Source of the DNA: Bryoerythrophyllum caledonicum
Taxonomy: Eukaryota; Streptophyta; Bryopsida; Pottiales; Pottiaceae
Direction: 5' to 3'
Length of the DNA stretch: 64,000 nucleotides
NCBI GenBank assembly: GCA_963971425.1
Contig: OZ020524.1
Coordinates: forward strand, 18,603,845 to 18,667,844
Part shown: positions 1 through 64,000 of the stretch, piece after piece
Numbering within the stretch: position 1 is the first letter of the stretch
How the letters are laid out: each line of letters begins with the position of its first letter
The notes under the pieces: model-generated
What the model saw: only the letters and a program-made list of their open reading frames with translations
The model's database searches: none
Told to the model about the DNA's origin: nothing
Program-made: the position numbers and the translations under genes

Positions 1-394
1 TATATTTAGTCTATTCCTTTGATTAATTTTCTCCTTTTTATTTATTTTTTTGTTTGTTCTTATTTTATTACCTTTTCTTATTTTTGTTTTATTTACTTTC
101 TTTGTTTTATTTCCTTTGTCTTCTCCAATTAGTAGTAGTAGTTTGTAGTAGATGGGTTCTTTGTTTTGTATTATAATTTTTTGTTTTTGTATATGTTTCT
201 CATATTTTATTTTGTGTTTTTTTGTTTGTATGTATTTGTCTTTGTATGTGTGTATGTGTATGTATGTGTTTCTTTGATGGTGTGTGCCTGTATTTGTGTA
301 TGTATATGTGCTTCTATTCGGTTCTTTATTACTATTCATTCGTATGTTCGTTTTACTATGTGCCATAGTTTTTGTCTTCGTATTTGTATCAGTA

Positions 395-720
395 ATTGTG
401 TTCATATTTGTGTTAGTACACGTACTAGTATCCGTATTGGTATTTTCGTCGGTATTCGTACTAGTATAGGTGTCAGTATTTGTATTAGTGTACGTACACA
501 TATATATATCAGTATTCATATCAGAATATGTACTTGTATTCGTTTCAGTGTATGTACTAGTATAGAAATCAGTATACGTGCTAGTACTTGTACACGTATA
601 CGTACCGGTATACTTAATATTATAGGTACCAGTAATCATATCAGTATTTGTATCCGTACATGTATTAGTATTGTATGTATTAGTATTTGTACTAGCATTC
701 GTTTTGTAATATAGTATCAA
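395..720 (-). repeat. Variable GTAT/GTAC-rich tandem repeat in LINE copy A
   Basis: On the plus strand the stretch is a run of short units such as GTATCAGTAT, GTACTAGTA and GTACGTA with a 6- and 12-base periodicity. Read on the minus (element) strand it encodes Thr-, Tyr- and Asn-rich repeats. Copy P carries the same kind of repeat at 43262-43620, between its leader and its 2A region. This marks a family-specific variable hinge region rather than random microsatellite. Confidence 0.75.
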
Positions 721-1988
721 CTCAACTTTTGTGTATGTTTTCCTTCCACATTTTGATGGGTTGGTTTTTGGGTTTATATGTGTGGGTGTGTGTGGGTTTA
801 TATTTGTGTATGTGTGCGCGGTGATGTTTGTTTTGTGTGTGTAGGTTACAAATTTTATGCAGTATTTTGGGGGGGTGTTTATTGGGGTATAGATGCCAAT
901 GTATATGTTGGTGTTTGTATCAGTATTTCTATTGGCATGTTTAATAGAATATAGAGTGAGTGTTGTGACCCGAAAAATGTATGTTTTTCTCCAGGGATTG
1001 TGGTTAAGGAGTTGTTGCGAGTTAGGAGGAAGTTTACGTGGGTAAGGAGGGTAGTGATATTTTTTGATTTTAGGATAGGTGGTTGGGAGTGATGTGTATG
1101 GTGTATGTGAAGGTGCATGTTTTTGTAGGTATTGAGTAGTATGGCGGTATTTTTTAGATGGTGTTTGATGTGAAATATGTGTTGTTTTGGGTATAGGGGG
1201 TTGTGGGGGGTATGTATGTTTGTGAGATGTGTATGTAGTGTGTGTGTTTACCCGAGGAATGTGGTGTGTGTTTTGAGTATGTTTGTGGAAGTACGATGTG
1301 TTTTTTGGAAGAGTAAAGTTCCCCTTTGTAGATGGTAAGTGTGCAATCTTTGGTATTGAGTGTGGTTTGTATGTGGTTTCCCGAAGGAGGTATGTGTTCC
1401 ATATACACTTGTGTGGACAAAGTGTGTATGTATTAGGAGTAAAACTCTTAAGAATATAAGAGGAAACAATGAGCCCTACAGTGTAGGGGAGTTTGTTGAT
1501 CCGTGACTTGTATCTATGTATGTGTGTGATGCAAGCATTTTTTTCAACAACACTAGAGAAAAAGAGGACTATGGTGAGGGAGGGGAAGGTTACTAAGTGT
1601 TGGGGGGGGGAAGGGGGAGAGGTATCTATAAGGTAGATTTCTAGCAACGAGTTGCAAAGTGTAGAATAGGTAATGAGGGGGTATGTGGATAGAAATGTGC
1701 TGGTGGGTGCATCTAAGAGGTAAGGTGGAGCTATTGAAGAGGGCCCATCGTAGTGGGTTAGGAGGAGAGAGATTACAAGGGACATATGAGGACGTAGAGG
1801 TAACATAGATGACTTATGAGGCAAAACTAGAGAGAGGAGTTGAGTTGAGGGTATGACAATAGTCATAATGACAACTATGATGGTGATAAAGAGATAACTA
1901 TTAGTAGGGGTGAAAGGTAGAGAGGGGGTCAAGTTACCAATCCACCACAGAGTTCCATGGTGGTGGAAACTTTGTCTGTGGTCCGTGG

Positions 1989-3434
1989 TCAATCCACGTT
2001 TGTCGGATCTCCTGGGGCGGGAAGCTTGGACCTCGAGATATCTTGCAGTGCTAGTAATGTGGAGGCCATCAAACTCTCCACATTGGTGAATTTGGTGCGG
2101 AGCTCATTGGTGGCATTGTTGGTATACTCTCGGGTTTCCTTGATGATGTCTTCTCGAAGAGTAGATAGCTCCTTGCGTAGTCTCTGGTTACCTGCTTCCA
2201 TGATGGCTGCCATTTCCGATCTGGTGATGCCGGCAGGGGTGGGTGTGACCTGGATTGAATCAACGGTGTTGACTAGGGCCTTGTTGATATCGTTAAAACC
2301 CCATTTCTCGACCAGGGAGGGAGTGGGGGGTGCAATGCCTTCAAGGCTTCTACGGTGAGGAGCAATTTCTACGTGGTGACTACCAATTGTGAATGTTTTG
2401 TTTAGCAACTTCCTGTAGATAATAGGATTAATAAGTTGCACATTAGCACTGCCATTGTGCTTTCCCCCTTCCTGCTTGTGGAACCATATGGATATAACAT
2501 TCTTCTCTTCAAACACCTTGTTGATGATGGCCGAGGTTTCCTCAACACCCATGAGGATGGGGAGTTGTGAGAGTGTGACCATGAGAGCATCCCTTTTTGC
2601 TCGATCAGTGGTTGAAAATCCACTTGAGCTAGTAGCCCTTGCTGGAATCACTTCTTGGTGTGTAGTGATTTGGTGGAGTTCGAATTTCTTGGCCTGTTGT
2701 GGGGTTGGGGCAACAATGAAGGCGTGTGTCTCTCCTAGCACCTTCTGTACGTCGACTATTTCAAACTCCATCTTCCTATTGAATCCGTTTACAACTATGT
2801 CCTGATAGAGTGTGTGTGCCGCAATACCTTTGAGATTGTCACTCTTGATCCTCACTGATAAGTTCTTCCTTGCTACTACATGGAAGGTCTTACATACCTT
2901 TCCCATGATAGCTGGGCCTAGAGGGTCTAGTTGTAATATGAAGTACCTGGTGCCTCTAAGTAGAGATATAGCATCCACCTCTGGCCTGAGGAGGTGGAGC
3001 TTAATTATTCCTGCCCATATGCCCATGCCATGCTTTTTGACCCCTTTGCATAGGACTGCAACGGGGTCCATTAAGCTAGTGCCAAGAGGGATCCCCATGT
3101 GCTCGAGTCTAGCAATCGTGAGTATCTTCACGTCATCATGATACATGTTGTGTTGTGGCAATTCAAAGTGAATTGCTACGTAGAAGTCAAGGGAAAGACC
3201 AGTCACAGGGGAGGTGGGAATGTCAAATGGTACCTGAGTCAAGTTATAGTGTTGCCCTACAATTTTGTCTTGCCGTATTGAGGGATATAATAGTTGTGGG
3301 ATCCTCGGATAAGCCACCTCAACTCCAAAAGCTTCCTCCGCTTCTTCCTTGGGCACTCCTCGTGTGATCATGTCCATGATACTTTCTCCACTAAATAAAG
3401 GTTCTTGTCCAGCATCCGTGGCAAGTTTCTCCAT
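1989..3434 (-). CDS. LINE ORF1 protein, RRM-like, with C-terminal coiled coil
   Basis: An intact 481-residue ORF starting MEKLATDAGQ. I infer the RNA-binding, RNP-forming ORF1 protein of the LINE because of its place between the 5' leader and the repeat/2A region. The segment around residues 300-360 (ending near IEIAPHRR-type VEIAPHRRSLEG) has the alternating hydrophobic strands and small-residue turn (NGSANVQL) of an RRM fold, and a second, weaker RRM-like stretch lies around residues 185-225. Residues about 410-465 form a likely coiled coil (heptad-like QRLRKELSTLREDI). No zinc knuckle is visible. Copies M and P have no equivalent in this window, so they may be ORF1-less or rely on other copies. 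Family-level identity with plant L1 type ORF1 proteins is unproven; a profile search would settle the RRM call. Confidence 0.6.
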   Translation of the reverse strand: MEKLATDAGQEPLFSGESIMDMITRGVPKEEAEEAFGVEVAYPRIPQLLYPSIRQDKIVGQHYNLTQVPFDIPTSPVTGLSLDFYVAIHFELPQHNMYHDDVKILTIARLEHMGIPLGTSLMDPVAVLCKGVKKHGMGIWAGIIKLHLLRPEVDAISLLRGTRYFILQLDPLGPAIMGKVCKTFHVVARKNLSVRIKSDNLKGIAAHTLYQDIVVNGFNRKMEFEIVDVQKVLGETHAFIVAPTPQQAKKFELHQITTHQEVIPARATSSSGFSTTDRAKRDALMVTLSQLPILMGVEETSAIINKVFEEKNVISIWFHKQEGGKHNGSANVQLINPIIYRKLLNKTFTIGSHHVEIAPHRRSLEGIAPPTPSLVEKWGFNDINKALVNTVDSIQVTPTPAGITRSEMAAIMEAGNQRLRKELSTLREDIIKETREYTNNATNELRTKFTNVESLMASTLLALQDISRSKLPAPGDPTNVD

Positions 3435-3490
3435 GGTGGAGAAGCCTAACCAAAAATGAAAAGAGGAGAAGTCAGGAGTAGAGACTTGTA

Positions 3491-4144
3491 CTAGGGGGGG
3501 AAATTGCCTCTCGCTTTCTTTGATGGGGTTGGTAGGTCTTCGACGAAAGGGGTTTTAGTATGGGCTTCTGTAAACCTCTTGGAGCTCTCTGAGGTACTCT
3601 CCACCTCCATGTCTACCGCTTTGTGTGTCTGGGAGAGTAGTGTATGGGGGTCAGGGAGGTCACCAAAGGTTACTAGGGCTAGGGGGGGGATGCTGCTCGC
3701 CATTCGCGAGGGGGAGGTAGTAGCGTACTCACCGTCACTTAGGTAGTACGGGAAATGGTAGGTCTCGGGTGGGAAGGGAGGTCGTAGCTGGGGGAAGAGG
3801 GGGCCACTGTGAGGAGAGAGGGTTATAGTGGGGAGTTGTAATAAGAAAAAAGAGTCGAAAGCGTTTGAGGATGGGGGTCGGTGGGGAAGGAGGGTCACGG
3901 TTAGGGGGAGTTGCAAGTCGTGGGTCACAAGGTTCGGGTCTTGGGTCGCTACTAGGGGGTCGCAGGTACCTTCCTTGGGTCGTAACCTGATTGCAGGTCG
4001 CAGGGGAGTAGGTGCAGGTCGCAAACAGGGCGGTCGTGGGTTCAGCCAGGTCGCAGGGGAGTATACGGGTTCGGCCAGGTCGTAGGCACCTTCTCTGGGT
4101 CGTAACCCGATTGCAGGTCGCAGGGGAGTAGACGCAGGTCGCAA
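3491..4144 (-). CDS. Small Pro-rich ORF upstream of LINE ORF1, unknown function
   Basis: A 217-residue open frame ending 56 bases before ORF1. Its N-terminal half is translated from a tandem duplication and is arginine/proline rich; the C-terminal half (from about SDGEYATT to KKARGNFPP) is acidic then basic and looks like ordinary protein. It might be an N-terminal module once fused to ORF1, or a leader ORF translated by chance. I do not recognise any domain. Confidence 0.3.
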   Translation of the reverse strand: MRPASTPLRPAIGLRPREGAYDLAEPVYSPATWLNPRPPCLRPAPTPLRPAIRLRPKEGTCDPLVATQDPNLVTHDLQLPLTVTLLPHRPPSSNAFDSFFLLQLPTITLSPHSGPLFPQLRPPFPPETYHFPYYLSDGEYATTSPSRMASSIPPLALVTFGDLPDPHTLLSQTHKAVDMEVESTSESSKRFTEAHTKTPFVEDLPTPSKKARGNFPP

Positions 4145-4191
4145 ACAGGGCGGTCGAGGGTTCAGCCAGGTCGCAGGGGAGTAGACGCAGG
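3959..4191 (-). repeat. Tandem duplication of about 115-120 bp in LINE 5' region
   Basis: Two consecutive copies (3959-4078 and 4079-4191) share the succession GTCGTAACC, GATTGCAGGTCGCAGG, GCAAACAGGGCGGTCG and GGTTCAGCCAGGTCGCAGG. They differ by a few substitutions and one small indel. GCGACCT-type cores recur in the 21-base repeats of copy P (43137-43258), so this is an expandable array in the family's 5' region. Confidence 0.8.
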
Positions 4192-4231
4192 ACGCGATTA
4201 GAGCCCGTACCCAATCTGCGGGGGTTTCAAA

Positions 4232-5611
4232 CTACTCTTCTCGAGATGAGACCGTTGAGCAACGTCTGTATCTAACGTCTGTTTCGAGGCGGGGTTCACT
4301 TTGATTGAGCTCCAGGGGGGGTGTTGGAGCGGGGGGTGTTGGAACGGGGTGTGTTGAAGCGGGTGCTGCTGAAGCGGGGGTTTCTGGAGCGGGGTGTGCT
4401 GAAGCGGGTGCTGCTGAAGCGGGGGTTTCTGGAGCGGGGGGTGCTGGGACAATGGGTTTAGATTCACTGTGAGGGTTCCGGGTTGCAGAGGCTGGGGGGG
4501 CTGGCGATGGTGACCTGTTTGAGCTCAGGTGTGTACATGCGTTTTCGGAGCTGGGGTGTATACATGCGTTTTCGGGGATCCTGTTGGGGAGGGGTCGGTG
4601 GTTTTGTTGTCCTCGCAGGGTCTTCACATCGTTTTGTCTCCAGGTCTTCGTAGAGTTTTGTTGTTCGAGCAGGGTCCTCTCAGGGTTTTGTTGTCTTCGC
4701 AGAGTCCAGTCGGGTTGAGTCTGAGGGGTCTGTATTTTTCGGAGGAGAGTCTGGTCCGTCCTAGTGGGTCGGGTGAGTCCTTCTGTTCGTGTCTGAGTGA
4801 GTTCTTCTATTCGTGTCCGAGTGAGTCGAGGGAGTCCGAGTGAGTCGAGGGTGCTACAGTAAGAGTCTACTGAGGGGGGGAAGCTGAAGTCTGTAAGGTG
4901 GGGAGGCGGGAGAGGGAGGGGGGAGGGAATGGTAAGTGAGAGGGAAGAAGGAAGGGTGTGGGAGCGTGGGGAGGGGGAACCTGTTGCGGGAGAAGAGAGG
5001 GCGTAGGGAAGTTGGAGGTGGGTTGAGAGGGAAATTAAAGGCTGTGTGAGTATACTTTCCTCTTTGGTTTGATTTGTTTTTTCGTGCTCGTGATGCTCTT
5101 GCTGCTGTGTAGTTGTAGCTTGGCTACTGGTCTCCTGCCGCAGATCGTCACTAGGTCTCTTATCGCTGTTACTGATGTACTGTGTGGCTGTGGTGGTGGC
5201 GTAGGTTGTTGGTGGGGGCGCGCAAGGTGAATCCGGGTAGCTACAGGCTTGTGAGCAACTGTTCCATGCTTTCAGTCTGTGGGGCGTGTTGGTGTCTTGA
5301 TGTGCTCCTCTTATTCGATCTGTAGATCTGCACAAAAATTTCCAGCGCTTCCGCGTGCGGCGTGTAGATATAAACTTCCTAGTGTTGTGCCTATGGGTTA
5401 GCAGGTTAGTAACAATATGGTTGTGCTTAGTGCTGTGACTAGTGTGTGTGGGGCTACGATTAATAGAGATCCATATTGTGTAAAAAGAGTAAGCTGAGTA
5501 AAGTATAACCTGTGTTGCAGAGAAGTTGTTGCCGTTGACCAGGGTTGAATTGTTCTCGTGCTCAATCTTTGCGTGTGGAGTGTCTGGGTTGGGAGGGAGG
5601 AAGAGACTCAT
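4232..5611 (-). CDS. LINE 5' ORF (ORF0-like), low-complexity 459-residue protein
   Basis: A long open frame in the 5' leader of copy A, starting MSLFLPPNPD. It is rich in Thr, Pro, Ser and Gln, with internal repeats: TRT-x-E/GLT units around residues 265-290 and a duplicated PAPETPASAAPAS segment near residues 395-440. Around residue 100 it encodes RTRKRWKF, matching RTRKRWKI in the 5' ORF of copy P at about 42439-42462, although the surrounding DNA has diverged. Keeping this short motif and its frame in two diverged copies hints at real coding, perhaps a nuclear-localisation or RNA-binding patch. The repetitive C-terminal part could be open by composition alone. No known domain recognised. 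Confidence 0.4.
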   Translation of the reverse strand: MSLFLPPNPDTPHAKIEHENNSTLVNGNNFSATQVILYSAYSFYTIWISINRSPTHTSHSTKHNHIVTNLLTHRHNTRKFISTRRTRKRWKFLCRSTDRIRGAHQDTNTPHRLKAWNSCSQACSYPDSPCAPPPTTYATTTATQYISNSDKRPSDDLRQETSSQATTTQQQEHHEHEKTNQTKEESILTQPLISLSTHLQLPYALSSPATGSPSPRSHTLPSSLSLTIPSPLPLPPPHLTDFSFPPSVDSYCSTLDSLGLPRLTRTRIEELTQTRTEGLTRPTRTDQTLLRKIQTPQTQPDWTLRRQQNPERTLLEQQNSTKTWRQNDVKTLRGQQNHRPLPNRIPENACIHPSSENACTHLSSNRSPSPAPPASATRNPHSESKPIVPAPPAPETPASAAPASAHPAPETPASAAPASTHPVPTPPAPTPPLELNQSEPRLETDVRYRRCSTVSSREE

Positions 5612-5850
5612 GAGAGGTATGCAGATCTTGTTGTTTCCTCACCAGATCTGAGTTAGATCTGATTTCTCACGACCAACAGGCAAGGTTCTTTGCACCAACA
5701 CCAAACCCTCGCTCTCAGATCTACTTTGCTAAGATCAAGCCTACATGAACGATTCGAGTTCAACTAACCTCAGATCTGGTGTTTTGAGCACTATCCAACA
5801 CATATCGCTGCTTCCTAAACCTCTCAACTCCTCAGATCTACAATTTACGG
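5280..5850 (-). promoter_or_regulatory. Cluster of AGATCT palindromes in LINE 5' leader
   Basis: About seven AGATCT hexamers, usually as CAGATCTG/A or TAGATCTG/A, fall within some 570 bases at the presumed 5' end of copy A. The leaders of M and P (41690-42480) also carry several AGATCT or GATCTGA sites. LINEs need an internal promoter in the leader; repeated palindromes there are candidate transcription factor sites. The function is inferred from position and repetition only. Confidence 0.35.
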
Positions 5851-5950
5851 GGGCTCTCAACAAGGCCAGCCACACTTGTCGCCCGTAAACCTAGTTTCTG
5901 AGGCTAAGTCCTTCCTCCACCCTCACCAGAAAAAATGGAGCTCAACCCTC

Positions 5951-8491
5951 CATCACTTCAGTGCAGTCCGAAAACTAATTGGAAAAATTGTCAAGTGCCA
6001 GCGAGTGAGGAAACTCCAATTTTTTTTTTTTTAAGGACACTTCACTGAATGTGAGATTTTCAATACTACTCCAAAATTTATTTTTAGTGTAGGTACTTTA
6101 TGATTTGAAAGCTCTATAACTTTTTACTTTTGATGAAGATTTTTACTGGGAGTACAACTATCTATACTACTTAAAGAGAGTGATGATAATTAGTATGGTT
6201 GGTAAAAATATTCATTGAGAGTAAAAATTTATCGCACTTTTTAATCAATATAGTGTGCTCACACTATACATAAACTTTAGATGACAAATAATTTAACCTC
6301 CTTTCATTTTGTCAAATTTTTATATTGTTTTTAGACTTTAGTGAAAAAAATGCATGTTATTCCAAGTAAAACATTTTCACACATTGCCATTTAATGTCAA
6401 GCAAGGAACCAAAAAACTCCTTTTCCATGCATAACTTATAGATCTTTATATTTTACATTTTATAGTTTTTCTACTACAAGATGTGGCATAGACCGATTGG
6501 ATTATTATTCTAAAACATATTTAGTTCACACAATACACATCGTGAATTGGCAATTTTTGAAGCTCCACTCCTTGCACAATTGTTTTGAATATGCTACACC
6601 CCTTCTCTACCTCTAAAAATTGGTGTACAAGGAAGTAATATCATGATCAACATAATGGTATAAAATTTTCCTTGTGTAGTGCAAAATTTTGACACCAAAT
6701 GAAGTCGGAGGCTGTTGGACCTTGCAATATAAGGAAAAAAAATGAATTGATTTTTCTACTAAGATCACTAGGATCTTCAATCCAGGCGATCAAAGTTGAT
6801 GAAATTTTGTGAGTATGCTTCTTAATTAGTCTTATTTGTGACCCTACGGTCAAAACTAGCTATAAATTTTTTTGTTTCATTCCATACTCATCTCACTAGA
6901 ATGAGTTGTTTTGAAGTATTTGTGGTGTGAAATTGTCAAAGAAATTTAGGGTTTGAAGTTGGAAGAAAAGTAAATTACAAAAAAACAATTTTCCTAGATA
7001 GAATTGCAATGTGTTTTTTTTGTATTGAAAAATGATTCAAAGCAATTTGATTATGCAATTAGGATTGACAGGATTGGGTATAGCTTATTTTGTATTCCAC
7101 TATTCATAAAATTGCTTTGCATTGGTTGTCATTAAATTTTAGAGTACATTTGAAGGGCTATGTTTTCTTTTTGGGCATCACCTACTCTTTCCTGAGCCAA
7201 TCAAACTCCCTCCCTCCACGTTTAGTCCACTAGTTTTTATTCCTTCCATGGTTCTAGTGCAAAAAAAAAACCCTTAGAACTTTGAAGTGTCAACCGTAGA
7301 GTAAGGATCTTGTTATCTCATGTAGACGGACTAGTGGGTGGGCTAGGGATAGACCTCTTTTTCTGGCTTTTTTTTAAATTTCCATGGTACATGAGTTTTT
7401 CTTGGATTTTTGGGGGTCAAATTTAGGGCTTGCGGCCCCAAATTAGCCTTGAAGGGCCTACCTTGATGTAAATAGGGCCTCCTTCCAACATAAAAATAGG
7501 GGCCACGTTTTGTCTACACCCTCCTTCCCTTAGGGCAAAACCCCATGTAATGCGCGACCCAAATTATCACTGTAGCTTCCCTACTTGTAGAATGTAGGGA
7601 AGAAAATGTAGGATCACTTCTGTATGTCACACCCGTCAGCTATCATAATCAACCCAAGGGTTTTTGGTGCTTCCAAGTTGTACCCCAATTACCTTTATTA
7701 AGAGAATCTGAAAGGTCCCACCTTGAAGTTCCCCATGTGTCATTGCTCTGATCAGTATGTTGGGATGAATGGAGAAGTTGACGGGCTTGAAAGACGGCTC
7801 CATCATCCCCGAGATAATTAGCTACACCCGACCTTCCTTTTTCCGGTAGGATGAGAAGCTATCTACATGGAAGTGACCCGACCCCGTCAAAGATAACTGG
7901 TCGGGCATTGCATGGAACCAGGCTCTTACCATCCGTCTACATGGTTTAAAGAGATCCGTAGAATAGGGCCCGGGGCGAATTGACCCCCTCGTTGGGAGTT
8001 ACCCGAGGTGGGCCCCCTCTTCATTGCATGGGGTCATTTTTCTGGCCCTCTTATTTTGGGAGGTCCAGACTCTTTTGCTTGGATTTTTTAGGGACAATTT
8101 TGGGGCCTACAAATTGCAACCGGGACGATGCCACTTTAAAAGCCTTGACTGACAGCAGCCCCATAAAATGAACCAAAGCCCACTCTTTCTCGCTTTAAAG
8201 ATGCTCCCGAAGAAGAACGCCAACCACAGCCTCAACGGTGTGAAAATATCGCCCTCGGCGCCGCGAGTGCGGGTGGCACCGGTGACGTGCCGCGCATGAA
8301 AAGCGACGGAACCTCGGACGGATATGATCCGTGCCAGAACACAACAGCGATCGCAAAAGCATTCCGTCCTCCGCCAATCAAACACCACCCATAAGCGTCC
8401 TATATTGCCAGACCTCGGCCACATCAATTCCTCTCTTCTACCACACCCTCACCTCTCGCGCGAGCCTGGAGAAGCGATAGTTCTACTCAAG
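5951..8491. other. AT-rich intergenic DNA with dispersed repeat; thioredoxin upstream region
   Basis: No convincing gene. 6480-7000 belongs to a dispersed repeat also seen on both sides of the MULE. Between 7320 and 8110 two loosely similar blocks (a TTTCTGGC stretch followed by TTGGATTTTT and TTTTGGGGCC/TTTAGGGC) suggest an old internal duplication. The last 100-150 bases before 8492 are GC-rich and probably contain the thioredoxin promoter and 5' leader; no clear TATA box stands out. Confidence 0.5.
6480..7000 (+). repeat. Dispersed AT-rich repeat, full copy
   Basis: This stretch matches two other places in the window. Its left part, including GATGAAATTTTGTGAGTA at about 6797-6814, resembles 16960-17090; its right part, including GTTTTGAAGTATTTGTG followed by TGAAATTGT, resembles 32990-33090. 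Those two places flank the MULE on the left and right, so the MULE appears to have inserted into a copy of this repeat. No coding capacity or terminal structure is obvious; class unknown. Confidence 0.55.
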
Positions 8492-9942
8492 ATGGCGGCT
8501 CTAGCTGTGGAGAGGATTGCGGCCACTCCTGGCGCCATGGCGTCGGTGCGTGGCGTGGGTGTCACATCGATACGCGCTGCAGCTTTGGTGGGGCGTCGGC
8601 AGGTCCTGCGCACTGGAGGCGCGATGGTGGCTGTCCGTGGAGGACGAGCTGGAGCCGGTGTTGCGTGCAGGAGCTCCGTGAAGCCGTTGGGGGATACCCA
8701 CGGCAATGTGGTGGAGTTTCAGAGTGGTATGTGTGTCCTTTTCTTTCTTTCTTTCGTTCTTTCTTGTGCGCTCTTTTGCCCCCCTGAATGTGGACATCTC
8801 TAGTGGGTTGGACTTCTAAGGAGAAGCATGAGTTTTGGTCCAGTGAAGTTGCCAATGGCTTTGTATCATGCGTTTCGGGGTTGATGGGCAGCCATGAGGA
8901 AGTTACTGTGTAGCAGAAGCTCAGTGGAAGGTAGTGAATGGAGGTTCTAATTTATTTGATTCTCTTTCTGTTTGGTTTTTGAGTTTCAGCTTTGAACCAC
9001 AGTCTTCTGGTTTGATTTTATTTGTGGAAACCCCTAATTTTCGGTGGTTTTATCTTCTTGCAGAGGCTGAGTTTGACGCGATTCTCAAGGAGGCTGGAGA
9101 TAAATTGGTTGGTTAATTTTTACCTTGATGCTCAACTCTTCCTCGATATATGGTGTTGGAGATTGGTGCACGATTCTGAGTTATGTATGAGAACATGTAT
9201 GAATTTGAATCATGGGTGTGTTGCTTGTTAGCACTGTAATAGCTCTGAGATATGAGTGCCCAAGCGAAGAAAATAGCAACTTTCCATGTGTAGTCAAACT
9301 ATCCTATGTCGTAGAGAACTTTTTTTAATAAATGTTTATAGGGATTGATTTGAGTTTTACCTATGGACTCTTAGGTTCGTCTGAAATTCTGTATCTTTGT
9401 ATCGAGATTTAGGAAAGAATCTCACTCTGACTATGACGAGGCAATGAATTCTTGATCACAGTAATGCTCAACTGGTGAGATCGTATGGAACCGGTTGTGG
9501 AGCTCTAGATGCGCAGTTTTAGATGCAGTGATAGTTGCTTTCAACGTCTGATGTGCAAAGTATGATGGTAATGTGCAGGTTGTACTCGACATTTCCACAA
9601 CTACGTGCGGGCCTTGCAAAATGATCTACCCCAAGCTGGTAGAGATGAGCCTGCAGTACCCTGATGCCGTCTTCTTGAAGATCAACGGCGACACCAACAG
9701 CGACACCCGGGTAAGTCTTGCACTCCTCTGCTGATTAGACCTATTCGTCTCTTTGTCATCGCGTCTCATTTGGAGTTGGTTGGGGCCGCATGCAGAGTCT
9801 CATGCGCAAGTGGGGAGTGCGAGCAGTGCCCAACTTCAGGTTTTTTAAGAACGGCGATCAGGTGCATTCGCACACTGGAGCCAAGCTGGATGAGCTCAAG
9901 ACGCGATTCGCGGAACATTACGGCCAACCTATCAAAGTGTAG
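8492..9942 (+). CDS. Chloroplast thioredoxin, f-type-like, with TCGPC active site (4 exons)
   Basis: Exons 8492-8726, 9064-9107, 9579-9710 and 9796-9942 join with GT/AG introns into a 185-residue protein. It should reduce disulfides in plastid target enzymes, using electrons from ferredoxin-thioredoxin reductase. Residues 1 to about 65 are Arg/Ala/Val-rich without acidic residues other than one Glu, fitting a transit peptide. The thioredoxin fold runs from about residue 72 to the end: KLVVLDIS strand, active site TCGPCK at 102-107, the VPNF cis-proline turn and the GAKLDEL segment typical of f-type proteins. The usual Trp before CGPC is Thr here. The start ATG is chosen because it follows CAAG in a good context and opens the transit peptide; an in-frame ATG further upstream lies in leader-like sequence. 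Assignment to f rather than another plastid class is by motif likeness only. Confidence 0.85.
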
Positions 9943-10837
9943 GCGTGCCATCGACATTACATTCTCAAGCCTGCAGATTATTGTACAGTGCCAAGGATCT
10001 GGATCGCAGGACAGGGATGTTTGTATCAATTTGTCGACCTCACATTGTTTTGTAACATTGTCATATTTAACTTATAATGAGAAAAGTACTGTGAATTTTG
10101 CAAGAGTTTGAGGCTCCTGAACATCTGCTGCTTTCAGAATTAGGGTTGAACAGTTTGAAGAGAGTTACTTCATTAATTGCACGGACGTATCGTCAAGTCT
10201 GGCTTGTGTGCATTGCGATGCTTACCCGAAAATTGGGAACGGCAGATCACTAGACTTCTTTACGATTCAACGATACCAGAATTGTTGAAAATGATGCAAA
10301 GTCACAAATTTCCTACCATTGGGAAGTTAAATATTCCGGTTTGACTGGTTGGGACCTTATTGCACACTGCTTTACAAACTGATAGCTGCGTTTTCAGCTC
10401 ACAACGCTGCTGCTTCGGCTCGACTTTAGAGCACACATTCAACGCATGTTGTTCATGAAGCTGTGACAGACTAACACACCCAGTTGGTGAAATGCAATGG
10501 AAAACATGAGACTGCTTCCAAGGCTTCGAGCCTACGAACATACACCACTTCCACATTCGTTCATATGCGGCCAACATTATGCCACTTTGTACATGTTGGC
10601 AGGGCTTTACAGGATAGGGTTTAAGGCATTCCACAGAGAGTTCTAGAATCCAGATAACTTTGTGTCTTCAAGTCTTTGCAGAGCTTCTGCATGTTGGGGT
10701 TATCCATTTTGGAATTTGCACGAGAGTGTGGCGCTCGTGTGGTGAATTGGTCTTGAGACTAGGATTGCTCTGTTGTTGTAATGTTGTGTCTGGCAGGGTT
10801 TAGTGAGTAGGAGAAAGGTTTAGGGGTGGAATTGGAG
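9943..10837. other. Thioredoxin 3' region and PORR gene upstream region
   Basis: Non-coding. The first 150-200 bases are probably the thioredoxin 3' UTR (an AATGAGAAAAG stretch near 10077 could serve polyadenylation). The last 150 bases before 10838 should hold the PORR promoter and leader. I see no RNA gene or repeat here. Confidence 0.5.
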
Positions 10838-12253
10838 ATGGCGTCGGTGAGCGGTCGGCTAGCAGTCTCTCGCGGAGCGCGGCGAAGGGACGGTCACTCG
10901 CTCGCGTCGTCTCTTGTTGCGTGTCCTCGAGCGGTAGCGGAGTCTGTTGCGCTAGGGCGACAATCGTTTCTCGGATGCACGCAGAGTCTGCAGTGCACGA
11001 GTTTCACTCCCGTGCGGAGCACCAAGCGTCTGGTGACGACGGCGGTGATAAAGCGGAAGAAGGATTTTAAGCTGGACTCCGTGATTCAGAGAGAGAAGAA
11101 GCTGAAGCGCGTGCTCAAGATCAAGGAGATTCTCGTGAAGGAGCCCGGGCAGGTGATGTCGCTGCGGGAGTTAGGCAAGCATAGGCGGCACTTAGGGTTA
11201 ACAGGGAAGAAGAGGATCATCGCGTTACTGAACAAGTTTCCCGCGGTGTTCGAAGTCTACGAAGAAGGATCCCATTTTATGTGCTTCCGCTTCACGCCAC
11301 AGGCTAAGAAGCAGTATCGGGCGGAGATGAAGTTGAAGAAGGAGATGGAGGATGTGGCCGTGACGAAGTTGCGGAAGCTTCTTATGATGTCGATTGACAA
11401 TAGCATCGCGCTCCAGAATATTAAGCATATCAGACGCGAGCTCGGCTTGCCGGATGACTTCGCAACGTCGGACTTCTTGCCGAGGCATAGCCAGTACTTC
11501 AAGATTGGCACCTGCGCCCTCGGTCCGCTCCTGATCCTCCAGGAGTGGGATCCAGCGCTCGCCGTCACGGCTCTGGAGAGAGCTGCGGAGGAGAAAGTGA
11601 AGGCGCGACAAGAGCTGGAGGCGGAGCTCGCACAAAGCTTAGGCGAGGAGGTTGAGAAAGAGGAGTCTATCCTCGACCGAACTCCGCGGTTTACGAAGAA
11701 GAGCCTCAACTTGCCCAAGGGGCAACAGGTGAAGAAGAAGGACCGGGAGAAGCTGCTTAAGTTCCAGGAGGTGCCTGCAATCTCGCCATATGGGGACAAG
11801 TCCGAGCTCAACCCGGCCTCACCTGAAGCCGAGAAGGCGGCCGTCTTGGTTGTGCACGAACTCTTGAGCTTGACGTCGGAGAAGCGGATACTTGTGGATC
11901 ATCTGACGCACTTCCGGCGCGACTTCAAATTCTCCCAGCGGATCAGGTCGATGCTCATCCGCCACCCGGAGTACTTCTATGTTTCCTTGAAGGGAACTCG
12001 TGACAGTGTGTTCCTGAGGGAAGCGTATGTGGATTCGGAGCTCAAGGAGAAGGATCCCCTGGTGCTGCTCAAGGAGCGCATGGCTGAATTGGTTGCGCAA
12101 GGAAGGCTGGACGAGAAGCTGGATGAGGTTAGCGATGGCGATGATGATGATGATGATGAGGACGATGACGAGTGGGATGATGAGGAAGACGACGATAAGA
12201 GTGCTCAGATGCAGAGAGTGAAGGTGCCGAGTGCGCCCAGGGAAATCTGGTAA
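10838..12253 (+). CDS. PORR-domain organellar RNA-binding protein (WTF1-like), intronless
   Basis: A 471-residue protein starting MASVSGRLAVSRGARRR. PORR (plant organelle RNA recognition) proteins bind group II introns and help splice them in chloroplasts or mitochondria; maize WTF1 is the founder. Residues 1 to about 60 are Arg/Ser-rich and look like an organelle transit peptide. The PORR domain runs from about residue 70 (KKDFKLDSVIQREKKLK) through KIKEILVKEPGQ, the MSLRELGKHRRHLGLTG helix, LLNKFPAVFEVYEEG, a helical middle, and ends with LTHFRRDFKFSQRI, MLIRHPEYFYVSLKGTRDSVFLREAY. These are hallmark family stretches. The C-terminus carries a long Asp/Glu run (about 428-455), common in such proteins. 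The first ATG after an upstream in-frame GTG was chosen as the start. Plastid versus mitochondrial targeting is undecided. Confidence 0.93.
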   Translation: MASVSGRLAVSRGARRRDGHSLASSLVACPRAVAESVALGRQSFLGCTQSLQCTSFTPVRSTKRLVTTAVIKRKKDFKLDSVIQREKKLKRVLKIKEILVKEPGQVMSLRELGKHRRHLGLTGKKRIIALLNKFPAVFEVYEEGSHFMCFRFTPQAKKQYRAEMKLKKEMEDVAVTKLRKLLMMSIDNSIALQNIKHIRRELGLPDDFATSDFLPRHSQYFKIGTCALGPLLILQEWDPALAVTALERAAEEKVKARQELEAELAQSLGEEVEKEESILDRTPRFTKKSLNLPKGQQVKKKDREKLLKFQEVPAISPYGDKSELNPASPEAEKAAVLVVHELLSLTSEKRILVDHLTHFRRDFKFSQRIRSMLIRHPEYFYVSLKGTRDSVFLREAYVDSELKEKDPLVLLKERMAELVAQGRLDEKLDEVSDGDDDDDDEDDDEWDDEEDDDKSAQMQRVKVPSAPREIW

Positions 12254-13498
12254 GCCTATGCAATGATCTCTCAGGTTAGTTTAGTTTTAAGATACGGGAA
12301 GAGTCCTTATTTATGTTGGCTTTTGTCCAACGTCATTCATACACATTTTAGTTTATGAGATCCTTTCCACTTTGGAGCATTTGAGTATTGTATCATAGTT
12401 CTTTCAATATTGGAAATCAGTAGTTCCGAGATGCACATTTAGCAGTCGTGTGTATGTACTGTACTACATGTTTCCAGCTGTTGAGGTTTGTTCTGGACTA
12501 GGAGTAGGATGAGGTTTGTTGCTAGGGTTCTTTATGCATCTGCTTTGTAGTTGTAACGTTGTGAACATTCTCTGCTGTGTTACGAGGTGTGGCTGAATGT
12601 CGTCGATTTCTTTTCGTCTCTGAATATGTGGATTGTGTAACTCGAGGAGAGGAAATTGGATAGTGATGAGTCCACCGGAAATGCAAATAGTCAAATTTGA
12701 TGTGTAATCACGTAGCAGCTCTAACATGATTTTGATGATACGTTTCAAAGGTGATTTGGATTGAAAGAAACTTAGTCATGAGCTGTACAGTTTTCTGTAC
12801 TGGGACTACAGGTAGTGAGAGTATGACAGATGAGGTATGCTTAGGGTTTTTAATGCATCTGCCTTGTAATTGTAACGTTGTGAACATTCTCTGCTATGTT
12901 ACAAGGTTTGTTGCTGGATGTCGTTGGTTTATAGTTGAATACATGGAAATTTTATCGTGATGAGACTACCGGAAATGCAATGAGTCAAATATGATGTAGC
13001 AGCTCTAACATGTTTTTTGATGATACGTTTTAAAGGTGATTTGGATTGAAAAAAATCCTAGCCATGAACGATTTGAAGGTGTACAGTTTCTTCTACTGGG
13101 ACTACTGGGAGTGTGAGAATGGTAGATGAGGTTTGTTTGGAACCTGAACTGTGTCTGTCTGGAAACTCAGTGGATAGTAGTACGCCACCTAGAATAATTA
13201 TTGTTGCGTGGCGGATTACACCATGTGCCTGAGCTGCGACGAATAGTGTAGGCGCACAAGAACCCGGCATGAGGAGCCACTTGAAGTACCTGCACCTACC
13301 CGATTGTACTGCAAGTGGAGACGCAACCGCATTCAATTTCCTACAGACTTGTGCCTATTGAGAGGCCGTCCCTCTCAACCACATTGGCAGGACAGGGTAG
13401 ATTTATCACAGGGATAAATGCAGGTTTGCATGTTGCAAACACGCAGCTTCTAATTCTGTCGTCCATTTTGGGTGAGAGACCCACATGAGGGATCGGCT
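12254..13498. other. PORR 3' region and intergenic spacer
   Basis: Non-coding stretch holding the PORR 3' UTR, a tandem duplication (12510-13126) and, from about 13300, the leader of the glycine-rich protein gene. Nothing else is recognised. Confidence 0.5.
12510..13126 (+). repeat. Tandem duplication of about 300-320 bp downstream of the PORR gene
   Basis: Copy 1 (12510-12830) and copy 2 (12831-13126) share TGAGGT at the start, GCATCTGC, GTAACGTTGTGAACATTCTC, ACCGGAAATGCAA, CAGCTCTAACATG, GATGATACGTTT and GGTGATTTGGATTGAAA, in the same order. A partial third start (TGAGGTTTGTTTGG at 13127) follows. The copies have diverged by about a tenth and by small deletions, so the duplication is not recent. 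Confidence 0.85.
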
Positions 13499-15770
13499 AT
13501 GGCGGCATCTCAAAGCTGGCTTCTGGCCATTTTAGTGGTAGCATCAACCTGCTTGGCAGCCGATGGAAGAGTACCTGTGTTCAGTGACTCTACAAGATCT
13601 GATGGTGGAGCTAAACATGAGCGACGAAGCTTGTTGGAGCCTGAGCACGAGAAGCCGTCACAAGTCGACGTAGCAGATGCTGTGAGTGCAGAGCGACGTC
13701 TGGAGGACACAAATGGCGAAAATCTTCATGGAGAGGTCAGTACAGAAATTATCTATGAAGCTCTCAGAAAATATTCGATAAATGAAATCAAGCTTAAAGT
13801 TCCAGAAAAGCTCGCTTTCTTACATCAATCTGATTCAACTCGTCGAAAGTTTATCACTTCGAGGATCCTTCTCGCACTGGAAACAGTCTGAAGATCGGAA
13901 ACATGGTCAGAATTGCTCCAGAAATCATAGCAGTGAATTTGAATTCATGATGTATTCCTGAACGGGATTAGCTAGCGAGTGCAAATCCCAATTTGGTAGA
14001 ATGTGAGAGATTGAAAGTTTGATTCAATATTCTTATGTCTCTAACAGCATTGTATCACAAGTCAGCGAAGCCGTGAGGTATCTCGGGAGTGGTTGAGTGA
14101 TCCCTCCTTCGGTAGTTCATTGTTTGGTGGACACTAAAAGCTTTGGAATATCAGTGTGTCAAACTCTCATACAACAGACTCTCGGTTGCTCTGTTTACAG
14201 GTGACGGCCTTGACCAACAAACCCCGGGGAAATCATAGGCCATGTCCTGGCCGCGGTGGGAATGGCCAACCAGGAGGACGATATTCGGGAGGCAATGGAG
14301 GCAATGGAGGCGGATGTGGAGGGGGCCGAGGTGGACGAGGTGGCGGCGGAGCCTCCGGAGGTGGTGGAGGTGGAGGAGGCGGAGGAGATGATGGTGGAAG
14401 CGGCGGGGATGGAGGCGATGGTGGAGGTACAATCCTCAACTTCTTTCTCCTAAAGCTGCAATTTCTTGTCTAGAAGTTCATGATCACGTAATCGTTGTGG
14501 CTTACCTTGTTATGCATTCTGTATATTAATCATACAGGAGGAGGTGGTGGTGGCGGTGGCGGTGGAGGAGACGCCAAAAAAGCAACAGCCACCCACGAAA
14601 CAGAAAAGGAGAAACCTTTTGATGACAAGAACCATAATCACCACCAAGCAGCAGCTTCAGATCATAGCAGCTCCCCTCATGCCCAAGCAGCAGCATCGTC
14701 AGTTTCAAAGCTCATGGAAACTAATCACTACGGTAAAATCGTCTCTCTACAAATTGCATCTACTTAATCTCCTAACTAGATTTTTTTTTTCAAGGTCTAA
14801 AAAAAACAAGTGACACCCTGTGAAGCCGAACCTAGACGCGATACCTTGGCCCGGATCTTGGACATGGTATCGCGCCAGCCCAGGGTATCGCTCCGGGATT
14901 GCCCTTGCCCTGTTGGACACTAGTAATAAAATAGACACAATTGATTACATATTTTGTTTTTCGCCCATATCATTTTCCAACTTTAGAATCTATTTTGGCC
15001 GGTATTTCTCCCAGCCAACCTCCACAAACGCTAACACTTCAAACAAACATTGTAGATACTTTACAACATGATAATTGCAGAGAATTCACTTTTTTGTTAC
15101 AATATGATATGAAGATTTTGGAGCCCATGCAAGGTATAATTTGATCTCACAGTGAAGTGAAACTCGACGTTGAGATCCTCCAGATGATGGTGATGGGAAC
15201 CATGAGGACCCCGACGGCATCTGGAAGACACGGGGTGGGAACATGAACGGTGGGAACGAGGATGAGAACGGAGGCTTCGATGATAGTCATCCCAGTGATG
15301 ACGATCGTCCGGGAGATTTCCGGAATGGACCGAACGGTCGATGGGGGAATGGTCCGTATGGAGGAGGGCCGTATGGGGGCGGACCGTATGGGAGAGGGCC
15401 ATACGGAGGGGGACCATGGGGGGGAGGTCCTAGAGGGCCCGGCGGGCCGTGGGGTGGAGGCCCTCAAGGGCCCGGAGGACCTAACAATCCTCCATCAGGT
15501 GGTGGTGGAGGTGGAGGCGGTGGAGGCGGTGGAGGAGGTGGAGGAGGTGGAGGAGGTGGAGGAGGTGGTGGAGGTGGTGGAGGTGGTGGAGGTGGAGGAG
15601 GTGGAGGTGGCGGCGGAGGTGGCGGCGGTGGTGGTGGAGGAGGTAGAAGGAATAGAGGGGTTGGAGGTGGAGGTGGAGGTGGTGGTGGAGGTAGTGGAAT
15701 TTGTGTGGGGTTTTGTCCTGGTGTTGGAAGTGGTGGTGGTGGTGGTGGTGGTGGTGGTGGCGGAAATTGA
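13499..15770 (+). CDS. Secreted glycine-rich protein (4 exons)
   Basis: Exons 13499-13735, 14201-14426, 14538-14732 and 15184-15770 join in phase (GT/AG) into about 414 residues. Residues 1-21 (MAASQSWLLAILVVASTCLA) are a clear signal peptide. Next come an acidic/basic segment, a first Gly-rich block with CGGGRGGRGGGG, an Asp/Gly/Ser block, a His/Ala-rich segment (NHNHHQAAASDHSSS), an Asp/Asn-rich segment, a run of PYGGG repeats (about residues 245-275), then nearly a hundred glycines broken only by GRRNRGVG and GICVGFCPGVGS. Such proteins are usually extracellular, structural wall components; that role is inferred from the signal peptide and composition. The paired Cys in the final block could crosslink. 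Poly-Gly is encoded by a GGW microsatellite that is likely length-variable. The exon chain is my model; other splice choices in the Gly tract are possible. Confidence 0.72.
15485..15770 (+). repeat. GGT/GGA/GGC microsatellite encoding polyglycine
   Basis: A nearly pure GGN trinucleotide array (mostly GGT and GGA) fills most of the last exon of the glycine-rich gene. Interspersed synonymous units suggest repeated expansion while keeping the glycine frame. Confidence 0.9.
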
Positions 15771-17304
15771 CAATATTCTAGTAATTTTCTCTTGGTTATG
15801 TTTATATAGTATTCATTTCATTTGTTTAATAGGTTTATTATTGTTAAATTATAACTACTGGTTTTTTTATAACCGGTATGCCAAGGTGAACACTAGTCTT
15901 TATGAATGTTTTTATCAACCTTGACTCATTTTTTGTATAGCATGTTGTAAGAAGACAATTATTGAGTGGCATCAAACTAAATGTGTGATTTATTAAAATC
16001 AACAATTTGACAAAAGTTTTGATTTACTTTTTTATTCATATTCTTTTGTCACTTTTGTTCTAAAAAATGTATGATTTGGTTTTAAATATTAGGATATGTA
16101 CCAAAAAAATTATGGATAAATACCCAAACACCTAGAAAATGTAGATACATTATTTCTAATCCCACTTCTATACCAATTTTTGAATGATATTTATTTACGA
16201 TGTTTATTGATGAGATAAAATATTTTTTACCGTTTAAAAATGCTACTCATGTTTTAATTGAGTATTTTTAATCTCAATATCATTGATATACCAATTTGCA
16301 TATGGTATGGAGATTGGAATTGTAAAACAATATGTTCACATATTTGAATTATATATTGATTGAAGTTTTAAACACATGAATATGAATCAAGTACTATGTT
16401 TTGTAAATCTTATACTCGTTACAAAAATTCAATTGTCATGAATAACTTATTTTTTTCATAACAATAGCCTGATGCAATGGTTATACTTGGATAAAAGTTC
16501 AAATTGCAATAAATTATATAATTTTATGTATTTTTCAAATTTTCAAATTAGAATGGAAACTAGACTTCATAGGCTTCATTTCAGTGGTTGAACTCGAATC
16601 CAAAAATTATCATTTTAATGAGTGGAATTTTAGATTTAGAGCAAATTTAGCTAGATGTTTCTAAAATTCACTTAGACATCGAGATCCATGTCACATACAT
16701 TTTCTTCAATAAAACATGAAAAATAAAACATAAGGCATGATTAAAAAACAAGGTAAAAGATAAAACATTATTATGTAGTGCTTTGACATTCAAAGAACTC
16801 TCCAAAAAAGGAATTGGATGAAAAATGATCATTTACATCAGTTATCATCCTTAAAATGTCATTCAAAGAGCAAATTTTGGCTGCTTTGACATTCCAAGGT
16901 AAACATGATGGTGCTGAATTTAGACCTTACATAATGCAAAAATCAATACTAAGTGTAGTCAAAGTCTCATGATTCGCCCAACACATGAAGGAAATGAACT
17001 GTTTTTTCTACTTCAAACACAATAATCATTCAAACAATGGACTTAATCTTATGAAATTTTGTGAGTACGTTTCTAATAAATTGAGATCCTAGAATTAATA
17101 TTGTTGTGTAAAAAAGGTCGATAAACACAACAGATTGAGAGTTCCAACTAACATCAAATAAACAAAAAACATACAGGCACACGCAAGTATGCGTAGCACA
17201 CCTTTAAGGAGAATCAACAAGTGCAAATATAGAATAGGAAGTATGATGTCTTTATTAATCAAATAACATCACTGACAAGCAAAAACTATCACTATCACTC
17301 TTTA
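15771..17304. other. AT-rich intergenic DNA left of the MULE
   Basis: No ORF of note. The first few hundred bases hold the glycine-rich gene's 3' region. From about 16850 to 17300 the sequence resembles the left part of the dispersed repeat at 6480-7000 (shared TATGAAATTTTGTGAGTA at about 17050), interrupted by the MULE. Confidence 0.5.
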
Positions 17305-17315
17305 GACTCATTTAC
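17305..17315 (+). repeat. Left target-site duplication of the MULE
   Basis: The 11-mer GACTCATTTAC lies directly left of the element and again directly right of it (32768-32778). Duplications of 9-11 bp are typical of Mutator-like elements. Confidence 0.85.
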
Positions 17316-17322
17316 CAGGATT

Positions 17323-17350
17323 GCTATCTTGTGAGCGGTGAGCGGTGAGC
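17323..17350 (+). repeat. MULE left terminal inverted repeat (core)
   Basis: Begins GCTATCTTGTGAGCGGTGAG and pairs with 32734-32761 in inverse orientation, 27 of 28 positions matching. It includes the direct repeat GAGCGGT-GAGCGGT, which may be a transposase-binding motif. Six or so less conserved bases separate it from the target duplication. Confidence 0.88.
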
Positions 17351-17687
17351 ACTGAATTTTATTGTTTTTTTTCTCCAATTTTTTTACAAAATTTGAAAGC
17401 AACGCTTATGGCCATCTTGACATATGTAAAAAATCATGTAAAACTCTATAATATTTGGACATATTGAAGTCTAAATTGTTGACAACTTGATGGTCTTAGA
17501 GCAACAATTTTTCTTCAAAATGAAAGGGGCACTTATGGGTTTGGTATTTAGGTTAGGGTAACGAAACAGGTTTGAATTACTCATTGGTCGTATTTGTATT
17601 TATTTCATTGAGAATGGAACTCTCCCAATAATTGAAAAATTAAAAGGATTAATGGAAGGCCATATCCTTACAATACATAGATGATAT

Positions 17688-17762
17688 CCATATAATACCG
17701 GGGCAATATCCATATAATACCTAGGTGATATCCATATCATACCTAGACGATATCCGTGGTGT
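17688..17762 (+). repeat. MULE left subterminal repeat array
   Basis: Three or four copies of a motif like GATATCCATATAATACC with AGG/CGGGG linkers (GATATCC, ATATAATACC, CTAGG). In reverse complement it resembles the CCTAGG and GATACC elements of the right-end array at 32259-32390. Paired subterminal arrays suggest transposase-binding sites. Confidence 0.6.
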
Positions 17763-20700
17763 GGGAACCACCTTTAGTTGAGAATTTGACATACTTCAAT
17801 AAAAAGTGTTTAATACCGACGATTGCATATGGTAGGAAGCACGGAAACACGTTCATGTTGTGTAGCGTACTTTAAAAGACGTGGTAAATTCTCTAAATTA
17901 CTACAATTTCTTATGAATTTCATACAATACTCAGTTTTGTCTACATGTAATATACAACAATACCTTGGTTTATGGATGGATTGAATAATGGAATAGAGTT
18001 GTTCGGTAATGTGTTAAATCATTCCATGTGTTTTAATTAATATAAGATGGGACATCGACATACGCACAAAAAGACTCCAACAATTGCAAAGATAATATCA
18101 AACAAAAGCAAGCTCCATATAAAATTAAAAAAACAATCCAAATAGAGGAATCACAAATCCTCCGCCGAAAAGTCAACAAAGTCATCTTCGTCCAAACAAA
18201 GGGCACTACTTTCCGACCCACTACCATCAGCCTTATCGTCTACGAACTGCCTTGCGATGGACCTATGACGGGGTGCCCGAGGGACACCTGAAGGGGATGA
18301 TTGTGCTGCCATCGCATTTGCAACACCAACATCCCAAGGAGCCAAATCATATGTCCGCGGCGGACTATTAACCAACTTTGACAACCTTAACAACATCCCC
18401 GCCCGCATTGCTGATGGTGAAGCCATCAACGACCTCGACCAACTGCAAAAAACCAAAGCAATCGTGTTGTTAAAGTCAGAAATAAAATTACAAACTCTCT
18501 AAATCACACTGATGCAAAATTCACCAAGAAGTAGAGAATTTATTTAGAAGTTCTCTTGCGAGCCGTCTTCACCTGTGGCTCATCGTCATTGAGCTCCAAC
18601 GGGCGCTTAGGAGACTCCTCTTGCACCGCTAGTGCCATTGCTGACTCCACCTCCACCAATCTCGGAATCAAGGGTCGGAGGACCCCCTCAACCAAATCCG
18701 GGTCAAACTCCAATGCCAAGATGTGGCGCTTTAGAGCCTTGCAAGCCTTGATTGATGCCCCTTTACAAGATAAACAAAATAATTAGTACTAGAGTTGTAA
18801 CACAGTGAAGGATAATACAATTTGACGTAGGAAGAATACTTACAAGCAGATGCTGTCAATTAAAAAACTACGTCGTCCTCCTGGATGCAAAGGTCAATCA
18901 AAGCCTCCATGAGGTTTGTAGACTTCTCCCGCGCTCTCCACCATGGCTCTATGGTGGTCTTTCTCATCGTCAGCGTGTCCTATGTGATAAGATTGACCAA
19001 GTGACCATTCGAGGACAGCTGAATCCCTTCGCGAATCAGCTCCACCCTATCGTAGAAAGAAAAAGGGGTTGCTGACTCGGACTTCCTCACAAAACACTTC
19101 GCCATGAAGCACTTGTGAGTGTGCCCGGGCTGCCCATCGCGTGAGAGTGGCAAGCCATTAATGGCAAACCACTTTGTCTCCTCGACGAACTCTGCCCAAT
19201 CTGCCCAACCAAGAAGTTCATTGGAAATGAACTTCAAGTCCGGATAAAACACGATGAGCGGCGCTCCGTCACGAAGCAGCTCCATGGCCATCTCAAAACA
19301 ACGGTGAATGAAAGGAGATTCCTTCTTGCCTCTCTCGTTCAGCTGAGTTGGATGCTTGTTCCAACTGGGCACTTTAGTGCCACAATGAATCCCTCTAGCA
19401 CGTCTATGATCACCATGTCCACCAAACCAAGATCACAAGGATCTCCATGCAAGCTTCGGAGCCTAGAGCGAGCATACGCCTTCGCAAATTGGCGCAACTC
19501 GGTCCAAACCGGGGGGTAGTCAGCAACTTCGGAGGTATTGTCAAAGAGAGGCATGATGGAGAGGGCACTCTCACACATCACCGACACTCCAACAGAAGAA
19601 TCAACTTGTTCAATCAATGGGATCGTGTATATTGTCTACGAAGGCTTCGTAATGAATGTTGAGGGTCGGCTGCTAGCTGAGGGCGAAATTCCTTGCAACG
19701 GTGCGACCGCAGCAGGAATGGCAAGTGATGCACCCACCCCAAATTGAGCAATGAGCTTCTCGGGTCCCTCCCTCAACACCAACGCTACCAACTTTTTGTT
19801 CCTCTCCTTGACTTCCTTCTTCAATGTCTTGGCGGTCTCCTTCTCCACCTTGAGGGCTTCCTTCTCTGCCGCCTTCGCCGCCTTTGCAGCTGCTGCCTCT
19901 CTCTCCTTTGCAGATTACTCTACATCCAATTGCGCAGCCATTGAGGGGACCGATGGATGAAGCATCCTGTCATCACCATCTAAGATGGGTAAGGAGTCAT
20001 AGCGAGACCTTAGCTGCATCTCCTCGCCTGGCGTAGGATCAGAATCCTTCAGCTCCAAGAACCAACGGCACTGCTCCAAGTGGTGACGAGAGAAGCGTCG
20101 CAACTGTGCCTCCGTGAAGATGCATTGGACATCAGTGGAATCCGTCCACATATTCAAGCGAATCGGAAGTTGTTCGGGCTGCATGGCTCCCTTGGCAACA
20201 AGCTCTCTCCAGAAGTGGCGAAGCAACAAGCTCTCTCCAGAAGCAAGGCAAAAAACGCTTTGTCCCGGAGCCTAATGCACCACGATTCGATCCATACTTC
20301 AATCCCTTTCACGGGATTGGGAAGCCCTTCCGTCTGGATGACAAGATTGTCCTCCTAGACAATCTCCACAAATTTCTTCTCACATTCGTCTTCCAGCTGA
20401 AACCAACCAAACAACAAGTTTGTCAAAGAAAATATTAGCAATGAAAATCTACATTAACTAAAATCGGATGATATGGAAAACTTACGCCAGCCCAGAAGGC
20501 AGCTCGATCGATCCACCCCCGAAGACTTGTGTCCGAAGCTGGAGATTTTGGGAAGTGATACTCTTCCCTGCTCAACTTGCTCATGTTCCACCACTTGCAC
20601 CAGCGTGCCTTGAACTTTGATGGCACCTTAGCGGTACAAAAGAGTTGTAACTTCTCCGATGTCATCTCCGGCTTGAACTGGTAAATATCAAAATGGCGCA

Positions 20701-21861
20701 ACACCTAAACAAAAGACACACAAATTTTGTGTCAATTTGGTATACATTCAAATTAATATGGAAATAAAAAATATGAGAAACAATGAATAGGACTGTGGGC
20801 AGTAAGAAAACTTAAAAGATCAAACCTCTTTGAAGAAGTCTTCGCCATTGGCTGGATTGGCAACTGCCAATAGTCGATTGAAACTGGTTTGACACGAAAG
20901 CTTCTTCTTCTGCACCGCGTCCATGCACTTACTCACCAACTCAGCAGAACTCCCTTTGTGGTCCTCACCATTGCCAGTAACGAGAGTGTCCCTGTACTGT
21001 TAAATGCATTTCTCCTGAAGGACAATTAAATCACGCTGCAGTCACCAACTCATGAAGTATTAGATTTGAAGTATGAAAGTACAAGCAACTACATGGAGCA
21101 ATAGGCATGAATCAAGAGTATGTGTTAGTTGTTGAACCTCGAACATGAGCTGCAGAATAGCATCGTGCGCCATGTGATACCATTTTTTCTTCGTTGCCTT
21201 CCCCCATTCTGCAAGGCTGGCCTCGTAGTTAGACTCACTTCTCAGACTCTTGAGCTGGTTAAAGTCCAAAAATCCAAAATGTTGGATCCTCTTCAACTCA
21301 TGGGTAAGCTACTGACCAATATGATCCGTCTCCTTTTGCCTGAAGGACATGATACAGAATTCAGGTGAAACAGAAGCATGTATTTAATAATGATAATAAA
21401 TAACAGATGGAATTAAGGTAAAGTGCTTTCTTGTTCCAATTGGTCATCGCATTGAAGAGAATGTGTATGTTCTCCACAATGGGCTCAATGACAACCGCCC
21501 TCACCGGCACATGGAACTCGGAATGAAGACAGGATATCACCTCCATCCATGCAGTGTGGCGGTGATTCCCATCCTAGACGAAAAAGAACTTGTTGCGAAA
21601 CGGTGCTTACTCCAGTTGACTTGCAAGAAGAGCCTCAAACTTTCGGTCCTCCTCTTGCCACAACTCGGACCACAAAGCTCGAACATCTGATGACCATCCT
21701 TCTCCACCAACGAGAAGCTCCTCACTGTAATGTAAAAGCAAGGAGAGCCAGGTCGATACCCCATTACAAACTCCCCCTTAAGCTTCTTGACATCGCTCCG
21801 TAGCGGGACTCTAACATCCGACATTGAGAGCATGCGCCTGAGTGGGATGTGGGGTTCTCGA

Positions 21862-22112
21862 GCGTATAACACCATATTCATTATATTGGGAGATTTCCAG
21901 GACTTTGAAAGGTATGAATGGTTTTTCCAATAGAAATTGTTTGTGCACATTCAACTCGACTTGAGCTGAATAAGTACCCATATTGTACATACAGGACAAA
22001 TTTCATTGTGAAAATTCACTAAACATTTGCATGTTTAGGTCGACTTAAGCTTCATATAATATTTTGGGAGACTCCCAATCTCCCAATATAATGAATATGG
22101 TGTTGTATGCGC
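21862..22112. repeat. Inverted repeat with about 33-bp arms, inside the MULE
   Basis: The arm at 21862-21894 (containing ACACCATATTCATTATATTG) recurs inverted at 22078-22112 with about two differences. The inner part of the right side adds a small perfect palindrome TTGGGAGACTCCCAA. The 183-base centre is non-coding in part. It could be a MITE-like insertion or a local inverted duplication of the passenger-gene exon edge, since the left arm overlaps coding sequence of the minus-strand gene. Confidence 0.75.
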
Positions 22113-22529
22113 AAGTGGACTTCTGCAGGACGTCGTAAAAAGTCCCACAGGCCACGCAGGGACCTCCGTAATCCTAGCTTGGTCGTCTTCAACCCTAGAT
22201 CTTCCCCAAATTCCAAAACTCGAAGAACCATATTGTTACCATCACCCCTTGAGGAGGAGCCCATACGCACGTCTCTAGTCTACATCGATTTAACAGACTA
22301 TTAGAAACTCTTCCTCTCAAATCTATGAACATAGAGGTCATAGTTAGTATAGCTATCAAAACACAAGGATTCAAATTATGCATAACCCCACGCTTTCAAT
22401 GAATATGAACTATGCATGGAAAGGCAAGAATTAATGAGGACGTACTGGGTGCTATTTAGAAGAGCTAAGGTACGAGAAAGAAAAATGCACTTGCAACCAA
22501 ATTTATATAAGGAATGGGTATTTCCGAGT

Positions 22530-22870
22530 ATTAAAAAAATTCAGCGACCTTTGAAAACCACCTTCGGATCCGAAGGTGGTTTATTGGAGTCACTGAATTT
22601 TTTGAAAACATGGAAATTCACGGCAGTCCACATTCGAGCTCCACGGAGTTTCATGTTTCAAAAATATTTGGTGACCCTTGAATACCACCTTCAGATCCAA
22701 AGGTGGTTTTCATGGGTCACAATTTTTTTTGAAAACATGAAAATCCACGGCAGCCCACATTCAAGCGCCGCGGAGTCCGACTTCAAAACTTCGGAAATAC
22801 CCATTTCTTGTAAATACCCATTCTTTTTCCGCTTCAAAACTTGGAAATACCCATTCCTTGAAAGCTCCGC
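22530..22870. repeat. Duplicated palindromic hairpin unit of about 110-120 bp
   Basis: Two tandem units each contain a GGTGACC/AGCGACC start, a hairpin of CCACCTTC and GAAGGTGG around a GATC centre, a TTTTTTGAAAACATG stretch and CACGGCAG-CCACATTC. The first hairpin (22555-22582) is a perfect 28-bp palindrome; the second (about 22688-22711) is imperfect. Flanking repeats of GGAATGGGTATTTCC and its inverse GGAAATACCCATTCCTTG at both sides make the whole segment look like a foldback or MITE insertion within the MULE intron. Confidence 0.75.
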
Positions 22871-25800
22871 AGAGTTTTGAATGGGTCGTCGGACGACCGG
22901 GTGATGGCCGGGCCGATGGCTCGGCGTTTAGGGTGGTGGCTGGGCGGTCGTCGGGGGCGGGCGCACCTAGTGGGCGTCGACCGGGGCAATAGCCGAGCGA
23001 CCACGCACCAACCGAGCGACAACCGGACCCCGATCGCAGGTAAATTGGGCGACCGCCAATTTACCTGCGCTTGCCTGAATTATGTAGAAATTATTGAATT
23101 AAGTTGAAATGAATTCTTCATTACAGAAAAGAATTTGTTTAACATCTTCAAAGAAGAAAAAATCTTCATAAGAAAGAGCAAAATGAATGATAATGGAAGG
23201 TTTAGCAAAAGATTGTTGCTCCCCATATTTCTTGATTCTAACTTATAGTCGTACTACTTTCAAACCATAAATCTAAACACAATAATTAGAATACCTACAC
23301 CATGCTCTTAGCAGTGCAATTTGTAATCATATTCATGTATTTTGAAAATAATTGTATAAAGAGGTACCTGAATCGATGGAACTTGCCCCGACTCCTGCAA
23401 TACCACCGTGAAGTTGTCCGTGCTTCCATGACGACACTGTCCTCTAGACAACATTGTCCTTAAGGAAGAACCATTTCTAGTCCTTGAAGACCGTAACGGA
23501 TTCTCAACGCTAACGGGAGCTTCAACCGTGCCCCCGCTTTGAACTTTAGAGTCTTCAACTTGTTCATTATCATCCCTACACCCTTGATGCGAGCTCTTCG
23601 ATGCCATTGATCTCTTTGTCCTACTCATCAGATTTGTTTGCAAAGAGTCTTTTTCTTCTTGATTCTCCAGCAAGTGCACAAAATTGGTTGTCACCTACAC
23701 AACATATAAAGCAACAAAGCTAAATATCAAAAGATGATTGAAGCAAACCCTAAGCTTTCTACACTATATAAGTAGATCACAATTGGTTAGCCAAATAGAA
23801 ACATACCTGAACCCTTGACGATACTCGATGCACTCCTTCGTGGATACTATTCAACTCTACGTTTTTTTAGTGCAGCAGTTAGCTTGGTATTTAAATAATG
23901 TGTTGTTCGTCTCCGCCGTCTAACGTTCCGAGTCATCCTCAGCACTAAATCTCAAACTGTCGAGTCCTCACTACAAAAACATCCCCACCATGTTAACACA
24001 ACCCTAAACATATTGACGCTTCTCCTTCGACAGATTGTCTGGTTCTACGAATCCTTATTGCAGCCTTTACATGTGCAAGCACAAGTGCTTTGGCTATTTT
24101 AAACGATGCTGTCAGCCTTTATTTTGAACTGAAACTATATCCCACATGGCGTGCCCTTACTATTTTATGGATTAGCCGTCGTATAAAATTATACTTTACT
24201 TTTACCAAAACAATTTTAGAATAGGGCCACAATACTTCCTACACCTTTACGAGGCATACGCAGAGTTGTTTTATATTTAATTTCATTGCTTTGCTAATCT
24301 AAGTTTCTTGTCTTGAGCCTTTTGTGATATTCATTCATGGCGCTTTTGAAAGACTGCATGACAATAGCCATTTCCATGAATACATGTTTCTGCCATAATC
24401 ACACTTTATGAACCTCTTCACTTCAACAAGGATGCTAAGAAAGCCTCTTAGTGTTTGCGCCATGAATTGCGTCCTGAGTCATCGTCCATAGCTGAGGAAT
24501 CAATCATTGAGAGTTAAGATTTATGGCTTCACTAACTTCTCATCAAGGGGGCGTTCCGTTTATTATGTCCGTTTCTTAAGATGGCACTGTCATTGTCCCC
24601 GAGTCATTGCTATGTCTTTGATTTGGATATAGGATTGGAACAATTCAAATTGAAAAAGAGGTATTTGATAGTAATCTCGATCTCGTCCAATCCATTTACC
24701 AAGTGAAGGACCATGATGCCGAAGGATTTGTGTGGAATTTATGTTGCGATTCATTCAGAGTACACGGAGTCTCAGATGCTCAAATGTCCGGTCACGCATC
24801 CACAGGCGTTACGACTTCTCCAGTCGAATCCGGTGATACTTTATTTGGGCCTGGTTTGGGCACAATGTCCAACCCAAGCATCCACATTCTGAGCGATACT
24901 GAGGATGACAATGTCTCTGGTTTGAACTTAGGTCAGTTAAGCAACCCGCTCCATTCCCAAGGATCAACTCCTCTCGATGTGTCTACTCCACTTCCTTCCA
25001 AGTCCGAAATGTCTCCATGTGTATCTTTAGGTAAGCCCCCTGTCCATCCTACGTCTAGAAACGTACGAAGTCTCCTTCTGCATGTCCGTACAACTAGTCT
25101 TAGAAAGGGATCCAGGTCTGAATTATCATGTCTTAATTTAGATAGCCTAGATTTACAGCGAGTGAAGTATCTGCCTCCAAAATATATTGGAGACGTGATA
25201 TTTAAGTTGCCACTCCTTCCAGAGGATATTCCTCTGTAATTCGGAGGAGGCCTCGATGGAATGAGAAACAATATGACGGCCATACATGGTGCAGGACTAT
25301 GACGACAAATATCAAGAACAATTTTGGCCTCATGTCTCGGAAGTCAACATGTACCGGACATCTTCAATGCCCCAATTTGCATTGTGGCTACAAGTGCAAG
25401 AATGATGGTCGCACGAATCAAACCGAGTGGAGCGGGTTTGCCTTCACTCCATTTCCATTGAACAGAGCACCATTTGACAAATCAATGTTGGCATATAAGC
25501 TGTGCCAAACCCCTCCAATTTGTCTCGCCTTTTGTGATGCTCAAAATTATTACGTTGCGTCTAGCGATCCAGAACGCACGCGTATCGCCATCCATCTTGG
25601 GCATCATCATCATTCTATTTCAAAAGGCGTTGATCAAACCGCAATGGACGTCATGCACGATTGCGTTGCAAAGGAAGTCCAGCCTATACCAAAGGGTACT
25701 AATTCCGCTATCATCATGGATGCGAGTAAGACGTTCCTCTTCGACTACTTGATCCGTCCGAGCTATGGATCGACGGGCCTAGTTGGAGCATCTATGGATG

Positions 25801-27477
25801 CTGTCTTCGATCAATTCGAGACTCTTTCTTCTCCAAACATCAGAAACCTTGTGTCAACATGCAAGAGGTTCTATAGCGGAGGGAAGGGTGTGATGGACAA
25901 CATCATGGACCTGAAGGAATCGTCCAAGTTTGAGTATATCCACGAAAACAAGTTTCCGGGTCAATCTAAAGGTAAAATTTTCGTTTTTAAGATGTCTGTT
26001 GATCGTCCAGGTAGTGGTGTCAACCTTGTAAAGCGTATGCAAGCCGGGGGGATCTCCAAGATTGTTGGTTGATGTTTGATCATATAAAGCGAGTGAAGGA
26101 TTGGACTACCATGGCATGTCATGTGTATGACAGTAAGTATTGTAGAGTCATGACAATCACCATATGCAACATGAAATCGGAGGACGTTGAAGCTTAGCAG
26201 CTATTCTGGGAGAATTTGAATGTCACAGCAAAGAACCACGGCCTACAGGAGACAAACTTCAAAGGCTTTATGGCACATAGCGCTGGAGCAAATTGGCATG
26301 CCGTCCAGCGAGTTTATGGCTCCGGCGACAAGGAGAAGCCTATGGATAACAAATAATGGACTTGCTTATTTCATTAGACCAAATGTCTTCAGCGAGCCAC
26401 CACCAGAAGCATTCTAGCCAGCTTCAGAGAACAACACATCGCCTTTTGCAAAATCTGGAAGAACGCAAAGACTGAAGAGGAGGCTGAAGCGTAGTACAAC
26501 CTAATTTGTGCATGGTGGGTGTCTTCCGGTGCCACAACCGAAACTGGCCGTCGTGCTCTAGAGGATAGGATGGCCTTTTGGCACTTCCGATATCGACAAT
26601 GGGTGATGCTATGCAACTTGTAAGCCCTCTTCACCCATTACTTTAAAAAACTCTCATGTTCAATATAAGAGACTTTTGATAATTTTTGTGACATTTATTG
26701 TACCTTCTCAGGATCTCACGCTTGACGAAAGAGCCGACATGCCTTCCTTCAACCTTGCGGAAAGAGTCCTCAACCGGTGGTTGTAACAATCTGAAAATAC
26801 AATGACATACTTGTATGCGGCAAACATGGACGGCCTCATCCATGCTTTCATGCAGATAACCATGTATCGGACATGGTTGAAGGGTGGCACGTCTTGAAAA
26901 GGTCCGGACAAAGGTATGCTTTGTTTGCGGTCTGCGCAACGTTCAGGTGATCATAAACTCATTGCTGAGGTTGTTAGGAACTTTCCTGGGGCTGAGGATC
27001 TACTAACCAGGACGGATGGCTTAGAAGAAGCAGAAATTTTTGGGTCCACCAAGCGCAAGCTTGACATGCCACCTGGGTCTGCCCATGATTCTCACAAATC
27101 AGATACGATAAATTACTGTGGGAATCCGTTTCCACATGGTGCTAGAAGTTAACCCAAAAATCCGGCAAAAATAAAAAAATTAGTTAAATAGTTACGATAG
27201 TATGTGTTAGAAGTAAACCTTTAGGCAGTTGTAGAAATAAAGATGGATGGACCCGACTAAAATCCCTAATTAAACCTAAAGCTGTGAAACAAACAGCCGG
27301 AGTAGTTAACAAAATTCCGGGATAGTCTGTCATCCGGAATTGTCATCCGGAGCGGTCACCATCACTTGTCATCATGAGCCGTACTAACGGCCAGACTACA
27401 AAAGGCTGGGGCGCGAGGGGAAACTCTTTCTTTTTCATTTCTCCTTCGCGTATTGAGGTTCCGCTCCAACGCTCTTT

Positions 27478-27487
27478 CTCTCTCTCT

Positions 27488-27535
<48 letters not shown>

Positions 27536-27540
27536 TTCTT
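27478..27540 (+). repeat. CT dinucleotide microsatellite
   Basis: A run of TC/CT repeats with a few interruptions lies in the 5' leader of the nested element, about 140 bases before its coding region. Such pyrimidine tracts are common near plant transcription starts. Confidence 0.95.
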
Positions 27541-27659
27541 GCAATCTCCTAACCGCTGGCCGTTAGGATTTGTAGTTTAGACGGTTAGAACGGACGTGTA
27601 TCCGTTAGGGAGGGTTTTGGTGAGGACAGTGCGTGCAGGGACAACCTTGAGAGAACGTG

Positions 27660-29110
27660 AGGAAGTAGACAGACCTGATGAAGACGGTCCCCATGGCCAA
27701 GAAGAAGAGAACCGATAGAGATGGACGCAGGAGGCGAGACAAAGAGCTGGCCGTTGCGCTTCCGCCCTTGACGCGGGTTCTTCCGGAGATCCCTGCAGAC
27801 CCGGACGAATACAACCTGCTGAAGGAGAGCTTGAAGGTCATGGGCTGCGCCGGTTTGCTCGAAGTCGCATGGGGCATCTGGGAGGAGATATACATCCGGG
27901 AGCTCATAGGCGCTCCGGATCAGAAGTACAAGGGGTTCATGCGGGCCCATCCGGAACTCTAAGGAGTTCTGGAATGGGCACAAGCACACGACTTCCGGGC
28001 CGGCCACACCGAGGTGGTGGAACGACAAGACGAGTTCCTGGCGGAGGAATTCGGGGGTCAAGCCGATCCGAAGGAGGGCTACAACATGTAGGACTTACTA
28101 CACCGGGATGCCTAGCTGGTGCTAGGGTTTCTAAACCCTATTTTCCATCCGGAAAAGCCGAAGCGGGTAGTGGCAAAGTGGGCTTGTACGTTCCTCGGAG
28201 CACTCCGGGGGAAGATTGCCGTCGACTGGGGGACGCTCATGAGCGAAATGATCAACCAGCTCGTGGCCAACCTCCAGAAGGTGAAGAGATCGGCAAGCCC
28301 CCTAGCTTCCTACGTGGTACATCTCTACTGCCACCATCAATAGCTCACCCAAACGAAACAGAGGCAGTACGACGAAGTCCTCAGCCTTCAGAAGTACGGA
28401 AGTGAAGAATCAGAGGAAGAATGCAGAGGGGCAGCGGAATCCGTACCGGAACCAGCGATCGCGGACACTCCGGAAGAAGACCGGAGGACTCAGAAGAGGC
28501 CTCGAGGGAAGGAGTCGGGGCCGGAGAGTCCGGACATCCGCAGTTCATCTGCATCAATCGGAGAAGACGAGTCTGGGCTATCTACGGAAGCCAGCCGGAA
28601 GAGGAGGAAGGTCGATCCGGAAGACTCCAAGGCTCTGCTGAAGGAGATGAATGATCTCCTTCACGAGGTCGACTGGAGAGTGGCCGCCCTCAAAGAGACC
28701 AACTTCATCGTTACAACCGGTGTAGCACACGTCTTCCGGAGTCTGGAAGTCGACCGGCTGGAAGACGCCATCAACCGGGTGGAGGATCTCTGGAGAAGGG
28801 ATGGTGACACGAAGGCGTTGCACCTTCAGAACTCCACCATGTACAAAGCCAATACGGAGATGGAGAAGAAGGTAGTGCACCTTTGCCAAGAGACAGCACT
28901 GGCGGTAGTGGCCCGGAAACAGGCGGAGCCAAAGGCCAATGCATCGGTGGCTGCCCTGACGGAGGTCTACGAAGCCCTGAAGTTTCCAGTGGGCGTGGTG
29001 AACCGGAGCCAGCTCTTCACCGAACTGGTGGAGAAAAAGAAGAAGGTGACCAGTGCCAACATCATCCGATTTCTCCTGGATCAAGCGGAGAAGATGGGCT
29101 GGACCTGAGA
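27660..29110 (+). pseudogene. Gag-like coding region of the nested element (fossil)
   Basis: The region encodes a basic N-terminus (KKKRTDRDGRRRRDKEL), a helical middle with KWACTFLGALRGKIAVDWG, an acidic linker with a KRPRGKE-like basic patch, and a coiled-coil-rich end. The middle is reminiscent of the gag-like proteins carried by non-autonomous plant elements. It is broken in a few places. No protease, reverse transcriptase or integrase follows. Confidence 0.45.
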
Positions 29111-32100
29111 GTAGATGCAGCTGCTGGTGAGCAACATCACTCCGGCGGACCCGGAGCACCAAGCAGCACAGGTGCCGGACGACTTCATCACTCCAGGGCG
29201 GACCACAACTCCTCTGGAACCACCACAACCCAAGTCAACTCCAGCTCTGGGTACCTCCGCCAATCCGGAGACCCTCGATACCCCATCGCCCCGGACTCCG
29301 GCAGAAGGCATCGTATCTCACAACCCGAGTACTAGTGAGATACTGAAGAACCTTCCGGATCTGCTGACGCCACCAACCATGCGTCTGTCAGATCCTCCAG
29401 CAAAAGTGGATCCGCAGGCACCACCGAAGTCCGTGTCTCGGAGATTGGCGTCCAAAACTGGGAGCTTCCAAGCCGGAACAATCAACACCTCCAGTTCCGG
29501 AAGGTTCACCAGAACAACCACCTCCCCCTCCGGATTCCATAACTCCGGCGGCTAGGGTTTCTCGAGCGGCTGGACCGTCGACCCGGAAGACCAATACTTT
29601 GCCGGCAACAACGAGGAAGGCCAAGAACAAGCAACGGGCTCGAGTGGAGATCTCCCTCTCGCGTCGAAGTGGGAGAAACCGGGCACCAAGTGCTCCGACT
29701 TAGATTAGTTTAGGTGTAGCATTTTTGGGCTTAGATTCCGGACCAGCAACGATTAACGATGGGGCTCCAAGTGCACCCGGCTATTGACGGAGTCGACTAT
29801 CAATTTTTGTAGTTAGAATAGGTATTCCGGAGCCGGGAACTTTTCCGAGATTATAGGATCTGAGATCCGATCTGGGACTTTTCCGGATTTCTCGGATCTT
29901 TTAGATAAGATCTGACGAATTTCTAGTAGATATGGTAGGAAGGCTAAGTTTAGAAGGAACTTAGTTAGTAATTAGTAGTGGGATTTGGCGGAAAACCCCT
30001 CATCTTGTCTTTCTCACTTTGAAATATACGACGCTCCTTCGTACTAGACTTGCTACCTTGTGTTGTTGGTGTGGACTATAGACTTCGTGAGTGATAGATC
30101 CATTCTTGTGTGTGTATTTGTGTGAGTAACCCTCCGGAGTGGCGTGATAACTAGTTCGCTAAGAGAGAAACCGGTCAGGATCCGTGTCAAGAGATCGCCT
30201 GGGAGAGGTGGAGGGCTATTGCAGAGGTGTTCCTGGTAGACTCCAAGGTCCGGAAGTAGCCATGAGGGTAAGAGATGAATTGTAGAGGTGTTTCCGGTAA
30301 TCTTTAGGACACGGAAGAATCCGTGTTAACCTGGGTGCCGGTTAAAACCGGAATTCTCCCCCAAGATAGGAAAAAACCTGATGCGTAGGTCTAGACGGAA
30401 CACTTCTGGCGAGTGGTAACATCCGCTCCGGAGAATCACAATCGCACTTACCAGAATGTTGTTGTAGTCGAGACTTGTTTTTGTGTGACCACGTCCGGAA
30501 GGCCATCCGGATGTCGTGAGAGTCTAAGTCTAGCAGCAGCCATCAAATCACCGGTTAACAGAGTAGGGAGAGTGGTGTCCGGTCACTATAAGTTCCGGGC
30601 AGTGGGTGTCTAGCCACTTAAAGCCACAAGGCAGTGGGAAATCCAGCCACTTACACAAAACATGATCAATGGACTTCGGCCACTTGCTTAAAAACTCCAG
30701 AAGACTCTCTGAGGAGGAATAGAGACAAATCAAACTACCCTCCGGACTTCCAGAAACTATTTCCGGAAGTCGTTGTATAAAATCCAGACTCCGAAAGAAT
30801 CCGGATCTATAATACATAAGTGTAGAGAATAGCTAACCCTTGAACGACCGGTGTGGTAGATTAGTTGTTGGGAGTATTTGGAAAAGAACATTAGATCTTT
30901 GTGGCAACGAAACCAAAGCGGTTACTTTGGAAGCATTTAGTGACGATTAGGTGCATTCCGGAGGAATACTGTCTCTACAAACTGCGACAATTACTCTATC
31001 CCCCGTGATGGCCAAAGGGTCACTCGAGCGCGTATTGAAGAAGCCTTCACCAGACAAGACTTTGGAGTCCAGCATACAACATCCGTTTTGGAATCAGACT
31101 GTGATCCATCGAAGTAGCACATTGCCCGCCTCTCAAAAAAGTCTACTTGAAAATGCCAAGCCTTGCAAGCTCACACTGGTGAGCAGCGCAACACTAAGGT
31201 TGGGCGTGGTAGTCATAGGACTCCAACCCCTACATATGCCGGTATGAAGAAAGATTACAGATCACCACGGAATATCACAGCTGAATTTTGGTTTTATCCT
31301 GATGATGTTAGTTGTTGTGTGAAGGGGTCAAAAAAATTGTTTGTCGTTGATTGGCGAGTAATTCCAATGACGTGGCCTGTGAAGCTTGGCACTAATTTAA
31401 CAGTGCAAGAGGTACTAGCTTTAAAGAAGCAAGTTTCCAGTTGCAGCAGCATGGAGTTCTTTCACCACGAAGACAATTCCAAATGTCTATGGACATGCCC
31501 CTTCCGCGGTCGCACTTCCCTGTTCCACTCATCCTGAATTCTTACCACACCTTTCGAAATGGCTATGCGATTCGTAGAACAATAGATGTTCCAACGACTG
31601 AGCAACGTAACAAGTGGTCAAGCGCCGCTCTTATGAATAATTGTTACGTCTCCAACCTCTATGCCATACCGTATCCCGGATGGGGATGCGTTATCACTCT
31701 TCATACAGGAAAGAACAAGCCCTATTGCATCACCTTCACGGACCTTCCGGGGTGTTCATGCCCTGATTTTTTGAAGATGCAATCAGAGGCGTTGGGAAAG
31801 AAGGGACAATGGAAGTATTGCAAGCATGTCTATTACATCTAACGTTACCTTTGTAAAATGGATTACAAAGAGGACTTATTCATACATGCTCCAAGCTACA
31901 GCTTCAACGAAGTCATGCGAATTCTAGAGCTTGCGAACATTGCCGAACAAGAGTGAAAAATGCAATGATGTCATATTTCTCAAAAAACTCTACAATCTTA
32001 GATTGCTCAGATGTAGAGTTGCAGAGTCGTAGACGTGGACGTGAATTTAGTTCATGTACTTATTAAGTTTGTTATGATTTGTTAATTGGCGTACTTCACA

Positions 32101-32258
32101 TATACTACCGTACGCAATGGAGAGTTTTGTAGTAGTTGAATTCAAAGTAGAGACTATCAACCTTTTCCAAAAATCCCTTTGGATTTATGTAAGTGATCCC
32201 ATTTACTGCTCATGTGATGATCTTGTAATACATGGATGATACCCAAGTAATGTCTATG

Positions 32259-32390
32259 TGATACCCGTTATAAACCAAGGCAATGCCCTTTTGATACCTA
32301 TGTGATACCCGTTATAAACCTAGGCAATGCCCTTTTGATACCTATGTGATACCCGTTATAAACCTAGGCAATGCCCTTTTTATACCTATG
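32259..32390 (+). repeat. Three 44-bp tandem repeats, MULE right subterminal array
   Basis: Exact period of 44 bases (starts at 32259, 32303 and 32347) with units beginning TGATACCCGTTATAAACC and containing AGGCAATGCCCTTTT. Only two or three substitutions separate them. Similar short motifs sit in reverse orientation inside the left end (17688-17762). Confidence 0.92.
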
Positions 32391-32733
32391 TGATATCCTA
32401 CAGTATACCTTGTGTCCAAATTAGTGGATATTTATAAATAATAAATTTTGTCATGCCTAAACCAAAATTTTAAACTTGATGTACAAGATTTGAATGTGAT
32501 CATTTTAAATTTAAAAATATTAGACATACATTATAACCAAAGCACAAGAAGAGAAGAAGGCCCAATAGTCCAAAAAATTATTCCACAAGTGACCATGGTT
32601 ATAGGCTATTTACTTAATTTAGCAATTAGAAAAGAAAAATGCTCCAAAATTCATAGTTTTGCCCAAATTGCCAACAACTTCTCATTTTTTTTAAAAAAAC
32701 TCTAATTTTTTTCCAGTTTTCAGAGTTTTGTAC

Positions 32734-32761
32734 GCTCGCCGCTCACCGCTCACAAGATAGC
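32734..32761 (-). repeat. MULE right terminal inverted repeat (core)
   Basis: Reverse complement of the left terminal core with one mismatch in 28. It is followed by a few unmatched bases and then the target duplication. Confidence 0.88.
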
Positions 32762-32767
32762 GTCGCT

Positions 32768-32778
32768 GACTCATTTAC
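32768..32778 (+). repeat. Right target-site duplication of the MULE
   Basis: GACTCATTTAC, identical to 17305-17315. Confidence 0.85.
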
Positions 32779-34039
32779 AAAGCTTGACTTGACAAAGATG
32801 TCAAGTCAAGGACGTGGGTGCCGCTATACGCACACATAACCCTAAACTGATGAAATAATCTGTTGGATGAATAACACACGCCGGATACACTTCTCTACAC
32901 TCGTAGATTAGCAACAAACTTATTCACTCAAATACAATAGGATGTGATGAGGCCCCCAACGCCACATCTTGTGACAAAATTAAAGATACAAGTTTTATTT
33001 TCCTTCCTTACTCATTGCAATAGAATCAACAGTTTTGAAGTGTTTTTGTGTGAAATTGTAAAGAATTTTTAGGGATTAAGTTCTAACATGTAATGGAATT
33101 TATTTTTGAATGTAGAAGAGTTCAAAGTTTTCTCTACAATTTCATAATACTATCTAACCATGCAAGCGCCCGGCGCCAGGCTCGACTTGAACATCAAATA
33201 CGCCACCGTAAGAATTGTGTGCCTGCATAAGTCAAACTCCGTCGTTGGCATGAAGAAGCACATGTTCAACTTGTCACGCGCCGCTCACTTGGCTAGAAAT
33301 GCCATCATCAGGGCGCTCAAGGGCAGGGAGAATTGGCCCCCTCACTCGTCCTCCCATGGATGGAAGTGAGGGATGATGGCTGCGTTTTCTCATCACAACC
33401 TAAACCCATGAGCCTCTAACCATGGTTAAGTCCGGTCAAACCCCCTAGTGGAGCATATGAGGTAGGTGGACATGGTCTCCCTTGTCTTTTAGTGAAGCAC
33501 TTAATATGGGGCGCCACTTTATTCATCATGTCGACATGATGGACCTAATTTTGAATACAATATTGAAATAAGGACATGTGTCATTCCTTGGAGAACTACC
33601 CTTTCCATATTTGCAAGAAAAATGTAGTGGATATAATTTGAAATCTAAATAAAACCCTACCCCCTTATTTCCCACTTGCACATTTCAAATTGTAAGTACC
33701 ATCAAATATTCCGTAATTAGAAAATATTTTGCAAACCAATCAACAACAAGGATGGATTAGGGTTTAGAACGCAAAGCCATATCCTTAAAAATACACTAGT
33801 TGTATTTTCATTTGGGAATTGCAAAGTTGAGTGCAAAGTGACCATTCTATGAGGTATGTGTTATTCTCTTGATTTTGATTTTGATTTTTAATTTTGATCT
33901 TATGTTAAACATATACATTCAATTATTAACAAATTCTTGTGAATTCCATGTTGTTTTAAACATTCATTTTCATTTCATGTTCTTTAATGTAAGAGATGTT
34001 AGAAGCATTGCATTTATGGAATTTCTGTGATAATATTAA
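32779..34039. other. Intergenic DNA between MULE and LINE copy M, with the right half of the dispersed repeat
   Basis: Bases 32940-33120 resemble 6830-6970 of the dispersed repeat (GTTTTGAAGTGTTTTTGTG, TGAAATTGT, then AAAGAATTTTTAGGG). A GC-richer patch at 33160-33370 can be read as a 69-residue frame but shows no recognisable protein. The rest is AT-rich and featureless. Confidence 0.5.
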
Positions 34040-34060
34040 GAAGACAAAGAAGAAGAATGG

Positions 34061-34079
34061 CGGTTCCCGAAGGGAACCG
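34061..34079 (-). ncRNA. 3' stem-loop of LINE copy M
   Basis: CGGTTCCC pairs perfectly with GGGAACCG around a 3-base loop, just before the TTC tail. Equivalent hairpins occur in the other two 3' ends (36994-37016 and 62549-62570) with different stem bases that still pair, so structure is being kept. In LINEs such 3' hairpins are recognised by the reverse transcriptase to start target-primed synthesis. Confidence 0.75.
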
Positions 34080-36938
34080 GGGTGAATAAAGTGTCTGTTC
34101 GTTCCATAGCTAAGACCATGCCCACCGGACAAGGAATTAGCGAACTGGAACTACTTCCCCCTTTCAAGGGTAGACACTATGTAACGAGTAGCCAGAAACC
34201 AACCAACAACGACCAACCACGACCAAACTAACTAAACATCAAAAAGCAAAACCAAACAGGCAGCCAATCAGGAAGAGACAGAGTGGGGAAGTTCCTAAGG
34301 GGGGTCTTGCCTATCAGGGAGGACTTGGTTGTTTTCAATTTTGCGTTTATGCAGTAAAATAGACATGGCATGTTGAATAGCGATGGTGTTGATATTTTTA
34401 AAGGTAGTTTTAATTGTATCAATGGGTATCTTGAAGGTATCTTCGAGAGTTTTCATAGATGGGATAAAGGTGGTGGCACGAGCGCCGGATGTGATAACAA
34501 TAAGGGGGTCCACATTCCAGCCGAGGGCAATGATGTCGTCTATGAGAGGTTGGTATTTATCTATTTTGTTTTGTATTGTTTCCGGGGAGAATCTATCGTT
34601 GCAATATGTAAATTCGATGAATTGAATGGTGTAGTCTTGGTTGATGTTCTCGGGTGGTGGGTCGTTGTATGGTAAACCTTTGACACAAAGAATGTCCGGT
34701 TTGAGCCTAGCGTTGCAATGACATCTTTGGGTCATACATGAGCATGGAAGTAGCCATGGGGGACCGTGTTTTCTTGTGGATTGTTATTAAAATTGCCGGC
34801 GTTCATAAGTATGAGACATCTCGATTTTTTGTAGGAGGTGATTAGTTTTCGAATTTCCCATACCGCTTTATTATGTCTTTTGATGATTAGAGAGTGAATG
34901 TGGTGGTTTTGGCATTTGAGTAGCACATGAAGCCATGTATCGGGGTCCGTTGAGGGGCATATGGGGCATGTTATGGATGGGAATCTTTCTATTCCAAAGA
35001 AGAGTTGTTTGCGAGCGTTTCCCATGTACTGACCCGTACGGAATTTGATGAGGCACGTTATTTGTGAGTCTGAGATGATGGGGTTTTTCCAAAAGTTTGT
35101 AGAGAGTTCATTGTCTATGTCGTTATTGTTAGTCCATTTTTCTATGTTAGGAATATTTTCTGAGATTGTATCCAGGTTGTTATAGAGGTTAGGCTTGTTT
35201 TTTGAGATATTTGCCCAGAAATCTAATTGGGCCTTTGTCGGGGGTATCTTCTTTGGAAGGCCATTCTTCTTTTTGAAAGTAGTATGGGGTGGCATGGGCA
35301 TGTTCGTGAGGGTCTTTGGCATTTTTGTGTGTTTTTTCTCGCCCTTCTTTTGCAAGTTTGTCTGCTTGTTCATTGCCATCAATGTTGGCATGGGCTCTGA
35401 CTTTGTGAAGGGTTGTGATTTGTGTACGTTTTTGTAACATTTGTACCATTGATGTTAGTATGGTTTGGTCGGGGTGACTATTGTGAAGGGTTGGGTGTGT
35501 TATTTGAGTGTTTAGTAGGTAGAGTGCATTTATACAATCGGTGAATATATGTGCGGGTTCATTGTTGTATTTTGTTGTGATAATTTGTAGTGTTTTGTGA
35601 ATGGCCATGAGTTCAGCTCTGAGGATATTTTGTAGGCCATGGAGTCTTTTGGCTAGTTTAATTTCTTTGGTAGAATTATATATGCCATAGCCAGCTTTTT
35701 CTCTTCGCCAAGAGCCCGGACTAATTTGTTCCGGTGGTTTAAAGGAGCCGTCGGTGTAATAACTGTATGCGGGGTTAAATTTTGGTGTGGTATGAATTGG
35801 GTAGTCTGGGAGAGGGGGAGGTATGACGGAGTAGTTTAATGTGTTGTTGTCATAGTTTAATTTTGACCATTTTTTACTGTTGTTTATGGGGGTTTGTATG
35901 GGTGTTGGTGGGGCCGGATTTGTGTATGGTCGTTGTATATTTAGATTGTCTGTTATGGAGGTAAGTTCCGCAAGTTGTTCTAGGGAGCCCAGGGTTTGAT
36001 TTTGATGATGGACGCATAGTATTTGTAATGTAGATGGCTCAGTTCGGGGTTTTTTTAGCTCGGGTGGGATAGTAGGTTCTTCGTATGGTATTGTGTCTGC
36101 TTCGAATAATGCAATGATGTGGGAATCTGGGAATGGGTTTGAATGTTGGTTGTTGTTTTGGTACCAATTGTTGTTCGGTGTGACGATGATTGTTTTTGTG
36201 TTATTTGGATCGTGTTTGGCGGCAAGTCTAGCCCAATGTATGGCTTGTTCGATGTCTTTCTCGTTGTGGGGGTGAGCTATTCCATTTCCGATCCATTTGT
36301 GTTCAAAGGCCTCGCCTAGGGATCCAAATATTTTGTCTCTTTCGTACGGTGAGTAGAATTTATTTAGTTTGGTAGGACATGTGATTGGGGAGGAAAAGTA
36401 TGAGTGTTCGATGTTAAAGGATGATATTAGTGAGTCTAAAATGGGGGTGGGTATTGTGTATTGCGCATTTTTGAGGGGGTCAATTTTTGGTATTCGATAT
36501 TTATATCTTTGGTAAAACCATATTAGTTCGGTTTCAAAGGGTTGGGTTGTTGGTTCAATGTTTGTAGGGGTATGCAATTTTGTATGATATTGGTTCCATA
36601 ACCATTGGAGCCGGGTAATGGGTATGGTGTGTAAATGTCGGCCGTTTTCTTCGTATAAATGTGCTTGATTGTTATCTATTTGAATTGTGTTTGAGGATGT
36701 AAGGATATCATTTTTGGGGTTGCATTCTGTCGTGTAGATTATTAAGAGTGGGATAATTATGGGTGGTGTTACGGACCTTGAGTCTGAGAATTGTTCTTGT
36801 GGATGGTGGGCAAGGATGATATCTGAGTATATTTTGTTTTGGATCTTTTGGTAGAATTGTTTTAATTTTTCAGTGTTATGTGTGGAGGTATTGGTGTCAT
36901 GCCGTGGAAAAAGGTCTCTTTGGGGGAGCCATTTATTG

Positions 36939-37045
36939 TATGTATTATCATGGGCATGGTCTTAGTAGTGGAACGAACAAACACTTTATTCACGCCGGCC
37001 TCCTACGGAGACCGGCGTTCTTCTTCTTCTTTTTATGTATTATCA
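36939..37045 (+). mobile_element. Tiny 5'-truncated LINE 3'-end insertion with 12-bp target duplication
   Basis: TATGTATTATCA occurs at 36939-36950 and 37034-37045. Between them, 36951-37033 is only the last 83 bases of this LINE family in plus orientation: GGGCATGGTCTTAGTAGTGG, GAACGAACAAACACTTTATT, the 3' hairpin (36994-37016) and a TTCTTCTTCTTTT tail. Copy P lacks the insertion at the matching place (near 48525), which confirms both ends. This is a classic target-primed insertion cut very short. Confidence 0.95.
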
Positions 37046-40000
37046 TTGTGTTGCCATTGGCATAGATATTTTGTGTAGGTATTTTGTATGTTATTTGTGT
37101 CTGTGTGTTGGATATGTTTATGGTTTATGATATTATTAATGGGGTATGTCGTAGGATTTTTGGGGATGTATGTTGGGGGGCGGGGGTGGTATGTATGTGG
37201 AGGGTTAGGGGGATTGGTTGGTGTGGGAATATTTCTTGGGATGATGTTATTGTTGAGGGTGATGAATGGATCTTTAAGTGTATGAGAGTATGGGTGTATG
37301 TTGCAAGGAGTATGACATATAGTGGGGCATGTTGGGTGGCAAAATAGTTGTTTAGCAACATTTAGGGCACTCTTTATTAGTTTAGATGGGGTGAAGTGGT
37401 AGGTTTTGAAGTCCTCATTGTTCATGATGTGTGTACCGTTAGGTAAGGTAATTTGGTTTAGTTCAAAAATATTTTTTGAGAGGAGTTTTTGTAGAAGCTT
37501 TTGGGAGAGTTGGGCATTGAGTGTCTTATGATTTAATGTTTCTTGGCGCCATAGTATTTCTAGTGTTGTAGGATTAGTGAGGAAGTTTGGGAGCGTACTT
37601 TTAAGGTGGGCTTTAGCAATATGTTTTAATAAGAAGAATGTTCGTGTTATTGGTGATCTTATGCAGTCACTTTTTTAAATTCTCGGTATGTTTTCGGCGC
37701 CACCATACTGGGCAAGGACATAGTGAGTTAATCCATTATAAATTTTCCCAAGTCTTCCTTTATCGTTTAAAGCATTTTGCAGTTGTTCGCCTATACATCG
37801 GAGGTATGCGTTTTTGAGGGAGAAAGCTTCAAGTCCAAATAGGTTATGTGGTAGTTGGGTTATTGCATTTGACATACATTTTGGTAATCCACATATGGTT
37901 TTTTGTATGGCTATTATTTTTTTGTCAAGTTTTTTGATAGCTGGCATAGAGTATGATACACCGTAGAAACTGTATGCCACACCTGGGCGTAGTACGGTAT
38001 CAACCATTTTTATTTTTTGTTTCATGGTGGCTGGGCATGTTGTTAGTTCTTTGCATTGTTTGATGAGTTTTGTCGTTGTGGTGTGGATTTGGATTTTCCA
38101 TTTTAGTGAGGGAACAAGGTTTGTGCCTAAGTATATGTATGGTTCATTTTGGTGTAGTATGGGGATCGGTTGATTGCGGTAATTGATGTTCGAGGCTTGC
38201 ATTAGGGCTTTGAAAGTGGTAGGGTTCAATTTGGATTTGTTTGGGCATCCGGTAGCGGCACATTTTGGGACACCTACGTCCATACCGGCCCATTTACAAT
38301 ATCTATCAATTTTGTTTAGTTGTATTTGGATTGATTTGATTTTGTTAGTTATGGTGGCTAGGTCATCCGCGTATGCGGCAGAGTTTATTATGACCTGTGA
38401 TGTGCCAAAAGTGTATCCGTAATTTCCTCTTTCTAGCCATCTGAGTAGTGGTTCTAGAAATATAATGAATAGGTATGGGCTGAGAGTATCCCTTTGTATA
38501 GTTCCTCTTTGGATGTGTATAGGTTTTGTTTTCCCAAAATGTTCACCGGTATAACATGTAGATGATTTAGAATAGATGTTTCCAACAAGTGTAGTTGCAT
38601 CTTTTGGGTAACCAAGGTCCATCATTATTGCTAGAAGTCGGGCATGGTCAATTGAGCCAAAGGCATTTTTGAAGTCCACGTATAATATGTATATATCTTG
38701 GTTAGTAAACTTAGCGTCTTCTAGTGCGGCTATTATAGTTTGTATTTGTCGTGCGGTACTTCTCTCTGCTCTAAATCCTTCTTGACTATCATGTAGGATT
38801 TTGAATTTTTCGCCGTATGAGGATAGTATGGAGGTGAGTATACTGGTAAAGAGTTTGTATATTGTGTTAGCTAGTGCAATTGGTCTATGGTTGGGTAGTA
38901 TGGACGGATCGCCTTTTTAATATAGTAGAATTGTTGTACTTAATTTCCATGAGTTTGGTATCTGTTTTTGTTTATAGCAGTGGGAGAAGAATAGAAATAA
39001 TAGCTTGTGAAATCTTGGAGGCATGTTTTTTAGTATTGAGTTTGGTATGCGGTCTGGGCCTCGGGCTTTATTATTTCCAAGATTTTGAAGGCATGTGTCG
39101 TATGTGGCTCTTTTGAGGTATTTATGTAGTGGAATTTCTGGTTCGCCCCGTTTGTCAAGGGTATATCCGTCCAGGTCGTGCCAAGGGTATTGGCGTATTG
39201 CACATGTGCATTCTATTGTATGTTGTGGCTGGTAATTACATGTTGGTATTGATGGTCTATTGGTTTTTGTTTGTTGGTTAAATATTTCATTCGCAATGTC
39301 TTCGGGGCTAGTTAGAGTATTATTATATTGATCTTTGATACAATCCATTGGTGGGGATTCAAGGTTTTTAAAGACTTTTTTGTTAATTTTTTTGGGGCTG
39401 ATTTCATATAGTTGTCTGTATTTTGAGATGGCATTATTAATGTTTTCTTTTGTGTATTTTGTGATTATTTTCCGGGCTTGTATGTTGGCATTTTTTGCAA
39501 TTATTGCGATATCTTTTATCCATGTATCGTGGGGAAGGTCCGGAGGCGGCGGGGTAGGGATTTGGATGTGTTGTATAGTTTGTAGTTCGTTGTGTATGGG
39601 GTGGTTACGCCATTGAGGGTTGTTTTTTACAATTCTAATGGTTTTACGCATGGTATGGTATGTGGTTAAGTGTTGTTTCTAAGTTTTAGAAAGTTTGCGG
39701 GGTAGATACCCGCCTTGTTGAGAGGTTCTGTTTGTCATTTGGGGTATTGGGTGTGCTCTACAAGTTTGTTCTAGTGTATCAAAGATTTTATTGATGAGTT
39801 TGTCTAGAGAGTGGCATGCTTCTTGCCATTGTGCTTGTGTTAATTGACTATTGTTTTCAAGAGTGTTTATGAGGGAGTCTATTTGTACGGAGTTTTCTTC
39901 GAAGAATTTTGTGTTGAATTTTTCTATGTTGGTTTTTGGAATGGGGTTGAGTATGCGTATAGTGTCTTTGATTGGGATTGTAGGAGTTCTACTAATTAGT

Positions 40001-41415
40001 GTGTTATTTGGGATGTGCAATTGTATAGGTGAGTGGTCCGAGTTGAGAATAATATCTTTGTTTGTTGTGGAGGTGCATTGTGTATTGTTGTTTGTATTTA
40101 TACAGAATCCATCTATTAGACTCCAATCACTATAATTGTAGCCACCTTGTCTAGAGAATTGTGTATCGGTATTGATGTAAGTGAAGTTTAAGTTTTCTGT
40201 GAAGCGGCGCCATTGGTAATCAGTGTTTTGAGGGGGGGTGTGATGGTTTCCATTTTGGCGGCCAATTAGCGCTATGTCTCTATTGAAGTCTCCACATAAT
40301 AGGTATGTATGATTGGGAAGATTATTAATATGAGATGTAATAGTGTTTTGTATATCTAAGAGAAATCTAGTATCTTCGGGATGGGATGGCATATACATGT
40401 GAAAGATTAACCACGGTTGTAGTGGGTGATTAGTAATTTTAATTATTTGAATGTATGGTGATATGTGCATTGGGGTAGGGATTTTGTTGATGTTGCCTGG
40501 GAATGTATATTTTTTGTGTATTAATGTAAGGAGGCCACCGCGGCCCGGTGTGTATGGTCTCTTTTGTTGCATGCATCTCGTAAGTGCATGTGTATTGTTA
40601 AAGATGAGTTTATAGTTTTGAAATATATTTTGTATATATTTTGTAGATTTTGTGGCGGTTAGTTTTGTTTCTTGTATAACTATAAGAGCCGGTGGTGTGT
40701 CTGTGTTTGTAACTAAAGTTTGTGAGCTAGGAAGGGCAGTGTTTAGTGAGGAGGCATTCCATGTGATTATGTATGTATTTTCTTGGTTTGGTCTAATGTT
40801 TTGATTTTGAGGAGGGATGTAGGGAAGAGGTGGGGGTGGGTGGGTGTATTCTGGTATAAGGTCTAGACATTTTAGTGATTCATTTATGAGGTTGTTAGGG
40901 AGGTAAGGGAATTTTAGTTTTATTATATCATTTGAGGGTGGTATGTCTTGACTATGTAAGAAGTCGTATAGTCTTTTATGTACTGAGTTCTCATGGTATA
41001 TAATATTTTGGTTGTCTACTAGGAATTTAGTATAGGGGTGTGGAATGTAAATGTGTCGTTCTGGTGGGTTTTGTAAGGTTAGTAAGGTTTGTAGGAGTGC
41101 ATTAGTCCATGTAATTGTATTCAAATTTTGTGGATTTAGAAGTTGGTTACATTCATCTATGTTTCGATGAGTAGTGATTATTAGTGCATATAAGATGTGG
41201 GGTGGTGGATGCGTATTTTTTTGTTGTATGTATTGGGCAATGTTTGGGTGGGAAGTCTTGTGTATGTGGTGTAATGTGTGTGTGTTTTTTAGAAATGGTG
41301 CGAAGGGTTTTGCAATGTGTTCATATTCTGGTTGGAGTTTTATGGTATTAGGTATAAAGTAGATTTTGGCATTTTTCTTATGTGATGTAGGATGTCTTTT
41401 TAGTATATTGGGCAT

Positions 41416-41460
41416 GGGTCCCGGGTTGATTTCAATGTCTCCTCCTAGAAGTAGTAGAAG
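41416..41460 (-). other. 2A-like ribosome-skipping peptide, LINE copy M
   Basis: Encodes LLLLLGGDIEINPGP followed at once by Met-Pro-Asn. The last nine residues fit the 2A consensus D-V/I-E-x-N-P-G-P, where the Gly-Pro bond is skipped during translation, freeing the upstream peptide and restarting with Pro. Family knowledge: 2A peptides occur near the N-terminus of some non-LTR retrotransposons (for example trypanosome L1Tc). Function here is inferred. Confidence 0.85.
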
Positions 41461-41917
41461 TTTGTGGTATATATGTTTAGTGGTGTATGAGTGTCTACCC
41501 TCGGGGGAACAAGAGATGTCTGAGAGTAGCTGAGAGCTCCGTATTTTCTGGTTAGGTGCAACAAAGAAGTTAGTCTCTGGGAAGAGGTGTGAGTGCAACG
41601 AAGGTGGCTGGATCCGTTGCATACCCCGCTCATAGCTCAGATCAGAGGCAATAGTGGGCTTTGAGAGTGGCGTTGTGTTGGACAGGGGTAGTAAAGGTCA
41701 GATCTAACCCTGGCATTCGAAATTTGAGCGATCTGAAGGTAGATTGGAGTGAGGGATGACCTGAAAGCACTGGGACCCTGTGTTGGCACTCGATCTAACT
41801 TCTTAGAACTCAAACACGATATACAGGTGTAGATCTAACTTGTGTTGGTTGTAACGCCCTAAGCCCACTTAGACTTCTTATACTGCTGCCCAACCCAGAA
41901 ACCATTACACATACGAT

Positions 41918-42529
41918 ATGAAGTCCACACACAGATTCGGGATAGCAGCGGCTCACACTGAAGGAGCCAACCAGCAGCGAGAACGAGATCTCAAGTCCAC
42001 ACGAGTGCAAGAGAGTGCAACCAAGTTACAGAACAGACGAGAGGAAACCGACGATCAAGGAAGTTCACATGACCTGAAGTGCATCCAAGTTCTGCAGCAA
42101 ACATCAGCCACAAAGAAACACACCAACAGCACGAAACCAAGCAGACAGCATTCCATCCCTGGAGTGCCCAGGTTCGATCTGACCTTACTTCATTTCAATT
42201 TATTTTTTGTCTGTTTATTAGTGTTTGATTTGTTTGCACATTATAGTATACCAATGATACAAAGAGATCTACACAGCACTCACACACTAGTAGCTACCTC
42301 CGACATCTTACATATCACCACACTCACATACACTAGATGTAGATCACCACAAGCTCACTATAACAACACGCACATAAAGCTCCACACTAGATCTCTGATA
42401 GAAAACCCTATTAAGCTCGTGTGTGTAGATCGCACGCGGAAGCGTTGGAAAATTTTCCCAGATCTAGATCTACCTGCACATCAGCAACAAAGACACACAA
42501 CATCAACACTGAAGAAAACGACACCTTGA
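41918..42529 (+). CDS. LINE copy P 5' ORF (ORF0-like)
   Basis: A 203-residue open frame starting MKSTHRFGIA. The DRTRKRWKIF stretch near residue 175 matches the 5' ORF of copy A, and the Thr/His-rich stretch before it is similar in composition and order. A hydrophobic run (LLHFNLFFVCLLVFDLFA, about residues 88-106) could be a membrane or signal-like segment, and copy A has a weaker one at the same relative place (VILYSAYSFYTIWI). The shared frame supports coding; function unknown. Confidence 0.4.
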   Translation: MKSTHRFGIAAAHTEGANQQRERDLKSTRVQESATKLQNRREETDDQGSSHDLKCIQVLQQTSATKKHTNSTKPSRQHSIPGVPRFDLTLLHFNLFFVCLLVFDLFAHYSIPMIQRDLHSTHTLVATSDILHITTLTYTRCRSPQAHYNNTHIKLHTRSLIENPIKLVCVDRTRKRWKIFPDLDLPAHQQQRHTTSTLKKTTP

Positions 42530-43019
42530 CAAGAGTGCACAAGAATGTGACGCAACGGCCAACAAATCCGTAACTCTATCCACATCACAACAAGACCTCA
42601 CAGCAAGATCGCAACATACAGCAACACCTCAACAGGGAGCAACCTACAGCAACTTCACACCAAGATTCGATCAAACGTAACGGAGGACCAAGATCCAGCC
42701 CGCGGCAACATAACAAGGAGCACACTCTACCCCTCCTCTCACAGTTCTTCCCCTTCTTGCATTCCTCACTCACCGCTCTCACCTTGCTTAAATCCTCCAC
42801 CTCTCCTCCATGTCCCCTCCCTCATTCTCACCACAGATTCCAAGCTCCCCCACCCAAGCCCCCGGCGCATTACTACAGACAGTCACCTGAATCGAACCCA
42901 AAGACCCCGACCCAACCCTCCTCAAACCCTCGCACTCACACAACTTCTCCCTGCGAACCTCTCCCCATAGCGACCCCTGGAACTCCCCTTGCGACCTACA
43001 AAACCTTGGTAGCAACCTT

Positions 43020-43985
43020 GTGAATCTTCATAGCAACCCCTGGAAATCCCCCTGCGACCTATCAATTGGTAGCAACAACCCCTGGAAATCCCCCTGCGAC
43101 CTACCAATTGGTAGTAGCGACCTCCCTAATCCCCCCTGCGACCTACCTAATTCCCCTAGCGACCTACCTAATTCCCCTTGCGACCTACCTAATCCCCCTT
43201 GCGACCTACCTAATCCCCCTTGCGACCTACCTAATCCCCCTTGCGACCTACCTAACCCCACTACCAATACATATACTGGTACGTATTCTGGTACGTATAT
43301 TAATACGAATACCGATACGAATACATATACTGATACATATACTGATACATATACTGATACGTATACTGATACGTATACTGATACGTATACTGATACATAT
43401 ACTGAAGTACATATTGGTACGTATATTGGTACATATACTGATTCATATACTGATATGAATACTGATATGAATACCAATACAAATACTTGTACGAATACTA
43501 ACACGAATACTTACACGAATACTGAAACGAATACCAAGACGAATATTTACACGAATACTCATACAAATACCAAGACGAATATTGAGGCACATACTAATAC
43601 GAACATACGAATGAATACAATTATAAAACCAAATACAACTACATATACACACACAAAGACAACCACACACCTTCAAAGAAACACATACATATACACACAC
43701 ACACACAAAGGCGAATACATACAATCGAAAAAGCACCAAAAAAAATACCAAAGCCACATACAAAAACAAAAAATTCCAAAACAAAACAATAAACCCACCT
43801 ACTACAAACTACTAATATTAATTGGAGGGGACATAAACACAAGGCCAAACACAACCAAAAAAAAATATAAACAAACACACACACACCTCTACACCATTAA
43901 TAAAACAAAAACAAGTACGCAAACAAACACATGGACACAAAAAAAAATTAAAGATAAATACAATTACATTCAAAAAAAATATTGA
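43020..43985 (+). CDS. LINE copy P Thr/Tyr/Asn-rich repeat ORF with decayed 2A-like motif
   Basis: An open frame of about 320 residues built on repeats. First come NPPCDLP/SPCDLP units from the 21-base array, then TDTY units from the 12-base array, then Thr/Asn-rich sequence with KTN and NTN units, and near residue 260 YYKLLILIGGDINTRPN. That last stretch resembles the 2A region (LLLLLGGDIETNPGP) with the NPGP part lost. It overlaps the start of the ORF2 open frame (from 43837) by about 150 bases in a different frame, so an upstream fusion or frameshift may once have linked them. The first codon of the open stretch is not ATG; no start is certain. Could also be low-complexity sequence open by chance. 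Confidence 0.4.
   Translation: MNLHSNPWKSPCDLSIGSNNPWKSPCDLPIGSSDLPNPPCDLPNSPSDLPNSPCDLPNPPCDLPNPPCDLPNPPCDLPNPTTNTYTGTYSGTYINTNTDTNTYTDTYTDTYTDTYTDTYTDTYTDTYTEVHIGTYIGTYTDSYTDMNTDMNTNTNTCTNTNTNTYTNTETNTKTNIYTNTHTNTKTNIEAHTNTNIRMNTIIKPNTTTYTHTKTTTHLQRNTYIYTHTHKGEYIQSKKHQKKYQSHIQKQKIPKQNNKPTYYKLLILIGGDINTRPNTTKKKYKQTHTHLYTINKTKTSTQTNTWTQKKIKDKYNYIQKKY
43137..43258 (+). repeat. 21-bp tandem array, LINE copy P
   Basis: About six units with the core GCGACCTACCTAAT followed by a C-rich spacer (CCCCCTT, CCCCTA). The last four are nearly identical, pointing to recent expansion. Confidence 0.9.
43262..43620 (+). repeat. ATAC-rich variable tandem array, LINE copy P
   Basis: Core at 43321-43403: about seven 12-base units ACTGATACATAT/ACTGATACGTAT, encoding Thr-Asp-Thr-Tyr. 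Flanks keep 6- and 12-base periodicity (AATACGA, AATACCA). Copy A has the homologous array at 395-720. Confidence 0.9.
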
Positions 43986-46900
43986 ATTTATAAACATCCA
44001 CCTCTCCCCAAACAAACAAGACCTCCATAACATAACAAAGCCCCAAAGAATTACAAAAAAAGAAAAAACATTAAAAAACAACACTAAACACACATATCAC
44101 AAACTCCTACTACTTCTAGGAGGGGACATAGAAACTAACCCAGGACCCATGCCTAATATACTAAAAAGACACCCTACTTCACATAAGAAAAATGCAAAAA
44201 TTTACTTCATATCTAATACCATAAAACTACAACCGGAATATAGACACATTGCAAAATCCTTTGCACCTTTCTTAAAAAACACACATACATTACACCACAC
44301 ACATAACAACACATATCCAAACATTGCCCGATACGTTCAACAAAAAAATGCGCATCCACCACCTCACATACTATATGCTCTAGTAGTCACTACCCATCCA
44401 CACATAGATGAATGTAACCATCTCTTAAACCCACAAAATCTGAACACAATTACATGGGTCAATACACTTCTACAAAACTTACTAAACTTACAAAATCCAC
44501 CGGAACGACACATCTACACTTCACACCCGTATACAAAGTTCCTTGAAGACAACCAAAATATTATAAACCATGAGAACTCAATACATAAGGAACTATATGA
44601 CTTTTTACACAGCGAAACAATACCTCCCTCAAATGAAACAATAAAAATAAAATTCCCCTACCTACCTAACAATCTCATCAATGAATCACTAAAATGTTTG
44701 GACCCTATACCAGAATACACCCACCCACCACCACCACTTCCCTACATCTCTCCGCAAAACCAAAATATTATATCAAATCAAGAAAATACATACATAATCA
44801 CATGGAATGCCTCCTCTCTAAACACTGCCCTTCCTAGCCTACAAACTTTGGTCACGCACACAAATACACCACCAGCCCTCATAGTTATACAAGAAACAAA
44901 ATTATCCGCCACAAAATCCACAAAATATATACAAAATATATTTCAAGACTATAAACTCATCTATAACAATACACATGCACTTACAAGATGCATTCAACAA
45001 CGAAGACCATACACACCAGGCCGAGGAGGTCTCCTTACACTAATACACAAAAAATATGCCTTCCCGGGCAACATCAACAAAATCCCTACCCCAATGCACA
45101 TATCACCTTACATTCAAATAATCAAAATTACTAATCACCCTCTACAACCATGGTTAATCTTTCACATGTATATGCCATCTCATCCCGAAGACACTAGATT
45201 TATCATAGACATACAAAACACTATTACTTCTCAAATTCATAATAACCCTAATCACACATACCTATTGTGTGGGGACTTCAACAGAGACATAGCATTAATT
45301 GGTCGCCAGAATGGAAATCATAACACCCTCCCTCAAACCATTGATTACCAATGGCGCCGCTTCACAGAAAACTTAAACTTCGTCTACATCAATACCGATA
45401 CACAATTCTCTAGACAAGGTGGCTATAATTACAGCGACTGGAGTCTAATAGATGGATTCTACATAAATACAAACAACAATACACAATACACCTCTACGAC
45501 AAACAAGGATGTTATTCTCAACTCGGACCACTCACCTATACAATTACACATTCCAAATAACACATTAATTAATAGAACTCCTACAATCCTAAAAAATGAT
45601 ACTATACGCATACTCAACCCCATCCCAAAAGACAATATAGAAAAATTCAACACCAAATTCTTTGAAAAAAACTCCATACAAATAGACTCCCTCATAAACA
45701 CTCTCGAAAATAACAATCAATTATCACAAGCACAATGGCAAGAAGCATGCCACACCCTAGACAAACTTATCAATGCAATCTCTGACACACTAGAACAAAC
45801 TTGTAAAGCCCAACCAATACCTCAAATGACAAACAGAACTTCTCAACAAGGAGGTTACTTACCCCGTAAACTTTCTAAAACTTGGAAACAACACCTAACC
45901 ACATACCATACTATACGGAAAACCATTAGAATTGTAAAAAATAACCCTCAATGGCGTAATCACCCCATATGCAACGAACTACTAACTATACAACACACCC
46001 AAATCCCTACCCCGCCACCTTCGGACCTACCTCACGATACATGGATAAAAAATATAGCACTAATTGCAAAAAATGCCAACATACAAGCCCGCAAAATTAC
46101 CTCAAAATATACCAAAGATAACATAAAAAAAGCCATTTCAAAATATAGACAACTATACGAAATTAGCCCCAAAAAAATTAACAGGAAAGTTTTTAAAAAC
46201 CTTGAATCCCCACCAATGGATTGTATCACAGACCAATACAACAATATTCTAACTAGTCCAGAAGACATTGCAAATGTAATATTCAACCAACAAACCAAAA
46301 GTAATAGACCAACAGTACCAACATGTAATTATCAACCACAACATCCATCTGAATGTACATGTGCAGTACGCCAGTACCCATGGCACGACCTCGATGGATT
46401 TATCCTTAACAAACAAGGCGAACCAGAAATCTCACTACATAAATACTTTAATATAGCCACATATGACACATGTCTTCACAATCTTGGTAACAACAAAGCC
46501 CCAGGCCCAGACCGCATCCCAAACTCAATACTAAAAAACATGCCCCCAAGATTCCATAAACTATTATTACTGTTCTTTTCTCACTGTTACAAACAAAAAC
46601 AAATACCTACGTCATGGAAATCAAGTACAACAATTCTACTAAACAAAAAAGGCGATCCATCTATACTACCCAACCATAGGCCAATTGCACTAGCTAACAC
46701 AATATACAAACTCTTCACTAGTACACTCACCTCTATACTATCCTCATACGGTGAAAAATTCAAAATCTTACATGATAGTCAAGAAGGATTTAGAGCAGAA
46801 AGAAGTACCGCTAGACAAATACAAACTATAATAGCCGCACTAGAAGACGCAAGATTTACAAACCAAGATATATACATACTATACGTCGACTTCAAAAACG

Positions 46901-48438
46901 CCTTTGGCTCAATGGACCATGCCCGACTACTAGCAATAATGATGGACCTTGGTTACCCAAAAGATGCAACTACACTTATTGGTAACATCTATTCTCAATC
47001 ATCTACTTGTTATACTGGTGAACATTTTGGGAAAACAAAACCTATACCTATTCAAAGAGGAACTATACAAGGAGATACCCTTAGCCCATACCTATTCATT
47101 ATATTCTTAGAACCACTACTCAGATGGCTAGAACGAGGCAACAATGGATACACTTTTGGCACATCACAAGTCACAATAAATTCTGCCGCATATGCAGATG
47201 ACCTCGCCGCCATAACTAACAAAATCAAATCAATCCAAATACAACTCAACAAAATTGATAGATATTGTAAATGGACCGGAATGGACGTAGGTGTCCCAAA
47301 ATGTGCCGCTACCGGATGCCCAAACAAATCCAAAATAAACCCTACCACTTTTAAAGCCCTTATGCAAACTTCCAACATCAATTACCGCAATCAACCAATC
47401 CCCATATTACACCAAAATGAACCATACATATACTTAGGTACAAATCTTGTTCCATCACTAAAATGGAAAATCCAAATCCACACCACAACGACGAAACTCA
47501 TCAAACAATGCAATGAACTAACAACATGCCCGGCCACCATGAAACAAAAAATAAAAATGATTGATACCGTACTACGTCCAGGTGTGGCATACAGTTTCTA
47601 CGGTGTACCATACTCTATGCCAGTTATCAAAAAACTTGATAAAAAAATAATAGCCATACAAAAAACCATATGTGGACTACCAAAATGCATGTCAAATGCA
47701 ATAATCCAACTCCCGCATAACCTATTCGGGCTTGAAGCTTTCTCCCTCAAAAACGCATACCTCCGTTGTATAGGTGAACAACTACAAAATGCCTTAAATG
47801 ATAAAGGTAGACTTGGAAAAATATATAATGGACTAACTCATTATGTCCTTGCCCAATACGGTGGCGCAGAAAACATACCTAGAATTAAAACAAGTGACTG
47901 CATAAGATCACCGATAACACGAACATTCTTCTTATTAAAACATATAGCTAAAGCCCACCTTAAAAGTACGCTCCCAAACTTCCTTATTAATCCTACAACA
48001 CTAGAAATACTATGGCGCCAAGAAACACTAAATCATAACACACTCAATGCCCAACTCTCCCAAAAGCTTCTACAAAAACTCCTCTCAAAAAATATTTTTG
48101 AACTAAACCAAATTACTATACCAAACGGCACACAAATCATGAACAATGAGGATTTCAAAACCTACCACTTCACCCCATCCAAACTAATAAAAAGTGCCCT
48201 AAATGTTGCTAAACAACTATTTTGCCACCCAACATGCCCCACTACATGTCATACTCCTTGCAACATACACCCATACTCTCATATACTTAAAGATCCATTC
48301 ACCACCCTCAACAATAACATCATCCCAAGAAATATTCCCACACCAACCAACCCCCCTAACCCTCCACATACATACCACCCCGCCCCCCAACATACATCCC
48401 CAAAAACCCTACCACATATCCCATTAATAATATCATAA
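43837..48438 (+). CDS. LINE copy P ORF2 N-terminal part: 2A, APE endonuclease, reverse transcriptase
   Basis: Open frame with no ATG until 44149, immediately after the 2A peptide. The 1429 residues counted from that Met contain an APE-type endonuclease (WN at 219-220, QETKL with Glu 249, GDFN with Asp 376, SDH at 459-461) that nicks target DNA, and a reverse transcriptase (LYVDFKNAF with Asp 914, RGTIQGDTLSP, YADDLA with Asp 1017-1018) that copies the element RNA at the nick. A Cys/His cluster (CHPTCPTTCHTPC) lies near residue 1360. It ends where a one-base deletion in a run of C near 48377 shifts out of the frame that continues to RNase H; copy M keeps the longer C run and reads through. APE and RT motifs look intact. 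In the family the frame presumably continued, giving a protein near 2,050 residues. Confidence 0.9.
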   Translation, partial: TQGQTQPKKNINKHTHTSTPLIKQKQVRKQTHGHKKKLKINTITFKKNIEFINIHLSPNKQDLHNITKPQRITKKEKTLKNNTKHTYHKLLLLLGGDIETNPGPMPNILKRHPTSHKKNAKIYFISNTIKLQPEYRHIAKSFAPFLKNTHTLHHTHNNTYPNIARYVQQKNAHPPPHILYALVVTTHPHIDECNHLLNPQNLNTITWVNTLLQNLLNLQNPPERHIYTSHPYTKFLEDNQNIINHENSIHKELYDFLHSETIPPSNETIKIKFPYLPNNLINESLKCLDPIPEYTHPPPPLPYISPQNQNIISNQENTYIITWNASSLNTALPSLQTLVTHTNTPPALIVIQETKLSATKSTKYIQNIFQDYKLIYNNTHALTRCIQQRRPYTPGRGGLLTLIHKKYAFPGNINKIPTPMHISPYIQIIKITNHPLQPWLIFHMYMPSHPEDTRFIIDIQNTITSQIHNNPNHTYLLCGDFNRDIALIGRQNGNHNTLPQTIDYQWRRFTENLNFVYINTDTQFSRQGGYNYSDWSLIDGFYINTNNNTQYTSTTNKDVILNSDHSPIQLHIPNNTLINRTPTILKNDTIRILNPIPKDNIEKFNTKFFEKNSIQIDSLINTLENNNQLSQAQWQEACHTLDKLINAISDTLEQTCKAQPIPQMTNRTSQQGGYLPRKLSKTWKQHLTTYHTIRKTIRIVKNNPQWRNHPICNELLTIQHTQIPTPPPSDLPHDTWIKNIALIAKNANIQARKITSKYTKDNIKKAISKYRQLYEISPKKINRKVFKNLESPPMDCITDQYNNILTSPEDIANVIFNQQTKSNRPTVPTCNYQPQHPSECTCAVRQYPWHDLDGFILNKQGEPEISLHKYFNIATYDTCLHNLGNNKAPGPDRIPNSILKNMPPRFHKLLLLFFSHCYKQKQIPTSWKSSTTILLNKKGDPSILPNHRPIALANTIYKLFTSTLTSILSSYGEKFKILHDSQEGFRAERSTARQIQTIIAALEDARFTNQDIYILYVDFKNAFGSMDHARLLAIMMDLGYPKDATTLIGNIYSQSSTCYTGEHFGKTKPIPIQRGTIQGDTLSPYLFIIFLEPLLRWLERGNNGYTFGTSQVTINSAAYADDLAAITNKIKSIQIQLNKIDRYCKWTGMDVGVPKCAATGCPNKSKINPTTFKALMQTSNINYRNQPIPILHQNEPYIYLGTNLVPSLKWKIQIHTTTTKLIKQCNELTTCPATMKQKIKMIDTVLRPGVAYSFYGVPYSMPVIKKLDKKIIAIQKTICGLPKCMSNAIIQLPHNLFGLEAFSLKNAYLRCIGEQLQNALNDKGRLGKIYNGLTHYVLAQYGGAENIPRIKTSDCIRSPITRTFFLLKHIAKAHLKSTLPNFLINPTTLEILWRQETLNHNTLNAQLSQKLLQKLLSKNIFELNQITIPNGTQIMNNEDFKTYHFTPSKLIKSALNVAKQLFCHPTCPTTCHTPCNIHPYSHILKDPFTTLNNNIIPRNIPTPTNPPNPPHTYHPAPQHTSPKTLPHIPLIIS
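44116..44148 (+). other. 2A-like ribosome-skipping peptide, LINE copy P
   Basis: Encodes LGGDIETNPGP directly before the ATG of the APE-RT frame (Leu run from 44104). The D-I-E-x-N-P-G-P core is a full 2A consensus match. A hydrophobic Leu run just upstream is also usual for 2A peptides. Whether it acts in this copy is unclear because no upstream ATG is in frame. Confidence 0.85.
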
Positions 48439-50601
48439 ACCATAAACATATCCAACACACAGACACAAATAACATAAAAAATACATACACAAAATATTTA
48501 TGTCAATGGCAACACAATGATAACACATACAATAAATGGCTTCCCCAAAGAGACCTATTTCCACGACATGACACCAACACCTCCACACATAACACAGAAA
48601 AATTAAAACAATACTACCAAAAAATTCGAAACAAAACATACTCGGATATCATCCTAGCACACCACCCCCAAGAACAATTCTCAGACTCAAGATCCGTAAC
48701 ACCACCCATAATTATCCCTCTCTTAAACATCCACACAACAGAATGCAACCCCGAAAATGATATCCTTACATCCTCAAACACAATCCAAATAGATAACAAT
48801 CAAGCACATCTATACGAAGAAAATGGCCGACATTTACACACCATCCCCATTACTAGACTCCAATGGCTATGGAATCAATACAATATAAATTTACAAACTC
48901 CTACAAACATCGAACCAACGACCCAATCCTTTGAAACCGAAATAATCTGGCCATACCAAAGGTATAAATACCGAATACCAAAAACTGACCCCCTAAAAAA
49001 TGCACAATACACAATACCCACTCCCATCTTAGACTCATTAATCACATCCTTTAATATCAAACAAGCATACTTTTCTTCCCCGGTCACATGTTCTACCAAA
49101 CTAAAAAAATTCTACTCACCTTATGAAAGGGATAAAATATTCGGATCCCTAGGAAAGGCCTTTGACTATAAATGGATTGGTAAAGGTATAGCTCACCCCC
49201 ACAACGAGAAAGATATGGAACAAGCAATACATTGGGCTCGACTTGCCGCCAAACACGATCCAAATAACACAAAAACAATCATCGTCACACCGAACAACAA
49301 TTGGTACCAAAACAACAACCAACATTTAAACCTATTTTTAGATTCCCATATCATTGCAATATTTGAGGCAGACACAATACCATACGAAGAACCTACTATT
49401 CCACCCGAACTAAAAAAACCCTGAATCGAGCCATCAACATTACAAATACTATGCGTCCATCATCAAAATCAAACCGTAGGTTCCCTAGAACAACTTGCCG
49501 AACTTACCACCATAACAAACAATTTAAACATACACCGAATATACACAAAATTGGCTCCACCAACACCCATACAAACCCCAGTAAACAAAAGTAAAAACTG
49601 GTCCAAACTAAACTATGTCAACAACACATTAAACTACTCCGTCATACATCCCCCTCTCCCAGACTACCCAACTCATACTACACCAAAATTTAACCCCGCA
49701 CACAGTTACTACACTGACGGCTCCTTTAAACCACCAGAACAAATTAGCCCGGGTTCTTGGCGTAGAGAAAAAGCTGGCTATGGCATATATAATTCTATCA
49801 AAGAAATTAAACTAGCCAAAAGACTCCATGGCCTACAAAACGTCCTCAGAGCAGAACTCATGGCCATTCACAAAACACTACAAATCATCACAACAAAATA
49901 CAAAAATGAACTTGCACATATATTCACCGATTGTATAAATGCACTCTACCTACTAAACACTCAAATAACACACCCTACCCTTCACAATAGCCACCCCGAC
50001 CAAACCATATTAACATCAATGGTCCAAATGTTACAAAACCGTACACAAATCACAACCCTTCACAAAGTGAGAGCCCATGCCAACATTGACGGCAACGAAC
50101 AAGCAGACAAACTTGCAAAAGAAGGCCGAGAAAAAACACACAAAAATGCCAAAGATCCACACGAACATGCCCATGCCACCCCATACTACTTTCAAAAAGA
50201 AGATTGGCCTTCCAAAGAAGATACCCCCGACAAAGGCCCAATTAGATTTTTGGGCAAATATCTCAAAAAACAAGACCTCTACAACAACCTTGACACAATC
50301 TCAGAAAATATTCCTTACATAGAAAAATGAACTAACAATAATGACATAGACAATGAACTCTCTACAAACTTTTGGAAAAACCCCATCATCTCAGACTCAC
50401 AAATAACATGCCTCATCAAATTCCGCACTGGTCAATATATGGGAAACGCTCGCAAACAACTCTTCTTTGGAATAGAAAGATATCCATCCATAACATGCCC
50501 CATATGCCCCTCAACGGACTCCGACACATGGCTTCATGTTCTACTCAAATGCCAAAACCACCACATACACTCTCTAATTGTTAAAAGGCATAATAAAGCG
50601 G
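48420..50601 (+). pseudogene. LINE copy P ORF2 middle part: RNase H and CCHC/RHN knuckle, cut by the LTR element
   Basis: Continues ORF2 in the frame offset by the upstream one-base loss. RNase H motifs: YTDGSF at about 49711, AELMAIH, FTDCINAL, and RAHANIDGNEQADKLAKEG near 50069-50127. Nonsense changes sit at 49422 (a CGA to TGA relative to copy M, a CpG transition) and 50328 (TGG to TGA). The knuckle CPICPST-x-W-x-H-x4-C and IVKRHNKAV (50490-50600) resembles the CCHC plus RHN unit that precedes the endonuclease in R2-type LINEs. The LTR element enters directly after RHNKA(V). Confidence 0.85.
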
Positions 50602-50885
50602 TGTCGTGTAAAGAAACGGTTTAATATGTAAATACAGTGTGAAATGGATTGAGAGTAGTGTTCAGAGCAAATAGAAATAAAACTAAGAAAAATAAAAGTA
50701 TAGACAAAAGGGAGGGGGGGAGATCAGAGGAATGAAGGGGGAAGAGAAAGGACCGTGGTTTTAACTACGAAACTTAGAGTCTCTGCATCTTCTCACATGC
50801 TCAGGGGGGGTAGATGGCGCCAATTGGTAGTTTCCTGCCTAGTTTTCACTAGCAGTGCCAAGCCACGTGGCCATTCGCATGCTCA

Positions 50886-50967
50886 TACGGGTCCAAAGGG
50901 TTTCGAACCCGGATCAGTGCTATGGCGCTTGAAGTACTTTACCAGTTGGACTTCCGCGGCTTGGCGA
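50886..50967 (-). other. tRNA-like segment (A- and B-box) antisense within the 5' LTR
   Basis: Read on the minus strand: GCCAAGCCGCGGAAGTCC, an A-box-like CCAACTGGTAAAG, an anticodon-arm-sized gap, then GGGTTCGAAACCC, a perfect B-box with a T-arm hairpin. The spacing fits a tRNA-derived pol III promoter. It may be the head of an old SINE captured in the LTR. The same segment is present in the 3' LTR (59591-59672). Confidence 0.5.
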
Positions 50968-51180
50968 TTATCAGAGCATGCTGAAGGGATTTATATCCCT
51001 ATCCATTGTTTTATATTTTTATTTTATATTTTATTTGAGTGGATTTGATTGGAGAAAAAGAGATCACATCTTTGGGAAAGCTTCAAGGTGACGCCTTCTA
51101 CAAAGTATTTGTGTTATAAGAAGAAGGTTCATTTAGAGCTTCATCAGTTTTATGTAGTTGTTTTGAATTTTTTTTTGGAC

Positions 51181-51645
51181 ATGTCGAATTGGAGAGTTTT
51201 TTCTGAGTCTCAGGATGAAGAGCTTCAACCAGAGCTTGAGCTAGATTTATCTTTATCTCAACTGCCGGTTTGTACTCTTCTGCCGCTTAGTCCTGCACCA
51301 CTGCTTGAGCGTCCACAAGAAGAAGCTGGGCCTTCTCGGCCGCCAAAGCAACCTCGTGTGGAGCAGCGGTGGCACGGCAATCTTCAACAAGATGCTCGTG
51401 CCCTGGTGATTCTATTGCAGGTTGGGTGTGTTGAACCTGGTACTCGAGATGTGACGTTTGGAGGGATTTTTGAAGGCCTAAATGACAATCAATACTCTTG
51501 TTGTCTTAGGCCTATCAAAGGGAGTCGCGGTCATCAACGTTGGCTTGAAGGTCCAATTAATCCCGGGACATTGACCAAGGCTGCTCGTGCTGACTTTGTT
51601 GCTCTTATCCTTCAACGCATCCTCAAGTTCTTGCAGATGGAGTGA
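51181..51645 (+). CDS. Open frame of 154 residues inside the 5' LTR, unknown function
   Basis: Starts MSNWRVFSESQDEELQPELE and ends ILQRILKFLQME. The N-terminal half is acidic and Pro-rich (EEAGPSRPPKQPRVEQRW); the C-terminal half looks globular, with alternating hydrophobic residues (ALVILLQVGCVEPG, TFGGIFEGLND, LRPIKGSRGHQRWLEGPINPG). An identical frame but for one codon is in the 3' LTR. It is not gag, protease or pol and I do not recognise it. Position resembles that of accessory genes found in a few other LTR elements. Confidence 0.5.
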   Translation: MSNWRVFSESQDEELQPELELDLSLSQLPVCTLLPLSPAPLLERPQEEAGPSRPPKQPRVEQRWHGNLQQDARALVILLQVGCVEPGTRDVTFGGIFEGLNDNQYSCCLRPIKGSRGHQRWLEGPINPGTLTKAARADFVALILQRILKFLQME

Positions 51646-53109
51646 AGTTCCTCATGAAATTCTTTTCAAGCTCTTTTAGACATATATTTGATTTTATTTG
51701 TTTAGTTTTTAATGTTTCCAAACTTCACCTTGAATGTTAGAAGTTTGGTAGATGAAAGGTAGAAATAGTTTTCCATTTGGTAGACTTTTGATGCCTTATG
51801 GCTAAGATAAGGGATAGATAAGGCTGAAGTAAGCTTAAGGGAGTTAGCCAATGACTAGTTGAGGCCCATGAGGCGTAGGTATGGGCTGGTGTTGACTTTG
51901 GGAGGGGGCAAAGGGGTCGGGTTCCCCTCTCTCTTCCACGAGAGTTGAGTTTTTTTCGGTGAGCAATTTTTTGGAGAGCAAGAGCTCAGTGTGTACTACG
52001 AGTTTTACTATGAGATTTTAAGAGCTTGTACATCTTGTCGTTGTGGTTTCATAATGATATAGCACGCTCTATTTGAGATTTGTGTGTAATTTCTATGAGT
52101 GTTTGAGTTGGACAGTGTCTGTTGTAAAGAAATTTAGAAGACCGAGAATTCAAAAGCTTGTAGAAACTTGTTTATAGTGTTTTTGTTTATGAAATTTGAG
52201 CAAGTCAAGTGTTTTTGTGTTAGTTTTCTATGGAGCTTTGTAACTTTTTATTTAGATTGTTTGAGACAAAGTTATGGCTTTGAAAGTGAGAGGGTGTTGA
52301 GCTGCCGACTAAATTCAAGAGTGGAAGTAAGCACCAACTTCAACTAAGCATAGAAATCGTTTGGTATAGATTCTGAAGACGAACTTGTAGAGAGCTTAGG
52401 TGGTGTTATTAGCTTTCTAGGAAGCTATCACTCGGCTTTGGCAAAGCTTGTATGAAGTCAGAGTGCTCTGTGAAGCAAAGGGAGGTGCAGCTGATGCTGA
52501 ATTTGGGAGTACGACCTTTGACGAGCTATGGACTCTTGACAGTACCTTGTAGAGTTTTAATCTTTCTTTCCCTCTGTTAAGCACTTTGATAGCTTTCCAA
52601 AAAGCTAATGCACTCTTGATTTGAAGTGTTTATGCTAATTTGGTGGTTATTTGAAGTTTGGCTATTATTTTTGAGGGAGATTCGGGATTTTGAAGGTATG
52701 TACAAAACTTATACGGTTTTGTATACGGTAGATCGTATTTATACTTTGTACATGTATGTATAAAAGTACTATACTTGTACCTATAAATCATGTATTCGTA
52801 TAGTATGTTCTACTGTATTTATACATGACAAATACAAGTATTAAAGTACTCTACATGTACGTATAAAAATACTCTATATATACGGATAGGAATACTCTAC
52901 GTATACGTACAAAAGGGTATAGATACAAGTATGTATACATGATGTGTTCAAGGATTAATACTTCTTATATTATCCTTGTCTTTCATGTCTTAAGCCAAAA
53001 CTAACTGCAGCAAGAAATCCAGTATTTTCCCAAGGCAAAGACTTCTCTACCCGACATTTGGTGCTTCCACTGAGAGTAGCTTTGGGGCATTGGTTTTGGT
53101 TGAGGCAAG

Positions 53110-54192
53110 ATGGGAGACACGGTTCATGATAAGGAGTTTGGGGGTGGTTCTCGGGAGCCTGGCGAAGGTTCAAATGTTGCTGGAGAGTTTTTGAGAGCCA
53201 TGCAGATGCTTATGGATCAGCAATCTGCTATTGCTACAGGACAAGGGGCTACTAAAGCATTGAGGGATGTTATTGGGAAGGTGGGAAGGTTTGATGGGAA
53301 GAATATCACTAAGTTCTTGAGGACCTACACTTGTGAAATGGAAATCTATCAAGTTCCAGAGATAAGGATGATTGAGACCTTTGACTTAGCAGTTGTTCCA
53401 GAGATCAGAGAAAGAGTGAGGCAACTGCATGGGGATGACCATGTGCATACATGGGCTAGGTTTGAAGAGAGGTTGAGGGATGAGTACTTTGACGAGGACT
53501 CAGAGCGGATGACAAAGGGAACATTTCTTGAATGGGTGGAGCAACGGCCTGGAAAGCATATGGGACCAAGTGAGTTGCTTCGTGAGTTTGAGAGAAGGTT
53601 TGGCCAACTTCCATTGTCAGAGAGACGACTGATGGAAGCTCGGAAGTCTGAGATGTTTTTACAAGCCTCAGATGAAGCCTTAGAAGATAGGCTTCTCATA
53701 CTCCTTCAAGATGGAGGAGCAGAAGGCGGATTTACCACTGACTGGGAGAGGATGATAGGGTCAGTGAGTCTCATCTCTAAACAACAACGTGTAAAGTCCA
53801 GGGGATTAGGCTCTAGAGTGGGCATTTCAGCTGTAACAGCTCCAAAGGTTCCAGTGTCATCAAGTGTACCTTTGACAACTACAACACCAGGGAATAGTTC
53901 CGAAGGGAGAGTTCTTGATGATAACACACTTGAGGAACTCATGAGGGGCATGAGGGAACTCAAGGTAGAGATGAATGCTCTTAAGAGGGATCAGAGGCCA
54001 AAAGCCTCGGGGCCTTCGACGGGGCAGAGGGATTTTGTGGCGAGATGTATTTGGTGTGATGATCCCAATCACAAACGTGGTGATTGTGGATCATATGCAG
54101 ATGCTATGAAGAGCGGCATTATAACTTTCAAAGAAGGAAGAATTAGAGATGCTGCAACAGATGAGCCTCTTCAGACTAACTTTGGGAAATGA
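53110..54192 (+). CDS. Gag of the Ty3/Gypsy element
   Basis: About 360 residues: a helical capsid-like region (RFDGKNITKFLRTYTCEME, then FEERLRDEYFDEDS and LREFERRFGQLP) followed by a single zinc knuckle of the CX2CX4HX4C type (CIWCDDPNHKRGDC). The style, including the segment after the knuckle, is like gag proteins of Ty3/Gypsy elements known from fungi and algae. It packages the element RNA in virus-like particles. Confidence 0.85.
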   Translation: MGDTVHDKEFGGGSREPGEGSNVAGEFLRAMQMLMDQQSAIATGQGATKALRDVIGKVGRFDGKNITKFLRTYTCEMEIYQVPEIRMIETFDLAVVPEIRERVRQLHGDDHVHTWARFEERLRDEYFDEDSERMTKGTFLEWVEQRPGKHMGPSELLREFERRFGQLPLSERRLMEARKSEMFLQASDEALEDRLLILLQDGGAEGGFTTDWERMIGSVSLISKQQRVKSRGLGSRVGISAVTAPKVPVSSSVPLTTTTPGNSSEGRVLDDNTLEELMRGMRELKVEMNALKRDQRPKASGPSTGQRDFVARCIWCDDPNHKRGDCGSYADAMKSGIITFKEGRIRDAATDEPLQTNFGK

Positions 54193-54195
54193 GGC

Positions 54196-55707
54196 ATGAA
54201 GAGATTGATGGAAGAGAAGTTGGGGAGGAGCAATACTTCACGTGGGAAGGAAATAGAGACCTACACGATTGGAGCTGATTTTAGCACAATCCAAGCTTCT
54301 ACTTATGCATCTAAAGAGGTGATGGTCAGGGGAGCACAAACCATCAGAAGGTTGACTGGGTGGGATGATCCAGTGAATGCTACTACCATCAGAGCCTATT
54401 TTATGAGTGAGAATGGGGAGAAGGAACCCCATGATGCATCAGTGGAAGTGAAGAGGGGCAGGGCTGTTGATGAAGGTGAATCTGAAGAGCCTGCAAACAA
54501 GAAGAAATCATTAAGCAACAAAGATGCATCTTCAAAGGAAGGACCAGCAACCAACACAAGGCAAAGGCAAGAGTCACCACCATATCCAGGTGAGAATACA
54601 CATTTACCCAAAGACAAGTGGGAAGAAAGAATGGACAACAAAAAGGGAAAAGGAAAGGAGGATGAAGCTAAGGGAAAGAGTAAGACGCCAGCTTATAAAC
54701 TCCAATCCGATATTGAATCTTCAGTGGATATGAAGGGCATTTTGGAAGAAAGAATTTTGGATGCCAAGATAGAGTTTACTCTTAGAGAGGCTCTTGGCAT
54801 AGCAAAGAAAGATTTCCATGAGCTTATCATTGATGTGATCAAAAGGAAGAGGCAGATGACAGCTGAAACAGTGATGACAAGGGCATTGGATACTTTGATG
54901 TCTAAAGAAGAAGAAGAGGAGATTGGACAAGTGTTTGCCTTGAGCTGTGATAATGCAGGGAATGATGACCAGACTAAAAGACAGAGATTTATGTCTCGGG
55001 AAACCCAAGATACCAAGGTTGATGTCATGGAGGAGGTTTTGAGTGATGAGGAGGAAGATGAAGTGTTGCAGATGTTTTTGAGTGATGGAGTGGTTGAGAC
55101 AAAGGAGAGGAAGGATTCTATCAAGAATCAAAGGAAAATTGTCACAACAGAAGCCAAGGTTTTACGATGTGGAGCTGACAAGTCATGGAGACATGATAGT
55201 GAAGCCTTGGTAGCATTTACACATCCATTTTGGGCAAGAGCTACCACAGAGACACGTGTAAAGATTGGAGATATTGAGGAGCCAATCTTAGCATTGGTGG
55301 ATCATGGCTCAGAGATCAACATTTTATCCCGGAAGATTTATGAGAAGGAAAAATGGCCAATTGACACCAATCATGGATGGGTATTGAAAGCTGCCAACAA
55401 TGAAAGAGGCAACCTTTATGGAGCATGTCCAGCAGTGGCCATAAAGATTGGTGATGTGGAGGTGGAGCAAAACTTCTTTGTGCAAAATCAAGGAAGTTAT
55501 CCCATCATTTTGGGACAGCCATATATCACTGCAACAAGGATGGAGACCAAGGTATTGGATGATGGCTCACATTATGCCAGGATTCGTAGCCATGATGGTA
55601 TGAGATCTGTTCAATTTCTCACAGTTAGACCAAATCATGAGAGACATAGGGACAGACTCAGGGAAACTCCGATGGACTATGTCCATGAAGATTTTCTGGA
55701 TTTCTAA
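54196..55707 (+). CDS. Protease-containing region of the Ty3/Gypsy element
   Basis: An open frame of about 500 residues. A charged, Lys/Glu-rich linker of some 330 residues is followed by a retropepsin-like domain (ALVDHGSEINILS, then YPIILGQPYI). It follows gag closely and would be made together with gag by a read-through known in such families. Confidence 0.8.
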   Translation: MKRLMEEKLGRSNTSRGKEIETYTIGADFSTIQASTYASKEVMVRGAQTIRRLTGWDDPVNATTIRAYFMSENGEKEPHDASVEVKRGRAVDEGESEEPANKKKSLSNKDASSKEGPATNTRQRQESPPYPGENTHLPKDKWEERMDNKKGKGKEDEAKGKSKTPAYKLQSDIESSVDMKGILEERILDAKIEFTLREALGIAKKDFHELIIDVIKRKRQMTAETVMTRALDTLMSKEEEEEIGQVFALSCDNAGNDDQTKRQRFMSRETQDTKVDVMEEVLSDEEEDEVLQMFLSDGVVETKERKDSIKNQRKIVTTEAKVLRCGADKSWRHDSEALVAFTHPFWARATTETRVKIGDIEEPILALVDHGSEINILSRKIYEKEKWPIDTNHGWVLKAANNERGNLYGACPAVAIKIGDVEVEQNFFVQNQGSYPIILGQPYITATRMETKVLDDGSHYARIRSHDGMRSVQFLTVRPNHERHRDRLRETPMDYVHEDFLDF

Positions 55708-55802
55708 ATTGCACACGTGGAGTATGGGGTGCCACGGGTGCAAAAAAATCATCTACTGTTGCAAGCCCCAATGTACAGAGGAGTGGATACAAGGTTTGGA
55801 AT

Positions 55803-58800
55803 TTGACAAAGGATGGATTTATAAGTTTCGAAAAGGTTGAAGATTTGGATTCTATGAAGAGAGGATTGACCAAGAAAATGGAAAGAAAATTAAAAAGAGT
55901 TGGTGTGATTTTAATTGACGAGTTTATTTCTGGAGTTGTTGAAGAAGAAGGATTTTCAGATGATATTTTACAAGTTTTAGAGTCCTTGCAAAGAGAAGTC
56001 GGTGAGTCTACTACTATGACAGTGGAGATTCATTCGAGAAGCTTATATGAAGAAATATTGAAGGTAGCTGATGAAGTAAGGTTGGTTGGGAGTTATGGCT
56101 TGGAAACGGAGGCAATGGTGAACACCAAGTATAAAACTGTAGCAAAGAAGGTGAAGCCTGTGGCATCACAATTACCACTAGACTCTGAAGATCATATTAG
56201 AAAGGCTGAGGAGGAGCCTGGATTGAGGGAGACAAGAAAAATTGGACACAATTTCACAAAAGAGACATTGGCCAAGCTAAAGATTGGAGGGGGTGAGTTT
56301 TTGAAAGAACCTGAGAAGATAAGGTTCCGAGAAATGATCTCTAAGCATGGTAAGGCTTTTGCTTCTTCACCAGATGAGATTGGATGTGTTAATCCAAAGA
56401 TTGTAGCTCCAATGGTCATTTTTACAGTTCCACATGTGCCTTGGGATTTGAAGCCAATTCCCGTGCCAAGAGCCTTGCTACCTAAATTGGTGAGTCTATT
56501 GAAGGAGAAGATACAGATGGGAATACTTGAACCATCTATGGCTCCATACTCTAACCGATGGTTCACAGTGCCAAAAAAGTCTGGGGCTTTAAGGTTTATC
56601 CAAGACATGCAGCCAGCCAACAAGGTGACAATCAGAAACAAAGGGTCAGGACCAATTGTGGATGAGGTTGCTGAGGCTTTTGCAGGACATGCCATCTATT
56701 CTATTGGAGATCTTTATTCAGGCTATGATCAATTTCAACTTGCATCAGAAAGTAGAGATTTGACAACTATGAAGACTCCATTGGGACTTATGAGGATGTG
56801 CACATTACCTCAAGGCGCTACTAACTCTGTAGCCCATATGCAGAGTGCCATGAACCAAATCTTGAGGGAGTTTGTGCCTGAGAAGACTATTCCTTTCGTA
56901 GATGACATACCTATCAAAGGTTGCAAAGAAGAGGTCAAAGACTTGACAGAAGATGCTGATGGATGTAGAAGGTTTGTGAAGGATCACATTGAAGATGTGG
57001 AGAAGATCTTAAAAAGGCTTGAAGAAGTGGATTTAACCTTATCCCTTGAGAAGTCCAAGTTTGGAGTAGATGAGATTGTGGTGGTTGGACACTTGTGTGG
57101 AACTTATGGAAGAAAACCTAACCCTGAGAAGGTTGATGCTATTGCTAGGATGAAAGCATGTGGAAGCATCACTGAAGTAAGGAGGTTTTTAGGAGCTTGT
57201 GTCTTTTATCAGATTTGGGTTCCTCATTTTGCTCACATAGCTGAGCCTCTATATAAGTTGTTAAGAAAAAGGACCAAGTTTAGGTGGGAGCATAAGCAAG
57301 AGCTAGCCATGGAGAGTCTAAAGGAGATTTTGAAGTCACCACCAATCTTGAGGCAAGTTGACTATGATTGCAACAGACCAGTTGTTGTTACTGTTGACAC
57401 AAGTCCAATTGCTATTGGTTGGGCTATTGGCCAAGATGAAGCAGAAGGTAAAAGGTTTGCCATCAGATTTGGAGCAAGAATTCTCACGGATAGACAAAGA
57501 GCATATCCACAAGTGAAGAGGGAGTTTTTGGGGGCACTTACAGCTATGAAGGCAGACAGAAATTACTTAATTGGAGCCAATGTGGTATTGGAAACTGATT
57601 GCTTACCATTGTTGGGAATGGTTGCTAATTGTTCAACTCCTGATATTGCCATGTTGAGATGGATAGCCTACATCAGATCACTCAATCCTATCTTAATGCA
57701 CATCTCTGGCAAGAAGAATTCTGTGGCAGATATGCTATCTAGGGCTAGATATATCTGTGAAGAAGAGATGGAAACGCAAGAGATTGGTGAAGAGGAAGAA
57801 GATGAGGGCTATGGATATGTGCAAGCTATTGATGGAGCGAGCATAAGTGATGAAGACCAAGCTTTCAGAGAAGATCTTTATAGAGGAAAATTAAGAGACA
57901 TTGGCATCTATTTAAGTACCATGAAGAGACAAGAAGGTTGGTCAGATAAGGCCTTTAAAGGCATTCGACACCAATCTTATAACTATATCTTAAGAGATAG
58001 TTTCTTATGGAAGAGGCCAAAGAGGAAGGATGGAGTTCCATTGAGAGTGGTGGATGATGAAGAAACCAAGAATCAAATTCTCAAAGAGTTTCATGATACA
58101 CTTTGGGCAGGCCATCGAGGAGTTTGGGCCACTTACCATAAGATTAAAGAGAGATATTGGTGGAAAGGCCTTTACAAGGATGTAGAGGAATTTGTGGCTT
58201 CTTGTATTGAATGTCAATTACAATCCAAAGTCAGATACAGAGATGAGTTGCATCCTACCTATCCAGTTGCTATGCATTTTCAATGGGTGATTGACTTGGT
58301 AGCTATGCCATTGGGATTGTGGGGCATGAAGTATCTTGTTTTGGCAAGAGAAGAGCTTTCAAACTATGTCGAAGGTAGAGCTTTGAGGACCAAGACCACG
58401 AAAGGAGTAAGCAGATTTATCTTGGAGGATATCTTCAGCAGGTATGGCAGTATTGGAAGGATGAGGGCTGATAGAGGAGAATTGGATGCAGCAGAAGCCA
58501 GAGACTTTTTTCAGAGGTATGGTGTGCGCTTGAAGCTAACTACTGCATATAATCCCGAGGCTAATGGCAAAAGTGAAAGAGGACATCCTCCCATTATCAA
58601 TGCTCTTGTCAAAGCTTGTAGAGGTAAACAAAAGCAGTGGCCAAGACTTCTACCATTTGCATTATGGGCTGATAGAACCACTCATAGTACTCTTACAGGT
58701 TATATGTCCATTGAGTTGATGTTAGGCCAAAAGCCACTTATGCCTACAGAGGATTCAATACCAACTTGGATGTTGTTGGACTGGAACGATGGCATTACAA

Positions 58801-59264
58801 GAGAAAGATTATTGGAGCTTAGAATCCAACAGCTTGAAAGATTGCCTGAGGACCATAGGATTGCATTGGAAAAATTGAAGGCTTCAAGGTTGAGCAACAA
58901 GGAGAGATTTGACAAGACACATCGGTTGAGATCAAAACCTATTGAAATTGGAGATTGGGTGTTGGTATTTGATAGTAGTTTGGAACATCAACACAGTACA
59001 CTTAGAAAGTTTGCACGGAGATGGTTTGGGCCATATGTAGTGGTCACAGTGCATGAAAATGCTACCTATTCCCTTCGGGAGTTAGATGGCACACTATTGA
59101 GGATTCCTGTAGCAGGAAAACGGATCAAGGCATTCAGAACGAGAGCCACAGGATTTGCTCTAGAAAACGACACAACTGATCCAAGACCATCAGAAGATCA
59201 AGATGAAAAAGATGAAATATCAGATAATGATGGATTAGATGAAGCTGAAGAAGACCAAGACTAA
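55803..59264 (+). CDS. Pol (RT, RNase H, integrase) of the Ty3/Gypsy element
   Basis: About 1150 residues. Reverse transcriptase (VPKKSGALRFIQDMQ, SIGDLYSGYDQF, LPQGATNS, FVDDIPI) comes first. RNase H (VVVTVDTSPIAIGWAIGQ) and the HHCC integrase finger (HRGVWATYHKIKERYWW, CIECQ) follow, then the integrase core (WVIDLVAMP, MRADRGELDA, NGKSERGHPP) and a C-terminal domain with a RFARRWFGPYVV-like stretch. No chromodomain is evident. It ends about 40 bases before the 3' LTR. Confidence 0.9.
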   Translation: MTKDGFISFEKVEDLDSMKRGLTKKMERKLKRVGVILIDEFISGVVEEEGFSDDILQVLESLQREVGESTTMTVEIHSRSLYEEILKVADEVRLVGSYGLETEAMVNTKYKTVAKKVKPVASQLPLDSEDHIRKAEEEPGLRETRKIGHNFTKETLAKLKIGGGEFLKEPEKIRFREMISKHGKAFASSPDEIGCVNPKIVAPMVIFTVPHVPWDLKPIPVPRALLPKLVSLLKEKIQMGILEPSMAPYSNRWFTVPKKSGALRFIQDMQPANKVTIRNKGSGPIVDEVAEAFAGHAIYSIGDLYSGYDQFQLASESRDLTTMKTPLGLMRMCTLPQGATNSVAHMQSAMNQILREFVPEKTIPFVDDIPIKGCKEEVKDLTEDADGCRRFVKDHIEDVEKILKRLEEVDLTLSLEKSKFGVDEIVVVGHLCGTYGRKPNPEKVDAIARMKACGSITEVRRFLGACVFYQIWVPHFAHIAEPLYKLLRKRTKFRWEHKQELAMESLKEILKSPPILRQVDYDCNRPVVVTVDTSPIAIGWAIGQDEAEGKRFAIRFGARILTDRQRAYPQVKREFLGALTAMKADRNYLIGANVVLETDCLPLLGMVANCSTPDIAMLRWIAYIRSLNPILMHISGKKNSVADMLSRARYICEEEMETQEIGEEEEDEGYGYVQAIDGASISDEDQAFREDLYRGKLRDIGIYLSTMKRQEGWSDKAFKGIRHQSYNYILRDSFLWKRPKRKDGVPLRVVDDEETKNQILKEFHDTLWAGHRGVWATYHKIKERYWWKGLYKDVEEFVASCIECQLQSKVRYRDELHPTYPVAMHFQWVIDLVAMPLGLWGMKYLVLAREELSNYVEGRALRTKTTKGVSRFILEDIFSRYGSIGRMRADRGELDAAEARDFFQRYGVRLKLTTAYNPEANGKSERGHPPIINALVKACRGKQKQWPRLLPFALWADRTTHSTLTGYMSIELMLGQKPLMPTEDSIPTWMLLDWNDGITRERLLELRIQQLERLPEDHRIALEKLKASRLSNKERFDKTHRLRSKPIEIGDWVLVFDSSLEHQHSTLRKFARRWFGPYVVVTVHENATYSLRELDGTLLRIPVAGKRIKAFRTRATGFALENDTTDPRPSEDQDEKDEISDNDGLDEAEEDQD

Positions 59265-59306
59265 ATTGGCACATACCGGTGGATGTGCAGGTTTGGAGGG
59301 GGTGGA

Positions 59307-61761
59307 TGTCGTGTAAAGAAACGGTTTAATATGTAAATACAGTGTGAAATGGATTGAGAGTAGTGTTCAGAGCAAATAGAAATAAAACTAAGAAAAATAA
59401 AAGTATAGACAAAAGGGAGGGGGGGAGATCAGAGGAATGAAGGGGGAAGAGAAAGGACCGTGGTTTTAACTACAAAACTTAGAGTCTCTGCATCTTCTCA
59501 CATGCTCAGGGGGGGTAGATGGCGCCAATTGGTAGTTTCCTGCCTAGTTTTCACTAGCAGTGCCAAGCCACGTGGCCATTCGCATGCTCATACGGGTCCA
59601 AAGGGTTTCGAACCCGGATCAGTGCTATGGCGCTTGAAGTACTTTACCAGTTGGACTTCCGCGGCTTGGCGATTATCAGAGCATGCTGAAGGGATTTATA
59701 TCCCTATCCATTGTTTTATATTTTTATTTTATATTTTATTTGAGTGGATTTGATTGGAGAAAAAGAGATCACATCTTTGGGAAAGCTTCAAGGTGACGCC
59801 TTCTACAAAGTATTTGTGTTATAAGAAGAAGGTTCATTTAGAGCTTCATCAGTTTTATGTAGTTGTTTTGAATTTTTTTTTGGACATGTCGAATTGGAGA
59901 GTTTTTTCTGAGTCTCAGGATGAAGAGCTTCAACCAGAGCTTGAGCTAGATTTATCTTTATCTCAACTGCCGGTTTGTACTCTTCTGCCGCTTAGTCCTG
60001 TACCACTGCTTGAGCGTCCACAAGAAGAAGCTGGGCCTTCTCGGCCGCCAAAGCAACCTCGTGTGGAGCAGCGGTGGCACGGCAATCTTCAACAAGATGC
60101 TCGTGCCCTGGTGATTCTATTGCAGGTTGGGTGTGTTGAACCTGGTACTCGAGATGTGACGTTTGGAGGGATTTTTGAAGGCCTAAATGACAATCAATAC
60201 TCTTGTTGTCTTAGGCCTATCAAAGGGAGTCGCGGTCATCAACGTTGGCTTGAAGGTCCAATTAATCCCGGGACATTGACCAAGGCTGCTCGTGCTGACT
60301 TTGTTGCTCTTATCCTTCAACGCATCCTCAAGTTCTTGCAGATGGAGTGAAGTTCCTCTTGAAATTCTTTTCAAGCTCTTTTAGACATATATTTGATTTT
60401 ATTTGTTTAGTTTTTAATGTTTCCAAACTTCACCTTGAATGTTAGAAGTTTGGTAGATGAAAGGTAGAAATAGTTTTCCATTTGGTAGACTTTTGATGCC
60501 TTATGGCTAAGATAAGGGATAGATAAGGCTGAAGTAAGCTTAAGGGAGTTAGCCAATGACTAGTTGAGGCCCATGAGGCGTAGGTATGGGCTGGTGTTGA
60601 CTTTGGGAGGGGGCAAAGGGGTCGGGTTCCCCTCTCTCTTCCACGAGAGTTGAGTTTTTTTCGGTGAGCAATTTTTTGGAGAGCAAGAGCTCAGTGTGTA
60701 CTACGAGTTTTACTATGAGATTTTAAGAGCTTGTACATCTTGTCGTTGTGGTTTCATAATGATATAGCACGCTCTATTTGAGATTTGTGTGTAATTTCTA
60801 TGAGTGTTTGAGTTGGACAGTGTCTGTTGTAAAGAAATTTAGAAGACCGAGACTTCAAAAGCTTGTAGAAACTTGTTTATAGTGTTTTTGTTTATGAAAT
60901 TTGAGCAAGTCAAGTGTTTTTGTGTTAGTTTTCTATGGAGCTTTGTAACTTTTTATTTAGATTGTTTGAGACAAAGTTATGGCTTTGAAAGTGAGAGGGT
61001 GTTGAGCTGCCGACTAAATTCAAGAGTGGAAGTAAGCACCAACTTCAACTAAGCATAGAAATCGTTTGGTATAGATTCTGAAGACGAACTTGTAGAGAGC
61101 TTAGGTGGTGTTATTAGCTTTCTAGGAAGCTATCACTCGGCTTTGGCAAAGCTTGTATGAAGTCAGAGTGCTCTGTGAAGCAAAGGGAGGTGCAGCTGAT
61201 GCTGAATTTGGGAGTACGACCTTTGACGAGCTATGGACTCTTGACAGTACCTTGTAGAGTTTTAATCTTTCTTTCCCTCTGTTAAGCACTTTGATAGCTT
61301 TCCAAAAAGCTAATGCACTCTTGATTTGAAGTGTTTATGCTAATTTGGTGGTTATTTGAAGTTTGGCTATTATTTTTGAGGGAGATTCGGGATTTTGAAG
61401 GTATGTACAAAACTTATACGGTTTTGTATACGGTAGATCGTATTTATACTTTGTACATGTATGTATAAAAGTACTATACTTGTACCTATAAATCATGTAT
61501 TCGTATAGTATGTTCTACTGTATTTATACATGACAAATACAAGTATTAAAGTACTCTACATGTACGTATAAAAATACTCTATATATACGGATAGGAATAC
61601 TCTACGTATACGTACAAAAGGGTATAGATACAAGTATGTATACATGATGTGTTCAAGGATTAATACTTCTTATATTATCCTTGTCTTTCATGTCTTAAGC
61701 CAAAACTAACTGCAGCAAGAAATCCAGTATTTTCCCAAGGCAAAGACTTCTCTACCCGACA
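59307..61761 (+). repeat. 3' LTR of the Ty3/Gypsy element
   Basis: Same length as the 5' LTR, about four substitutions and no indel. It carries the same open frame (59886-60350) and antisense tRNA-like segment (59591-59672). Confidence 0.95.
59886..60350 (+). CDS. Open frame of 154 residues inside the 3' LTR, unknown function
   Basis: Second copy of the LTR-borne frame at 51181-51645, with one amino-acid difference. Confidence 0.5.
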   Translation: MSNWRVFSESQDEELQPELELDLSLSQLPVCTLLPLSPVPLLERPQEEAGPSRPPKQPRVEQRWHGNLQQDARALVILLQVGCVEPGTRDVTFGGIFEGLNDNQYSCCLRPIKGSRGHQRWLEGPINPGTLTKAARADFVALILQRILKFLQME

Positions 61762-62334
61762 CCGGTAGGGGAAGTCCGAAAACTAATCACTTCCTACAAT
61801 AAAGCGAGATGTTTTATACTAATGAACGCCGGCACTTTTAATAACAATCCACAAGAAAATACAGTCCCTCCTTGGCTACTCCCATGCTCATGTGTGACCC
61901 AAAGATGTCATTGCAACGCTAGGCTCAAACCGGACATCCTATGTGTTAGAGGTTTACCATACAATGATCCGCCACCCGACCACATTAACCAAGACTACAC
62001 CATTCAATTCATTGAATTCACATATTGCAACGATAGATTTTCTCCAGAAACAATCCAAAACAAAATAGACAAATACCAACCCCTCATTGACGACATCATT
62101 GCCTTTGGATGGAAGGTAGACCCCCTTATTGTTATCACATCTGGCGCTCGTGCCGCCACCTTTATTCCATCTATGAAAACTCTAGAAGATACCTTCAAAA
62201 TACCCATTGAAACAATCAAAACCACCTTTAAAAAAATTAACACCATCGCTATTCAATATGCCATGTCCATTTTGCTACATAAACGTAAAATTGAAAACAA
62301 CCAAGCCCTCCCCGATACTCAAGATCCCCCTTAA
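61762..62334 (+). pseudogene. LINE copy P ORF2 C-terminal part: PD-(D/E)xK restriction-like endonuclease
   Basis: Resumes LINE coding right after the LTR element; the first codons read RKLITSYNKARCFIL, matching copy M. Domain features: RCHCNARLKPDILCV with the PD at 61930-61935, then DYTIQFIEFTYCND with Glu at 62014, then QNKIDKYQPLIDDIIAFGW, and VITSGARA. This PD...E-x-T...KxxKY pattern after a CCHC/RHN unit is that of the restriction-like endonuclease of R2-type LINEs. It ends with a conserved helical tail (AIQYAMSILLHKRKIEN) and a normal stop. The domain itself looks intact, but the LTR element separates it from the rest of ORF2. Confidence 0.8.
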
Positions 62335-62586
62335 ATGCTTCTCCGCCCAGACTTATCTTGACTGGTTGGTTTTGTGGTTCCGGCGACTTGCTTGGTTAGT
62401 TGTTACATTGGTTGTTTGTGTGCTTGGTTGGTATCTGGTCACCTGTTACATAGTGTCTACCCTCGAGAGGGGGAAGTAGTTCCAATTTACTAATTCCTTG
62501 TCCGGTGGGCATGGTCTTAGTAGTGGAACGAACAGACACTTTATTCACGCCGGCTCCTTTGGAGTCTGACGTTCTTCTTCTTCTTT
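62335..62586 (+). other. 3' UTR, hairpin and TTC tail of LINE copy P
   Basis: About 250 bases. Two blocks are conserved with copy M: GTGTCTACCCTCGA...GGGGGAAGTAGTTCCA and CCTTGTCCGGTGGGCATGG, the latter also in the 83-bp insertion. A hairpin at 62549-62570 (CTCC-TTT-GGAG with a weaker lower stem) precedes the TTCTTCTTCTTCTTT tail. Confidence 0.8.
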
Positions 62587-64000
62587 AGGCATGCTTCTTG
62601 CCATTGTATTTGTGATGATTGGTTGTTATTTTCGAGAGTGTTTATGAGGGAGTCTATTTGTATGGAGTTTTTTTCAAAGAATTTGGTGTTGAATTTTTCT
62701 ATATTGTCTTTTGGGATGGGGTTGAGTATGCGTATAGTATCATTTTTTAGGATTGTAGGAGTTCTATTAATTAATGTGTTATTTGGAATGTGTAATTGTA
62801 TAGGTGAGTGGTCCGAGTTGAGAATAACATCCTTGTTTGTCGTAGAGGTGTATTGTGTATTGTTGTTTGTATTTATGTAGAATCCATCTATTAGACTCCA
62901 GTCGCTGTAATTATAGCCACCTTGTCTAGAGAATTGTGTATCGGTATTGATGTAGACGAAGTTTAAGTTTTCTGTGAAGCGGCGCCATTGGTAATCAATG
63001 GTTTGAGGGAGGGTGTTATGATTTCCATTCTGGCGACCAATTAATGCTATGTCTCTGTTGAAGTCCCCACACAATAGGTATGTGTGATTAGGGTTATTAT
63101 GAATTTGAGAAGTAATAGTGTTTTGTATGTCTATGATAAATCTAGTGTCTTCGGGATGAGATGGCATATACATGTGAAAGATTAACCATGGTTGTAGAGG
63201 GTGATTAGTAATTTTGATTATTTGAATGTAAGGTGATATGTGCATTGGGGTAGGGATTTTGTTGATGTTGCCCGGGAAGGCATATTTTTTGTGTATTAGT
63301 GTAAGGAGACCTCCTCGGCCTGGTGTGTATGGTCTTCGTTGTTGAATGCATCTTGTAAGTGCATGTGTATTGTTATAGATGAGTTTATAGTCTTGAAATA
63401 TATTTTGTATATATTTTGTGGATTTTGTGGCGGATAATTTTGTTTCTTGTATAACTATGAGGGCTGGTGGTGTATTTGTGTGCGTGACCAAAGTTTGTAG
63501 GCTAGGAAGGGCAGTGTTTAGAGAGGAGGCATTCCATGTGATTATGTATGTATTTTCTTGATTTGATATAATATTTTGGTTTTGCGGAGAGATGTAGGGA
63601 AGTGGTGGTGGTGGGTGGGTGTATTCTGGTATAGGGTCCAAACATTTTAGTGATTCATTGATGAGATTGTTAGGTAGGTAGGGGAATTTTATTTTTATTG
63701 TTTCATTTGAGGGAGGTATTGTTTCGCTGTGTAAAAAGTCATATAGTTCCTTATGTATTGAGTTCTCATGGTTTATAATATTTTGGTTGTCTTCAAGGAA
63801 CTTTGTATACGGGTGTGAAGTGTAGATGTGTCGTTCCGGTGGATTTTGTAAGTTTAGTAAGTTTTGTAGAAGTGTATTGACCCATGTAATTGTGTTCAGA
63901 TTTTGTGGGTTTAAGAGATGGTTACATTCATCTATGTGTGGATGGGTAGTGACTACTAGAGCATATAGTATGTGAGGTGGTGGATGCGCATTTTTTTGTT
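62587..64000 (-). mobile_element. LINE copy R, partial (APE domain), near-identical inverted copy of P
   Basis: Minus-strand fragment of the same LINE family that runs off the right edge. Its 1413 visible bases (62588-64000) align without any gap to 44339-45751 of copy P in inverse orientation. The open frame encodes the APE domain (WNASS, QETKL, GDFN, SDHSPI). It stops abruptly at the residue run QWQEAC, directly against the TTC tail of copy P. The few differences seen are clustered in the last 40 bases before that junction. Confidence 0.9.

Follow-up and report, generated by a model that had tools for sequence, protein, structure and literature searches.

How ORF2 is translated from the bicistronic RNA of a LINE is a long-standing question. 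Non-LTR retrotransposons that carry 2A (StopGo) peptides were reportedly described by Heras 2006 and Odon 2013, namely L1Tc/ingi of trypanosomes and APE-type elements of the sea urchin and other animals. The element analysed here, from the moss Bryoerythrophyllum caledonicum, is like these in that the 2A is in frame with an APE/RT protein, but it differs in its green-plant host, in an RNase H and a PCIF1_WW-like segment, in tandem superseded 2As, and in related families where the 2A is preceded by a long linker and by an ORF1 that is read in a different frame.

A 2026 survey (PMC12846837) describes a viral L-rich (LLLLSG-like) StopGo class, one motif of which is active in vitro. Its order of a Leu-rich run, a small residue, Gly and DIExNPGP resembles the Leu-rich context found here (Leu run, small residue, Gly, Asp), although those sequences are viral whereas ours belong to a retrotransposon; the same survey reports no evidence of natural StopGo use by plant viruses. 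Retroviral Gag-Pol and the cardiovirus TMEV share with our element a -1 frame between structural-type and enzyme ORFs, and TMEV pairs StopGo with -1 frameshifting (PMC5009743). There, StopGo comes first and the shift after; here, we propose a shift first, with StopGo separating the products and without a canonical slippery heptamer. Dualen/RandI non-LTR elements, which combine APE with a restriction-like endonuclease (PMC4640811), have APE, RT and RNase H in common with the moss element, which also has a KPDI...IEF...K C-terminus and differs from them by the 2A, the linker and the -1 arrangement of ORF1. UAAUG coupling in SART1 likewise ties ORF2 expression to the ORF1 stop, whereas here no AUG lies at the stop and a 2A parts the products (PMC5972666). 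In the open-access literature, searched by titles and the beginnings of abstracts, we found neither a 2A in a plant LINE nor a LINE that combines frameshifting with a 2A; the key LINE-2A papers lie outside that search.

The 2A peptide and its conservation

The window, by which we mean the whole stretch of 64,000 nucleotides, carries two copies, P and M, of the LINE:

41512-44094, plus strand: 5' part of copy P, a leader with TNT/DTYT low-complexity coding repeats and undetectable ORF1
43800-43850, plus strand: decayed 2A-like sequence YYKLLILIGGDINTRPN within the ORF 42891-43985, about 98 codons upstream of the copy P 2A
44095-44148, plus strand: 2A (StopGo) peptide of copy P, YHKLLLLLGGDIETNPGP (18 residues), core at 44125-44148
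44149-50602, plus strand: ORF2 region of copy P, with AP endonuclease, RT and then frameshifted 3' parts
41416-41469, minus strand: 2A of copy M, YHKLLLLLGGDIEINPGP, core DIEINPGP, followed by ATG
34047-41486, minus strand: ORF2 of copy M, with AP endonuclease, RT, PCIF1_WW-like domain and RNase H; frameshifted, about 90% identical to an intact copy

In copy P the ORF2 Met (ATG, 44149) is the codon directly after the 2A, and the predicted skip point falls between Gly (44143-44145) and Pro (44146-44148). Both 2As stand 5' of AP-endonuclease and RT coding sequence. An earlier note on this DNA had placed the 2A core in both copies directly before the ORF2 Met, and the sequences at 44095-44148 and 41469-41416 agree with this. 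Its statement that only residue x varies holds for copies P and M and not across families, whose Leu run differs (LLLLLGG, ILILLSG, IAILLCG, TLLLQSG). The 2As of the element satisfy the StopGo core consensus (D/G/C/N)(V/I)ExNPGP. The context of active StopGo sequences, L-rich and ending in (A/S/C)G before D, is fitted by ILILLSGD and IAILLCGD and nearly so by LLLLLGGD of the window, in which Gly replaces A/S/C. The core DNA pattern has two exact sites in the window and three at up to two mismatches, the latter compared with 0.17 expected.

Copy M and copy P are arranged head to head, with about 25 bp between them (41486-41512). The window further holds a gene encoding a plant organelle RNA recognition domain and, at 54193-59264 on the plus strand, an LTR-retrotransposon-like element with DUF4100, RT, RNase H and integrase domains.

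Across the 437-Mb assembly (894 contigs), the core DNA pattern yielded 883+838 = 1,721 matches, versus 2 for a reversed-pattern control, and the pattern with the adjoining ATG yielded 870+815 = 1,685, versus 0. The degenerate pattern admitted Asp or Glu at core position 3 and Ile, Val or Met at core position 2; among the matches listed, a subset that lies entirely on contig C1, Glu is present in all and Ile in all but one, while third bases and x vary. The assembly also contains two differing plastid-type rbcL sequences (contigs C590, C821 and C894), so that a second organism may be mixed into it. The best PDB matches of these genes are plant-type Rubisco large chains, the top ones presumably from land plants. 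Together with the organelle RNA recognition gene, they point to a streptophyte host among the green plants.

Loci were picked through the protein encoded 3' of the 2A, so that selection was not conditioned on the motif. The NPGP core is unchanged in most of these loci: D-I-E-x-N-P-G-P is kept in 57 of 60 loci (L012-L041 and L044-L073; exceptions L012, L069 and L073), a redundant set in which one core sequence is common to 28 and three members are query copies with a motif known beforehand (L013, which is the window copy; L044; L059), leaving 54 of 57 without them. On contig C1 below 34.24 Mb, where coordinates were compared by hand, the exact pattern lies one codon before the protein match in 33 of 39 places, or 30 of 36 without the three that are query copies.

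The earlier note had proposed comparing the 2A with neighbouring codons. Among distinct sequences, the nonsynonymous share of codon differences is 0.28 in the 2A block, compared with 0.91 in the block 26-19 codons upstream and 0.63 in the Leu-run block 18-11 codons upstream. The six downstream blocks range from 0.25 to 0.78, and one of them, 17-24 codons past the Met, equals the 2A in conservation. A conservation ranking on 11 non-redundant rows was set aside as biased, at least five of them coming from the 2A-selected set. A conserved 2A in a LINE of the plant lineage is thus well supported at the level of sequence.

Superseded 2As offer a natural control, being altered in the core where the ORF2-adjacent one is intact. 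The upstream 2A of the window family, which reads GGDINTRPN, shares the frame of the downstream 2A in the intact copy and is one base off frame in copy P. Locus L078 carries three successive 2As, ELEINPGP, DMETNPRP and DIETNPGP, and in both tandem cases the core is intact only in the last, which adjoins ORF2. Peptide-bond skipping at the native 2A very probably takes place. That the motif is instead a relic or serves another role without skipping, for instance as a conserved N-terminal tail of ORF2, is highly improbable: the equal conservation of codons 17-24 does mean that conservation by itself is not peculiar to the 2A, but the core residues match StopGo, differences between families fall on the free position x, there is variation among synonymous codons, and the superseded tandem 2As have changed in their core.

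ORF1, the linker and their reading frames

Two families, B and C (L044-L075), contain a conserved ORF1 upstream of the 2A. The ORF1 end was located in 27 of these 32 loci, corresponding to 26 places as L057 and L075 are one copy; L045 and L066, whose ORF1 end could not be aligned, were set aside, and L046, L054 and L063 have no ORF1 match. Relative to ORF1, 22 of the 27 loci (21 of 26 places) have the 2A in the -1 frame, and in 19 (18 of 26 places) that frame has no stop between a point 18 nt inside ORF1 and the 2A. Exceptions are five of the 27 loci that are not -1 and three more (L053, L059 and L070) that are -1 but not open; these may represent decay or true counter-examples. From coordinates alone, with each ORF1 paired to the nearest downstream ORF2 match within 6.5 kb (spacings 1.2 to 4.0 kb), 14 of 19 pairs, including L076, are -1, three are in phase 0 and two in phase +1. 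Three of the 14 have one common spacing and are probably a single subfamily; owing to the shared ancestry of the copies, none of these locus counts are independent.

No Pfam domain was matched significantly by ORF1. Its predicted structure (mean pLDDT 46.5) combines a region of beta-alpha-beta-beta-alpha-beta order, modelled at pLDDT 68-88, with a long C-terminal helix, and in Foldseek it matched RRM proteins (best E 1.8e-06), single RRMs at a TM of about 0.75 of the target.

The layout of an ORF1 followed by a -1 linker recurs in a third, related element at the left of the window:

1989-3554, minus strand: ORF1 of the third element, ending in SKLPAPGDPTNVD and a stop; it shares about 31% identity with those of L074 and L075
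1-1988, minus strand: its linker, with no stop anywhere in the frame that is -1 to its ORF1
150-97, minus strand: decayed 2A-like sequence YYKLLLLIGEDKGNKTKK in this linker

The -1 phase is retained across families with very dissimilar linkers, whose open stretches are between about 140 and about 1,360 codons long. Before the repeat tracts, L057, L048, L062, L065, L067 and L074 have no stop in the -1 frame and 3-14 in each of the others; the decayed copy L070 has four in the -1 frame. L076, which belongs to another family and has a linker of 1,280 nt, shows 0 stops in the -1 frame, compared with 22 and 13 in the others. In L078, whose ORF1 ends in MDQSN and a stop in the frame one ahead of that of the 2A, the 2A frame is open across all 1,405 codons of the locus upstream of the Met, and the other frames of the locus contain 135 and 132 stops. 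This openness makes translation of the linker frame a well-supported reading.

Tracts of (CAA)n/(AAC)n, encoding polyQ or polyN and in some cases more than 100 residues long, occur in the linkers of L048-L051, L060, L062, L067 and L074. Their lengths differ between near-identical copies, mostly without effect on the frame, since the repeat unit is one codon. Chance openness from such repeats was rejected as an explanation of the open linkers, given the stop-free pre-repeat stretches of the six copies above and the linkers of L076 and L078, which are not CAA tracts. Removal of the linker by splicing is unlikely, because an intron need not remain stop-free in one frame.

The earlier note had suggested that ORF2 may be released from an upstream protein by skipping. 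Its core stands: a conserved 2A before the ORF2 Met, in a frame that reaches far upstream, indicates that ORF2 is probably freed from an upstream translation product. A single-frame ORF1-2A-ORF2 polyprotein is rejected for the ORF1-bearing families, where ORF1 lies in a different frame. As ORF1 terminates at a stop of its own and the 2A is read in the -1 frame relative to it, a frameshift, a stop-coupled restart or a separate initiation is needed as well. The further suggestion that skipping replaces reinitiation is plausible, although reinitiation directly at the ORF1 stop retains a small probability.

Routes into ORF2

In the 27 copies inspected, as in L078, ORF1 ends in GTCAAAC followed by TAA or TAG; in L076 and the third element of the window, it ends in CAAACGTGGAT followed by TGA. 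With synonyms allowed for the Asp, Ser and Asn codons, the pattern of the ORF1 end occurs in 322 places and its reversed control in none. The Asn codon has changed from AAC to AAT in three of the 322 and the Asp codon from GAC to GAT in 88, changes that are not independent events as the copies are related by descent. The AAC-to-AAT change is synonymous in either frame (in the -1 frame, Leu CTA becomes TTA), whereas GAC to GAT is nonsynonymous in the -1 frame, so that coding alone predicts the opposite of these counts. They point to an RNA-level constraint on the ORF1 end (GTCAAAC|UAR).

A canonical XXXYYYZ slippery heptamer is absent from the conserved G UCA AAC, of which the AAAC half alone fits. 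The stability z-scores of nine windows starting at the ORF1 stop range from +0.1 to -5.6; five are below -2 (-5.6, -3.5, -2.9, -2.8 and -2.3) and the other four are not. The stem-loops after the stop are small or differ between families, and a strong conserved stem-loop as a stimulator of shifting is, with high stability in five of nine windows, not established. Families B and C carry, about 35-45 nt after the ORF1 stop, an A+T palindrome such as AGTATAYATATATACT (VYIYT in the 2A frame), a potential small hairpin.

We propose that ORF1, with its predicted RRM and long C-terminal helix, is translated first and that some ribosomes would then move to the -1 frame at its end. The most likely site would be GUCAAAC|UAA/UAG, where tRNA-Asn would slip from AAC to AAA with the stop codon in the A site. 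Shifted ribosomes would read the fast-changing, stop-free low-complexity linker, as its openness suggests, and skipping at DIExNPG|P would release the ORF1-linker product, with ORF2 made separately and starting Pro-Met-Pro-Asn. The net effect would be Gag-Pol-like frameshifting with StopGo in the place of the protease. To this reading as a whole, a -1 shift near the ORF1 stop, translation of the linker and StopGo freeing ORF2, we assign a probability of roughly 60%. For the entry step taken separately, we lean towards -1 frameshifting over stop-coupled restart or internal initiation. The fuller version, two successive recoding events (a -1 shift at the non-canonical GUCAAAC|UAR and then StopGo) together with a fast-changing linker that grows as old linkers and dead 2As accumulate in it, has about even odds.

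Alternatively, StopGo may work while the linker-2A-ORF2 frame is initiated independently of ORF1, at a linker AUG or near-cognate codons, by leaky scanning, an IRES or reinitiation; the 2A would then trim a variable polyQ/polyN-rich leader and give ORF2 a constant N-terminus. An in-frame AUG is present in family B, 74 codons upstream of the 2A end, and linker AUGs also occur in L074, L076 and L078, so that initiation within the linker is possible; many linkers, moreover, carry (CAA)n tracts. Seven of the 19 open loci, however, have no Met between the ORF1 stop and the 2A, the frame is open into ORF1, the -1 phase is kept despite very different linkers, and this route does not explain why AAC is constrained at the end of ORF1. 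We regard it as unlikely.

Independent initiation also draws on the window's own subfamily, where the first AUG to open a long ORF in the intact copy, at codon 477, is in the ORF2 frame. This copy (L042+L043, contig C1) has a single 3,087-codon stop-to-stop frame that includes the 2A, followed by a 2,340-codon ORF2 from the Met. In L042, 476 stop-free and Met-free codons (1260-2687) precede the AUG, and the other two frames contain 35 and 26 stops over nt 890-2687. ORF1 was undetectable in this one intact copy examined, so that the upstream product of the window subfamily would be the low-complexity leader alone. The subfamily appears to have lost ORF1, judging from this copy, and translation probably starts at an AUG within the leader; here, the 2A would simply strip the leader off ORF2. 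An antisense match to the region where ORF2 starts (nt 465-875) lies just before the 5' end of the C1 copy. Over the main match, copy P shares 97.6% identity with the C1 copy but is frameshifted, and copy M is truncated at its 5' end, about 16 codons before the core. Among the 140 matches listed, 33 share an open frame of 3,087 codons exactly and are 99% identical to the query, and hence the family was probably active recently.

A stop-coupled restart, in which ribosomes terminate at the ORF1 stop, resume there in the -1 frame in a SART1 UAAUG-like manner without an AUG, and translate on to the 2A, is quite improbable. The -1 phase and the conserved ORF1 end fit it equally well, precedents exist in SART1 and LINE-1 (PMC5972666), and UUG or AUA in the -1 frame overlaps or adjoins some of the stops. 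Against this, no AUG spans the ORF1 stop in the sequences inspected, the near-cognate candidates are not common to all, and the openness inside ORF1 is unexplained, even if it amounts to merely about 18 nt in some families.

ORF2 domains and significance

In the 2A-bearing ORF, the AP endonuclease lies upstream of the RT, whose PDB sequence scores are at best 98 bits for R2 and 64 bits for LINE-1, and RNase H (PF00075) is encoded as well. The part of ORF2 that separates RT from RNase H holds a PCIF1_WW-like domain (Pfam PF12237, E 5e-10 and 5e-12), located at 35189-36961 on the minus strand of the window and at 6501-9998 in L042. We take PCIF1 to be a cap-related methyltransferase; no retrotransposon encoding a PCIF1 domain came up by title or abstract opening in the open-access literature searched. 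By eye, the C-terminus of ORF2 is conserved as KPDI...IEFTYC...K (L043 102-620; window 61765-62331, plus strand, and 34298-34783, minus strand). This KPDI...IEF...K segment resembles, on our reading, a PD-(D/E)xK or restriction-like endonuclease motif. It has no significant Pfam or PDB sequence match, and its structure model (mean pLDDT 38) is too poor for fold comparison. The combination of an AP endonuclease with such a motif would suggest membership of the Dualen/RandI group.

The genome has dozens of copies with long intact frames, and their pattern predicts a specific two-step route of ORF2 translation. If this is true, StopGo is used naturally in the plant lineage, and the element may supply a new kind of frameshift site together with native plant 2A peptides.
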